DNA from: Sipunculus nudus
Lineage: Eukaryota > Annelida > Sipuncula > Golfingiida > Sipunculidae
Assembly (NCBI GenBank): GCA_026874595.1
Contig: CM049320.1
Span: 28,382,714 to 28,446,713 of the forward strand
DNA: 64,000 bases
Reading direction: 5' to 3'
The notes under the pieces were generated by a model. It did not search any database, was not told where the DNA came from, and worked only from the letters and a program-made list of their open reading frames with translations. Position 1 is the stretch's first letter. The number at the start of each line of letters is the position of its first letter. Below are positions 1 through 64,000 of this stretch, in pieces. The position numbers were made by a program, and so were the translations under genes.

Positions 1-241
1 ACACCATCAACTGTTTTGCCTATATAAGCCTATATATAGATGACGGTTTGTTACGTAAGTTTAAAAAATAATAGCCTACCTAAAGGTTACTGTTAGGATT
101 GTATTAAAGGTATCATCCCAGTTTAAAGAGATTCACCACTCTAAAAAGAAAAACCATAATTTGTAAAAAAAAAAATCAACTCATTTCAATACATTTTAAA
201 ATTATGTTGTAGATTTAGAAATATTCATAGGATAATATTTA

Positions 242-740
242 TGGTTTTCGTTAGTGGCGGATGCAGAGGGGGCGGCCGCGGCACGCCCCCCCCCCCCCTG
301 TTCAGCTGTTACATCTCTCATTTTATCAAGTTCTTTTCCCATTTTTCCGTAATCAATAGATTACCTTTGTATTCCCGTTAGCAATTAGATTATGTATTTT
401 TCACTTTCCAGTTCATAAATTGAGGACATTAATGAACAGCTGTGTGATTTACTCCATTGAGATAACATCCACATATATACTAGTATATTTAGAAAGGGAA
501 TCTTTCCGCTATCACACTCTGTTTGGTCATATTAACACCGCGGAATCCCCCCCCCCCCCCTCCAATTGCATTCGCCTGTGAGACACGGCCTTCCAATCAG
601 CCTGTACAGAGTTCAGCTTGGGCTGGAGTCGACCGTGAAAAATCTCACGGTTCCTCGACTGATACTGAAACTCGCGCTCTGTGCTCTGCTGTCCGAGTCC
701 TGTGCGCTGCCTAGACCAAAGAAGCCGGTAAAAAGCAAAC
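242..740. repeat. Mosaic of decayed dispersed repeats, including a tRNA-SINE relic
   Basis: The segment starts with GTGGCGGATGCAGAGGGGG and a poly-C run, and has a second poly-C run near 549-561. The stretch ending in CATCTCTCATTTTATC recurs reversed near 5998-6075. Bases about 625-735, read on the minus strand, match the tRNA-derived SINE seen in fuller form at 61196-61605 (CACGGTCGACTCCAGCCC core, box-A-like TTTGGTCTAGGCAGCGC). I see no credible gene here; the short ORFs cross the repeats. Confidence 0.55.
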
Positions 741-899
741 ATATCAATAGTTTTATCATGCACGAGTACTAATTAGATTTAAATATGACATTTGACAAGT
801 TACAAACGTAGATCTACGCAGCGCATTTCACCAATGACATCAACATGTTACGAGACAATTGAATGTTAGGACTTTCAAGTTTTTACTCTCATTTTCAGA

Positions 900-1290
900 A
901 ATATAAATATTAAAGCCTGCCACACCTTAACCAAAATCCCTAAATTTTTGACACATTATGCAAAACATGTAAAAAATACGTAAGAGGATATAAGTGGAAG
1001 AACAGAAAATCCTCATATAATCTTTTGTTAAAGGTGTCTTAAAATGTCCTGTTTACATTGCATATGTTAAAAATTTTTCCCATATGGGAGGGGGGCATCC
1101 CCTCCCATACCCTCCCTCAAGTATAATTATATTGGCTCTAGACATTATTAATATTTTCCATTAAGTGAAATATATTACATAATAATATACATATATATAT
1201 TAAATTTACAAATAAAAATTAAGAACACAGTTTTCATGATACCCATCAAGCGCCAATTCAATATTAGCGACCCCACCCCCACCTCCCCGT
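900..1290 (-). repeat. Dispersed repeat, same family as 5355-5560
   Basis: On the minus strand this reads GAGGGTATGGGAGGGG, then an A/T stretch, then AACAGGACATTTTAAG and ATGAGGATTTTCTGTTC. The same order appears on the plus strand at 5385-5500. It is therefore an interspersed non-autonomous element in opposite orientation. No coding capacity is visible. Confidence 0.5.
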
Positions 1291-2526
1291 TTTGGAATTT
1301 ACGGATCATCCATTGTTCACATAATGAGTTTCAAGAAGAGAAAATGTATATCAAATGTAATATAAAAATCAGGAACATTTTGAAATAATTAGGATACAGT
1401 TTTCCTTCATATTCTTATAAATTACGGTATCGCAATTAATTTCACGTAAAAGTAGTATCTGTAATAGAAATGGTTCTTAATTTCACAGAAATTGGTAACT
1501 ATAGTGAATAATTTGAAATCCACATTCTAGAATATATTAACCGATAACAAGTGAAAATGTTGTAACCTATAAACTCAAGTGATGTTGCTATGAATGACAG
1601 ACAGCTCTGTGTTGCTTCCCACAATTTACGTCGTAAACAAGTTTATACTGCAACCTCCTTTATGGTGCCTTTACATACGTAATCGTTTCCAGGGGATGCA
1701 TAAACGTTAGATTGGCGACTTAAACTGTTATTTTACTAACCAAGACATAATTCAAACAGAAACATGGTTCAAGTCATTCTCATATGATAAAAACAAATAT
1801 ACACTTTTATCACTGGCCACTCTTCACAATCGTATTTGAAAGATAATGAAAGAAGCACTAATAGTAAACCATTTAAAATATATTTTACTGTTTTAACTTG
1901 TTTCAGATAATTTACATAATGAATATAAACACGTCATGCTTTTAGGTATATTGTATGTTCTTTATGATACTGCAGTGTTTTACAATAATTTTATTGTTAT
2001 TTAACGCTGTATAAAACTAATAAGTGTAATGGCATTAACGCCCTACTTCACATCGCTCGGCTTTCAGTCTCTGTTTCCTTTTATTCGGGTTCCTGTTTAA
2101 TAGTTGGGACATGTCAACACTTCTGCCGTAAGAGCTGCTAAATCAGTAAATTAGAAGGCAAGAGAAGGAAGAGAACAGTTCTTCCAGAAATGCTTAAAAG
2201 AAATGTATAACTGTGCAGGCAAAAAAAAGTAGGTTTGGTTGACTGATAGATCACGAAAATTTCAACCCAATCATATGCATTTAACACGGAGGAAAGATGA
2301 CACTCGAGAAACTGTGAATGTTGGTGAAGAAAATTCCACTTTTATAACACATCAAATATCCAATCCTTCTGTCCAGGACAATCCTCTCGTTAGAGAATCA
2401 AATTCTGTTCAAGATAAGCAGTTACGCTTGTAGTGAAGCATTTTTTGTTAATATGAGGTCCTAAAAATTGAGGAGTTATTTACGACTAGCCTACGTTAAA
2501 CCAACGCCAGTCCTACGAATGGTTCA

Positions 2527-2530
<4 letters not shown>
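1291..2530. other. No recognisable feature
   Basis: AT-rich unique-looking sequence. One 64-codon ORF (2239-2433, plus) has no recognisable motif and no supporting splice context, so I do not call a gene. Confidence 0.4.

Positions 2531-2531
<1 letters not shown>

Positions 2532-2564
<33 letters not shown>
2532..2564. repeat. (AT)n microsatellite
   Basis: Pure alternating AT tract, flanked by unique sequence. Confidence 0.9.
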
Positions 2565-2565
<1 letters not shown>

Positions 2566-3489
2566 CCTTGACATAAACGATCAATAACAGTACGATCCTT
2601 AATGCAAGAGCATAAAACGCACAAATCCAGCATTACTCTCCTTGGTTAAGTGGTGTTCAGCGAACCAATTTCCGATGCGCTGCGAACTGACATACAGCTA
2701 CATCGGTAGTCAGTATAAGAGCCTCCTCAGTAGCCATATGTTTTCACCAGCAAGGTTTTATAATTTTCAGCATTCTCCTGTTTAGCCGCCTCCTCAACTG
2801 CAGCCCTACAGCTAGACCTGTCTCTGCCATCAATCTTTGAATTAAATAAAATAAGAAACCACATACGCTTTTTGTTTTAGCTCGTCTGTATTGTGAAGTG
2901 GAGAATACAAGAGACAGAATCTGAATGATGCTAACCCCTGTCTTGCCTTTTTTAAGGTATCGTTTTTGCTTGATACCCTTATAGCTAAATTCAATCCAGA
3001 AGTGGATTATATTCATATAATACCCCATAAAGTTTTTACTATTTCGAACCTGGTACAGTGATCTTTCTGATAGTATACATATTTTTAAATTTTTCATTCA
3101 TTTAACATGATTTTGTAACATTTAAAAAAAATAAATTTTTAAAGGGTACACTGTTTTAAGCCCCCAGTAAAAAAATACGCTTTTTAATGATTTAATATTA
3201 AACTTCATGACAAAATCTTAATATATTTTTTTTTGTTTTTCCTCTATAATGATTCTCCCTACCCTAAAACTAAAATTTAAAATTTTTATCAATAATTTAT
3301 TGAATGAATTTTAAAATTTCAGATCACAGTACCTGGTTTAAAATAATGTACACTTTATGGAGTTTAATATAATTTTAAAGTTCTTTCCAACTGAATTTAG
3401 ATATAGGGGTTTCAAACAATAATTATACCTTAAATACCTTCGGCCCCAGATAATTGTGGACAACAAGGCATTCCGAAGACAGTCTCTAG
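2565..3489. other. No recognisable feature
   Basis: AT-rich sequence. A 117-codon minus-strand ORF at 2744-3097 has no recognisable domain and no conserved paralogue in the window. I treat it as chance. Confidence 0.4.
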
Positions 3490-4060
3490 TTGATAATTTA
3501 TATGTGGGGAGAGTCAGATAGCCGTTGGACCCGTATCTTCTCAGTAGAAGCCGGGGGAACGCTTTCGGGATGAGCTCGCCCTCATCCGCCAGTTATATTA
3601 ATCGATTGGAAAAATTCGTAGCTACTTCACAGTCAGAACCACCAGAATCTAAGTTCAAGCATTATAAATTCCTGACTTTATTGCGTTGCCATCTCCTCCT
3701 TGGTTTGCCAAAATCCATCATTCATTCATGCAGCACGCCAAATGAACAAATATAGGAAGCGGGACCGATCACACCAGTCCTAAGATAACTTCATTGGCTC
3801 CCGATTCCACAGCGTATTGTATACAACGTTCTCCTCATTACATTCAATTTAAGTGTCTACATGGAGTGGCGCTGATATACGACCACTATGGCAATACAGC
3901 GCTCCTTCTAATAACCTCTCAGAACTCCTTTATATACACACTGCCCCGTGATCCCTGCATTCTTTTCCAACAACATTGTTAGAAGTATCACGAGCCCATA
4001 CACAATCTATTACACCAGAGACTTCTCTGTTTTTTCTCATCAACTATAGAATAAACTAAG
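3490..4060 (+). mobile_element. CR1/L2-like LINE relic, reverse-transcriptase C-terminal part
   Basis: Across shifting frames the plus strand encodes the signature tail of CR1/L2-type LINE ORF2. GLPKSIIH (about 3700-3725) is followed by ITPVLR and LHWLPIPQRIVYNVLLITF (about 3765-3845), then FKCLHGVALIYDHY (about 3848-3890) in another frame. At least one frameshift and several stops separate these pieces, so the copy is inactive. Family recall identifies it; the exact clade is uncertain. The ORFs at 3525-3755 and 3794-3982 are fragments of it, not host genes. Confidence 0.75.
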
Positions 4061-4207
4061 ACCAGCTACCAACAATTCCACAACCAGCAATTCAATAGTG
4101 TTTTGAAACGAGTTATCAGTCGCGTCAATTTATCTCGATGAGTGGGGGATGCGGATGACTCGCAGGTGTGAGTAAAATCAAAGTTCGGAATGCTTTTTTT
4201 ATAAACA

Positions 4208-4231
4208 GATATATATATATATATATATATT
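4208..4231. repeat. Short (AT)n tract
   Basis: Alternating AT run, followed by a TATACACACA stretch. Confidence 0.8.
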
Positions 4232-4240
4232 TTCATACAT

Positions 4241-4585
4241 ATATACACACATTTTATTGTCTATTTGACACATTTCAATTACATACCAATTAAATATGAG
4301 GTTTTAAAAAATAAGGTATCATGTTTCAAGTATATATTAATTCTAGACTAGGTTTAGATATTGGCCTATAATATTTCATATTGAAATCAGAAATGAATCC
4401 CAAAAAAATATTATTGTAATTATTGTTAGATTTCATAAACAATATATAAATATTAGTATTTCAATATAAAGGGGAGTGGGAGTGTGTGATTACATTGATC
4501 ATCCCATCCTTGCGAAAAAGTCGGGGGGGGAGGGGGTATATACTGTACATACCTCCATCCGCCTTGTATTGACGCCCCTGCGGGT
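4241..4585. repeat. Dispersed repeat, copy related to 8150-8465
   Basis: An AT-rich body is followed by GTGATTACATTGATC, a G-rich run and TGTATTGACGCCCCTGC. The same order (GATGATTACATTGACC, C-rich run, TGTATTGAAGCCCCTGC) ends the repeat at 8415-8470. The conserved 3' end suggests a non-autonomous element. Confidence 0.5.
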
Positions 4586-5100
4586 ATTTTTGATGAAGCA
4601 TTTGGAGAGTGACTCAAATGGATATAAGATTGCGTTTAATGGACTTATATTTATTACTACTTTGTTATCCTTGCCTGTGCAGTTAGGCGAGGAATGCATG
4701 TTGAGTGTTCAATAAAAGACATTGGTTTAAGACTTTCTGACACAAAAACTAAATGGACTGGGAACAGAATATTTCATATCTGATCAATAACATTATGAAA
4801 GAAGACTATTATCATACTTAGTATTTACAGTCTTAAGGTATTGAAAGTGCACTCCAACTAATTATTCATTGTTTCTGCCTGTTAGTTACCAGCTGACTTA
4901 ATATATGAAATATTGACGCCATATTGATTTGTCTGTGGACGCCACAAATCATGTACGTGAATAGATACTTTATTCAATATGTTATGCATTGTGGGATGGA
5001 TGACGTTTCACGAAGCAAGGTCGGACAAACTGAAACACAGAGTTGACCAACCAGCTGCAACAACTGAAGCCTGTAAGAAGGTGCAGAAAACTTCGTTCAT
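4586..5100. other. Non-coding upstream region of gene 1
   Basis: No gene is seen. This precedes the proposed signal-peptide exon of gene 1 and would carry its promoter and 5' UTR. I see no clear TATA box at a convincing distance. Confidence 0.35.
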
Positions 5101-5115
5101 AAATTGAACGACAGA

Positions 5116-5155
5116 ATGATTTACCTTGTCATTTTAACGATTTTCTACTATTCAG
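5116..5155 (+). CDS. Gene 1 exon 1, signal peptide
   Basis: The ATG is followed by 12 mostly hydrophobic codons and a TTCAG|GTATG donor. It ends in phase 1, which fits exon 2 exactly. It was chosen because no closer upstream ATG exon with the right phase and a donor was found. Confidence 0.6.
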
Positions 5156-5161
5156 GTATGC

Positions 5162-5225
<64 letters not shown>

Positions 5226-6101
5226 GTGTGTGTGTGAGAAAGAGAGGGTTGTGTGTGTTAATTAATGGTATAACCGTGTTAGAGTACATAGTCGAAGTGA
5301 AGTTAAAGAGCAACAGGGGCGTAGCCAGGATTGAGGGAGGGGAGGGGGCCATGATCAGTGGCGGATTAAGGTTAGTCACAGGTCCATGAGGAGGGTATGG
5401 GAGGGGGTTTCTCTCCTCTCATATTGGGAAATTTTTTGAATATACAATGTAAAGAGGACAATTTGAGGCAATTTAAAAAAAAATGAGGATTTCCTGTTCC
5501 TGAAAAATTGTTCCGTTATGTCTTTGCGTTATGTAGAGAGGTTCAATATTTAATAATATATTTCTTCAAAATTAGGATATATAATTTCAATCGTTTTATG
5601 TCAATGGCGCAAAAGCGCAATCACGTTTGTAACTATCAAAATATTATCTTTTAAATGTAATGCTCGAAGAGAAATAACTGGTAAGCTCAATTATTATGTT
5701 AAACTTTGCATTTTACCGAATTCCTTTGTCTCGACAATACAGAAGATTCCTAAGAGCTCAGCACTTATCGTGAGTTTGAGTACCGGTATCACCAGATGAG
5801 CCGTGAGATTATTCACGGTCGACCCCAACCAGGGCCCGGTGCTCGATCCATCTGCTGTTGTTCTGCAGCTTTTCATAAATATCCTTATACTCAACTTATA
5901 AATTTGAAAGTAATTGTAACTGCAGATAACTTAAATAAAGTCTAATTGCTTATTACTAATAAGAAATATGAAAAACGAAAATTAATCACGAAAATCGGAA
6001 ATTAGATAAAATGAGAGATTTTGCAGCTCAACAGAGGGCCGTGCGCCGAAGGCGTCCCCTCTCGAGCCGCCACTGATTGCATATATCCGCCACTGATTTA
6101 A

Positions 6102-6135
<34 letters not shown>

Positions 6136-6896
6136 TCTAATACAAATATATATATATATATATTTGTATATATATATTTGTATTAGATTAAGTGAAATTC
6201 CGAAAGGACGGCGACCGGGGCGGATGGGGGGGGGGGCATGGCCCCCTGCGGCCCCCCCCCCTTGGCTACGCCCCTGGAGCAAGAGTGACTTATTGGTTGA
6301 CACTGTGTTAAATACAGTCTTAAAGGCGTCACTTATGTATTTAGAATATAAATGTATTAAGAAAATGGCCAGTTACATTGCTTTTCATGTCTAATAGTCA
6401 GAAGTTAACTTATAACGAATGGTTGATTTCGTGATATTATAATTTGCCGAAGCACCCAGCCATGGTCAGATGGGAATTTGTGGGAATTAGGATTATACCT
6501 GCATTTTGAAACGAGCTGCATTTTGAAACGAATATATATAAAGTAATTCAAGAAATTAGTATATACAATTCCTCTGCATCGTTTAATTCCCAGAATAAAA
6601 CAGAATGGTGCACGGTGAACAATTTTTGGCCAATATTATATTTTAAATAAGGGATAGCTTTCATTGATATCGGATTGATAGAAAGATGTACTGAATAATT
6701 AATGTGCAAGTTACAGTGTTGGGTTTTATTACATATGTTCTATCTCTAAATTTTTATATTTATTCATGTGGTACGTTCTAAAAACCCTTCATGCTTTTCT
6801 AATACCTGAGGAATGTAACAAATTGTACGAAAACGTGGAAATAAATAAGACATTTTATTATTTATCCATTTGAAAATCGATACAGCTCTAGCTCCG

Positions 6897-6952
<56 letters not shown>

Positions 6953-9900
6953 TATTTCAGATATTTCTGTAATCCGTTTATTTCAAAATGAATATTACCA
7001 TGGGAATATATTCATGAACGTCCGTAGTTGCTTCAGTGAAAGTTCATCAAAGGCGGATCAAGGATTTAGGGAAAAAAGGGGGGTTCAAACCCAGTAGGAC
7101 TAATGAAAAACCTAAAATAAAGGGCTCAGTGTTCGGAAAAGGGGGTCCAGGCCAAAAATATTTGCCTGAAACCCTTAAAAAGTTCTCTTCGGGTGAAAGG
7201 GGGGGGGATTCGCACCTCCTGGACCCCCCCCCCCTCCGGATCCTCTTCTGTACATGATGCATTAGATACAATTGCTATCCTTCGAATCAATCCATTTGCG
7301 GTAAACAATGTTATATTCTTACCATTACAAATAACTGCATTGCTCAACTTGCAATCTAATCAGGTATATGTATGTATGTATAAAGTTTTGATATCAAATT
7401 ACACTATTCACTGGATAAACAGTGGTGATAAATAATGTTTATAATGAAAATTATAATGAAAACAATGTGAGTTTTTATTAAATTATCATATAATATATAC
7501 TTCTACTTGGCCTCAAGACATATAATAGTCAGTGGCGGACCCAGAATTTTGCTTTACCGAGGAGGGGGGGGGGGGGGGTTGTCAATTAAGGGTAAGACAA
7601 AACTTAAACTCTGACTTCATCTAGTTTCTCTTTAAATAGGAACAGCAATTGCCCAAAGCAAATATAACCAGAATATGTGATCAGTTGCTCATTTCTTAAA
7701 TAATGCCACTTGTTAATCCGGGCGCATATTAAGCCGATTGTGACGTACTGAATAAAAGGGTTGTCGATCCAAATGAAGGCTAATCTTTGGCATGTAATTG
7801 AAATATGGATTAAATCACAGGCATTAGCCTGTAGTATGAGCATAGGTGCCTGCAAGACATTGATTTTGTCGGATATACGTATATTAGACGTCTTTCTGTC
7901 ACGTTTTTTGTCTTGAGGCCACCGGTCAGCCTCTCAGTCCCCGCTGGCGTCGGTCAGCACATATGTGTTCCATATTGGACTTTTGTTTCATGAAAATTAT
8001 ACTCTCTCTATTCGAGACCAAAAAGACGGCAGCCAGATGACCGATATATCCAATGTCTTTACTGTGTTCACTTCATGCCGACGCCCAGTGGCGTCAATTT
8101 GTCTTTGGGGGGTGGGGGTGGGCGGGGGGTGGGGGGTGGGGTGTTAAAATCCTTATACAATTAAGTATAAGGATTTTAAAAAATAAGTTAAAGTTTCCAG
8201 TTTATGTTGATTCTAAATAAGGGTTTTATATAAAATAATTCTTATACAAATAAGTATAAGGAATTTAAAAAATAAGTTAAAGTTTCCAGTATATGTTGAT
8301 TCTAAATAAGGGTTTTATATAAAACAATTCATATCAAACTCAGAAATGGAAAGAAGTCTTTAATTCTAATTATTGATACATTTAATTTCAAATATATAAA
8401 TATTATTCTCTGAATATCAGGGAGGGGGGATGATTACATTGACCCCTACCCCCTGTATTGAAGCCCCTGCCGATGCCGAAATGTTCCAAGAAACTGGTGA
8501 ATGCTTTTTACATGACCATAAATCGCCCGCCGCCGACTCTTAGACGCGACAGGGTCGAAAGTCGTTATCACATATGAATCAAATGAATCCCACGATTCTT
8601 TAGTACGACTAAATCGGAGTAATGTGTACAGGGCTTCAGTAGCTCCTCTATCGGTCAGATGATTGCTCGGGGTAATATGTATGGAACATCTGACCAATAT
8701 GGGATCTCCTTACTGATGGACGCCTCTTCTCAATGCCGATAAACGTCCGTTAGACATGTCTGTCTTTATGACTGGTAACCCGTATTCTTATTAAAACTCT
8801 AACAAAAGGGCAGTACTTAGAATATCGAATAAGAATTAATATTAAACTCTCCATTTCAAATCGGACCTACACAATTTAAATAAAGAACATGATAATTCTA
8901 ATTAACCTAAAATTTTATCCATCAACATTTTATCAAGAATAATGGTTATGAGCTTTACATTTGCAGCCGGACGGAATCAAAAATGATCTTCATGGACAGG
9001 GTTTTCTTCCAGTGGGGTTTGACTCCTTAGAAATAACTTAAATTGCTACATTATACATACAAAAAAATAAAATGTTTCTGTTTCATTGTGTCTTGGCATA
9101 GGTAGTTGTTGTTTTATAGTTGTTGTTGTAGATATTTGGTTACATGCATACGACTGCCGGGGGCTCCTCCATTCTGAAGAGGTGTGGGTGTGCGGACCCA
9201 GGTAGAATGTTTATGATCAAAATAAGCAAAACTACAATCATTTAGACAGTAATTAGAAAGAGAAAGTTCCAGCCACTGGATTCTTTGAGTCCTCTTTAAT
9301 GAGATAATGGCGGAAACAGGAAGATAATATGGGGAAAATAGTTAGGAAAGGGATAAACGTGACATATCTCTCATTGCATTTCCAATGCAATACTAATTGA
9401 CTGAAAGCAACGCACAAGGTATGCATGGGAGCAAAAACAAAATGAAAGGCAAAAGGGGGACACGTGCCCCCTGTGCCCTTACTGGACCCGCTTATGATGT
9501 TTTGCCTTTGGTTATTTGGTTTGTCTGTTACCAATATTACGCAAAACGTTTAGAATACATTTTGATAATGTTGTTTAGATGATTAGATAAACACTCAAGG
9601 AAAAATTAATAAAACTTTGGAGTAAATATGGATCACCGTCTAATGCTTTCTTTTTCTTTTTTTCCTTCAAAGGTACCCTTTCTCTTCCGATATATGACTA
9701 TTTCATTCGTCCCTGTGGAGGCCAAGAACAATCATCAGTGAAGCATTTAGACAAATGAATAGAGCTTGTGCACCATGACAAACATTTCTCTCTTTTGTCA
9801 TGTGTAGTTTGTTTAGGATACTGGTGGAGGTTGTGGTCTCTGACCAGTTTCTTTTATATTTAGATTATTTTGATGGAGATAACCGCCTCCATTGTTTAAA

Positions 9901-12513
9901 AGATTGCTTAACGAAGAACTATGCACATCTGCAGAGTTCCATTCCAGTTTCCGACCACATGACAGGGGCGTACACACGATAATCCTGTTGTCAACTAGGC
10001 TCGGTGTAACATTCCTGCCGGTCCTATGTGTGCGTCATCCCCATTGCTGGGCCAAAACACCCAAGAACCCAAAAAGGCGCACTCGTTTGTGAGTGAAACA
10101 CGAATGTTGGCCACAGCCAACCCATTAAGCCTGCAGAGCGCTCACCCCGGGTAGGAACTGATCGTGAAAAAAAACTCACGATCTCCCGATTTTGAACTCT
10201 ATGCTCTACCCCTAGACCATAAAAAAAGACCACTTTGTTAATCAACTGATGTTTTTTTCTTATTCAGAAACCGTAACTGCGGGCATAACAGGCCAGTTTT
10301 ACGAACATCAAATGCAATGGAGAGCTCTGGCCACCCGAATAAATCGATTTGAACTAGACCAGCTACCCTGCCGGATCATGCCAATGGACTGTTTGATCAA
10401 ATGCAATCAGCTGACAGCATGCCGTGCTGTTAACGCCTTCAGCAACGGGACCTGTGAAGTTCTTCTGTCACCAGTACTTGGCGGTGACCTCTCTTTAGGG
10501 TCAGTTGCTAACATTCGATTCGGTAAGCATGTTTACTTAGCGAGAAAGTACCAGCAGTTTTTCTGCATTCTGATGATAATAATAATGATAATAATATAAT
10601 AAATAATAATAATAAAAATTATAATTTATTTAAATAACTATTTATTGATGCATTTATTTATCTGTTAAGTGCTAATATACCATGAATATTTCTTTTTTTT
10701 ATAATGGAAATTAAAATAAGTTATAATAATAATAATAATAATAACAATACTTCCACCAATATATGTCTATCGCTACTACCACTACTGCTACTACTTCTAC
10801 TACTACTCTTATTACTTCGAAGAGGACGGCGACCAGTCAAGTGTATACAATCAACTGAAATAATTGGTCCGATAATAAAAGTTCTATATTTGCGAAAACT
10901 TACTTAATTTCTCTAGGCAACCAAGGAATTAATAATACCATTAAATAGTTTCAATATAATCTATTCGATGATCTTTCACAGACACAACTTGCCCAGATGG
11001 ATTCGGACACGAAATCGTCACGTATCCGCATGGATCATGTTACAAGTTCATCCGTGTTGAGCTGGCATGGCAGGATGCACGTGACCACTGCTTCAGTCTG
11101 GGAGGAGACATGGTCGCTATTGAAACGGCAAAGGAAATGACACACATCCTCAGTATCGTTCGGAATGATCCAAATCTACTATTGGAAGGTTTGTAAAATA
11201 ACTAGGTAATTGCTACTAAAAAGTAATGGGGTATCTTTGACCAAGGTTATAATTATTTACGGTTACCTATCGTCTTTGCTTTTCTCTGCCATTTAGTAAT
11301 CAAAACTTGAACGATTTAAAAGTTTGAAATATTTACCCTTTTTTTTGTTAAACGGTAGCGTTAATCATATTTTTGCTCAATCCATGGATACTCAACCGAT
11401 GTATTATCGTTGGCAGTTCACTCAAACCTTTAAGAATATACAAAGTAATTATCAACTTTAATGCCTTACTCAAACGTTACGTTTTTCTATAAATAAACAC
11501 ATGATGGCACGGCGATGCTATAGCGGTTTTACCGTAATTAACAATAAAGACACATTTTAACGGATCCCATTCACAAAACATTATATGAGCGGTATCCTTT
11601 TGATGGTCAGTGTTTTGAACTTTCTGCTGCTTGAGCGATAATACAATGGCTGATAGGCTTCATGTTTGGGGTCGATTTGTGTTCATTGGTGACTTTTTCC
11701 ATTTGGAACTTTTCCACATCTGACCTTTGTTAGCTCAGGTCGTGCAAAGCTTAAATTTTTCAAGATTAATCTAGCCATTGTTAAGTCAGATGGTGGGCCT
11801 AGAGAGCTAAAATTTCTCCTCTGTAACCTGACCTTTGTAAGCTCAGGTCGTACAAAGCTGGAATTTCTCTGGTTTAATCCGACCTTTGCTAGTCAGATCG
11901 TATAGCGCTAGAATTTCTCCATTGTATTCTGACCTTAGTTAGCTCGGATCGTTCAGAGCTTAAAATATCTCTAGATTAACCTGAACTTTGTTAGCTCAGA
12001 TCGTATAGAGCGAGAATTTCTCCTCTGCAGCTTTACCTTTTCAGCACTCATCGTACGGAGCTAGAACGTTACAACAGTAACCTGAGGTTTGTCAGCACAG
12101 ACCGTGTGGAGCTAGAATTTCCTGATAATAATATCATAATCTTTACTTTTTATTACAATTCCAGCTTTATTTCAACAAATTTAACGCGTCACTTTAAGGG
12201 TCTTAAGGTAAAGGCTACAGAACTAGAGTTAAAAAGTAAGATTATTATGGGAAAATACGAAGTATTCAATACTAATGAGCTTTTGGTAATTTCAGTGTTT
12301 TGGATTTCGGGTACCGATGCTGGAGGTGAAGGACAGTGGAAATGGGCAGGCAGTGGAGCTGACGTGGACACGGCCTTGGTGGATGTTGCATACCTCAGTA
12401 ATGCCACTGACAAGAACTGTTTAATGATGACCATTGATATATCAGAGGACACGTGGGTGGACTGGTTCTGTACTGACCTCGTCTACACAATATGTGAAGC
12501 GAGACTAGCTTAG
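5116..12513 (+). CDS. Gene 1: secreted PAN/apple-like plus C-type lectin domain protein (239 aa)
   Basis: Spliced model: 5116-5155, 10268-10522, 10982-11188, 12296-12513; all introns are phase 1 with GT-AG ends. A 13-residue hydrophobic start (MIYLVILTIFYYS) acts as signal peptide. Residues 14-98 form a Cys-rich PAN/apple-like domain (C48, C55, C59, C65, C76; sequon N73-G-T). Residues 99-239 form a long-form CTLD with C102-C118, C135-C234 and C209-C226 as expected pairs, WISG at 170-173, and WVDWFC (221-226) in place of WND-C. No EPN or QPD sugar-binding triplet is seen, so classical calcium-dependent sugar binding is doubtful. It is the most complete CTLD of the cluster. The main uncertainty is exon 1: intron 1 is 5.1 kb of repeats. 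Role (secreted ligand recognition) is inferred from family. Confidence 0.8.
5165..5221. repeat. (AT)n microsatellite followed by (GT)n and (GA)n
   Basis: It starts ten bases after the exon 1 donor of gene 1. A GTGTGTGTGTGTGAGAAAGAGAG run follows directly to about 5247. Confidence 0.9.
5308..5560 (+). repeat. Dispersed repeats with GGGGCGTAGCCAGG motif
   Basis: GGGGCGTAGCCAGGATT plus a G-rich tail is a common end motif of animal non-autonomous elements. It is followed from 5353 by a second element (GTGGCGGATTAAGG...) that matches the inverted copy at 900-1290. Both lie inside gene 1 intron 1. Confidence 0.55.
5670..6080. repeat. Decayed SINE-like repeat, related to 242-740
   Basis: CCGTGAGATTATTCACGGTC (about 5801) matches the CACGGTCGAC core of the tRNA-SINE family. 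GATAAAATGAGAGATTTTGCAG (about 6006) is the reverse of the block at 312-330. The poly-C tract has been lost. Confidence 0.5.
6100..6195. repeat. AT microsatellite inside a palindrome
   Basis: TTAATCTAATACAAATA (from about 6131) and TATTTGTATTAGATTAA (to about 6192) are exact inverted arms around an AT tract. The single strand could fold into a long hairpin. Confidence 0.75.
6196..6290 (-). repeat. G/C-rich end of a dispersed element
   Basis: The minus strand reads CCAGGGGCGTAGCCAAGG followed by G and C runs. It is the same motif as at 5308, inverted. Confidence 0.5.
6900..6950. repeat. (AT)n microsatellite
   Basis: Uninterrupted AT tract of about 50 bases in gene 1 intron 1. Confidence 0.9.
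7036..7258. repeat. Probable small non-autonomous element
   Basis: It opens with AAAGGCGGATCAAGGATTTAGG and closes with a poly-C run, TCCGGATCCTCTTC. The GGATC-containing ends are roughly inverted. G and C homopolymers near each end resemble the other elements here. Overlapping ORFs on both strands are by-products. Confidence 0.4.
7530..8150. repeat. Two GTGGCG-type G-rich repeat ends and intervening sequence
   Basis: GTGGCGGACCCAG plus a poly-G tract occurs at about 7532-7580, and GTGGCGTCAATTTG plus G-rich DNA at about 8088-8145. No gene is supported between them. Confidence 0.4.
8162..8340. repeat. Two-copy tandem repeat, period about 89 bp
   Basis: The block TAAGTATAAGG...TTTCCAGT(T/A)TATGTTGATTC occurs at 8162 and again at 8251 with a handful of differences. 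Both belong to the dispersed repeat shared with 4241-4585. Confidence 0.85.
8341..9871. other. Non-coding part of gene 1 intron 1
   Basis: It contains the GATGATTACATTGACC repeat end near 8430 and a G-rich element end near 9455-9490 (minus strand GTCCAGTAAGGGCACAGG). No gene is seen. Confidence 0.4.
9872..10232 (-). mobile_element. tRNA-derived SINE, decayed copy
   Basis: It is collinear with the better copy at 61196-61605: GGAGATAACCGCCTCC, CACATCTGCAGAG, CCCATTGCTGGG, GGCGCACTCGT, ATTAAGCCTGCAGAGCGCTC, then the tRNA-like head on the minus strand (box-A-like TGGTCTAGGGGTAGAGC, about 10202-10218). The B box is eroded. It sits at the 3' end of gene 1 intron 1. Confidence 0.8.
10268..10522 (+). 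CDS. Gene 1 exon 2, PAN/apple-like domain
   Basis: Acceptor TTATTCAG, donor CG|GTAAGC, 255 nt, phase 1 to phase 1. It encodes the Cys pattern C-x6-C-x3-C-x5-C-x10-C. It lies just downstream of a SINE, so the SINE ends within intron 1. Confidence 0.85.
10566..10840. repeat. (AAT)n / (ACT)n simple repeats
   Basis: AATAATAATG-type runs at 10576-10610 and 10724-10746, and a CTACTACTA-type run at 10773-10812, all in gene 1 intron 2. Low-complexity ORFs there are spurious. Confidence 0.8.
10982..11188 (+). CDS. Gene 1 exon 3, first half of CTLD
   Basis: Acceptor TTTCACAG, donor GAAG|GTTTGT, 207 nt. This length is identical in all six family members. It encodes CPDGF, SCYKF, a WQDARDHC helix and MVAIET, the standard opening of a CTLD. 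Confidence 0.9.
11720..12122. repeat. Minisatellite, about 8 units of roughly 50 bp
   Basis: Degenerate units of the form CCTGACCTTTGTTAGCTCAG then TCGTATAGAGC then TAGAATTTCTCC start near 11720, 11778, 11828, 11878, 11928, 11981, 12033 and 12081. The array fills much of gene 1 intron 3. Confidence 0.85.
12296..12513 (+). CDS. Gene 1 exon 4, second half of CTLD
   Basis: Acceptor GTAATTTCAG, 218 nt to the TAG stop. It encodes VFWISG, WKWAGSG, NCLMM, WVDWFC and the terminal YTICEARLA. The open frame runs upstream to 12106 through the intron by chance. Confidence 0.9.
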
Positions 12514-13741
12514 ATTTTCTCATTTAAAACACATTTACTGTGCACATCCTGTCGGAAGCAAATTGTGTCGGTGTACAGGACAAACCTTGATATAAACATA
12601 GGAAAAAAACAAAAACAAAATATCTGTTTTTGCAATTTAACATTAACATAATACACGTGTGTTTGTGTGCCAATATGTACATTAATTATAATGTTTCTGG
12701 ATAATATATTGTTATATTAATATGCTTAACAATATTAAATCGTGTTTTGTTTGTTTCTTTCGATAAATATATGATTGGGTGTGTGTTTACTTTAATATTA
12801 AATGAGATTATTATAGAGAGTTCTTTTTGGAGTTAACATGTAATCTGCAATCAGGCGAATCATAATTATTTTACTCTCCAACAATAAATGTCATGACCCT
12901 ATGAGTTATATTGATCACGTTGTTTCAAACGGCAGTGATGGGAAAATATATTGAGCAAAAAGATAATAAGGAATGTTAGTGTCAACATGTGTCATATTTA
13001 TTATACCTGCACATTGAAAAATCTTTTAAATATTTCTTTATTATCTTACAAATAAGGTAGGTATTAGACGACTCCTGGGGGCAACGGTGCTTTTACTTTA
13101 GCAAAACTATTGTGATTACCCGCGAGATCACATCACACATTACCCCAGATCGCAAATTTTACATTTTTATACACATAAGGTTAGAATACAAAGACAGCAT
13201 TTAACCTCCTAGTACGTCGAATTTGTTGTTATATTACTCATTTTCTAAATAATATCTCACATTTAACCATATAATAGAATATTACAAAGTTTCAGGACAA
13301 TGCTTACCATTATTGCTGCGCGCCCCTCACAAGAGTAGAAACTCTGCTGTTTAGGAATTTCGGGGATTTCGGGTAAAGAAAAATTACCTCACAGTGTACT
13401 GGAACCGCTCAGATTTGTTTCAATGAAAAAAAAAATACTCATGATTTTTGTATAGGCTATTTCGGTAAGCAAGCGTATGTTCAATATCAACGGACTGCTG
13501 TTTTTTGGATTGTGACAGTTGTATTTTGTAAAAAAACGACCTGTGGTGGAAAGATGGTTCTTATGGCTGATTTAACGACATGATCTCAAAACTCGCCGCG
13601 TTTACAAAATGACCCAAATTATCACTTCACACCTCACAATATGACACCAGTGTCTCAAACATTTAATGACATTTAACTTTTAGTAAAATGACATTTCACA
13701 CATTAATCGCCTTTGCAAAACACCCCTAAATACATGTTGCA
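12514..13741. other. 3' flank of gene 1, no further gene
   Basis: AT-rich, with no coding evidence. An AATAAA lies at 12883-12888, 370 bp past the stop. It is a possible but unproven polyadenylation signal. Confidence 0.4.
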
Positions 13742-13895
13742 CGCTAAATTACATGAGTTTGTAGATATATAGTGAAGAGATATAAAGCGCTAATTACACC
13801 AGTTTGTACACATATGGTGAGGAGATATAAGCCCTAATTATGTCATTTTGTAGGTATATAGTGAGGAGAAAAAAAAACCTAATTACATCAGTTTC
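13742..13895. repeat. Three-copy tandem repeat, about 53-bp unit
   Basis: Units of the form CTAATTACATCAGTTTGTAG then ATATAGTGAGGAGATATAA are repeated three times with drift. The array abuts the DIRS relic. Confidence 0.75.
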
Positions 13896-13899
13896 CTAA

Positions 13900-16200
13900 T
13901 GTGGCCAGAATCCGAGAGTCCGAAATGTTAAATTCCTCATGGCAACAGCCCAATCCTTTACCACTAGTATATATTGGTACAAGAGTGAAGTCTGGACATT
14001 AAATTGAAGTCTTAACACTTAAACTGAACAGGTTTGGGCGACAGTTCAATATTAGCAGACCACCAAGCTTTAATGCATATGCTCGTTAGAATCCCAGTTG
14101 GTATCTTAAAGAGCAGCATATTTTTTTTATCTTTTTTTAAAAATAGTCTGTAAAAAAGCCGTGAGGCACTGCTGGGAAACTTGATACTAAAAACCTAATA
14201 GCTTCAGCAACTTCTCTAATAGCAGGAAAATAAGCCCTGCTTAATCTAGGACATGCTTCAGCTATTCTCCTTGATTTTTCTGAAGTACGAAAAACTGACA
14301 TCATTACAGCATTAGGAGCAAATTAAAAAAAATATTCTCTGAGTGGATTGCAAAACTGATTCCTCTGGGTTTGCAATGAATCCAAGTCTGTCAAAGGGCA
14401 TAACAGTAACCTTAATATTTTCTGTGCATTCCTTTATAATCACTGCCTTGAAGATAGCTATCATCAGTGCAGCCCTCAGATAAGTGTCCTTGCTTACGTA
14501 GTAGAGAGTATACCATTGTGCATAGATTTTGTAAATTACGTGTTGCACAAGTTGGGCCTTGAGGCATAGGTACCATTCCAGAAAAAATTCAAATATTTCT
14601 GATGTTCCTCTTCAATATCTACAGAATAATATGCGTCTTTCAGATTAATGGGTACCATGTATCACCTTTGCCTCATCATGCAAATAGCATGTTATACAAA
14701 GTCCATTTTCAAATGCCGATATTATGCCGGCTAAAATTCAAAATTATCCTGTATGAGATGTCATCACTCTTTTTCTGGATGAAAAAATTAGATATAAATT
14801 ATCCCTTTTCATGTGAAAATATGGTTATGACTTTTTTCTGTAACAATATGTTAATTGCCTAATCCAAAGCAATTAATCCATTACTGTTAATCTTGTATAG
14901 ATTTAGGCAAAACATTTGAACAGGTTCTGTTTCAAAATCACTTTTATAAACATGCACAATGCTCCGAATGTCTCTGTCTGAGGTAGGATTTTCCCCTTTC
15001 ATTCTCAGACTGTGAAAGTCTGCCTTCGATAAAACAGTAATTCTGTTTTATATATGGAGGTTATTGTTTAAAGGAAAAGTGTTTTCGCTGAATCGAAGAA
15101 AGCTGGCCTTCCTTATCTGAAGAGGTGCTGGGAAGTTTTATTTATGCTTCTCTTAGCACCTTTTTCTTCCAGTAATTCTGGGGGCTTGTAATTGACCCCG
15201 TGCCACCCGTATTTTGACTGGAAACTGTCCTTTGCAACATGGGTGGCCTGTTTTACATCTCTCATATCTTACTGGAGATCTTCTCCAAATATGAGATGAG
15301 AAGGAGCTGTGTTCATCCAACACAGTCCTGCATATTCTAGATTTATCACAGGTTATATGAAGTTTTTACACTTCATAGGTAAACCCAGCAAGGGGTTGCC
15401 AAGCAACGCTATAGCATCCACTGCCTGCCTAAGTGGCTCTTTTTGCAAAGAGGAGACTAGTTTTCAGCCAAATTGACCAGTATCCACGATGCTTCGATAA
15501 TTGACCTCTGTATTTAAAAGAAATTGCCATCTGTAACTTTTCGTTAACTCCTCATTTTACTCCAAGTTACCCTGTTCACTCTGGCCACCACCATGGCCTC
15601 ACAATATTTTGGCCGTAATTATAATTAAGTTTTTGTGTGGGGCGGGACAGTGGCTTGGTAAATCGTTTGTTTATGCCAGCCTTTCAGGCCGACAGCTTCC
15701 TCCTTGTTCAGCTCCTGCTCAACAGTATCAAGAATATCATCACTGTTTCTAGAATTATTCAACATTGCTCTTTTCCAGCAAGTTCGACATATCCTCTTCA
15801 ACATCATCAGATTCGCTATCTGATAATTCCGATGCCTTCCTTTTAGTTATTAAGGATGATGGTGGGCCGGCAATGACACTAGGCCCTGACAAACCCATAT
15901 TGGCACATGCCTGACCCAAAGAAAACATCTTTTACTCAATTTTACCATATTACCACTCATTGACTTCATAAAGTCCAAAATGTTCATGTCACTTTCTTCA
16001 ACTTTAGACATATTATCTTCTCGTAGGATCTTGTTACATTGCTCCATAATGCTTGCACAGTTTTGGGGAGATGTGATGCGCACATATAAGAGAGTACATA
16101 GTCACGTGTGTTGGCTGTAGCGAAGCTAGCTTCACACTGACCAGCTGCTGGACTTCATCATCTGCTTTGACTGTGGAGTGACTGACAGATGTGAGGTAGA
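13900..16200 (-). mobile_element. DIRS-type retroelement relic (gag-like and reverse transcriptase remains)
   Basis: Read on the minus strand, several frames carry DIRS1-family signatures in the right order. The gag-like part includes QAVDAIALLGNPLLGLPMKC (about 15440-15380) and PVINLEYAGLC then LIFGEDL (about 15350-15260). The reverse-transcriptase part includes INLKDAYYSVDIEEEHQKY (about 14650-14590), DDSYLQGSDYK (about 14474-14440), LGFIANPEESVLQSTQRI (about 14390-14335) and IREVAEAIRFLVSSFPAV (about 14225-14170). The catalytic Asp pair survives, but the preceding aromatic residue is replaced (CTDD). Many stops and frameshifts show it is dead. No tyrosine recombinase or terminal repeats were identified. 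Confidence 0.8.
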
Positions 16201-16727
16201 ACATTTAGATTTTTTTCTCTATAATGTCCGATTAAACTGTATAATTTCGCAAATTGTAATAAAGAGAGGTGGATCTTTTTTTCTTGAAGGGTAACAGATA
16301 AAAACTAAGATTCGTGACCCAGTCACAAATATCCACTGCAATAGTCATTCAATATTTTATATTGGCATGGCCATAAACACCTTGGAATGTTAGCATTTAT
16401 TCAGGAGGGTGAGATTATCAAAGAATTCACGTGAATATATCGATTACAGTTTTAATGCCATATCTATGTGAAAAACCGTCATTTCCTCGTGCCACTTGAC
16501 TACCAATCACATCACTTGTCAGATTCATTCTTTCCCATGATCAGATATTAAACAAATACGCACTGAGGTTTTATCAGTATGATCAGGTATAATGGGATAT
16601 ATTTATCCACATTGTGTGTGTTGTTAGAAAGGCACACCCTTACCTAACAGTTGGTCTGATTTATTTCAAGTAAGAGCATACTCGACGGTTCTCGGCAGTT
16701 GAGGGCATGGCACAAAGGAAATTTAAG

Positions 16728-16905
16728 TTTACAACAGCAACCTATTTAACAAACCAATGGCCGATGACATAAGATTATCATAAATCAGACTGGGAGGACA
16801 TCGACGCCCTGTAGGTTAAATACGTTAAATAAGTCAACGTAAACCGGGTTCTCTTACTCAGGCGACTAGGTTGTATTAAACCAACCGTTGATCACCATTT
16901 TTATT
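16728..16905 (+). promoter_or_regulatory. Conserved upstream block of the gene 2/3/4 subfamily (copy 1)
   Basis: ACAACAGCAACCTATTTAAC...CTTCTCTTACTCAGGCGAC...ACCAACCGTTGATCACCAT matches blocks at 29435-29605 and 46170-46335. The three blocks lie about 0.9 kb upstream of the three first exons (17652, 30331, 47052). A shared repeat cannot be excluded, but fixed position before paralogous genes suggests retained promoter or enhancer DNA. Confidence 0.45.
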
Positions 16906-17651
16906 TAATATAACTTTCTTTAAAAGAAAGCAGAAAATTAAAAACTTTATGTTTTTAATTAAAATCTTTCAACATTAGATTTGACAGAGTCATAGGAGTT
17001 ATAAGTCGCTTTGTAAACATTAAAAAAATATTTCAAATCATACAATAATACATTACTTAGAATTCTAAATTTCTAAAGTATTCCGAGTTACTTTATCAAT
17101 TCGATAAAAATCAACTGTATAGAATTAAATAAATGTAAAAACAAAAATAAAAGACTGCAATATTTCGATAAGACATGCTTTAGCTATATTTCTGCATTGT
17201 CTTTATGTAAGTCTAGACGCATTTGGTCTAGATCCAGGGGCCCATGCTTTTATGTGATATCCTGTTAAGTGTGAATGGTGAATGTATTTTGACATTGTCA
17301 AATTTTCATAGAGATGTCAAAATATGTTCAATTTTATAGACACTGTGGATTCCAAACACAAAGGGACCATATTCTATACCAATGCTTCATTTAATCATTT
17401 CTGTCAAGCAATATTTCATCCAGATACATGCTTCCAGCAGCACAAAGGACACATATTCAGACAATGATTAAAACAAACCTTGTATCTTGAATTGATTCAC
17501 TTTATCAGGCTGCCAGCAGGCCTACCATATCGACGAAATATTTTTTATCCCTTTCTTTGGTTGAATGCTAAGGTTCCTGTTTATGTATGCTTGGAGATTT
17601 AGCATGAGAAAAACTTAATCTGCCCCAGTGGCCGTTGGAATTCATGTAACC

Positions 17652-17718
17652 ATGAAGCAAGGAGAGTCTGCATACATGGGTTTCTGTTTTATTTTAATTT
17701 TATTCTCCATTACCCAAG
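17652..17718 (+). pseudogene. Duplicate first exon of gene 2 with destroyed splice donor
   Basis: An open 67-nt signal-peptide exon (MKQGESAYMGFCFILI...), equivalent to the working exon at 20453-20519. The donor reads CAAG|GAACCG, whereas the functional copy has CGAG|GTACCG and gene 4 has CAAG|GTATTG. Read-through meets TGA a few codons later. If transcribed, it cannot splice here to exon 2 of gene 2. Confidence 0.85.
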
Positions 17719-18195
17719 GAACCGTTTATTGAATGCTATTTGCGTTAATACAGATATGCAACGGGCAGAGGGATTTGTATAAAATATATTTCTTTTAAAC
17801 TGGACGAGAAAATTATTTTAAAAACATTATGAAATGTATTTAAAACTTGAAAACGAAGGACAAAACCTATAAAAAAAACGAAGAACAAATACCAAATATT
17901 AATCTTCGAGTTCCCTTCCTCAGACACGTAAGAAAAAAAAAAAGAACAGATTGACCTAACAGTTGTTAAAGGTTTAGTACAGTCTTAACATAATTAGATA
18001 TTAACCTATCATTATTTTAAGTATATTCTTTAAAAATGCTCTTTGGCCTGAAGTAGATAAACAGATATTCCGCCGACTTTTTGTAAAGTTATATATCATG
18101 AAAAGCTTTATTACTTTGCGACTCATTTGCGTTATTTTTGCTGAAATACCTTGAATGGTTGTCTATGGCTGCGTTTGGTGTTTGTTAGACAACAG

Positions 18196-18223
18196 TGACG
18201 TCACAAAGACGTCACAGTATTGG
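18196..18223. promoter_or_regulatory. Paired CRE/ATF-like palindromes plus inverted CCAAT (copy 1)
   Basis: TGACGTCA at 18196-18203 and GACGTCAC at 18208-18215, then ATTGG at 18219-18223 in a locally GC-rich stretch. This motif grouping is typical of animal promoters, but binding is not shown. Confidence 0.5.
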
Positions 18224-20452
18224 TCGCGCATCACTTTCAATTGACTGACAACATAAGTGTGACTGTCTTGTTTGTTATCAGTTCTCAGGCAAGGAATTAG
18301 TCGTAAACACTGTAACTTGTTTTGTCATATATTTGATTATTTATCTTATACAAAATCAAAGCAAGGTTAGGCATTACTTTTTACGCAGGTAGTCAGCGGA
18401 AGAGCTCCTGCAACCTTGGGACAAAAAAGAATTACACTGCTTTACTTGTATGAAAAATTATTATAGAAAAAAACATGCGGACACGGTTACTGGGACGAAC
18501 TATAGGTCCCTGCTATATCCGCACTGAAACAAAAATGTGTTTCTAGCAAATCAGTTAATAATAAAAATTAGTATTTTTACTGTCCTGTAAATCCCATATG
18601 GAATGAAAAGAAATTACATGTATACCAAGGGAGAAACAACATATTCTTGAATCACTTATCAGCTAAACAACGGAGATACTGATTGACATCTGGAATTGTT
18701 AGTAGCTGTATTTTGAGCTCGAATACTGCTTATCTTAATAAGTAGGGCCCTGTGTATTGAAAGTCAATTATTGCCAGCTAGATCAGCCAGTTGACTTGTT
18801 AAGTAGTGGAAATGAACTGGGATCATAAGCTCTGGCTTCTCCTGAGTTTGGCATTTTCTGAATTAACATATGGCATTAACATCACTGTTTATTCATGGTA
18901 AATGAACATTGGTTATTTATGAATGATTAATTTATTTTACCAAACTGTCACTTGCATTCACTTTCTAGATAGCCATCTAATTTAATACAAGTATTTATAT
19001 AACACTTTATGACCATTTTCTCAAAACAGCATTCCTGTAGATTCCACCATATTTAGAGGGATATTTATAAAAATTACGAGTTATTCACTGTCCCACTTGA
19101 AAACTTGTAATCCAGCTCCTATTTAAAAAAACATGTAATCAAAAACGTGTTTTTATCTCGGTAGGACAGGCCATTTATACAAATGATATTTGTTGATGAA
19201 AAAAAAACTTAAAGAAAAAAGAAAGATGATAAATGTACATTTAAGAAAAAAGGTAATAAATATACAATAAAAATCAGCTGATATTTATGAATATTTTCAG
19301 ATCCTTTTGTGAGATATATCGCTTTTCCAATGATGATTATGCTTTAAATCTTTCCAACAAACAAATAAAACTAATAAATATTTATGACGATGTTTAGAAC
19401 ACAAATCAGTTTAAGTTCTGCGATAAAGATATTTAGCAAAACAATGTCATTAAAAGCATGTAGAAACGATTTGTACCTGCATCTTTCAAATATTGAGGAA
19501 ATCTCCTGAGCGTGGTGAAGACTATATCCTTGAACAAATAAACATGTTGTCCCGATGCTGTCAATAATCAATCTTCAATATACCTAGCGTCATATCGACC
19601 AACTGGCATTACGACCAGATAACTGGCGCCAGAATGTCTTTACAAGTCTCAGGAACGCATTATAAGAAGATGCAAATATTTTCGTCATTTCTGACAACGC
19701 TTCATGGCCTAGTGGTACACTGTCAATCTATTTTGGAAATGATTTAAATCAAATTTATGTAGCCAATTTCAAATTAGGCGTACATTTAATGAAAGCATAG
19801 GATATCAGGCACATTCATAGACGAATTGATGCAATATGCCAAGCTCCTCTAAACAGAACAACTCACTAATACGGACAAAATCCTCTAGTCCCTTGAATGT
19901 TCTGCTTAGGGGAGTTTCACTGTAAATGTAAAAAAAAAATAAAATAAAAGAAAAAGAATGCAATATTTCGATGTCATGTTTAAGGTATATTTCTGCATTG
20001 TCTTTATGCGAGTCTAGAAGCATTTGGCCTAGATCCAGGGGCCCATGCTTTCATGTGATATCCTGTTAACTGTGAATGGTGAATCTATTTCGACATTGTC
20101 AAATTTTAATAGAGATGTCAAAATATGTTCAATTTTATAGACACTGTGGATTCCAAACACAAAGGGACCATATTCTATACCAATGCTTTCATTTAATCAT
20201 TTCTGTCAAGCAATATTACATCCAGATACATGCTTCTAGCAGCACAAAGGACACATATTCAGACCATGATTAAAAAATCCTTGTATCTTGAATTGATTCA
20301 CTTTATCAGGCTGTCAGCAGGCCTACCAAAACGACAAAATATTTTTTATCCCTTTCTTTGGTTGAATGCTAAGGTTCCTGTTTATGTGTGTCTGGAGATT
20401 TAGCTTGAGAAAAACTTAATCTGTCCCAGTGGCCGTTGGAATTCATGTAACC

Positions 20453-20519
20453 ATGAAGCAAGGAGGGTCTGCATACATGGGTTTCTGTCTTATTTTAATT
20501 TTATTCTCCATCACCCGAG
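20453..20519 (+). CDS. Gene 2 exon 1, signal peptide
   Basis: The ATG is followed by MKQGGSAYMGF and a hydrophobic CLILILFSI core, ending CGAG|GTACCG, phase 1. Length (67 nt) equals the first exons of genes 3 and 4. Confidence 0.85.
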
Positions 20520-23500
20520 GTACCGTTTTTTGAATGCTATTTGCGTTTATATAGATTTGCAATGGGCAGAGGGATTTGTATAAAAATATATTTCTTTTAA
20601 ACTGGACGAAAAAATTATTTTAAAAACATTATGAAATGTACTGAAAACTTGAAAACGAAGGACAAAATCTATAAAAAAAACGAAGAACAAATACCAAATT
20701 TAAATCTTCGAATTCTCTCACCCAGACACTTCAGGAAAAAAAACAGATTCACCTAACAGTTATTAAAGGTCAAGAAAAGTCTAAACATAATTAAATATTA
20801 CTCTATCATAAAGATTGTTAATTGCTATAGTCCGTCCCAAAACCCCTTTCCGCATGTTTTTTTTTATTTTAAGAATATTTAAAAAAATGCTCTTTGGCCT
20901 GAACTAGATAAACAGATATTCCGCCGACTTTTTATTGAGTAAAATATCATGAAAAGGGTTTTTACTTTGCGACTCATTTGCGTTATTTATGCTGAAATAC
21001 CGTGAATGGCGTCTTCGCGGCACTGCTGGACGGTACATCTCTCTATGTTACACTTTCCGTGTCTATGGCTGCGTTTGGTGTTTGTTAGAAAACAGTGACG
21101 TCACAAAGACGTCACAGTATCGGTCGCGCGTCACTTTCAATTGGCTGACAACATAAGCGTGACTGGCTTGTTTGTTATTAGTTCTCAGGCAAGGAATTAG
21201 TCGTAAAACTGTAAATCGTTTTGTCATATATTGGATTATTTGTCTTATACAAAATCAAAGCAAGGTATGGCATTACTTTTTACGCAGGTAGTCAGTGGAA
21301 GAGCTCCTGCAACCTTGGGACAAGAAAAAATTACACTGCTTTACTTGTATGAATAATTATCCCAGAAAAAAAAACATGCGGACACGGGTACTGGGACGGA
21401 CTATAGGTCACTGCTATATCCGAACTGAAACAAAAATGTGTTTCTAGCAAATCAGTTAATATTAAAGATGAGTATTTTTTTACTTTTCTGTCAATCCCGT
21501 ATGGAATGAAAAGAAATTTTTATACCGAGAGAAAAACAACATATTCTTGAGTCACTTATCAGGTAAACAACGGAGATACTGATTGACATCTGGAATTGTT
21601 ATCTGCAGTAGCAGTATTTTGAGCTTGAGTACTGCTTATTTTAATAAGTAGGGCCCTGTGTATTGAAAGTCTATTATTGCCAGCTAGATCTGCCAGCTGA
21701 CTTGTTAAGTAGTGGAAATAAACTGTGATCATAAGCTCTGGCTTCTCCTGAGTATGGCTTTTACTGACTTAACGAATGACATTAACATAACTGTTTATGC
21801 ATGGTAAATGAACATTGGTTATTTATGAAGGATTAATTTATTAAAAAAAACCGTCAATTGCATTCACATTCAAGTTAGCCATCTAATTTAATACAAGTAT
21901 TTATATAACAGTTTATGGCCATTTTCTCAAAACAGCATTTCTGTAGATTCCACCATATTTAGAGGCATATTTATAAAAAATATGAGTTATTCACTTTTCC
22001 ACTTGAAAACTTGTAATCCAGCTCCTATTTTGAAAACATGTAATCCAAAACGTGTTTTTATCTCGGTAGGACAGGCCATTTTATACAAATAATATTTGCT
22101 GATCACAAAAAAAAACTTTAAGAAAAAAGAAAGATGAAAAATGTACATTTAAGAAAAAAAGGTAATAAATATACAATAAAAATCAGCTGATATTTATGAA
22201 TATTTTCAGACCTTTTGTGAGATATATCGCTATTCCAATGATGATTATGCTTTAAGACTTTCCAACAAACAAATAAAACTAAGTATTTATTAAGATGTTA
22301 AGAACACAAGTCAGTTTAAGTTCTGCGATAAAGATATTTAGCAAAACAAAATCATCAAAGGCATGTAGAAACGATTTGTACCTGAAGCGTTCAACTTTTG
22401 AGGAAATCTCTTGAGCGTGAGAGCAGTATATCCAGGATAAACTTACTGTTTAATATCAATGTGTAGGCCTGCCATGAGTCTGTGAAATTTGCGCCTATGG
22501 CAGGAACGAATATGATAACGATAATATTTGCAGCTGCTACTCAACCAAATCATCTGACACATCAGGAATTCGATCTGATATACAAGTCTAAGAAAGGCAA
22601 GGTATCACTTCCAAGAGCGATTGACTGCTTGTTGGCTTGTGGGAAGCAAAGATCACCTCCGTGCAGGGAAGTTGCAATTTGTAGCAATATCTGTTTATTT
22701 TTGGAAGAGAGAAACCTTTCCTCAATTAATTATTCTGCATGCTCAATCTATGAATGCATTTCTGGTAAGAATTATTAATAAAATATAGTGTTCCAGTTCC
22801 GCGTCTATATTATGACGTCTGAATGTTTATTTATTTTTTTTTCAAAGTACTCAAAAATGTAACAGTAATTTTACAAATAATAAAACTACATGTTATGAGC
22901 GCAATAAATCAGACACAAAGATTGCGACCATGTGTAAAAAATATTTTGTATGTTTCTCTGTTCCAATTGGGTTAGGCACAAACAAAAAATTACATTAAGT
23001 AACAATAAATAGAAAAGACGGCACTAATGTGTACCTGTGATGAGATGCACTCGCTAGAACGCTTTGCTTTTAAGGTTGTCCGAATTCCTTGAAGCCAGTA
23101 CCTCCAATGAAGAAAGGCGACGACCCACTGAGTGAAACTTGCAAAGGTATTTAAAATTGATGCTTAATTACAAAATTACAATTAAAAATAGATCGTTGTA
23201 ATAAATGTAGTATTGTTAAATTAACGCACTCACTTTTATTGCCTATTTTCACACATTCAAATATTACAGTGTTTTATAATTCCATATTGACGTACCTTTC
23301 CTTAAAAAGTTTCAAATTTGGAGGTATTATTTAGTTCTAGAAACAGAGATTAATTAATCATCGATTCATAGATGATTCTGGATGATTGCTTTCAGTTTTA
23401 AGAGACAACACTGGCTTAACTGAGAAGGGTAAGTACATTTGTTTCTGATGGTGTCTCTGCTGGAAAAAATGAATTTTTACTATTCAAGACAAAATAGGAT

Positions 23501-25470
23501 TTAGTTTATAACTATAACAAAACATTTTAAAATATTTACTATACCTAAAAAGACCCTGTGGTATACCACCAAGTTGGAATCAAATAGTTCTAAACAGAAA
23601 TATAAGATTGTTTATGATTGTTATTGTTAAGATGTTTTATATTTTTGAATCATTTCAAAGTAGGATGGTGCGTCATTATGTATTAAATGATGAAGGGGAA
23701 TGGTAATATTGATATAACTTTCACAGTATGTTTCTCCTAGGTCAACTTCCACAATGGGGCTATACCAAGACTGATGAAAATGGAAGATTGTCAATATACA
23801 ATGTGACTATTCATCGAAATATTAACTGGAAACATGCATCGGAAGCGTGCAGGAAAAAGAAAGCCATGTTGGTAACAATTAGAACCCCTGAGGAGCAGCG
23901 GCATATTGAAACAATCATCAAATGTGACTCTCACCTTCAGCCTCCGGGTAAGTTTTGGTGTGTTTGTAAAATATAGTGTTTTTGAAAGAATTAAAATGAA
24001 AAAAAAATATTCAAAAGATTCAAAAGATCCTATTGTGCCTGTTAACCTCTCTATATAATTTAAAGGCAGAGACTACAGTTACGTATGACATATAGCACGA
24101 GTTTTAGTTTTATAACCAAAACGGTTCATTTCTAGTTCTTTCATTATGTCATAATATGGACGAGAGAAAATAATGCCTTGTAACTATAAAATATATAAAT
24201 ATCATCTGTTATCCAGTGATAATTTTCGGACTAAATGCATTATTTTAATGTTTAAAAAATATACTTAGAAAAGGTGTTAGGTCTCAATTTCCAAAATGAC
24301 TATTCGCAACATATTTCATTTCTGAATGTTTAGAATAAATAACTGGTCGAGGCCGATTTTCAAATATGCAAAATAGTATGGATATATTATATATCTGCAC
24401 ATTTAGATACATTAGATTGAACGATGCTTGTTATCCACTTTCAGGGCTATCGTTTTCAAACTGCAGAACACTTACATAAAACTTGTATTTTATAAAAAGA
24501 ATGTGCAAAAAACATAAATATCTGTGATCATATTTTTGAAAGTCCACAGAAACTTCTGAGAATACTGTTATTTGCATCTGGGTTTGTAAATTTAAGCCTG
24601 ACGTGGAAACGTATCTTTGACAATTCTCAAGACCTTAGTGCCTTCTTTCATTTATTGATGAAGCATACTATCATACATTGGACTTCTAATATCATGGCTA
24701 TCGTGGTTTGGTGGCCTGCTCAAGGTCGGTGGTTTTACAAAGTCGTCCGGTTAACTCAACCTCTGGATACCACAAACAAACCACTGTTATGACCTTGCAT
24801 TTTGCCTACAATCATGATCTCGCATTGATTATTATAACGATATGAATGATCCGTGTATATTAATGTATATTTCTACATGATAGACGAAAATACAAGGGTA
24901 CAAATACTCACAAGTGCTCATATAGACTTTTATTTAACATGTAAACCATTTGTGGAGAACACTGAGCAAAGCTAGAAAGAAACTTACGGTGAGCGCCATA
25001 GGAACACGACAAACCCTTAATGGACGACCAGCATGCCGATAATGTACCTCTCCTTGACACTGTAAAACAAAGAATCCTTATATTTGTTTATTTATTGAAT
25101 CCTGCGAACAATGTTATGCCTATCATAAATACAATCACTTTTCAATAGATTATTCATAAAGGGGCTGCATTATCTGTTCAAGCAGCGAGTGACACTCTTT
25201 GTTGTTACAGATGGCTTATCTCAGACCAAACGGTATGGTTACTGGACGGGAGGAGTACGCCGGTCCAATTATTACTGGGTCTGGAATTGGGAAATTCCAC
25301 CTATGGCGTATTTGAACTGGGGTGAGGAGAACTGGTCTTCCACGAGACGCTACATCCTGATGAGCGTTACTGAAGACTTCAAATGGTACAAAGAGGAAGA
25401 AAACAGTCCTCATGTCTTCGGCTACATTTGTGAACGAGAAGGAACTGTCTGGGACATGCCAGTGGAATAA
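20453..25470 (+). CDS. Gene 2: secreted PAN-like plus divergent C-type lectin domain protein (289 aa)
   Basis: Exons: 20453-20519, 22534-22764, 23075-23146, 23396-23428, 23741-23947, 25211-25470, all joined in phase 1. Residues 1-22 are a signal peptide. Residues 23-99 are PAN-like, with CLLACGKQRSPPC at 54-66 and further Cys at 72, 76, 92 and 97. Residues 100-123 are a Pro/Lys linker with two Cys; 124-134 a mini-exon linker; 135-289 the CTLD (SEAC171, YWTGG 214-218, LNWGEENW 238-245, YIC277). The N-terminal disulfide pair and the C2-C3 pair of standard CTLDs are missing; only C171-C277 remains, plus an odd C196. No EPN/QPD is present. Sequons: N83, N88, N155. The copy is intact. It is the donor of the 3' end of gene 5. 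Secretion is well supported; the ligand is unknown. Confidence 0.85.
21096..21115. promoter_or_regulatory. Paired CRE/ATF-like palindromes (copy 2)
   Basis: TGACGTCA at 21096 and GACGTCAC at 21108, spaced as in copy 1. Here they lie inside gene 2 intron 1, about 0.6 kb after exon 1. The CCAAT-like ATTGG seen in copy 1 has become ATCGG, but a nearby CAATTGGCTG keeps one. Confidence 0.5.
22534..22764 (+). CDS. Gene 2 exon 2, PAN-like domain
   Basis: Acceptor ATATTTGCAG, donor TCTG|GTAAGA, 231 nt. The same length occurs in gene 4; gene 3 has lost 20 nt. Confidence 0.85.
23075..23146 (+). CDS. Gene 2 exon 3, Cys-Pro linker
   Basis: 72 nt, acceptor CTTTTAAG, donor AAAG|GTATTT, encoding CPNSLKPVPPMKKGDDPLSE and TCK. 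Frame and length are conserved at 31140-31211 and 47956-48027. That conservation is the main evidence that this short exon is real. Confidence 0.8.
23396..23428 (+). CDS. Gene 2 exon 4, 33-nt mini-exon
   Basis: Acceptor GCTTTCAG, donor AAGG|GTAAGT. It encodes 11 residues (VLRDNTGLTEK). It is symmetric in phase, so it could be skipped without loss of frame. The equivalents in genes 3 and 4 have GC donors and are damaged. Confidence 0.65.
23741..23947 (+). CDS. Gene 2 exon 5, first half of CTLD
   Basis: Acceptor TTCTCCTAG, donor CCGG|GTAAGT, 207 nt. Carries NVTIHRNINW, SEAC and MLVTIRTPEEQ. It lacks the CPxGW and SCYK cysteines present in genes 1, 5 and 6. Confidence 0.9.
25211..25470 (+). CDS. 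Gene 2 exon 6, second half of CTLD and stop
   Basis: Acceptor TTGTTACAG, 260 nt to TAA. Nearly the same protein segment as gene 5 exon 4 (roughly 90% by eye over 78 residues). Confidence 0.9.
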
Positions 25471-28140
25471 AATAATATCATGATGATGATGATGATGATT
25501 TAGTTAATATTCACCATTCACTTAACGTTGGACATAAATGAGCAACGACTTCTAGAAAGGGAAAGCGCCTAAATCACCTTCTAGAGACCCGTTTATTAAT
25601 ATACTTGTGGTTTTCCTGGAGTATTAAATGTGCATTTTAGTCTTTTAAATGAGGTCTAAATGGTTAGGTGGTAAGAACTTATTCAAGAGGTCGTAGGTGT
25701 TGTACTTTGTCCCAGACAGTTTGAGAACCTTTCCCTTTGGTGATTTTGAATAATCATTTGACAAGGCTTGCTTCCATTTAAAGCTATAAAAGTAAACCAC
25801 TAAAATCTTCGTGGCTCAATGAATAATACTAGTAATAATAACGTCACTCATTTATGATTGCAAAATTCTTTTCATGCGCTGAAAATATAAATCATGTAAA
25901 GATTTTTTCAAAAGTTTATATTATGTTCTTTTTACTTATAACAAAACCTGGTTAAATCATACACTTTGTTTAAAAGCCAATTGGATGTTTATGTACGATT
26001 TTGCGGGCTATTGTTTTGTACCACATTTATTCTTTGCACTGATTGTACTGTCTACTCACGGTGTACTATATTAAATTGGACTTATTACTGAAGGTATTAT
26101 AAATGCGAAAGGCAAATTGTTTCTATAAAAAAAATTAGTATAGCATACACAGAAAAGGCTTATATCTTTAAGTTATATTGGTAGTTTCCAATGGACAGAG
26201 GTGTGTTTTACTTCCTTAAATGACACCACGGGTGTACTTTCTATTTAAATGGTAGGTTACATGTTGAAATTGTTAATATAAGCTTATGCTTAAAGATCAA
26301 ACAAAAATAACAAAACCTTTAAAGCCAAAATTCATACCCTACAAGCGTTTACAACTCACGGTGGCGACGTTTCCTGTATTAATTTTTGATAATAGTGACA
26401 GTTCCTGGATGAGAGACAGGTGTACTTATCTAAAATATAAATTTAGATGGACCCCATTTTTCTTCTAAACCTTATTTTCACAAAGCATAAATTGCAAAAA
26501 TATCACATATTTATAAGTATTGGACCATTTGGCCTGGTTAACAAATAATGCGCAAAACATAAAAAAAAACAACTATAATCTGCGCTTTTGAAAGGTGTCT
26601 GTTTGTTGAAATTTTCTTATTGTATTTAAAAATAAATTCTAGTGTTTAATAGAACAGAAATATAACTAAGGAACTTGAATGAAACCAAAAGCCGTATCTG
26701 AGAACTTTTTTTTAGAAAAGCGTTAAAATTATTATCTTAAAAAGCCATATTTCAACACATTTTAGGAATAAATGCATTGATCTCATGCAATATAAAAAAC
26801 CAAAAGATAAAAAAAATTGGATGCAGGTTGGTAAATATTCTTATAAATGTTATTATTACAGTGAGGATGCAACCAACGAGGGCTGACCTGTTACTTTGCT
26901 CAAAGATGCACAGGAACATACGAGAATATAAAAAATCAAACTTGGTTCTTTTAACAAAGCTTTTCATCTGAAAATCCATCGTGCGATGGAAAATTGATAG
27001 TGAAATAATATTGAAAGTTACACAAACAGTTGCAATAATATGTGCATTATCTCACGTAATCACTTCAATATGGGTTAATACAAACGCTTAATTAGCAAAA
27101 AGCATATTAGAGACGTACTATCTATAGGTCACCTGTTTCATACGTCGTTATGTATTATTTTGTTTGAGTGAACACAATCCATTTGTGTCTGTTAACCAAG
27201 AGACCATGACCACAGGCCCGATCATGTACATAGACGGTAACACCCAAATGAGGAGAAGGTATATGAAAGAAGAAAGACAGAGGAAACAGAAGTTGGAAGC
27301 TGGAGACGTCTTGTACATCACGTCGGGCAGTACGTCTACTAGGTGGTGTGCGCCGTATTTGACATTTTGCAAAACTGACCGTGGCCGGTCCAAGTTTTTC
27401 TTTCCACATGTATACAGAGATAAGGAAACAAATTTGGAAAAAAAACTGGTTACTGTGACAGAATTTTATGGAGAGTTTACCTGGGCACGAGAAAATTAAG
27501 TTAGAAAGAATAATTGCCAAATTTCGATGAAAACAGATTGTCTGACAATGACACTGAATTGTTAAAGATGTAAATTATGTGAACATTCTGATAGATCTTG
27601 CTGCCTTCAAGGGATAACGTGGATAGCGTAGCAGAGAAAGATATAAACATTCATTTTTTTCAATGGCAGTCGATGTAAACTGGATTTCAGGATATTTCAA
27701 TATTTTAGATAATGTATCCCCGCACAGTCACAATGAGCGCCTTGATATAAATGTTCTGCCATCTATAGACGAAACAACATTAATGTGTAAAACTCTCATA
27801 ATCACGCGACTTCCTCACACCTAAGGAGATAACAGACCAATTTAAAGCATACTCAATAGAGCATTGTTCGCCTCAGCTTTTCTACGGGTACCCGTGTTTA
27901 TGATATTTGTATTTCAGTTACTAAGGTGCCGTTAATTCCTTGTCAGTTTTTGAGTTTGAAGTAAATTTTATTTTCATTCCACATATAGTCTTCCTATTTT
28001 GTGAAAATGGCGCGTTTTACCTTGTGTTGGGATTGGGGGTGGTTGGTAAACCGATCATATAAAATAATTAAAAGTCGATTCATGATAAATTGATTGATTC
28101 AGGCTGCAACCGTTAATCACATCGGATGGACAAATTGGGA
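25471..28140 (+). other. 3' flank of gene 2, duplicated in unit B
   Basis: Matches 40640-46130 once the LINE insertion there is removed. Apart from the ORF at 27164-27499, no coding evidence is seen. AATAAA overlaps the gene 2 stop codon (25466-25471) and is too close to be the likely polyadenylation signal. Confidence 0.5.
27164..27499 (+). other. Unrecognised 111-codon ORF
   Basis: A basic, hydrophilic predicted protein with RRRYMKEERQRKQKLEAGD and DRGRSKFFFPHVYRD segments. I do not recognise a family. The unit B counterpart (about 42280-42560) has an in-frame TAA after KEERQKKH and further frame breaks. So it is not constrained there and may be chance or an old element fragment. No splice or promoter evidence supports a gene. 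Confidence 0.25.

Positions 28141-28143
<3 letters not shown>

Positions 28144-28192
<49 letters not shown>
28144..28192. repeat. (AT)n microsatellite
   Basis: Lies at the left edge of sequence present in unit A but absent from unit B. Confidence 0.9.
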
Positions 28193-28198
<6 letters not shown>

Positions 28199-28258
28199 GG
28201 TAGTGTTACCCTCCGATGTAAATTGCTCTATGGCCTACAGACTAGGCCAGAGCGGAAT

Positions 28259-29228
28259 AACTCTGAAGAAAAACAACACTGTTAATTAACAACAGTCTGT
28301 TTCAAGGGATGCGACCCGATCATCAGGTGAATGTGGTTAGAATGAAGCTAACGGCGTGGTTTGAAAAGACGAGACTTTACGAGATTACGAGATTATGCTT
28401 TGTGCGATTCGGGGCGGGGGGGGGGCATGTGAAAGACTGACACTGATCCTCGGGTGCACAATAGGATTGGTCCGGGTACACGTGCGATACAGGAACATAA
28501 CAGGGCGGGGCAAAAAGGTTATTTATTGTTGTAAATTTTATATATATAATATAAAGATATATACCAGGACCCTGAAATATTTTAAAACTTAGCATTCGTA
28601 CTAATATTCAGCGTTCCCCCTTAACCCCCCCCCCCAACGAGGATCCGCTGGGCAGACTTATCTGTTCAGTTAGTTGTTCTCTCACTGCTTTGCAGTGATA
28701 AGGGACATGGCGTTACCACTACATCATGGTAGTGTACCGAGTGGAATGCATTTGGTTTGAGTAAAGTATAGTATATTTGCCTTTTACATTGTATATTTGC
28801 CTTGTATATTGTGTATTTTCATAGTATATGTGTATTTTTATCATATGTATACTACTGATATGTTCACAGCTACCAAGACCCTATTAGAAAACAGTTCAAT
28901 ATGCTAATTGAGCATCCTGGTATATATCTTTGTATTATATATAAAATTTACAACAATAAATAACCTCTTTGCCCCGCCCTGTTATGTTCCTGTATCGCAC
29001 ATGTACCCCGACCAATCCTATTGTGCACCCGAGGACAATATGATCAGTGTCAGTCTTTCACATGCCCCCCCGCCCCGAATCGCACAAAGCAAAATCTCGT
29101 AATCTCGTAAAGTCTCGGCTTTTCAAACCATGCCGTTATCTTCATTCTAACCACATTCAACTGATGATCGGGTCGAATCCCGTGAAACAGACTGTTGTGA
29201 ATTAACAGTGTTGTTTTTCTTCAGAGTT
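28259..29228. mobile_element. Foldback element with about 315-bp terminal inverted repeats
   Basis: The left arm (28259-28575) starts AACTCTGAAGAAAAACAACA. The right arm (28912-29228) is its reverse complement, ending TGTTGTTTTTCTTCAGAGTT. The arms stay highly similar through the poly-G/poly-C stretch, the TGTTCCTGTATCGCAC segment and the ATATATAAAATTTACAAC segment. The 336-bp middle shows no coding capacity. The ORFs within the arms are mirror artefacts. Unit B lacks the whole element. Confidence 0.85.
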
Positions 29229-29434
29229 ATATGAAATCATAAATGGTTTGGAAGGAAGTAGAATTGAGTTCCATCCAAACATGAGTTGAATATAAAAGGG
29301 GTCTACTCGGCACTAGGGGGCATGCAACTCTCATATCTATATAGACTCTCTTAGGTTAGGCAAACAAATTGCAGCCAGACCATATTCATTTGCTTTATAT
29401 TACTTTTGTACTACTTAGGAAAATATAATGTCAA

Positions 29435-29605
29435 CTTACAACAGTAACCTGTTGAATAAACCTATCGCTGATGATATAATATTGTAATAAAGTAGAGGCT
29501 ATGATAACATTGACGATGAGTAGGTTAAACAAGTCACTTAAATTAATCTAAATCGGCTTCTCTTACTCAGGTGACCGAGAAACGAACCATTGATCGACAT
29601 TAAAT
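29435..29605 (+). promoter_or_regulatory. Conserved upstream block (copy before gene 3)
   Basis: Matches 16728-16905 and 46170-46335. About 190 bp further on, TATAAAAG (29793-29800) and then a CTTTCAG acceptor-like site at 29873-29879 are seen, so a 5' UTR intron is possible. Not proven. Confidence 0.4.
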
Positions 29606-30330
29606 TTACAGATTCAAAATATTAAGTTGTCGCGTTGTTAACAATATATCATTATACCAACCCATACAACATACATGACTGAGTTTTCTAGATTTATTTA
29701 GTATTGCCAAGTAAACTGCAGCCAATCGATGCAAATCGATTGTATAAGCAACAATTGCACAAAAGACTGCAATGTTTGGATTAGCCATAAAGTATAAAAG
29801 ATGGGTTCAACAAAGATAGCTTGTCTTCGTGTGTTTAGATATCTTTCTCTGCATTATTTTCTTGTTCTTTACTTTCAGACGCTGCCGTTCTATATTTGGG
29901 AACTTTAACGCTTTAATGTGATTTCCTGGCAACAGTGAATAATATTAAATAGAGCCTATTTTCGTCTTTTCATGTTGCCATAGATCTTATGACAAATTGC
30001 CAACATATGTACGACTTTACAAACACAGTTGATTCAATACAGAATGGGTCAATATTCTATCCAAATGCTTTCATTTTATTCTTTGTGTTTAAGTTAAAGC
30101 TTTCAGATGCGTAATTCTAGAAGCAAAATGGATAAATATCTTTGTGCAGGAGGTTACATGTAATCGTGTGTTTACTCCATGATAAACATATTTTAGTATC
30201 TTGCATTAAAACACTTTATCAGGCTGTCAGCAGACTTACCACCAAGGAAGAAATATTTTTTTTAAATTTTGTATTTGTTTGTTAAATTCAAAGGTACCTG
30301 TGCATGTGTTTGGAGATACAGCCTAAAACC

Positions 30331-31966
30331 ATGGAGTAAGGGGGATCGGCAGCCTTGTACTTCTTTCTTATTTTCTTTTTATTTGCAATCATCCAGGGTA
30401 TTATTTATTGAATGCGGGTTGAGTGTTTTTTTAATGTTTTTATCACTTGGCCTAAACTATATTTTGCGAAAAAATTAAACGCTAAACTAAAAGGAGGCAG
30501 TTTGATGATATTAGTTATGCCTTAAAGGTATTTAGAATAAAATCAGAATAAGCAAAGTAGGTATGACATATCAGTGAAACACGGACATATAACAGCATTG
30601 AGCAAGATCAAGAGCACCATAATATTTGCAGCTGCAACTCAGTTACATCATCTGACACATCGATAACTTGATCTGATATATAGGGTTAAGAAAGGCAAGG
30701 GATCACGTCCCAAAGAAAGCAGCTGCTTGCTGGCCTGTAGGAAGCAAAGATCACCTCCGTAGCGATATCTGTATCTTCTGTGAAGAGTGATATAATCCCT
30801 CAATTAATCTTACTGCGTGCTCCCTCTTTGAGTGTATTTCCAGTGGGAATTATTTGTTCAATATAATGATATGAATCTGTAAATACGTTAGAAATTTTTG
30901 TGTCTGTTCTACGTACACACATATCTATTCTTGCAACTTTAAAAAGACATTAACTACGAAAATATCAAAATCATGTGTAAAGAAAGCACAATTTTGCATA
31001 TTTCTTATACACTTTGGTTTAAGGACACGAGAAAAATAAACCATAAACCAATTTAATGTAACCAGAAATACAAAAAAGGCATGTGGAACGTGTTTATAAA
31101 ATAAGAGGTACTCACTCGAACACTTCCTATGGTTTTAAGGTTGTTCGGATTCCTTGAAGCCGGTGCCTAAAATCCAGAAAGCTGAGGATCTACAGAGTGA
31201 TACTTGTAAAGGTATTTACAAATAATATATAGTGTAAAAACGCATGATGTAGTGTTCTCATGTGTGCCAATTAAAGCTAGATGTTTCAGTCTAGATCACC
31301 GGGCATAAGCGTTTAGTGTTGTTTAATAACCACAGTCATTTGTATTGCCTATTTTTACACATGTCGTAGCTTATATATTTCAAATAATTGATTGCTGTCT
31401 ACTGATTCATAAATAATATTGATTCATTGTTTTCAGTCTTAGAAAAAGACATGGATTACCTAAATAGGGCAAGTACATTTGGTTCCCATAAGTGTCCCTG
31501 TTAGCAAAAGCTAACTTTCTCTGTTTTAGACAAAGTAGGATTGAGTTGATAACTATACAAAACATTTACATAATATAAGCCATACCTAAAAATAGACCCT
31601 GTGTTTTAACACGAAGTGGCAATCAAATAGTTTAAGACAAGGTATCAGCGTTAAGATGTTTTTCATATTTTTGTATCACTTATTTCAAAGTGACGTTTGG
31701 AAGTAGATATGCATTGAAGGATATAAGAGAATGTTAGTTTCACGGTATGCTTTTCCTAAGTAAACTTGCTCAGTGGGGCTATACCCAGATAGATGAAAAT
31801 GGAAGAGTATCAATGTACAATGTGACAATTCATCGAAATATTAACTGGACACATGCATCGGAAGCGTGCAAGAAAAAGAAAGCAATGTTGGTAACAATTA
31901 GAACCCCTGAGGAGAAGCGCCATATTGAAACCATCATCGAAAGTGACTCTCATCTTCAGCCGCCGG
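30331..31966 (+). pseudogene. Gene 3: decayed lectin paralogue of genes 2 and 4, last exon deleted
   Basis: Exon relics: 30331-30397, 30632-30842, 31140-31211, 31437-31468, about 31761-31966. Lesions seen directly: TAA at codon 3 (30337-30339, CAA in gene 4); TAA in exon 2 where gene 4 has GAA; a 20-nt deletion after CACCTCCG in exon 2 (211 versus 231 nt); mini-exon of 32 nt with a GC donor; exon 5 acceptor shifted (CCTAAG for CCTAG|G). The final CTLD exon is absent: homology to gene 4 jumps from 50412 to about 50930 at position 33025 here. It cannot make the family protein. Exon 3 (72 nt) remains open. Gene 4 in unit B is its duplicate. Confidence 0.9.
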
Positions 31967-34400
31967 GTAAGGTTATAGTGAAATATAGTGTTATCAAAAA
32001 ATTAAAGTTGACATGTATTTTTAATAAATGGATACATATCCAAAATGGCCTTTAAATATAGGTGGGACATATTCATGTTAAAGAAAATAAGCATCTGGTG
32101 AATTGATCTTACTTTCTCACCCCGAGTATTTCGCACCCTTGGATACCCAGGGTATATTCATTTGTTTCATATCATCTCTTCGTTATTTAAAAAAGAGGAT
32201 AGTTACGTGAGACATAGAAAATGAGCTTTTATATACCAGATGCTTTTTCTTTTCCAGTCATTTCATTCTGACAGAATACGGACTAGAGAACAAAATACAT
32301 TTTACCTATTTAATATAGAAATTTCATTTGATATATGTGTATCAGCTTGGGACTACTTATATTCTATACATTTCCCTACTTAATACAAAGACATAATTCT
32401 GTGCCTGTTAAATCACTTCCACAGTTGTCGTTTTCAAAATACATAACCCTTGTATATCATGAAATAGTGAGCAAACAAAAGAAGCAATAGACCTTTTAAC
32501 CAACAAATATCTGTGCACTTTTGTTTTAATGTCCACAGAAACAGTTCATAGAAAGTTACAATTTTCGTCTGGGTTTTCATATTTGAGTTCAACGTACAAA
32601 CGTTGATGTGACAAATCTCAAGCATGCAATAATTGAATATATTTAGGGAAGAGACATAATATCGTGTTTTGAACTGTTAATTTCGTGACTAAAATATTGG
32701 ACCGTAAAATATCGTTGAGACTTCCCGGTTAACTCCATCTGTTGAGACCACCGGAAGTCTCTGTCTGAGTTATGGCCTCTCTGAATACTTTTGTAAAAAT
32801 AAAGTTAACATTAATTAAAAGCACGTGATAACACGAAATGTGAAATTACAATTAAAGTAATATCCATAAATTTTCATAAAACCTTAATTCCAATATATAC
32901 ACTATTCGGATACATGGTTTCTTTGAGACAAGAGAACATGACAGATGGTAAAAATAAACACCATAACAATGTACACAGAGTGAAAGCACCTCCCATTTGT
33001 TTTATTATTAAATATTGCTTACATTATGAAGTATAAATGTTTGTGTAGTTAAATTCGTTCAATAACTCATAGAAAATGATTATGAATAATGATTTGACCA
33101 GGCATGTTTCCTTGTTATATAAAAACTTAGATGAAAGCTTTAAATTTATGTTCCTAAAGAACTGTCTAAACACTATACTCAACGTCTGAAGGCATGGAAA
33201 CAAAATTTCCGTGGAGATGTTTCAAAATTTGTATACCCTTTGTCCGCTTATAGTTTTAAACTTACTGTCCATTTTTGTATATTCTCATTAAAATGTTACT
33301 TAATGTCACCAGGGCAAAATGTTTCTGTCAAAAAATATTTATTGCCCTCAAACAAAGGATTATCACTCTTAGAAATCATTGGTTGTTTGATAGCTACTGA
33401 GGTTTCTTTTACTTCCAACAACGACACCACGGTCGGGAATATATCGCCTTCTATTTAAATCAAAGATTACAGTTTCTTTGGTCAAGGCTCAATTATGCTC
33501 ACGTAATAATTGCATTTTGTCTCAGGTATGTCCAAGTATGATATGTCTAAATTATTGATATTAACCCATTAGTTGTCTAAAAGTTGCTTTGGAGTAAAGG
33601 AAAAGGTAACATTTGAGTCGACAAAAACATTGGCGAATGTCCTATTCATAAGATGTTTAGAACTTAATTTTTCACAAAAGAGATTATGCAATCATTAAAA
33701 AATACTTTTATGGGACGGTATTAACTCTCACTGATTTAATGTAATTATTTCCCTATCATGCTCCAGACCTACAATTAAATTATTATCCCAAATCACATGT
33801 TGAGTTTGATAAATATTGTGCAAGCTTTTATTTAACAAAAAAAACTAGTTTCTGTACACACAAGCTGTACAAAGGTGGCCACAATATTAGAGATCAGGAG
33901 AAATCAGCTGCTCAATTTTGAATGCCCCAAAGTTTTTTTTCACGGAATATCACGGCAAGTATGTGTCCAAGTCGTTTCAGTTCTCTGACAAATGCACATG
34001 GATACCCTGCGTAAGTAGTAACTGTTCAAAATATTTTCCCTTGGTTCGATTGGAGTCGGAATTTAGAGTTATTTATTTCACTCTCGTCCATTAACGGACC
34101 TACCTCAATTCGTTCTGTAAATGTATTCATTCTCGCTTGATACTAAAGGACTCAAAGATAAAATCGTAGTCCTAACTGTCATCTTATTTAATTTTGTCAA
34201 GAGCGTGTCCGTCATTTTCTTTAATCTAAATTTCTATTGATATGTATAATTCATATTCTTCAATATTCTTCTCGCCAGATGGGTTGTGGAATAGCTGTGA
34301 AGATTAATTCCCAAACCTTGATTAAAATTTGCAAATTCTTCGACCCTTTAGTGCGTGGATAACACAAGTGGTTTCATGTTTGTCAATAAGTGAACAGTTA
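31967..34400 (+). other. Non-coding remains of gene 3 intron 5 and 3' flank
   Basis: Matches 48783-52100 in unit B apart from the deleted last exon (junction near 33025) and the TIR element missing here. No gene is seen. Confidence 0.55.
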
Positions 34401-34407
34401 CGTTAGT

Positions 34408-34965
34408 TCAAATACTTTTAAGTGACATGATAACACAGGCTTTGCGAAGATGACCATGATGATCAAGGTTTTGTAGTTGATCTTGGTTAGTTTGTGTCTG
34501 GAGATGACTTCTCAGGCCATTCCGGGCACGGTACAACATCTCACCTGTAGGACACAAGTGATCGGTAGTTTCTGTTGAATTAGTTACCATCCTCGCCTTG
34601 CTGATCCTACGGTTCCTCCTAGACTCCGCCAGTCGTGCATTCTCTCCCTCATCTGTACCTTTTTGTGCAGCTGCACGCCGCGCCGTTCGATACCGCGATC
34701 CGTTCCAACGTATCTTTTTTGATCGAAAGTTTTTTTTTTCAACGATGCTTTGAGACTGTTCTTGTGGCTCCTCCACTAACCTCTGATGCAATTTGTACCA
34801 GATACCAGTTCTTTTTTTGGAAGGAGTCTTATATCTGGCATACGGCAAACGTGAACTGTCCAGCAAACCTGAGATCGATGCAAGATGGTTTAGATTGATG
34901 TAGGTTAGTACTAACTCAGTGTCTGGAACTTGATCTTGGCATCTAATATTCATCACTCAATTTAG
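34408..34965 (-). mobile_element. Non-LTR retrotransposon ORF2 tail (unit A copy)
   Basis: The minus strand carries the QDQVPDTEL motif, then WYKLHQRLVEEPQEQSQSI, RTARRAAAQKG and the terminal zinc-finger-like CPTGEMLYRARNGLRSHLQT. These match the C-terminal segment (QDK-PDTEV ... C-H finger) of LINE ORF2 proteins common in invertebrates. The 182-codon ORF is a mosaic with lost motifs and an abrupt 5' end near 34965, so it is a truncated relic. Its duplicate is 52130-52870. Confidence 0.75.
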
Positions 34966-35362
34966 ACAGGAACTACGATTGAAAATGGTTGGCTGTACCA
35001 TGGATGGCCGCACTATGTAGCGAGCGAACCATGACGTGACGTAATAATGTGGATGACGTCGGCATTCATGCGGTTTCGCGGAAATCCTTGTGTGCAGGGC
35101 ACCATGGTTAAACTATTACCAAATATCTTATCAGAATGTAAATACACTGTTTCTTGCATTATCACTCCACCGTATATAAACCCCTCTCTACCCGTTCCCA
35201 CTTACCACCTCGCGTGGAAGATGATGCGCTTCGAAAGCTCGTGTGTTAATTAATAAACAAGTTAGTATATCTAAAAGCCGCCACTCTCTCTCTTTACCTT
35301 TATATGTAAAGATGCAAGAAAAGCCATGCTGGTTCATATTATGTAGATGGAAATGGTATACA

Positions 35363-35426
35363 AGCAAATCGAACCCACGTTCTTCCGATTTCAGGTCGGG
35401 TGCCTTAACCACCTGGCTACGCCAGT
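35363..35426 (-). mobile_element. tRNA-derived SINE head
   Basis: The minus strand reads GTAGCCAGGTGGTTAAGGC (box A, about 35420-35402) and GTGGGTTCGATTTG (box B, about 35378-35365), spaced as in a tRNA promoter. It lacks a foldable complete tRNA, so a SINE is preferred to a tRNA gene. Confidence 0.75.
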
Positions 35427-35641
35427 TTCCCTTCCCCTCTGTGTATGTGTACACTTTTATAGGAACCAGCAGAGTGACGTCATTGTAGTGAAATCATAGT
35501 CTTACCAACTACGTGTGTCGGCACGTCGACTTTGAATGCAGCATGGAGGACTAATGGCCTTATATGGCGTGTGGCATATTTTACATATAGATGTGTGAAT
35601 AGCCTATCGGTTCATTGTGTATAGATGGAAATGTTATATAC

Positions 35642-35774
35642 AGAAAAGTCGGTTCACTGACGGTGGGAATACACAGAGGGGAAGGAAATCTTGTGTAGCC
35701 TAGTGGTAAAGGCATCTGACCAGAAATCGGAAGATCGTGGGTTCGATTCTCACCGTCAGTGAACCGACTTTTCT
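35642..35774 (+). mobile_element. tRNA-like SINE head flanked by a 29-bp inverted repeat
   Basis: Box A TAGCCTAGTGGTAAAGGC (35697-35714) and box B GGTTCGATTCTC lie between inverted arms. The left arm (35642-35670) starts AGAAAAGTCGGTTCACTGAC; the right arm (35746-35774) ends GTCAGTGAACCGACTTTTCT; one mismatch. An AT microsatellite follows. The unit B copy (53060-53146) keeps only the right arm. Confidence 0.75.
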
Positions 35775-35778
35775 ATGA

Positions 35779-35782
<4 letters not shown>

Positions 35783-35830
<48 letters not shown>
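35783..35830. repeat. (AT)n microsatellite
   Basis: Immediately follows the SINE head, as in the unit B copy; probably the element's tail. Confidence 0.9.
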
Positions 35831-35835
<5 letters not shown>

Positions 35836-36250
35836 CACCGCGCCATAATAATAAATGTCAGGTGTGCTAATACAGGTGCAGAAGTCTGTTTGGCAGGGCT
35901 ACTGAAAGGAACTGGATGTAATTCTCCACTGAATTTTCTAATGTCGTCATCGCAGCGCTTTGTCATAAGAAACGATTTGAAAGGTATTTAAACAAAAGTA
36001 CTTATAGACGAAGGCTTTGCAATATTCTACCCATTGTTAGAATGCGCGTCGCATTGATCAATTTTAATCAAATGTATTAATTTTGCGTACGGCTGTGATA
36101 CTAGTATTGTGAACACAATGTCAGGTAAAATTTCAGGTAACTGTTATGCAAACTGAACAATTGGTATAAACAAATATATAAAGAAGTAAGGAACTAAGAT
36201 TTGATTTGAACGTGAATTAAGGATAGAAAGAAATGAAAACATCCGTTTAA

Positions 36251-37164
36251 GGGGGAACATGACACTTTAAACTACCAATGGAATTTCTTAGATATTTTGC
36301 ACATGATACCTACAAGGCATACTTTGTAAAATTATGAAATAAAATTTTGGGGTCAATGTGCTAATTTTTACAGTATATGAAGTTGAAAATGGACACTTGT
36401 GGTGGGTTTTTATATGATATTATCACTAAGGGGGAAACAAAAGTTACACATTTTAGAAAACTGACCAATGTATTTTTCAAAATATTCTACATGAACATGC
36501 AGAATTAAATATTTATCTTATTTAAAGACAAAAATGTGTATGTCAATGGGTTAAATTTTAAAATATTAGGCCAAAATATGAAAATTTTGGACATTATTAG
36601 TTTAGAAAATCCCCCAAAGGTGGCGCTGGTGGTTGTGAGACAGAGAGCAAGTCCACACATAAATGGCTTCTGGCGTCAACAATATATGATCAGCTTTAAG
36701 ATGCCCATATAAAAAGAAATATAAATATCAGTACTAAAAAACTATGGGTATATACTAATTATCTCTTTAGAATTACACCATCAGTGTCACCCACAATCAT
36801 ATGGTGATATTTATGCTCTCTTGTGTCATCTACTTGCACCTGTCAAAACTGACAGTTGACGAGATAGCCGTTGGTATCTTCCTGCACTTGAGCCTCTTCT
36901 GGTGATATTCTGTTTGAAAATTTCTATGTAAAAATTTGTACTATTTAAAAAATAATTTAATAAAGCTGTAACATTGAGCATTCCTACAAGTATTGTTCAT
37001 CCTAGTTACTTTTCTCAAATGATGCCCTGAAGCGATGACGTTTTCATGACAACAAAAGTTACAAACGGCAAAATATGTAATCTCATGACAATATAATCAA
37101 ACCAGATATTTTTAGTTTGCAGTGTCCTCCAGTAGGGGGCGCCAGTAAAGTGTCAAGTTCCCCC
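36251..37164. mobile_element. Non-autonomous TIR element (914 bp), TTAA-type target
   Basis: Ends are GGGGGAACATGACACTTTA and TAAAGTGTCAAGTTCCCCC, 19-bp inverted repeats with one mismatch, flanked by TTTAA on both sides. Unit B has the empty site (ATCCGGTTAAGTATTCC near 53680-53700). No transposase ORF lies inside, so this is a MITE-like element, probably piggyBac-type from its TTAA target. Confidence 0.85.
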
Positions 37165-37549
37165 TTTAAGATTCCATATGATACACAGCGCTCAGTGGGG
37201 CCTGATAGAATGGATAACAACGTAGATTTTTGAACGACAGTTACATTGTCCGTACACCATTAACTCCAATTCTGCTTTTGCATCTATTATTATACTAAAT
37301 AAAGCCATACTTTTTATATGTTCTAAAGTGGATATACAGTGAAATGGAAACACATTAAATATAGCATCGGTTTGCTTTAATTAAGTTTTTTTTGTATTCA
37401 GGCTTTGCTTTATTACAAAACTTTGATCTTGTTTTGTAGAGATGGAATAAATAAGGCGTCTTTGAACAGACCCCGGGTATCAGTCGACAGGAATGGGACG
37501 TGGCACGAGGACAGATTATCATAATCATACCCCTTCTGATTGTTTGAAG

Positions 37550-37601
37550 ATGGCTGGTTTAAGATTCTATATATCAGTGATAGCCATTATTCCTGCCACT
37601 G
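37550..37601 (+). CDS. Gene 5 exon 1, signal peptide
   Basis: MAGLRFYISVIAIIPAT followed by CTG|GTGATT; 52 nt, phase 1. The equivalent in gene 6 is at 54076-54127. Confidence 0.75.
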
Positions 37602-38938
37602 GTGATTTGTTTTTCTTATTTAAATATATTTAATTTATCTGTATAGCAAAATAGATAATTAGTGCTTCCTGTTTTATATCATGTTTATTATATCATGTAT
37701 ACAATATCCATTAAGGATTCGGTTCTTTCTTGCTTCTGGTAATATAACACATCTCCATTTGATATTTGCAAATATATATATATATGTGTGTGTGTGTAGG
37801 AGACAAAACAACCTTTTCTGAAATATATATATATGTGCAACAAATGTAGATACCAAGCTCGGGCATTTAAATACAGGTTTGAAATCTTTAAACTATAAAT
37901 TACTTGGCTACATGTCTCATTTCTTCTTCCCACGGGCACTAATACACTAGTTTATTGTCTTTAAACAACAAACTTACTCGGATGTATGTCCATTTATGTC
38001 CATGTTCTACTTACCCGGGGAATTAATATATAGCTATGTCTTTAAGCTATGTTTCCTTTACCCTTTCCACTTCCTGTTGATTTCTTTGATATTCTTGATC
38101 CTAGCCTTTTCTTATAGGAAATGAAATTCAAACAAATATGACATTGGACATCCTTTTCCATTAACCCAGTCCATGGGGGAGGATAGATTTTTTTTTTTCG
38201 GAAAAGTGTCTTTATGTCATTAATTGTAATGGTCTCCTAAAAAGGGAACAAATTATTCATTACAATAAATCGTAAAGATATAGGTTTCATCATTCGAATT
38301 GTCATAAAATTGGAATCGCTCAGCAAATATTTTTGTATGCATACCTTCATAGATAATCACTTTCACTATTTTTCATTAATATCATTATCATTATTATTAT
38401 TATTATATTAAAACAACCAGCTATTGTTCGGGAATCTGAATATTTTCGAGAAGAGAACAAGGAAGGTATCGGATCCGTTATATGCATCGTGCATCGCGTT
38501 ATAATGTCTCGCATTCAATGTCTTGCTCTTTGCGCGAGACAGGCATCACCACCGTGTCTTAATGTGAATTTAAGCAGAGACAAGTGCATTCTCCTTGGCC
38601 CTGCATCAAATGGAATGCATGTGGTTAACTCCAGGAAAACAAACCACTGGAAATGCAGAAAAGGTAATGATGACTGTAATATAAAAATCTTAAATTTGGA
38701 TTGTACCTAAGACAACTTATTTAAAAAAGAGTCAAGTTTCATATTTGACGGTAATTTTTTATGTTTCAAAAGGAAGAACGAAAACAATAAAAGATACATT
38801 AGGGCAAAGTTTTTTTAAAACGAGAACTGTATATATGTTTGTGTATTCATGAGGTAACATATTATATTTGTATAAACACATAATATTATTTTTTCTCACA
38901 GTATTTTCCAGATACATACACGTTCTTTACTCCATATT

Positions 38939-39003
<65 letters not shown>

Positions 39004-40627
39004 TTCCTTTTTATTTCAGAAAAAAATAATCTTAAAATCTAATACGCCTAGATTTGAAAGGCAATAGGGAATTTACAGCGCTGTAATATTAGGTGCATAA
39101 GATTATGGCTGAGTAATCATGGCGAATACAAGGGATACAGACTTCCTCATCCGAATAATGTTTTGAACTATTCCATTATGTTATAAATTGAAATATAATT
39201 TTTTTTTGTATCATTATTTACATTTATTACTATAATAATTACCATTACCCTTCATAAAAATGCGGGGTGTGATTGTGACTGAAACGTTTATGTTTAATGA
39301 TTAAATGTTACTGCAGACTGTCCAACTGGATGGAAACACAGCTTTAAGGATCCCTACGGACAGTTGTCCTGTTACAAGGTAACGATGGCAACAAGGATTA
39401 CCTGGGCTGAAGCAGAGCAATACTGCTTCGATATGGACGCCAAGTTAATTGGGATTGAAACAATGCAAGAACAGGCTCATGTGGAATGCTTTATGAAAGG
39501 AAATTCAGGATATTACCCCCCAGGTGAGATGTAAATTAAAAGTTTTATCATCTTTTTTGAGACTGTGTCCTGCCAATATGGTGAAAATTCATAGGACAAA
39601 ATACTTAGAAAATGTGTTAGGTCCAAAATTCCAAAATAAGTAGCCGCCATATATTTCATTTCTTAACTTTCTAATATAACTTATGGGGGCAGATTTTTAA
39701 ATTTGCAAAATAATATGGATATATTATAGATGCTGCACATGCTGCACATTTTGTCATATTATTTTGAACGAAATATGCTTTTAATCCACTTTCAGGGTTG
39801 TCGTTTTCAAACTGTAGAAAATTTACATAAAACACGTATATCATAAAAAAGAATATGCAAACAACATAAATATCTGTGGCTACATTTTGAAAGTCTACAT
39901 AAACTTCTGAAAATATCATTATTTGCATCTGGATCCTTATATACAACCTCCGGATACGACCGAACCACTGTCACGGCCTGGCAGCAGGCCTACAATCGTG
40001 ATCTCGCATTAATTATTATAACGATATGTATGATCCTTGTATATTAATGTTAATTTCTACATGACAGACGGTAATACATATTTGTACGGCCTACAAAGTA
40101 TAAATCCTCACAAATGCCCATTAAAACATTTATTTAACATGTAAAGCATTTGTGGAGAATACTGAGCAAAGCTAGAAAGAAACTGACGGTGAGGGATAAA
40201 TACGACATACTCTGAACGGACGCCCACCTTGACAGTGTAAACAAAGAAACCTTATATTTGTTTAATTATTGAATCTTGAGAACAATGTTTTGCCTATAAT
40301 GAATATATTCATTTTTCAATAGAAAAATCCTAAAGGAGCTGCACCACTGTTAAATCAGCGAGTGACACTCTTTGTGTTTTTACAGGTGGCTTATCTCAGA
40401 CCAAACGGTATGGTTACTGGACGGGAGGAGTACGCCGGTTTAATTATTACTGGGTCTGGAATTGGGAAGTTCTAACCATGACGTATTTGAACTGGGGTGA
40501 CGAAAACTGGTCTTCTACGAGAAGATACATCCTGATGAGCGTTACTGAAGACTTCAAATGGTACAAAGAGGAAGAAAACAGTCCTCATGTCTTTGGCTAC
40601 ATTTGTGAACGACAAGGGACTGTCTAG
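37550..40627 (+). CDS. Gene 5: chimeric secreted PAN-like plus C-type lectin protein (247 aa)
   Basis: Exons: 37550-37601, 38421-38663, 39317-39523, 40386-40627; all introns phase 1, GT-AG. Residues 1-17 are a signal peptide. Residues 18-98 are PAN-like with CLALCARQASPPC at 51-63 and Cys 39, 73. Residues 99-247 are the CTLD: DCPTGW, C100-C117, WAEAEQYC135, MDAKLIGIET, then YWTGG (178-182), LNWGDENW and YIC241. The C2-C3 pair is missing. Exons 1-3 match gene 6; exon 4 and the 3' flank match gene 2. The stop (TAG, 40625-40627) replaces the TGG of gene 2 and trims six residues. A linker exon present in gene 6 (55831-55887) is gone. The open frame is intact. Function is unknown. Confidence 0.85.
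38421..38663 (+). CDS. Gene 5 exon 2, PAN-like domain
   Basis: Acceptor AACAACCAG just after an ATT-repeat tract, donor AAAG|GTAATG, 243 nt open in phase. The gene 6 copy has a 1-nt insertion at the equivalent place. Confidence 0.85.
38942..39000. repeat. (AT)n microsatellite
   Basis: In gene 5 intron 2; not present at the matching place in gene 6. Confidence 0.9.
39317..39523 (+). CDS. Gene 5 exon 3, first half of CTLD
   Basis: Acceptor TTACTGCAG, donor CCAG|GTGAGA, 207 nt. Canonical CTLD opening with both N-terminal cysteines. Too short and spliced to show as a long open frame. Confidence 0.9.
40386..40627 (+). CDS. Gene 5 exon 4, gene-2-type second half of CTLD
   Basis: Acceptor TGTTTTTACAG. 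The frame continues as GGLSQTKRYGYWTGG and ends at TAG. It differs strongly from gene 6 exon 4 (GGLDQVTKFGYWTGGRRV). Confidence 0.9.
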
Positions 40628-40803
40628 GACATGCCAATGGAATAAAATTATATCATGAAGAAGATGATGATTTAGTTAATATCACCATCTACCTAATGTT
40701 GGACATAAATGAGCAACGACCTCGAGAAAGGGAAAGAGCCTAAATCACCTTCTAGTGACCCATTTATTAAGATACTTGTGGTTTCTTAGAGTATCAAATG
40801 TGC

Positions 40804-40809
40804 AATAAA
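40804..40809 (+). terminator. Possible polyadenylation signal of gene 5
   Basis: AATAAA 177 bp after the stop. The matching site in the gene 2 flank reads GCATTTTAG, so it is not shared. Confidence 0.35.
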
Positions 40810-42708
40810 GTGTTAAAATGAGCTATAAATGTTTATGTAGTTTGAACGTGTTCGTAGGAGTTGTACTTAGTCTAAGAGCGTTTGAGAAACTTTCCCTAGG
40901 GTGATTGTGAATAAGTATTTGACAAGGGATGCTTTAAAAGTAAACTACTATAATTGTCGTGGCTCAATGAATAATATTAGGGATAATAATAATAATGTCA
41001 TTCATTTATGATTGCAAAATTATCTTCATGCGCTGAAAATATAAATTTTGAGGAGATATATTATATCATTTTTAGATGTAACAAAAGATGTTAATCATGG
41101 ACTTTGTTTAATAGCCTATTGGAAGTTTATGTACAATTTTTACGGGCTATTGTTTTGTACCACATTTGATCTCTGTACTGATTGTACTGTCTATATACGG
41201 TCTACTTTTATTTATTTGGCCTTAAAACTGAGTGTATTATAAATGAGAAGGGCAAATTGTTTCTATAAAAAAAATTGCAAGCATACAAAGGCTTATCTTT
41301 TTAAGCTAAAATGGTTGTTTCATATGGACTAAGATGTGTTTTACTTCCTTAAATGACACCGCGGTTGAACTTTCTATTTAAATCATATTTAAGGTTACAA
41401 TTGTAAATGTAAGCTTATGCTTAAAGATCAAACAAACAAAAACAAAAACCTCCAAAGCCAAAGTTCATACCCTAAGAGCGTTTACCACTCACGCTGGCGA
41501 TGTTTCCTGTATGAATTTTCTTATGTGGCGGTAGAAGTGACAGTTCCTGGATGAGGGAACTAATAACAATAATCTAAAATCTAAGATTAGATGGACTCAA
41601 TTTTTCTTCTAGACCTTATTTTCACAAAGTAGAAACTGCAAAAATATCACTTATTTATCAGTATTGGACCATTTGGCCTTATAACAAATAATGCGGAAGA
41701 CATATAAACAAATGAAGGGTGTCTGTTAGTTAAAATTTTTCAATTGTGCTTTTTAATAAAAAATAAATCGCAGTGAAAAATAAAACGGAAATATAACTAA
41801 GGAACTTAAATGAAACCAAAAGCCGTATTCTGTAGAGAAGCGGTTAAATTGCTATCTTAGGAAGCAATATTTCAACACATTTTATAAAAAAAGCATTGAT
41901 CTCATGGAAAAAACCCCGAAAAATAAATATTGGCTACAGGTTGGCTGTTTAATGTAGTAAATATTCTAATAAATGTGATAATTACAGTGAAGATGCAACC
42001 AACGCGCCGGAACATGAATGTAAAATATCAAACTTGGTTCTTGTAACAAAACTTTTCGTCTGAATTTCAATCGTACGATTGTCAAAATAATGAAATAACA
42101 TTGAAAGTTACATAAAGATTTGCAATAATATGTACATTATCCCACGTAATCAGTTCAATATGGGTTAATACAAACGTTCCCTAGCAAAAGCATAGGAAAG
42201 ACTTACTATCTATAGGTCACCTGTTTCATAGGTTTAAATTTTTTTAGTAAACACAGTCTATATATTTCTGTTTACCAAGAGATCATGACCAGAGGTCCGA
42301 CCATGTACATGCACGGTAACACCCGAATAAGGAGTAGGTATATGAAAGAAGAAAGACAGAAGAAACACTAATTGGAAGCTTGAGAAATCTTGATTCATCA
42401 AGTCCAATAGTACGACCGCCAGGTGGCGTACGCCCAAATTTTGCAACACTGACCGCGGCCGGTCCAAGTTTTTTTTTTACCACATGTCTACAGAGGTAAG
42501 GAAACAAAAATGGAAAAAATGGTTACTACAATAGTATTTAAAGGAGAACATACCTGGTATGGGCATGGGTAAATTTAAGTTAAAAAGGATAATCGCCAAA
42601 TTTCAATGACAACAGATTGTCTAAAAATGACACTGAATTGTTTAAGATGTAAATTATCTGAACATTCTGATAGATCTTGCTAAAGGTAAGGGATAACATG
42701 GATAGCGT
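40810..42708 (+). other. 3' flank of gene 5, duplicate of the gene 2 flank
   Basis: Collinear with about 25640-27625. Contains a decayed counterpart (42280-42560) of the ORF at 27164. No gene is supported. Confidence 0.5.
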
Positions 42709-45470
42709 TGTTTTTTTTACAAGTATTTATTGTTCAAAAACAAATACATCCATACATATATAAATACAAGAGACAAAAATACAAGACAGAAAGTATATAA
42801 ACATATGACATACAAGAAGACAAGAACAAAATGCAGGTTTAGTGTTTATAAACATTCAGGTAATTTAAAGTTGTTTTCCATAAAAATTGTCTATTAAAAA
42901 ATTTCTTATGGTCTAATTATGTAGCATTAATTTAGTAGTACGATAATCAATTAAGTTATTTGGCTGATAAATGGTTTCCACAATATTTCGTGGTAACCGA
43001 GTTTATCTTTACACCTTGCAACTTTTTTCTCAACATAGTTATAATTTTTTTATAAAACTTTTAACTCCATCAATTGATTATACTGTCCCTTTGCACTTTG
43101 TGACATATATATATAATACTTTACAAAAAGTATAATTTTATCTAATAATCTGTTTGAACTCATGTTCATGTATATTATTTTTGCAGAAAAGATTCTTGGT
43201 ATACCCAGGTCAAAAAGCCAATTATACAGCTTTGTCAAAAGTTCTTTAGTATGGATGCAGTCATAAAATATATGTATTAGAGTTTCTTTCTCCTCTTTAC
43301 AGAAAGTGCAAAGATCAGTATCTGTTATGCCAGCTTTAATCAGGAAGGGGTTTAAAGCCAGGATCCTTTGTAGAATTTTATACTAAAAATATTTTAATTT
43401 AGTAGATATTGATGTAATATAAGTGTTATGGAATGCTTCATTTATATTGTCTTTTGTACATTCTGGAATATCTTTTTGGCACATTAAAATGGCATTTTTC
43501 GGCTGTGTACATTTCCCTGCAATGAATACATTATATATATATATATAGTTTGTGGGTCTCTTTTGTTGTAATAGTTTATCAACTTTATATACATATGGTT
43601 CTTCTTGACTGTATCTGTGTTTAATTTCTCTTCTCCATTTTTGTGGTAAAGCGTGCATGATACTATTATATTTCATTGTGTCTATTTTGATACTGAATGT
43701 ATTCTGTAATTAATCTTTACTACAGAAAGTATAGTGGTTGTTTTTTTCTTTTTTAAGTCCTGTATATATCGAATGCCCGCATCATACCATTTCTTATAAA
43801 ATGCAACTTCGTCATTTATTTTAATATGTGAATTATACCAGACAGATTGTTTCAAAAAACTCATTAGTTTTTTTCAGGTATGAAAAAGTTAAACCCACAC
43901 CACTGTTAATTCTGTATCACAGTTTAATTTTTCATCTTCTGAGAGGGTTTTTTGGATTATCTTCTGGGAAAAATTCATTCAAGTTTTCATCGGAAGGTTT
44001 TAACATTTCTGATAAAAATAATTTTGTATAAAATGTTTCAATTTCTTTCAATATATCTTTCTCATCCGTTAAATACTGATTATTCGTTTGTTCAAGAGAT
44101 TTTCCTTTTCATAATTTTACAATAATTTTTCGGTTATATAATCTTGTTTCCAAACCTAGAAAAATATTTTGATGGCTTTTCTCCATCCATATACCAATTA
44201 GTTCTACATCTAAACATAGCGCCTGCTGTTTTCTCCTGGATGATTTTCTCAATTTTTAGTTTTTATTTCATGTATATCTTGTAAAATTTTTAAATCAGAT
44301 GTCTTTCCATAGTTCCTCTAATTGAGCAAGTCTAGTTACCATTTGTTGCAGTGTAACTTTTCTCTCTTTGTTTTGCTTGAAAGCGAATGCAATTGTAGCC
44401 CCTCTAATCTTACTTTTAATTGTGTCCCACAATAAAGCGGGATTTACATTGTTATTATATTGTTTTGCTTCTTTAATTGTTTCTTTAACTAGTTTAGTAT
44501 AATCTGAATTTTCTAAGTATTTACCATTAAATTTCCAAAAGCCCGGTCCTCTTTTTTTTAAAGTTTAAATCAATTTTAATCCCGACCATTAAATGATCTG
44601 TTTTAAAGCCTGGGGAAAAATAGGATTTTTCAACCTTTCCGCTGAATCCTTTAGATATAAGAAAAAATCTAATCTACAAAATATCTGTGTAGGTCTCGTT
44701 CTACTTCAAGTATACATTTGTACTGGATGTTGTTCTCGCCATATATCTGCTAGATCAAGATAATCCAACCACATATTAATTATCACTTGTGCTCTAACGT
44801 GTGTTGTAGGATTACCTCCTCTTTTATCTTGATTAATATTTAGCACTAAATTAAAATCTCCAGCTAATATTCTATGATCATTTGAAAAAGAATCAATGTG
44901 GTCTATGTCTCAAAGAAATCTGAATTATCTTGATTAGGCCCATATATATTTACCAATGTCATTTGTATTTCTTCTACCGTAATGTCTAGTATTAAAAATT
45001 GTCCTTTTTCGCTCTGGATGGTGTCATGTATTTCAAAATTAACATCATTTTTTAATAAAATACAAACTCATTTTGAATTATAAGTACCATGTGAAAATGT
45101 ACCATGTCTTCTATTTTTCTTCATCTTTTATTGAGCTGTGTGTTTCCTGTAGTAGAATTACTTTTGCTTTGCTCAAATGTAGCCAATGAAAAGTTTCTCT
45201 TCTTTTAATATTATCTCAAGTCCCCGTACATTCAATGAAACTATCTCAGACATATATATTAATAGAATCTAAGAGTATCAATTGAATAAATACCTGCATA
45301 CACATAACATACAGAGAAATTGTGCATTTGTGCGTGTGTGTAACGACATAAATACAAGAAATGCTGCTCCTTGGCACTGAACATAATAGACTGCTGTTTA
45401 TCAGTGCTGAACGAGACTCCAGCTCCTTCAGTATTTAACATCACTCGTTCCTTTTTCACTTACTAATACT
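42709..45470 (-). mobile_element. Tx1/L1-like LINE with the reverse-transcriptase core deleted
   Basis: The minus strand runs from an endonuclease start (MSEIVSLNVRGLE, KVILLQETHS, about 45250-45140) through NIYGPNQ and AGDFNLVL (about 44950-44840), DFFLISKGF, and PALLWDTIKSKIRG (about 44440-44400). It then jumps, near 43860-43900, to the C-terminal VWYNSHIKINDEVAFYKKWY. HALPQKWRREIK and a CTFCKEEKETLIHIFYDC zinc-finger-like motif (43312-43258) follow. The reverse-transcriptase palm, including its catalytic motif, is missing, and stops are present. It ends in a poly-A tail (poly-T at 42711 on plus). The empty site is seen in unit A near 27628. Confidence 0.85.
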
Positions 45471-45612
45471 TGCGTAGTTGATAAAGCTATAAACATTCAT
45501 TTAATCAATGCTACATAATGTTAGTCGATGTTAACTGGATTTCAGGATATTTCCATATTATAGATAATGTATCTCCGTACAGTTACAATGACTGCCGTGA
45601 TATAAATGATCT

Positions 45613-45759
45613 AATGTGTCTTGTACATAAATAACTGAATTTGTTACAATACTATCCGCGTATTTAACTTAACGTCTCTGCTGTTTCAGTGTCACCTGAC
45701 CATTGATAGTGATGACATCAAGATACCACTGCGTGGCCGTGCACTGCGGTCAATCAGCC
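45613..45759 (+). other. 147-bp segment in unit B absent from unit A
   Basis: It splits GATATAAATG...GCCATCTATAGACG, which are adjacent at about 27748-27762. Either an insertion here or a deletion there. It includes TTTCAG followed by a 26-codon open stretch (LTIDSDDIKIPLRGRALRS). No repeat ends are recognised. Confidence 0.5.
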
Positions 45760-46169
45760 ATCTATAGACGAAACAACATTAATGTGTAAAACTCTCATAA
45801 CCACGTGATCGCCTTACACCTTAGGAGATGACAAACCAATTTAAAGCATACTTAATAGAGCATTGTTCGCCTAAGCTTTTCCATGGGTCCCCATGTTTAT
45901 GATATATGCATTTCAATTACTAAGGTGCACTTAATTCCTAATCAGTTTTTGAGGCTGAGGTAAATTTTATTTTCATTCCACATATAGTCTTCCAATTTTG
46001 TGAAATTTGGGCGTTTTTAGTGTGTTTGGGTTGGGGATGGTTTATAAACCTGTCATATAAAACAAATAAAAATCGGTTCATGGTAAATTGATAGAATTAG
46101 GCTGCAACAGTTATTCATCAAACCAATTAGAAATCATAAATGGTTTGGGAGAAAGTAAAATTGAAACTA

Positions 46170-46335
46170 ACAACAGTAACCTGTTGAATAAACCTATCGC
46201 TGATGATATAATATTGTCATAAAGGCTAAGACAACACTGACGATGAGTAGGTTAAATACCTTATTTAAACTAATCTAAATCGGCTTCTCTTACTCAAGTG
46301 ACCGAGAAACCAACCATTGATCGCCATTTAATTTA
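46170..46335 (+). promoter_or_regulatory. Conserved upstream block (copy before gene 4)
   Basis: Third copy of the block at 16728 and 29435, about 0.8 kb before the gene 4 start codon. Confidence 0.45.
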
Positions 46336-47051
46336 CAGATTTTAAATATTAAGTTGCGCGTTGTAAACAATATATTATTATTTGAACAAATACAATATAC
46401 ATTACTGAATTTTCTAGATTTATATAGTATTGCCTAGCTAAATGCAGCCAATCGATGCAAATCGATTGTATAAGCAACACGCGCACTAAGACTGCAATGT
46501 CTGGACAAGTCATGAAATATAAAGATGGGTTCAACAAAGGTAGCTTGTCTTCGTGGGATTTAGATATCTATTTCTGCATTATTTTTCTTGTTCTTCACTT
46601 TCAGACGCAGCCGGTCTATACTGATGAACCCATGCTTAAATTTGATTTTCTGTCAACCGTGAATAATATTAAATAGAGACTATTTTCGTATAGTCATGTT
46701 GCCATAGATATACGCCAAATTGTCAAAATATGTACGACTTTACAAACACAGTTGATTCAATACAGAATGGGTCAATATTCTATCCAAATGCTTTCATTTT
46801 AATCTTTGTGTTTAAGATATAGCTTTGAAAGACGTATTTCTAGCAGCAAAATGGATATATATCTTTGTGCAGGAGGTTACATTTAATCGTGTATTTACTC
46901 CATGATAAACATATGTGGGTATCTTCCATTAAAACACTTTATCAGGCTGTCAGGAGACTTACTATCAAGGAAGAAATATTTTCATATTTCTGTATCTGTT
47001 TGTCAAATTATGAGGTACCTTTGCATATGTTTGGAAATATAGCCTCAAACC

Positions 47052-50000
47052 ATGGAGCAAGGGGGATCGGCAGCCGTGTACTTCTGTCTTATTTTCTTTT
47101 TATTTGCCATCACCCAAGGTATTGTTTATCGAATGCAATTTGTGTTTATAAAGATAGGGAATATTCAGAAGTATCTGTGCTACGCTGGCAAATAATTTTC
47201 TTTTTGTTTCAAATACGACGATGAGATTTATTGAAACCTTATAACTTCATATAGGATATACTGAAGCTCACACGTGTTTTTATTACTTGGCCTTAAAGAT
47301 ATTTTGAGAAATAGTTAAACGCTAAACTAAACAGTAACGAGACAGTTGATGATATTAGTTCTGTCTTGAATATATTTAGAAAAAAAATAAGAATAAGAAG
47401 ATTACCATTATATTTGCAGCTGCAACTCAGTCACATCATCTGAAACATCGAGAATTTGATCTAATATATAGGGTTAAGAAAGGCAAGGGATCACGTCCCA
47501 AAGAAATCAGCTGCTTGCTGGCCAGTGGGAAGCAAAGATCACCTCCGTGCAGAGAAGTGGCACTTTGTAGCGATATCTGTATCTTCTGTGAAGAGGGATA
47601 TCATCTCTCAATTAATCTTACTGCGTGCTCACTCTTTGAGTGCATTTCTGGTGGGAATTATTTATTCAATATAATGATAAGAATCTGTAAATACGTCAGA
47701 AAATTTTATTTATGTCCGTTCCAAGTACCCAAATATCTATTTTTGCAATTTTTCAAAGCCATAAACTACAAAAATATAAAAAAAATCATGTGTAAAGAAA
47801 GCATAATTTTGCATATTTCTTGTACTCTTTGGTTTAAGCACACCAGAAAAATGAACTAGAAACAAATTTAATGTAACCTGAAATACAAAAATAGACGGCT
47901 CGAACGTGTTCATAAAATAAGAGGTACTCACTCGAACACTTCCTATGGTTTTAAGGTTGTTCGGATTCCTTGAAGCCGGTGACTATAATCCGGAAAGCTG
48001 TGGATCTACAGTGTGATACTTGTAAAGGTACAATTAATATATAGTGTAAAAACGTATGATGTAGTATGCACATGTGCGCCAAATAAAGCAAGATCTTTTA
48101 GTCTAGATCACCGAGCGTAAGTGTTTATTGTTGTTTAATAACCACATTCATTTGTATTGCCTTTTTGTACACATGTCTTAGTTTCTATATATTTCAAATA
48201 GTTGATTGCTTTCTACTGATTTATAAACAATATTGATTGATTGTTTTCAGCCTTCAGAAAGAGGAATGGCTAACCTAAAAAGGGCAAGTACATAAGTGTC
48301 CCTGTTGGCAAAAGCTAACTTTCTCTGTTTAAGACAAATTAGGATTTAGTTGATCACTATACAAAACATTTACAAAATATAAGCCATACCTAAAAATAGA
48401 CCCTGTGGTTTAACACGAAGTGGCAATCAAAAAGTTTAAGACAAGGTATCACTGTTAAGATGTTTTTCATATTTTTGTATCACTTATTTCAAAGAGTCGT
48501 TTAGAAGTCGATATGTATTGAAGGATATAAAATAATGTTAGTATTGATTTAAGTTTCACTGTATGCTTTTCCTAGGTAAACTTGCTCATTGGGGCTATAC
48601 CCAGGTAGACAAAAATGGAAGAGTATCAATGCACTATGTAACAATTCATCGAAATATTAACTGGACACATGCATCGGAAGCGTGCAAGAAAAAGAAAGCC
48701 ATGTTGGTAACAATTAGAACCCCTGAGGAGCAGCGCCATATTGAAACCATCATCGAATGTGACTCTCACCTTCAGCCGCCGAGTAAGGTTATAGTGAAAT
48801 ATAGTGTTATCGAAAAATTAAAGTTGACATGTAATTTTATTCAATGGATACATATCCAAAATGGCCTTTAAACATAGGTGGGACATATTCATGTTAAAGG
48901 GGCCCAATCACCTATTTGACCTTTCTAAAGTAAAGGTAATCCCTTGGAGCTTTTATAAAAATAGGCAAGAAAACATGGATATCACTGCACACAGGCTGCT
49001 TGTTTTGTTTATATCAACCCGTATATAATATGCGAGGGCCCGCCAAAATAATCAAAACAAATTCAACAAGAGCTTCTGGCAGCAAGTCAGATAAGCCAGA
49101 GCTTTGCAAATGACGTTTTGCAACAAGTGACCTTTCTACCTCCGCATATATGCAACCTACCATCTAAGGTTACATGTTTTTCCCATTTGTAAACATTGCT
49201 GTGTTTACAAACATGGTGTTGATTACAAGATCATAAATCCTTCATGAAGGCGTTATAAAAACTTTTCACAACCAAAATTACCCTTAGATCATTAATATAT
49301 ACACAGAGGAAGCCAGAAATCACATAAATTCTTTTTCAAAATGTAGGTGATTGGGCACCTTTAAAGAAAAAAAAAAAAAAAACAGCTGGTGAATTGATAT
49401 TTTTTTCTGACCCCGAGTATTTGGGATACGCAGGGTATATGCATTAGTCAACTCTTTTCTTCGTTATTCAAAAAGACGATAGTTACGTGAGACATAGAAA
49501 ACGAGCTTTTATATACCCGATGCTTGTTCTTTTCTAGTCATTTCATTCTGACTAGAGGACAAAATATATTTAACCTATTTAATATAGAAATTTCATTTGA
49601 TGATTGTTAATCAGAATTAGACTAAATACATCATTTTAATTTTAAATATTAAAATTCTACAAAATTAGGTTTTTTCTCATTTTTATTTTTTTTAATACAA
49701 CGCCTAGTACGAAATCTATACGAGTAAAGAGAAGACATTATTATCAAAGATTTTGTCATGATATTGATATCAGAGGGCATTCATGTCTATACATTTTTCT
49801 CGTTAATACAAAGACATAATTATGTGCCTGTGAACCACTTCCACGGTTACCGTTTTCAATCTCCATAACCCTTGTATATCATGAAATATTATGCAAACAA
49901 GGAGCAACAGACCTCTAACCAACAAATATCTGTGCACTTTTGTTTGAAAGTCCAGAGAAACAGTTCTTAGAAAGTTATAATTTTCTTCTGGGTTTTCAAA

Positions 50001-50759
50001 TTTGAGGTCGACGTACAAACGGTTATGTGACAATTCTCAAGCACTGAATGATTTAACATATAAAGGGATGAGACATAATATAATCTCTTGAACTGTTAAT
50101 ATCGTGGCTAAATGATGGGACCGTACAAGACCGGTGGGACTTCCCTGTCACTGTATGAGTTATGGCCTCTCTGATTAGTTTTGATAAATTAAAGTTAACG
50201 ATATTTAAAAGCACGTGATAACACAGAATGTAAAATTTGCACAGTTAACAAGTAAAATAATAGCCTCAAAAGTTTCATAAAACCTTGAACCTCAATATGT
50301 ATACTATTCGGATACATGGTTTCTGTGAGACAAGAGAACGTGGCAGATGGCAAAATAAACATCATAACAATGTACACAGAGATACCTTACATTTGTTTAA
50401 TTATTGAATATTGCTAACAATGGTAGATCTTTCCTATCCGAGTATATTTCACTATCCAGTAAGATAATTTTCAAGCAGTTCCAATAAATGATGTTGCAGG
50501 TGGCTTATCTCAGGATAAACGATATGGTTACTAGACGGGAGGAGTTCGCCGGTCCAATTATTTCTGGGTCTGGAACAGGGAAGTTGAGACCATGACGTAT
50601 TTGAACTGGGGTGACGAGACTTGGCATATTAACAGAGGCTACATGCTATTGAGCATTACTGAAGAATTCAAATGGTACAGGGAAAAAGAAAACAGTCCTC
50701 ATGTGTTCGGCTATATTTGTGAAAGAGAAGGAACTGTCTGGGACTTGTCAATGGAATAA
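47052..50759 (+). pseudogene. Gene 4: paralogue of gene 2 with two nonsense codons
   Basis: Exon layout equals gene 2: 47052-47118, 47420-47650, 47956-48027, 48251-48283, 48576-48782, 50500-50759, with identical exon lengths. The signal peptide (MEQGGSAAVYFCLIFFLFAI), PAN-like exon and linker are open. The mini-exon has a GC donor and an in-frame TAA (48271-48273). The last exon has TAG (50532-50534) where genes 2 and 5 have the Trp of YWTGG. The rest of that exon stays open to the normal TAA. Exon 5 ends in A before the donor (CCGA|GTAAG), a slightly weaker site. If the mini-exon is skipped, the protein would end after the first CTLD half. A young pseudogene is most likely; a truncated secreted product is possible. 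Confidence 0.85.
48898..49360. mobile_element. piggyBac-type MITE (463 bp) with TTAA target duplication
   Basis: Ends are AGGGGCCCAATCACCTA and TAGGTGATTGGGCACCT (inverted, one mismatch), flanked by TTAA at 48894-48897 and 49361-49364. Unit A retains the empty site ATGTTAAAGAAAATAAG at about 32077. No transposase is encoded. It lies in gene 4 intron 5. Confidence 0.9.
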
Positions 50760-52129
50760 ACTTAAATGGTGATGATGATAATGATCATTTCATTACTAAC
50801 ATCAATCACTTAAAAAATGGACATATTGGAGCATCGACTATGTGAAAGAAAATCAAATTATCTTCTAATAACGCAGGTATTAAAATGCTAGTGCTTTCTT
50901 ATAATATGAAATATGTTTCAATGTTTTGATTGAAGTATAATTGTATATGTAGTTAGAATTTGTTCAACAAATCATAGAAAGTGCACTTTGTTTGAGACAA
51001 TGTTAGAACATTTCATTAATGATCATGAATAATGTTTTGACCAGGCTTGTTTCCTTGTAATATAAAAATTACGATTAAAGCTTTAAATTTATTTTCCTAA
51101 AGAACTGTCTAAACACTATACTCAACGTCTCAACATATGGAAACAAAATTTCTGTGGAGATGTTTCAAAATTTGTATAGCTTTCTTCGGCTTATAGTTTC
51201 AAACTCACTTTCCAGTTTTATATAATCTCCATATAACGTTACTTAATGTGACCAGGGCAAAATGTTTCTATCAAAATACAATGCTTATTGCCTCCAAACA
51301 AAGGATTATCACTTTTAGAAACCATTGGTTGTTTGATAGGTACTAAGGTTTGTTTTACCAAAAACAAGACCACGGTAGGGAATGTAACGCATTATATTTA
51401 AATCATTGATTTCAGTTCCTTTGGTCATTGTTCATTTATGCTCATGTAATAATTGCATTTGGTCTTATGTATTTCCAGTTATGATATTTCATAATAATTT
51501 ATATAAACCCATTAGTTGTCTAAAAGTTGATTTGGAGTTAAGGAAAATGAAACATTTGAATTGGCAAAAACAATGACGAACGTCTTATTCATAAGATGTT
51601 TAGAACTTATTGTTTTCACAAAAGAAAATGCAATAATGAAAAAAAAAATCTTTTTTACACCTCAGTATTAACTCTCACTGGTTTAATGGAAGTATTTCCC
51701 TACCAAGCTAAAGACCTACAATTAAATTATTTTTCCGCATAACATGTTGAATTTGACCAAATATTGAGCATTTCTTTATTTTAAAAAGCTAGTTTCTCTC
51801 ACAAGCTTTACAAAGGAGGACACAGTAATAGAGATGAGGGGATATCCGCTGCTCAACGTTGAATGTTCCAAATGTGTTCTAACAGAATATTACGACAAGT
51901 ATGTGTCCAAGGGGTTTCAGTTCTTGTATCTCTGACAAATACAAATAGTTACCCTGAAAAAGTAGTTACTGTACAAAATATTTACCCTTGGTTCGACTTG
52001 AGTGGGAATTTAGAGTTGTTTTTCACTCTCTTCCATTATCGGACCTACCCCACTTCGTTCTGTAATTTCATTCCTTCCCGCATGATACTAAAGGACTCAA
52101 AGATGATTAAGGTTTTGTTGTTGATCTAG
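50760..52129 (+). other. 3' flank of gene 4, no gene
   Basis: Matches 33030-34400 in unit A. AT-rich without coding evidence. Confidence 0.5.
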
Positions 52130-52870
52130 GTTAGTTTGTGTCTAGAGATGACTTGTCAGGCCATTTTGGGCACGGTACAACATCCAACCTATAGGAGACA
52201 AGTGGTCGCTGCTTGTTATTGAATAAGTTGCCATCCTCGCCTTGCGGACCTCACTGACTCCGCCAGTGTGCAATCTCAGCGTCACCTGCACCTTTGTGTG
52301 CAGCTGCACGCCGCCCTGTTCTGCATTCCTTTCCCACGTATCTGTGTTGATGGATAATTTTTTTAACGATTCTTCGAGACTGTCCTTGTAGCTCCTCCAC
52401 TGACCTCTGATGCAATTTGTACCAGATACCAGTTCTCCATACAAAATTGTTTTGGAAGAAATCTTTTATCTGACATGCGACAAACGTGAACTGTCCAGTG
52501 AACCTGGGATCGATGCAAGATGATTTAGATTGATGTTTGTAAGAATGTGGTGGGACCTCGGTGTCTGGAACTTTGTCTTGCCATCTAAAGTTCATCAGTC
52601 GACGGAGACAGGTCAAGTGAAAGGGGTTCAGTTGATTGGCATGTCTTGCGTAGACATTCCATGTCTAGTAGCTATAGAGCAGGGTAGTGGTGACAACTGC
52701 CTTGTAGACCTGGATCTTAGTTTCAAGATGGATGCCTCTTCACTCCCACACGCTGGAGCGCGGTCTACCAAACGCAACATTGTATTTTGCTACTCTGATG
52801 TGACCTCATCATTTTTGTTAACTGTCTTTGACAATGTGCACACCATCTTCAGATTTTACACATGCACCAT
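52130..52870 (-). mobile_element. Non-LTR retrotransposon ORF2 tail (unit B copy)
   Basis: Longer than the unit A copy. The minus strand gives KIQVYKAVVTTTLLYS, ARHANQLNPFHLTCLRRLMN, FRWQDKVPDTEV, LYGELVSG-type and DSLEESLKKLSINTDTWER segments, ending near LYRAQNGLTSHL. These are the thumb-side and tail motifs of invertebrate LINE ORF2. Stops and frame changes show that it is dead. The 5' part (52620-52870) is missing from unit A. Confidence 0.8.
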
Positions 52871-53059
52871 GCAGAAGGGTTAATCATATTGCTCTCCTGG
52901 TGCTGGTTGTTATATCACTTCAGTCCCATAAGACACATAATACATAACAAATAATACATGCGCGGTATTGCTTTTACAGATGAAATAAACATACTCAGAG
53001 TAGTTCAACCTAAGTCTGAATTATAATATCAGTAGGAGTACGGCGTCTAAGTCGCGGAA

Positions 53060-53270
<211 letters not shown>

Positions 53271-54075
53271 GAGACCACGCGACATGATAATAAATGTCAG
53301 ATGTGCAAATAAAGGTGCAGAGGTCTGGTTGGCAGGGCTACTGAAAGGGACTGGATGGAATTCTCCTCTGAATTTCCTAATATCGTCATAGCAACGCTTT
53401 GTGATAAGAAACGTTTTGAAAGGTGTTTAAACAAAAGTATTTATAGAAGAAGGCTTTGCAATATTCTACCCATTGTTAGAAGTGCACGTCGCATGGATAA
53501 ATTTTAATCAAATTTATTAATATATCATAGTGGCTGTGATACTAGTATTATGAGCATAATGTCAGGTAAAAATGCAGGTAACTGTAATGCAAACTAAACA
53601 ATTGGTATAAACAAATATGCAAAAACGTAAGGAACTAAGATTTAATTTGAACGTGAATTAAGGATAGAAAAAATGAAAACATCCGGTTAAGTATTCCACG
53701 TGATACACTGAGCTAGAATGGATAACAACATAGATTTTGAATGACAATTACATTGTTCCGTACACCATTAATTCCATTTCTGCTTTTGCATCTATTATTA
53801 TACTAAATAAAGCCATACTTTGATATGTTCTAAAATTGATATACACTGAAAGGACACGCATTTAATATATCATCGGTTTGCTTTAATTCATTTTTTTTGT
53901 ATACAGGCTCTGTTTTGATACAATACTTTGATCTTGTATTGTACAGATGGAATAAATAATACATCGCTGTGCAGATCTAAACCCCGGCTATCAGTCAGGA
54001 AATTGTTCGACGGGAATGGTGCGTCGTGGCATGAGTACAGAATACTTTTATCATACCCCTTCCAAATGTTTGAAG
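53271..54075 (+). other. Upstream region of gene 6
   Basis: Collinear with 35831-37549 once the element at 36251-37164 is removed. It should hold the promoter; no clear core motif was identified. Confidence 0.45.
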
Positions 54076-54292
54076 ATGGCTGGTTTAGGATTCTATATAT
54101 CAGTGATAGACATTATTCCTGCCTCTGGTGATTTGTTTTTCTTATTTAAATATATTTAATTTATCCGTATAGCAAAATAGACAATAAGTACTTCCTGTTT
54201 TATATCATGTTTATTATATCATGTATACAATATCCATTAAGGATTCGGTGCTTTCTTGCTTCTCGTAATATAACACATCTCCATTTGATATT

Positions 54293-54295
<3 letters not shown>

Positions 54296-54380
<85 letters not shown>
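54296..54380. repeat. (AT)n microsatellite
   Basis: At the left edge of about 0.5 kb present in unit B but not unit A. Confidence 0.9.
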
Positions 54381-54385
<5 letters not shown>

Positions 54386-54930
54386 GTTTTTCTGCAGGCA
54401 TTTCATGACTAATTAGTTTCGTACCACACGCTCAGAGCGTGTGGCACTCTTCAGCTGTTGTAGCCTTATGGTGCTATGAATATCAGTTGCGGGGTAAAGT
54501 CACTGGGGTCATGATCAGCTGTGTGGTGACATCCATCTTTGTTGAGGGCCGGCATCTGTTATATACACTTGTCCGAGTGCTGGGGGCTGCGTACAAGGAA
54601 ACCCGAGATTAATATTGTGCTGGTCTGTTCGATGTCGCTTGTTTGGTGTTGTTGTTATATATTCCGCAGCAGGAATTTATGTGCCTGTTTACATGCCGCC
54701 ACAAGTTCATTTATGTTGTTTAGAGTTGCGAGGTGGGGTTGACAAATAATGAAGCATTTCTCCCAAAGGCACAAATAACACAAATTAAGGGTTTTTAAAT
54801 GAGCAAAACCCTACTCTCCGGCAACAAACAGATGTAATTTGTGCCTTTGGGAGAATATTCCAGGCCATTAATGCATTGTTTAAAACTTTAAAACAACAAC
54901 ATAAATCGTATGTATATCCCATTTCTAGTT
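54381..54930. repeat. Unit-B-specific insert with perfect hairpins
   Basis: Contains CCACACGCTC-A-GAGCGTGTGG (54424-54444), a perfect 10-bp stem. It also has a 19-bp perfect inverted repeat (54758-54776 and 54837-54855) that encloses AGGGTTTT...AAAACCCT (54788-54795, 54805-54812). No coding potential. Likely an insertion of a non-autonomous element into gene 6 intron 1. Confidence 0.6.
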
Positions 54931-55830
54931 ACCCCAGGTACTAATACACTATGGATGTCCTGTATCTAATTACTCGTATAGATGTCTTGTATCTAATTAC
55001 TACGGGCACTAATACGCTGGTTTATTGCCTTTAAACAACAAATTGCCTGGGATATATGTCCATTTATGTCCATTTTCAACTTACCCGGGGAAGTAATATA
55101 TAGCTATGTCTTTAAGCTATGTTTCCTGAACGTTTCCACTTCCTTTTGATTTCTTCGATATTATTTTATTCTAGATTTTTCTTATAGGAAATAAATTCAA
55201 ACAAATGTGACATTGGAAATCCTTTTCTATTGTGTATGCATACCTTCATACATAATCACTTTCATTATTATTCATTATTATTCATTATTATTATTGTTAT
55301 TATTATTATTATTATATTCAAACAACCAGCTGTTGACAAGGAATCTGAATATTTTCAAGAAGAGAACAATGAATGCATCGGATCCATTATAAGTATCGTG
55401 CATCCCGTGACAATGTCTCGCATTCAATGTCTTGCTCTTTGCGGGAAGCAGGCATCACCACCGTGCCTTAATGTTAAATTTAAGCTGAGACAAGAGCATT
55501 CTCCTTGGCCCTGCATCAGATTGATTGCATGTCGTTAACTCCACGAACACACACCATTGGAATTGCAGAAAAGGTAATGATGATTGTAATTAAAAAATCT
55601 TAAATTTGGATTGTACCTCAGATAACTCATTTAAACAGAGTCAAGTTTCATATTTGATGGTAATGTTGTATGTTTCAAATGGAAGAATGAAAACAAGATA
55701 ATATATACATCAGGGCAAAGTTTTTAAAACGATAACTATATGTTTGTGAATTTATGAGATAACGTATTATATTTGTTAATATATTTGTTAATAAACGGTA
55801 TGTTTTATCTATAATGTATAATTAATTCAG

Positions 55831-55887
55831 GTTGTTCTCCTCCTGAGGAACCTTTAACGCGATCAATGTGTTCTGTGCTCTTGAACG
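55831..55887 (+). CDS. Gene 6 linker exon, lost from gene 5
   Basis: Acceptor AATTAATTCAG, donor AACG|GTAAAC, 57 nt, phase 1 to 1. Encodes a Cys/Pro linker resembling in position the 72-nt linker exon of genes 2-4. Gene 5 intron 2 jumps over it. Confidence 0.65.
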
Positions 55888-57594
55888 GTAAACCTTTTAC
55901 ATATATCAAATGAGAACCAATGCCTTTAAATACTTTATATTATTTTTGTCACAGTATGTTTCAGATACATACACGTTCTTAACTCCATACTTAAATAAAT
56001 ATAACGGTATTCCATTTTATCTTAGAATAAAAATATCATAAAATCTAATACGCCTTGATTTGGAAGGCATTAGAAATTTTCAGCGCTGTAATATTAAGTG
56101 TATAAGATCATGGCTGAGTGAACATGGCGAGTAAAAGGGATATAGACTTCCTCATACGTTTTAAATGTTTTGTACTGATCCATTGTGTTTTAAATTAAAA
56201 TACATTTTTTTTGGTATCATAATTGTCATTTATTAATATGGTTATCACCATTACCCTTCATAAAAATGCGGGTGGTGATTGCGAGTGAAAGGGCTAAGTT
56301 TTAATGATTAAACGTTACTGCAGACTGTCAAACTGGATGGAAACATAGCTTTAAGGATCCCTACGGACTGGTGTCCTGTTACAGGGTAACAATGGCAACA
56401 AGGATTTCATGGACCGTAGTAGAACAATCCTGCGTCGTTATGGACGCCAAATTAATTGGGGTTGAAACAGAGAAAGAACAGGCTCATGTGGAAAGCCTCA
56501 TGAAAGAAAATTCAGGATATTACCCTCCAGGTCAGATGTAAATCAAACGTCATATTATCCTTATCTGAGATCATGCCTTGCGCAAATAGCTGTCAGCTAG
56601 AGAAGTTACGAGCATACAATGATCAATGTGAACGGGGGTAAATTAAATAACATAAAAGATTCAAGCAATATTGATCCTCGAAGTGTATGCACCATTGATT
56701 TGTTTTGCATATGAATCCTAACAGTTCTTGTCAACGTTGGCGTGTTGTTGATTTTCAATCATTAAACTGTGTTTCTTTTTGTTTACCTGAATACAGTGTA
56801 ATATTTGGGTCAATATACTGCATGGAAAATATGTAGATCTTGGCAAATGGAGAATAGTTTCCAGAGTATGTTATACAACAATTATAATTGCTGTGTTTGG
56901 GTTTTTACGGTTCATATTACGCTGAATAATCAAAAAGTCATTAGCTTCAGTACACCGCTTGTTTTTGTAGCATATCTCGGTTGATATATCTCATTTACAT
57001 ATCCCCTGTCGGTCAATTAAATCTAACCTGCCTGATAATTCACCCGTAATCCTGAATGAGTAATCCGACGAATCTTCTATGAGAAAGAATTGAAGATGGT
57101 TTGGAAATCGTAATGGCAAAAAGGTTTAGGGATTTAGCGGTCTTTACCTTTTGTGGCGATGTACTGAATCAGCTTTAATTTTAAGAGACTATTAATTAAT
57201 CTTATATTTTAAGTTTTTTTTATATGCGTAGTACTCTTAATCAGTAACTGAGTCATTCAAACGACCGGAAATCTTGGTGTAACCTTTCCTCAAGGTCGAT
57301 CCTTAAAATGGCACATATGAAAACTTTATCAACTTAATATTCGTTTTAGGTGGCCTGGATCAAGTCACTAAATTCGGCTATTGGACAGGTGGAAGACGGG
57401 TTCTTGCTCTAATATGGAATCAGGGAGAAGGAATGCAAAAAATGGAATATACAAACTGGCTTTCAAACATGATTGATATACACAGCACAAGAATCCTCTT
57501 AGTCGTCACCAAAGGCTTTCGCTGGCACAATTTGAGGCCAAACGATCCCAACGCCCTCGGATACATATGTGAGCAGAAGCAACCAACGCCTTAA

Positions 57595-59820
57595 TATCAT
57601 ACCTCGACTACCTCTTTGGAAGACGGTGCCTGTTTGTGTTGTTACGTGTATTACATGTACGTACTCGAATACAAGATGTCCTTAGTTCTAATCAGTAACC
57701 CATTATGGTATATAAACATATGGATAAAAAAAATAACTATATAAACACTCGTCTAATTAAAATGAAGAGAGGAAATATTGAAGAAGGAAGCAGCTTTTGG
57801 CGGTACTGTTTAACTCATTAGATACTCATGGACACCAAGACATGAAGTCTTTTATTATTCTTATTATTTGACGATAAAGTTCGTTTAAAAAAGCGCGAAT
57901 CATTGAATTTCTGGAACACTCAATTAAAGAGTGCTATTTGTCTCAATACACGAATATTTTCATGAATAAGGTATGAGTACTGTTAATATCACACATGCAT
58001 TTGTTGAATTATTGTGCTTTAGTATTTAACTTACATCTACGAGAAACTTTATTCAACATATTTACTTGCGTGGCTTATACATAGTTTTCTGAAGAATTAC
58101 GTCTTGGTTGATAATATACACGTAGACATTGCAAATACATATTTTTCCCAGTATGCTGCATAGTAGATACATATTCATTTTGTAAATATCGGTAAGTTGA
58201 CATTTGTGAAATCTTATTAAATTTATTATGTAACAGCTTGGACTGTATTGACTGTGTATGCTTCACGATAAATTGTTGGATAAGATATTTACAGTAAACT
58301 TTTTTTTCGTGTTGTATATTACTATTTCAAAATGTTAATGAATAGTTGCTTAAATAGTTCAAATATAATGTTCAGACCCTTTCTGAACATATGATTGGTG
58401 TTACACATTTATGTAAAATCACAAAATATTCTGTTAATCTAGCACAGGCGTCATTCACAGGATACATGTCATATTCTTTGCGTTGTCTGCTCACTAGATG
58501 AAATTTAAAAACTTTGTTTGGTGATCTGTGAATAAACCCTCAAAGACCCTTTCTTCACTCCTTTCAATATATATTTGATTACTCCCATTTTCCTATTGTT
58601 AAACACATGTAAAACACAACATTACACAGAATTTTAAAGTATTATATTTCAGTCATGTTATGGAGTTAATAGTGCACATATATCTAAATTTAAATTAATA
58701 TAATCTTGATAAAACCTAATATTCATTTTCCACTAATATGACACAAATTCGGCGATATAGCAGTTGATGTTATTTAGCACAAAGGGGCCCATATACTTTT
58801 AGAGCAGTGTATTCTAAGATAAACAAAAAGCTACAATAAAGTTTTTGGACTTCATCTAATTCATGCACCTCCAAATCCTCTATCACAAACCTCGTGCTCT
58901 TTTCTTTCTCGCCGATCGATGCGTCGACTGTTCGATGGAAAGAAGAGTCACACTCTGGTTAGTTTTCGGCTGACCTCTTACTAAGAGACTCCTTTGCCTA
59001 TGTTAATAAACGAGTGGTTGATCCCGTGATGTGAGGGCTTTTTGTTTAACAGTCTGTTTTGAATTGTGTGACAGATACACAAGGCAACAAGAAATATATT
59101 CAATGTGGTCGAAGGCTGAGATGAACTGAGGAACAAACAGGAATATATCAAGATAAAAACTATCAAAATATTGCAATGCGAACGATGATCCTTTAATCAC
59201 GAGGATTTCCTTTTATAATAGTTGGTTTTGTATTATACTAAAGTCGGCACTATCCGAAGTGTCAAGAGGTCTTAATACTAATTTGAAAAACCTTATCAGG
59301 TCAAATGCGGCCCCTCCTATTCGAAATAGATCAGACGACATGCCCCAAATCCAAACATCATCGAAATCTGGCTTGTTGTTCCAGCCGAAACTTGGTTTTA
59401 GAGAAACTGGTACGAATGTTTAAGTAGTGCCATGATGTCATCAAGCAGGAGCCAACATAGTTTGAGCAGCGTGTGAACAGATTACTTGGTGCAGTGGAAT
59501 TAATATCTGTTAAATAAGACTACGTGTTAATTTGCAGTGAAAACGATTGACCCAGACTAAGAATGTGGAATTGAGAATTGAATATGAGCTTAATCCATTG
59601 TATCAATGACATAATGTAACATTAGTTCCTACAAGGGGAAAGCCATTGGGAACGGTAAGAACTAGCAAATTCATCAGTTTGTGCAATCCATACACTTTTC
59701 TGATATGATGATGATGATACAAAGCAGGATGTTGTCAATGACCATGAAGGTAAACTTCAAAGACTTTAGTATATTTCCTTCTACATACAATAAACCACCA
59801 TGGCTGTTCATACTCCTTTT

Positions 59821-59825
<5 letters not shown>
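57595..59825. other. 3' flank of gene 6, nothing recognised
   Basis: AT-rich, with no family homology to the other 3' flanks. Short ORFs lack any supporting motif. Confidence 0.4.

Positions 59826-59867
<42 letters not shown>
59826..59867. repeat. (AT)n microsatellite
   Basis: Pure AT tract of about 42 bases. Confidence 0.9.
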
Positions 59868-59869
<2 letters not shown>

Positions 59870-61160
59870 GACAGATGATTGCTCTTGCTCGTGACAAACC
59901 TCTGATATTCCACAAAGTTTATTCTAATGTCGTTAAGGAATTACTAATTGAAATATTTAATAGAAGAAAACATCAGAAATATCAGACATGGGACTTAATT
60001 CTATATCAACCCTGTCAACAACACAGGTGTATTTTGCTCGACCAAAACCAACAAAGAATTAGAAGATGAATCGGTGAACATAGTGTAAAATATCAAACTC
60101 AAGAACACAAACAAACCTATAAGGAAACAAGTACGTAGTTTAACTAAAATCATCAAAAAGAAAGAAAATGATTGTTAACAACAGCAAACCAAAACACTAT
60201 AAAAATATGAAGCAAAAACAATACTGCAACCTTATCATGAAGAATATCCAACTGGATTGTCAAGACATCCCGCCCACATCGGTGAACCTGATTATTTTAG
60301 AAGACCGAATTATTGCAACAAAACTTACTTCGGGGACTAAAGAGAAAGTATAAATAAATCAGGTATTGATCACACCGAAAGAACGCGAACAGAAGATAAA
60401 CAAACAAAAAAAATAGCTGCATAAAACAAAAGAAAATGAGGAGTGAACACATCAATACCAGAAATTGGAAAAAAATAGCAAGCAGATACCGGCAAAATCA
60501 ATAAAAGATTAAACAAAGTACGAATTTTTAAAGACGAGTAATCAGAAGAAAGGTCTGTGATGTAGTAAAACTATGGTGAAATGAAATTGAAAATAAATAA
60601 AGACAATACCTCGTCCGTTTTACATATTATACTTGTCCTATATAAGCTTTACTGGGTACTGTTATGAATCGTCCTTTTCATCCTTTGCTGAACCTGGATC
60701 GGCTCGGGGAAAGTTTTGTATTGTTTTCTTTTATTTTTTTCTCTCTCTCAATATTTATGTATCCACGTCTTCAGGCCCATACACACCGAATGCTGCACTT
60801 CACCGACCCGCGGCCCCAGCACTGTACACGGCTGGGCGCTGCAAAGCATTTGGTGTCGACACTCCAGTATATTTTACATATTCATGTACTCATGCGCTTT
60901 TGTGCAGCGTAGTTCAGCGTGGCGTTTGGTGTGGACGGAACGTTGTTGTGTTTACTATTTCTATAATGTAAACGAAATCGTTTATAATGTACATAATTCA
61001 AGTGTTAATTAAAAGAAACATCTTGATACATACTTATTCTTTATAATGAAAAACATCTTTTTAAAGGTGTTTCCATATTTTTTTTCGAATTACGCATGGT
61101 TTCGTGAAAATGCTGTTTTATCTTGATGTCTGGCTAATAATGAATTTACTTATCAAACAA
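59868..61160. other. No recognisable gene
   Basis: A-rich sequence to about 60600, then a more GC-balanced stretch at 60640-60960 with overlapping ORFs in three frames (up to 112 codons). No domain, splice structure or paralogue was recognised. Confidence 0.35.
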
Positions 61161-61195
61161 AAATCTTTTTTTTTTTTTTTTTTTTAAATTTTTTT

Positions 61196-61605
61196 GGTGG
61201 AGGTAACCGCCTCCATTTTTTTAATGCTGACTTAACTAAGTCTTGACTAAGTATGTACATCTGCAGAGATTCCATTTCGGTTTGGGACTACTTGACAGGG
61301 CGGTAGCACTCGCTTCCTATCATTTTTATATCCTGGTGTCACCCAGGCCCGGTGTCTACCGCACCTGCGGGTCCTGGGTGTATAATCATCCCCATTGCTG
61401 GGTCATAACACCGAGGAACCCCCCAAAGACGCACTCGTATGTGAGTGATACACGGCTGTAGGGCACAGCCTTCCCATTAAGCCTGCAGAGCGCTCACCCT
61501 GGGTAGGGGCCGACCGTGAAAAACCTCACCGCCTCGGCTGAGATTCGAACCCACGATCTCCCGGCTTTGAGTCCTGCGCTCTACCCCTGAGCCACAGAAG
61601 CCGGT
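61196..61605 (-). mobile_element. tRNA-derived SINE, best-preserved copy
   Basis: On the minus strand the head reads TGGCTCAGGGGTAGAGCG (box A, about 61595-61578) and GTGGGTTCGAATCTC (box B, about 61554-61540), tRNA-like in spacing. The body follows: CACGGTCGGCCCCTACCCAG, GAGCGCTCTGCAGGC, CCCAGCAATGGGG, then GGAGGCGGTTACCTCC near the 3' end at 61198-61215. A poly-T run (about 61168-61190) lies outside the end. The family repeats at 9872-10232 and, more decayed, at 625-735 and 5740-5860. Confidence 0.85.
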
Positions 61606-61619
61606 TATCAAACAAAAAT

Positions 61620-63049
61620 CTACGGACTACAGTTACTTGGCCGGGATGGTGCGAAGAGTAAGGCTAATTGCCCACCTTAATTGGTGTTCATGGTTGCAGT
61701 TGTGACAGTAAACATTGTAACGGAGCAAACTTCTTCAAAAATACTTGCAGAGCATTAATTTTTCCAACAAACCAATCAGGGCTTACGGTATGTACATTAT
61801 TTCACATATGATTTTCATTATTAAAAAAATAACTAGTTTAAATATTTGTTAGTATTGTCTCCTAAAATCTCAAGATTTATATATATTTGTGTTTAATAAA
61901 ATGCCCTTCACAATGATTGTTATTTGTGTTTTAATTGTGACGAAATTTTGTCAAAACGCTTAAAATTAATAATAATAGAAGCTGAATGATAAAAACTAAT
62001 AGTCCTGATTTGCCTACCATGATATTGCATTACAGGAAATCATTTAATTTTGATCGAAGGGTTAAAATAATTAAACCGCAAAGAATGACCTGCCCTGAGG
62101 GTACAACAATTATAAACGGTGCTCTGCGTGATAAGTAAGCAGAAGCACTTTCCTTTCGCTTGAGTGATTGTACATTAAGTCCCTTTCCGACAGTTTGTCA
62201 CTTGGTGAAACGTTTATTTTGTGTACTTATAATTTGGAAAATATTTTTTCTTTTCCAACAAGTTTTACTATTTGTTAACGAAATGGTTACATTGTTTACT
62301 TATCGTTCAGAGAAAGCCGTATAATTTTTTTTTCTGTCAGATTTCTGACCTATTAAAAGTACTAAGAATAATGAAGAAAATTGTCAATTTGATACAACGG
62401 TATGACTAAACTGAAAAACCCTGTTTATCAAGGATCATGTCACAAGATGACATAGTAAATATTCAAGTTGACGTTTATGAAACACTTGCATTTAATATAC
62501 ATTATACATGGATAGTATTCTAAGAATTTGTAACATATCTTTCAATTTGGGAATCCCTGCCAACGCATGCCAATATTCTCATTGTAATTAAAAAATTAAT
62601 ACATACTAAACTCCCTGTTAACGTTTAGCCTGCCTGTTATATTTTTGTAATAATGACAATATTAATACATATTTAACTCCCTGTTTACATTTAGCTTTCT
62701 CTAATGGAAGCCGTAATTACGGAATTTCATGTCGTAGATCTTGGGGTCTGTTATCTCGCTAATAGTTTGATCCTTGTCCCATCAGAATTTTAAACTGGGG
62801 ATCGCACTTTATTTTGGAATATACACTTTTATGAGTGTGTGCAATTTAATTATCTATAATTTAATTCCATTTTTGCATAGTAAAGTTTTGTGTTAATCAG
62901 AGACATGGAACAAATGCAAAAACGATCGGGGACATTTACTTAAAAGACACAGTTTCTTATTTCTGTGTTCATGGCTACACGATGAAAGATCGTAGCTTTT
63001 CCAGAAATGTAACATGCACCGCCGATAGAACATGCAGTTCAAGTCCGGC
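61620..63049. other. Non-coding, possible very old lectin trace at its start
   Basis: Mostly AT-rich unique sequence. At 61625-61700 one frame reads YLAGMVRRVRLIAHLNW, faintly like the YWTGGVRR ... YLNW path of the lectin last exon. The match is too weak to call. Confidence 0.3.
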
Positions 63050-63187
63050 TCATTTTAACTTGGTAAACAGGCTATATCCATCACGTTAAGTTTCGTTCCG
63101 ATGAGCATGACGGAAAATAATGATTGATGCAGAAAGAACGAAAACAGTCCCCATATGTTTTGCTATATTTGAGAAACTGTTTGGTAC
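63050..63187 (+). pseudogene. Relic of a lectin last exon
   Basis: With small indels, the sequence follows the end of the family's final exon: TTTAACTTGG (LNW), CCGATGAGCATGACGGAA (MSMTE for MSVTE), then GAAAACAGTCCCCATATG (ENSPHM) and TTTTGCTATATTTGA (FCYI stop for FGYIC). GAAACTGTTTGG (ETVW) matches the gene 2 tail. No other exon was found nearby, so this is a fragment of a seventh family member. Confidence 0.7.
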
Positions 63188-64000
63188 AATTGTAATTAAA
63201 CGATATACGCTCTCATTAGTCTGATTCTTGGCCTTCTATCAGAAATTGAGTTTTCAGACTAAAGAGAGAGGGAATCGGATGTTTAAAATTTGGAACTCGA
63301 TGATCAATGCGATAACCTGATCTCTATGGTCTGATTACTTTTCTGATAACACTACGTTTTTCTGTACGCACCCTGGTGTTTAGACCGAGAATACCTAGGT
63401 ATATAATGCATCGGCCACACACAAAAATTCTGGAACGACTGCAATGGATAACCTCTGCATAAGGAGCGAACACTTCAAGTATAAGTGGGAAATACCACAA
63501 GTTACTGAGTGTGTGAGAGAGAGCGAGAGATAGTGTTTCTTTGTGCAATAAACTTGTTGATTTTCATCATCTACATATGTGACACAGTGAGAAAACCACA
63601 TGTAACATGAACAGGATAAAAAAGACAGACCGCACGAAATTGATTAAATTATATTCATCTTATTTATTTTCCTTCCCATGCATCTGTTTTGGTTGTACTT
63701 ATACAACATAGAAAATAAAAAGACACATAAACATTCAAAATTTCACTAAATTTAAATCATGGAAAGGCAGAAAAAATTAATATGTCGAGCTTTTCATTTA
63801 ATTCCTTAAGCCGATTTAAGCTGTTTTGTCTATACGGATCTTATCTGTTATACTTTTAATTGCTTAACTGATCAATTATGCAGGCTTTGTGTGGGCTATG
63901 TTTATTTAAAGCTGTGACTAAAAACCAATAATTGAATGCAGCAATATAAATTTAAATTCTGAACACAGTGGGACCTTGAGCCTTCGAAAACACTACTCGT
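63188..64000. other. Nothing recognised
   Basis: AT-rich. Short minus-strand ORFs at 63324-63601 overlap a GAGAGAGAGCGAGAGA simple stretch and have no motif. Confidence 0.4.

Follow-up and report, generated by a model that had tools for sequence, protein, structure and literature searches.

The chicken BG and primate KIR proteins are vertebrate receptors of the immunoglobulin type of fold. Published work describes how, in both families, clustered paralogs lying in the same direction recombine, with the 5' side of one gene becoming joined to the 3' side of another (BG, PMC4046983; KIR, PMC7516082). In Drosophila yakuba, 76 chimeric genes produced by tandem duplications, which are polymorphic in the population, are reported (PMC5460883), and large repertoires of CTLD proteins are described for invertebrates (PMC10140915), with no mention of chimerism or introns found in that main text. 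A narrow literature search returned no paper that combined chimeric genes and C-type lectins with tandem duplication and unequal crossing, and a similar search on PAN lectins in molluscs returned none that matched in full. Formation of a chimeric gene through tandem duplication or recombination between paralogs is a well-known kind of event, to which the gene described here, gene 5, adds a new case.

We examined a 64,000-nucleotide stretch of the 1.43 Gb genome of Sipunculus nudus (C15:28382714-28446713; hereafter the window), in which C-type lectin-like genes lie in a row on the + strand. Using self-BLAST of the window we identified two colinear copies of one ~15-kb segment, X and Y, in direct orientation. 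Copy X (24258-39562, + strand) runs from the 3' part of gene 2 through gene 3 into the 5' part of gene 5, and copy Y (39598-56570, + strand) from the 3' part of gene 5 through gene 4 into the 5' part of gene 6, with the X/Y boundary lying inside gene 5, in the intron between exons 3 and 4. As described in the Drosophila yakuba study (PMC5460883), a tandem duplication ignoring gene boundaries appears to have made a chimeric gene and, as described for the chicken BG hybrids and primate KIR fusions, clustered same-direction paralogs appear to have recombined, one giving the 5' side and another the 3' side. However, whereas the Drosophila yakuba chimeras are described as polymorphic, the surroundings of gene 5 have diverged by 12-16% and the gene shows signs of constraint. 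Its two halves also come from members of the same family and meet within one folded domain, and its fold is other than that of the BG and KIR receptors. In keeping with the invertebrate CTLD repertoires (PMC10140915), the window's contig holds several paralogs with a PAN-like module and a CTLD.

In gene 5, homology to two different neighbours meets at one point. Blocks at 37206-39562 match blocks within 53714-56570, on the gene 6 side, at 84-87%, and blocks at 39598-42708 match 24258-27629, on the gene 2 side, at 79%, the latter similarity running colinearly from 39598 through 42708, 45754-46117 and gene 4 up to gene 6. A sequence-only reading of the locus had taken the gene 6 match through exons 1-3 to about 39578 and the gene 2 match (from 24260) from about 39595 onward, and these blocks confirm that switch. 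Within the window, blastn at E 1e-3 gave no plus-strand match between genes 2 and 6 themselves. The two homology edges in gene 5, at 39562 (gene 6 side) and 39598 (gene 2 side), are only ~36 bases apart, and their meeting is the mark of a tandem-duplication junction; chance is excluded, because the match spans the entire duplicated unit. The best single-breakpoint alignment placed the switch at 39573-39583 (range 39570-39600) with a score of 292, compared with 41.5 for an entirely gene-6-type and 38.5 for an entirely gene-2-type alignment. This puts the duplication junction (39570-39600, + strand) within the phase-1 CTLD intron, where the sequence-only reading had located it. At the junction ~20 bases between the two matches were assigned to neither side, with no clear microhomology or inserted element there on inspection by eye. 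A 30-base pattern from the gene 6 intron occurs once in the window, and an AT repeat lies near the junction at 38942-39000.

Outside exon 4, K2P values between blocks of X and Y are 0.09-0.20, a spread that exceeds sampling error and whose source may be local rates, constraint or later conversion. One block spanning genes 3 and 4 (30610-32083 against 47398-48899) has a K2P of 0.09, with 0.13 in its neighbours, and is a possible gene-conversion tract. The region also contains a second tandem duplication of ~2.4 kb (17138-19529 and 19941-22433) directly upstream of gene 2, which has a K2P of 0.08 and is probably younger than X/Y, and an inverted repeat between genes 2 and 3 (28257-28569 and 28915-29230), with arms of ~315 bases that are 92% identical.

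Gene 5 consists of four exons on the + strand, with a total coding length of 744 nt, AG/GT at each internal boundary and all introns in phase 1. Exon 1 (37550-37601) is gene-6-type and carries the start codon and a short hydrophobic leader; its donor, GTGATT, is weak and it is the least certain exon. Exon 2 (38421-38663) encodes a divergent PAN-like module and exon 3 (39317-39523) the first half of the CTLD, both gene-6-type, while exon 4 (40386-40627) is gene-2-type and encodes the second CTLD half and the stop codon. The uninterrupted 247-codon protein proposed earlier is recovered as an open frame of 247 residues, and the exon ends given for it, 39523 and 40386, are exact. By eye, the CTLD intron is in phase 1 with GT/AG context in 15 of the 15 genes that have both exons, and any exchange between two such introns thus gives an open frame. 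For this reason we dropped the idea of a lucky in-frame join.

Both neighbours that resemble gene 5 are present in the row. Gene 2 (22497-25470, + strand; exons 22497-22764, 23075-23146, 23396-23428, 23741-23947 and 25211-25470) is intact, with five exons encoding a lectin-like protein of 279 residues, and is of the same type as the 3' half of gene 5 (type A). Gene 6 (54076-57594, + strand; exons 54076-54127, 55330-55573, 56324-56530 and 57350-57594) is of the same type as the 5' half (type B). The latter had been described as broken, and this holds for exon 2, which has one extra base followed by a stop, but not for exons 3 and 4, which are open; moreover, skipping exon 2 leaves an open frame of 167 residues, since the exons are in phase 1. 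Gene 4 (~47400-50740) has a stop in exon 4, and in gene 3 the stretch equivalent to the exon 4 region of gene 4 is missing. Intron 1 of gene 6 contains, at 54295-54968, an AT run of 43 units and then ~0.5 kb that gene 5 lacks and that is probably inserted. Elsewhere in the window there is a further lectin-like gene of another type at 10216-12510, with a CTLD first-half match at 10990-11148 and the second half in the reading frame 11995-12510 (Pfam 22.7 bits, cut-off 22.6), and near the right edge an A-type exon 4 remnant with two stops (63062-63175).

The parentage of the two halves was assessed with a 15-gene set made up of genes 2, 4, 5 and 6 and 11 paralogs, the latter kept from 13 fetched regions of the window's contig for having adjacent exon 3 and exon 4 types (L040 and L051 gave none); the set is confined to C15 and excludes a cluster there near 29.5 Mb. 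Gene 3, being without exon 4, was dropped from the exon trees, exon 4 of L042 and L043 was cut at frameshifts, and the stop codons of gene 4 and L039 were set to X before counts. At the protein level, exon 3 of gene 5 shares 76% identity with gene 6 and 35% with gene 2, and exon 4 shares 91% with gene 2, 78% with gene 4 and 35% with gene 6. In the exon 3 tree genes 5 and 6 form a group (aLRT/UFBoot 98/91), and an exon 2 tree of eight genes, using only the first 49 codons of gene 6, likewise joins genes 5 and 6 (98.4/86). In the exon 4 tree, gene 5 is instead grouped with genes 2, 4 and L039 (99.4/100), and gene 6 with L041 (96.8/98). Separate trees thus gave the outcome expected by the sequence-only reading, exon 3 going with gene 6 and exon 4 falling in the gene 2 group, with AU p values of at most 0.0021. 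The AU test rejected placement of gene 5 exon 3 with the A group (p = 0.0021 for nucleotides, 0.0011 for amino acids) and of exon 4 with the B pair of gene 6 and L041 (p = 0.00054 and 0.00041, respectively); the more conservative SH test agreed in three of the four cases, leaving the reverse arrangement for exon 3 nucleotides unrejected (p = 0.079). Within the A group gene 5 branches off first in the exon 4 nucleotide tree (74.2/66) and is not sister to gene 2, and an amino-acid FastTree makes the two sisters (0.823); the exon is closer to that of gene 2 than to that of gene 4 on the basis of the 91% and 78% identities and the colinear flanks.

Older relatives fix the direction of change. L041 (28.49 Mb) is 58% identical to gene 5 in exon 3 and 28% in exon 4, with 62% to gene 6 in exon 4, and L039 (28.45 Mb, - strand) is 54% and 55% identical to gene 2 in exons 3 and 4, respectively, so that L041 goes with B, and L039 with A, in both exons. 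Furthermore, genes 2 and 4 can be aligned to the left and to the right of the breakpoint (24070-24256 and 24425-24700). Since these outgroups keep the pairings of genes 2 and 6, and since genes 2 and 4 match across the breakpoint, gene 5 is the derived gene. An ancestral gene 5, from which genes 2 and 6 were derived, was rejected on the same two observations, and would also require two separate changes that both stopped at one position in the intron.

We also evaluated divergence and selection along the gene. Non-coding flanks of the 3' half differ between genes 2 and 5 at 450 of 2779 sites, compared with 15 of 238 in exon 4 (Fisher p = 1.4e-5; Ka/Ks 0.31), and this low exon 4 divergence constrains genes 2 and 5 jointly, not gene 5 alone. 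In the 5' half, blocks of genes 5 and 6, exons included, differ at 228 of 1904 sites and exon 3 at 26 of 204, which is not below the level around it (p = 0.34; Ka/Ks 0.58). In exon 2 Ka/Ks is 0.61 over the first 51 codons, while three non-synonymous and no synonymous differences fall in exon 1. When exon 3 changes were polarised with four outgroups, the gene 5 side had three synonymous and one non-synonymous change and the gene 6 side one and 15, respectively, with six sites unresolved, while for exon 4 the gene 5 side had three of each, with three sites unresolved. For exons 3 and 4 together, four of ten changes on the gene 5 lineage are non-synonymous, compared with ~7.6 (~76%) expected in the absence of selection (p = 0.016; p = 0.041 for exon 3 and 0.16 for exon 4 taken separately), and with single outgroups the count is four of 13 (p = 0.0007). 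The non-synonymous share in exon 3 differs between the gene 5 and gene 6 lineages (Fisher p = 0.013), and the gene 6 lineage, at 15 of 16, is not different from neutral (p = 0.14). These counts are small and come from parsimony against diverged outgroups, with nine of the 41 differing sites not polarisable and left out. The gene 5 branch has near-zero length in both nucleotide exon trees, which is not fully borne out by parsimony, as this gives four changes in exon 3 and six in exon 4, the branch in the exon 4 protein tree being 0.05.

We propose, with high confidence, that gene 5 arose when unequal exchange at the CTLD intron fused two paralogous lectin-like genes. The ancestral row, all in one direction, would have been A1 (now gene 2), A2 (now genes 3 and 4) and B (now gene 6). 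In this row, intron 3 of B and the corresponding CTLD intron of A1 would have undergone unequal exchange, duplicating the segment from the A1 intron to the B intron and giving a junction gene with the upstream side, exons 1-3 and half an intron of B, followed by half an intron, the last exon and the 3' side of A1. The join is in frame since the matching introns are in phase 1 in all 15 family members examined, and the product would be a predicted secreted protein with a PAN-like module and one CTLD, of which the scaffold half is B-type and the ligand-loop half A-type. The earlier claim of a chimera at a tandem-duplication junction is upheld by the geometry, by the separate exon trees with their topology tests and by the outgroups, which make gene 5 the derived gene. 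Set against the proposal, the uneven divergence between X and Y is not predicted by a single event and one clock, barring local rates or later conversion.

The same fusion gene could have come about in two steps, with the whole A1-A2-B block duplicated and a later deletion fusing intron 3 of the B copy (B') to the intron of the A1 copy (A1'), a rival for the route only. Fusion by deletion is one of the routes proposed for the chicken BG family (PMC4046983), and such a route leaves identical colinear blocks and junction, so that sequence alone cannot tell it from a single step; it needs two events where one suffices, and we regard it as rather improbable. Patchy divergence along the unit makes some conversion between the copies plausible, but a full B copy with its 3' half overwritten by gene 2 would require a tract far longer than ordinary ones, as the colinear gene 2-side match from 39598 stops only at the end of the unit. 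Conversion was rejected as the sole cause, since the matches on both sides extend to the ends of the 15-kb unit, and we give it almost no weight. A misjoin of two copies or haplotypes near 39580 during assembly has in its favour the nearby AT repeat and the proneness of tandem arrays to assembly failure. It is nevertheless very unlikely, as the K2P values of 0.09-0.20 between the copies outside exon 4 are more than long reads confuse, and the gene that crosses the junction is open throughout and has its splice sites. In addition, a whole-genome protein search (149 matches; 150 of 842 candidates scored), on which the uniqueness of the junction rests, gave a best match outside the window of 59% identity.

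Gene 5 might also be a genuine fusion that is already a dying pseudogene, its open frame a leftover with no selection upon it. This would fit with the breakage of genes 3, 4 and 6 in the row, with the lack of constraint on exon 1 and with a Ka/Ks of ~0.6 between genes 5 and 6. However, the 247-residue frame and the splice sites are intact while the surroundings differ by 12-16%, non-synonymous changes on the gene 5 lineage fall below the neutral expectation, and its branches in both nucleotide exon trees are near zero, with the reservation from parsimony and the protein tree given above. Decay of this kind thus appears unlikely, if deserving of some weight. The polarised counts lend modest support to gene 5 having been kept by selection since the join, as support and not as proof, because the counts are small and the outgroups distant.

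The fusion protein is predicted to have a CTLD across the join. Pfam PF00059 matches gene 5 with 25 bits (cut-off 22.6) over residues 125-243 and profile positions 2-107, spanning the join, and inspection identified the cysteines in 'EQYCFDMD' and 'YICE' as well as 'WTGG'. Exon 2 of gene 5 gave no match to a Pfam PAN profile, and two of the eight exons tested, the homologous ones of L042 (21.9 bits) and L043 (25.2 bits), passed PAN_1 (cut-off 21.4). The inner disulphide C2-C3 is absent by inspection, exon 4 of gene 5 having one cysteine; among 13 full exon 4 sequences, with the cut exons of L042 and L043 left out, 11 have one cysteine, L039 none and L048 three. EPN or QPD and WND are the sugar/calcium motifs of classical calcium-dependent C-type lectins, and none of the three was seen by inspection in exon 4, which has FKW at the WND place. 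The lack of these motifs and of the inner disulphide makes classical calcium-dependent sugar binding by gene 5 unlikely. Alignment to a mannose receptor domain placed the join ~11 residues before the WIGL-like strand (WTGG), and in the C-type lectin fold the sugar-site loops and last strands come after this strand. The ligand-loop region and last strands would thus come wholly from exon 4, and the binding face should be gene-2-type and not mixed, with any mixed surface predicted to be limited to the contact between the scaffold and loop halves. The earlier suggestion of a new recombined fold surface accordingly stands for the new pairing of halves but not for the binding face. The novelty of gene 5 would lie in a predicted gene-6-type N-terminal module and helical half paired with a gene-2-type ligand-loop half. 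As a best guess, its product would be secreted, would serve in recognition, would bind its ligand in a non-classical way and would be expressed from upstream sequence of B type; here transcription, secretion, folding and ligand recognition outside classical calcium-dependent sugar binding are all inferred.

Lectin-like frames of a different kind were also observed in this genome. Intronless C-type lectin frames of ~330-440 residues recur across the large contigs C1-C17; a count by eye gave more than 50 among the matches listed, and many of these share the same score. A single copy was examined (C15:36249000-36256500; L052:1-7501), and in it two lectin frames stand beside MULE transposase (PF10551) and CARD (PF00619) frames, a layout resembling that of a mobile element with lectin and CARD genes as cargo.

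The gene 5 locus is an unusually complete record of gene birth inside one domain, with copies of both parents, a junction placed to ~30 bases, older relatives that fix the direction and, for comparison, gene 6 as a copy that decayed during the same period. One tentative extension, which we think unlikely, is that the fusion replaced its parent, gene 5 taking over under selection while gene 6, once released, degenerated in its PAN-like exon and first CTLD half. If so, the phase-1 CTLD intron would be a natural recombination point for the family, at which scaffold and ligand-loop halves would be swapped between diverged paralogs (~35% identity) without loss of frame. Gene 5 provides a swap between scaffold and ligand loops that is open to direct testing, and illustrates how, where intron phase is conserved, the recognition domains of diverged paralogs can be cut and rejoined.
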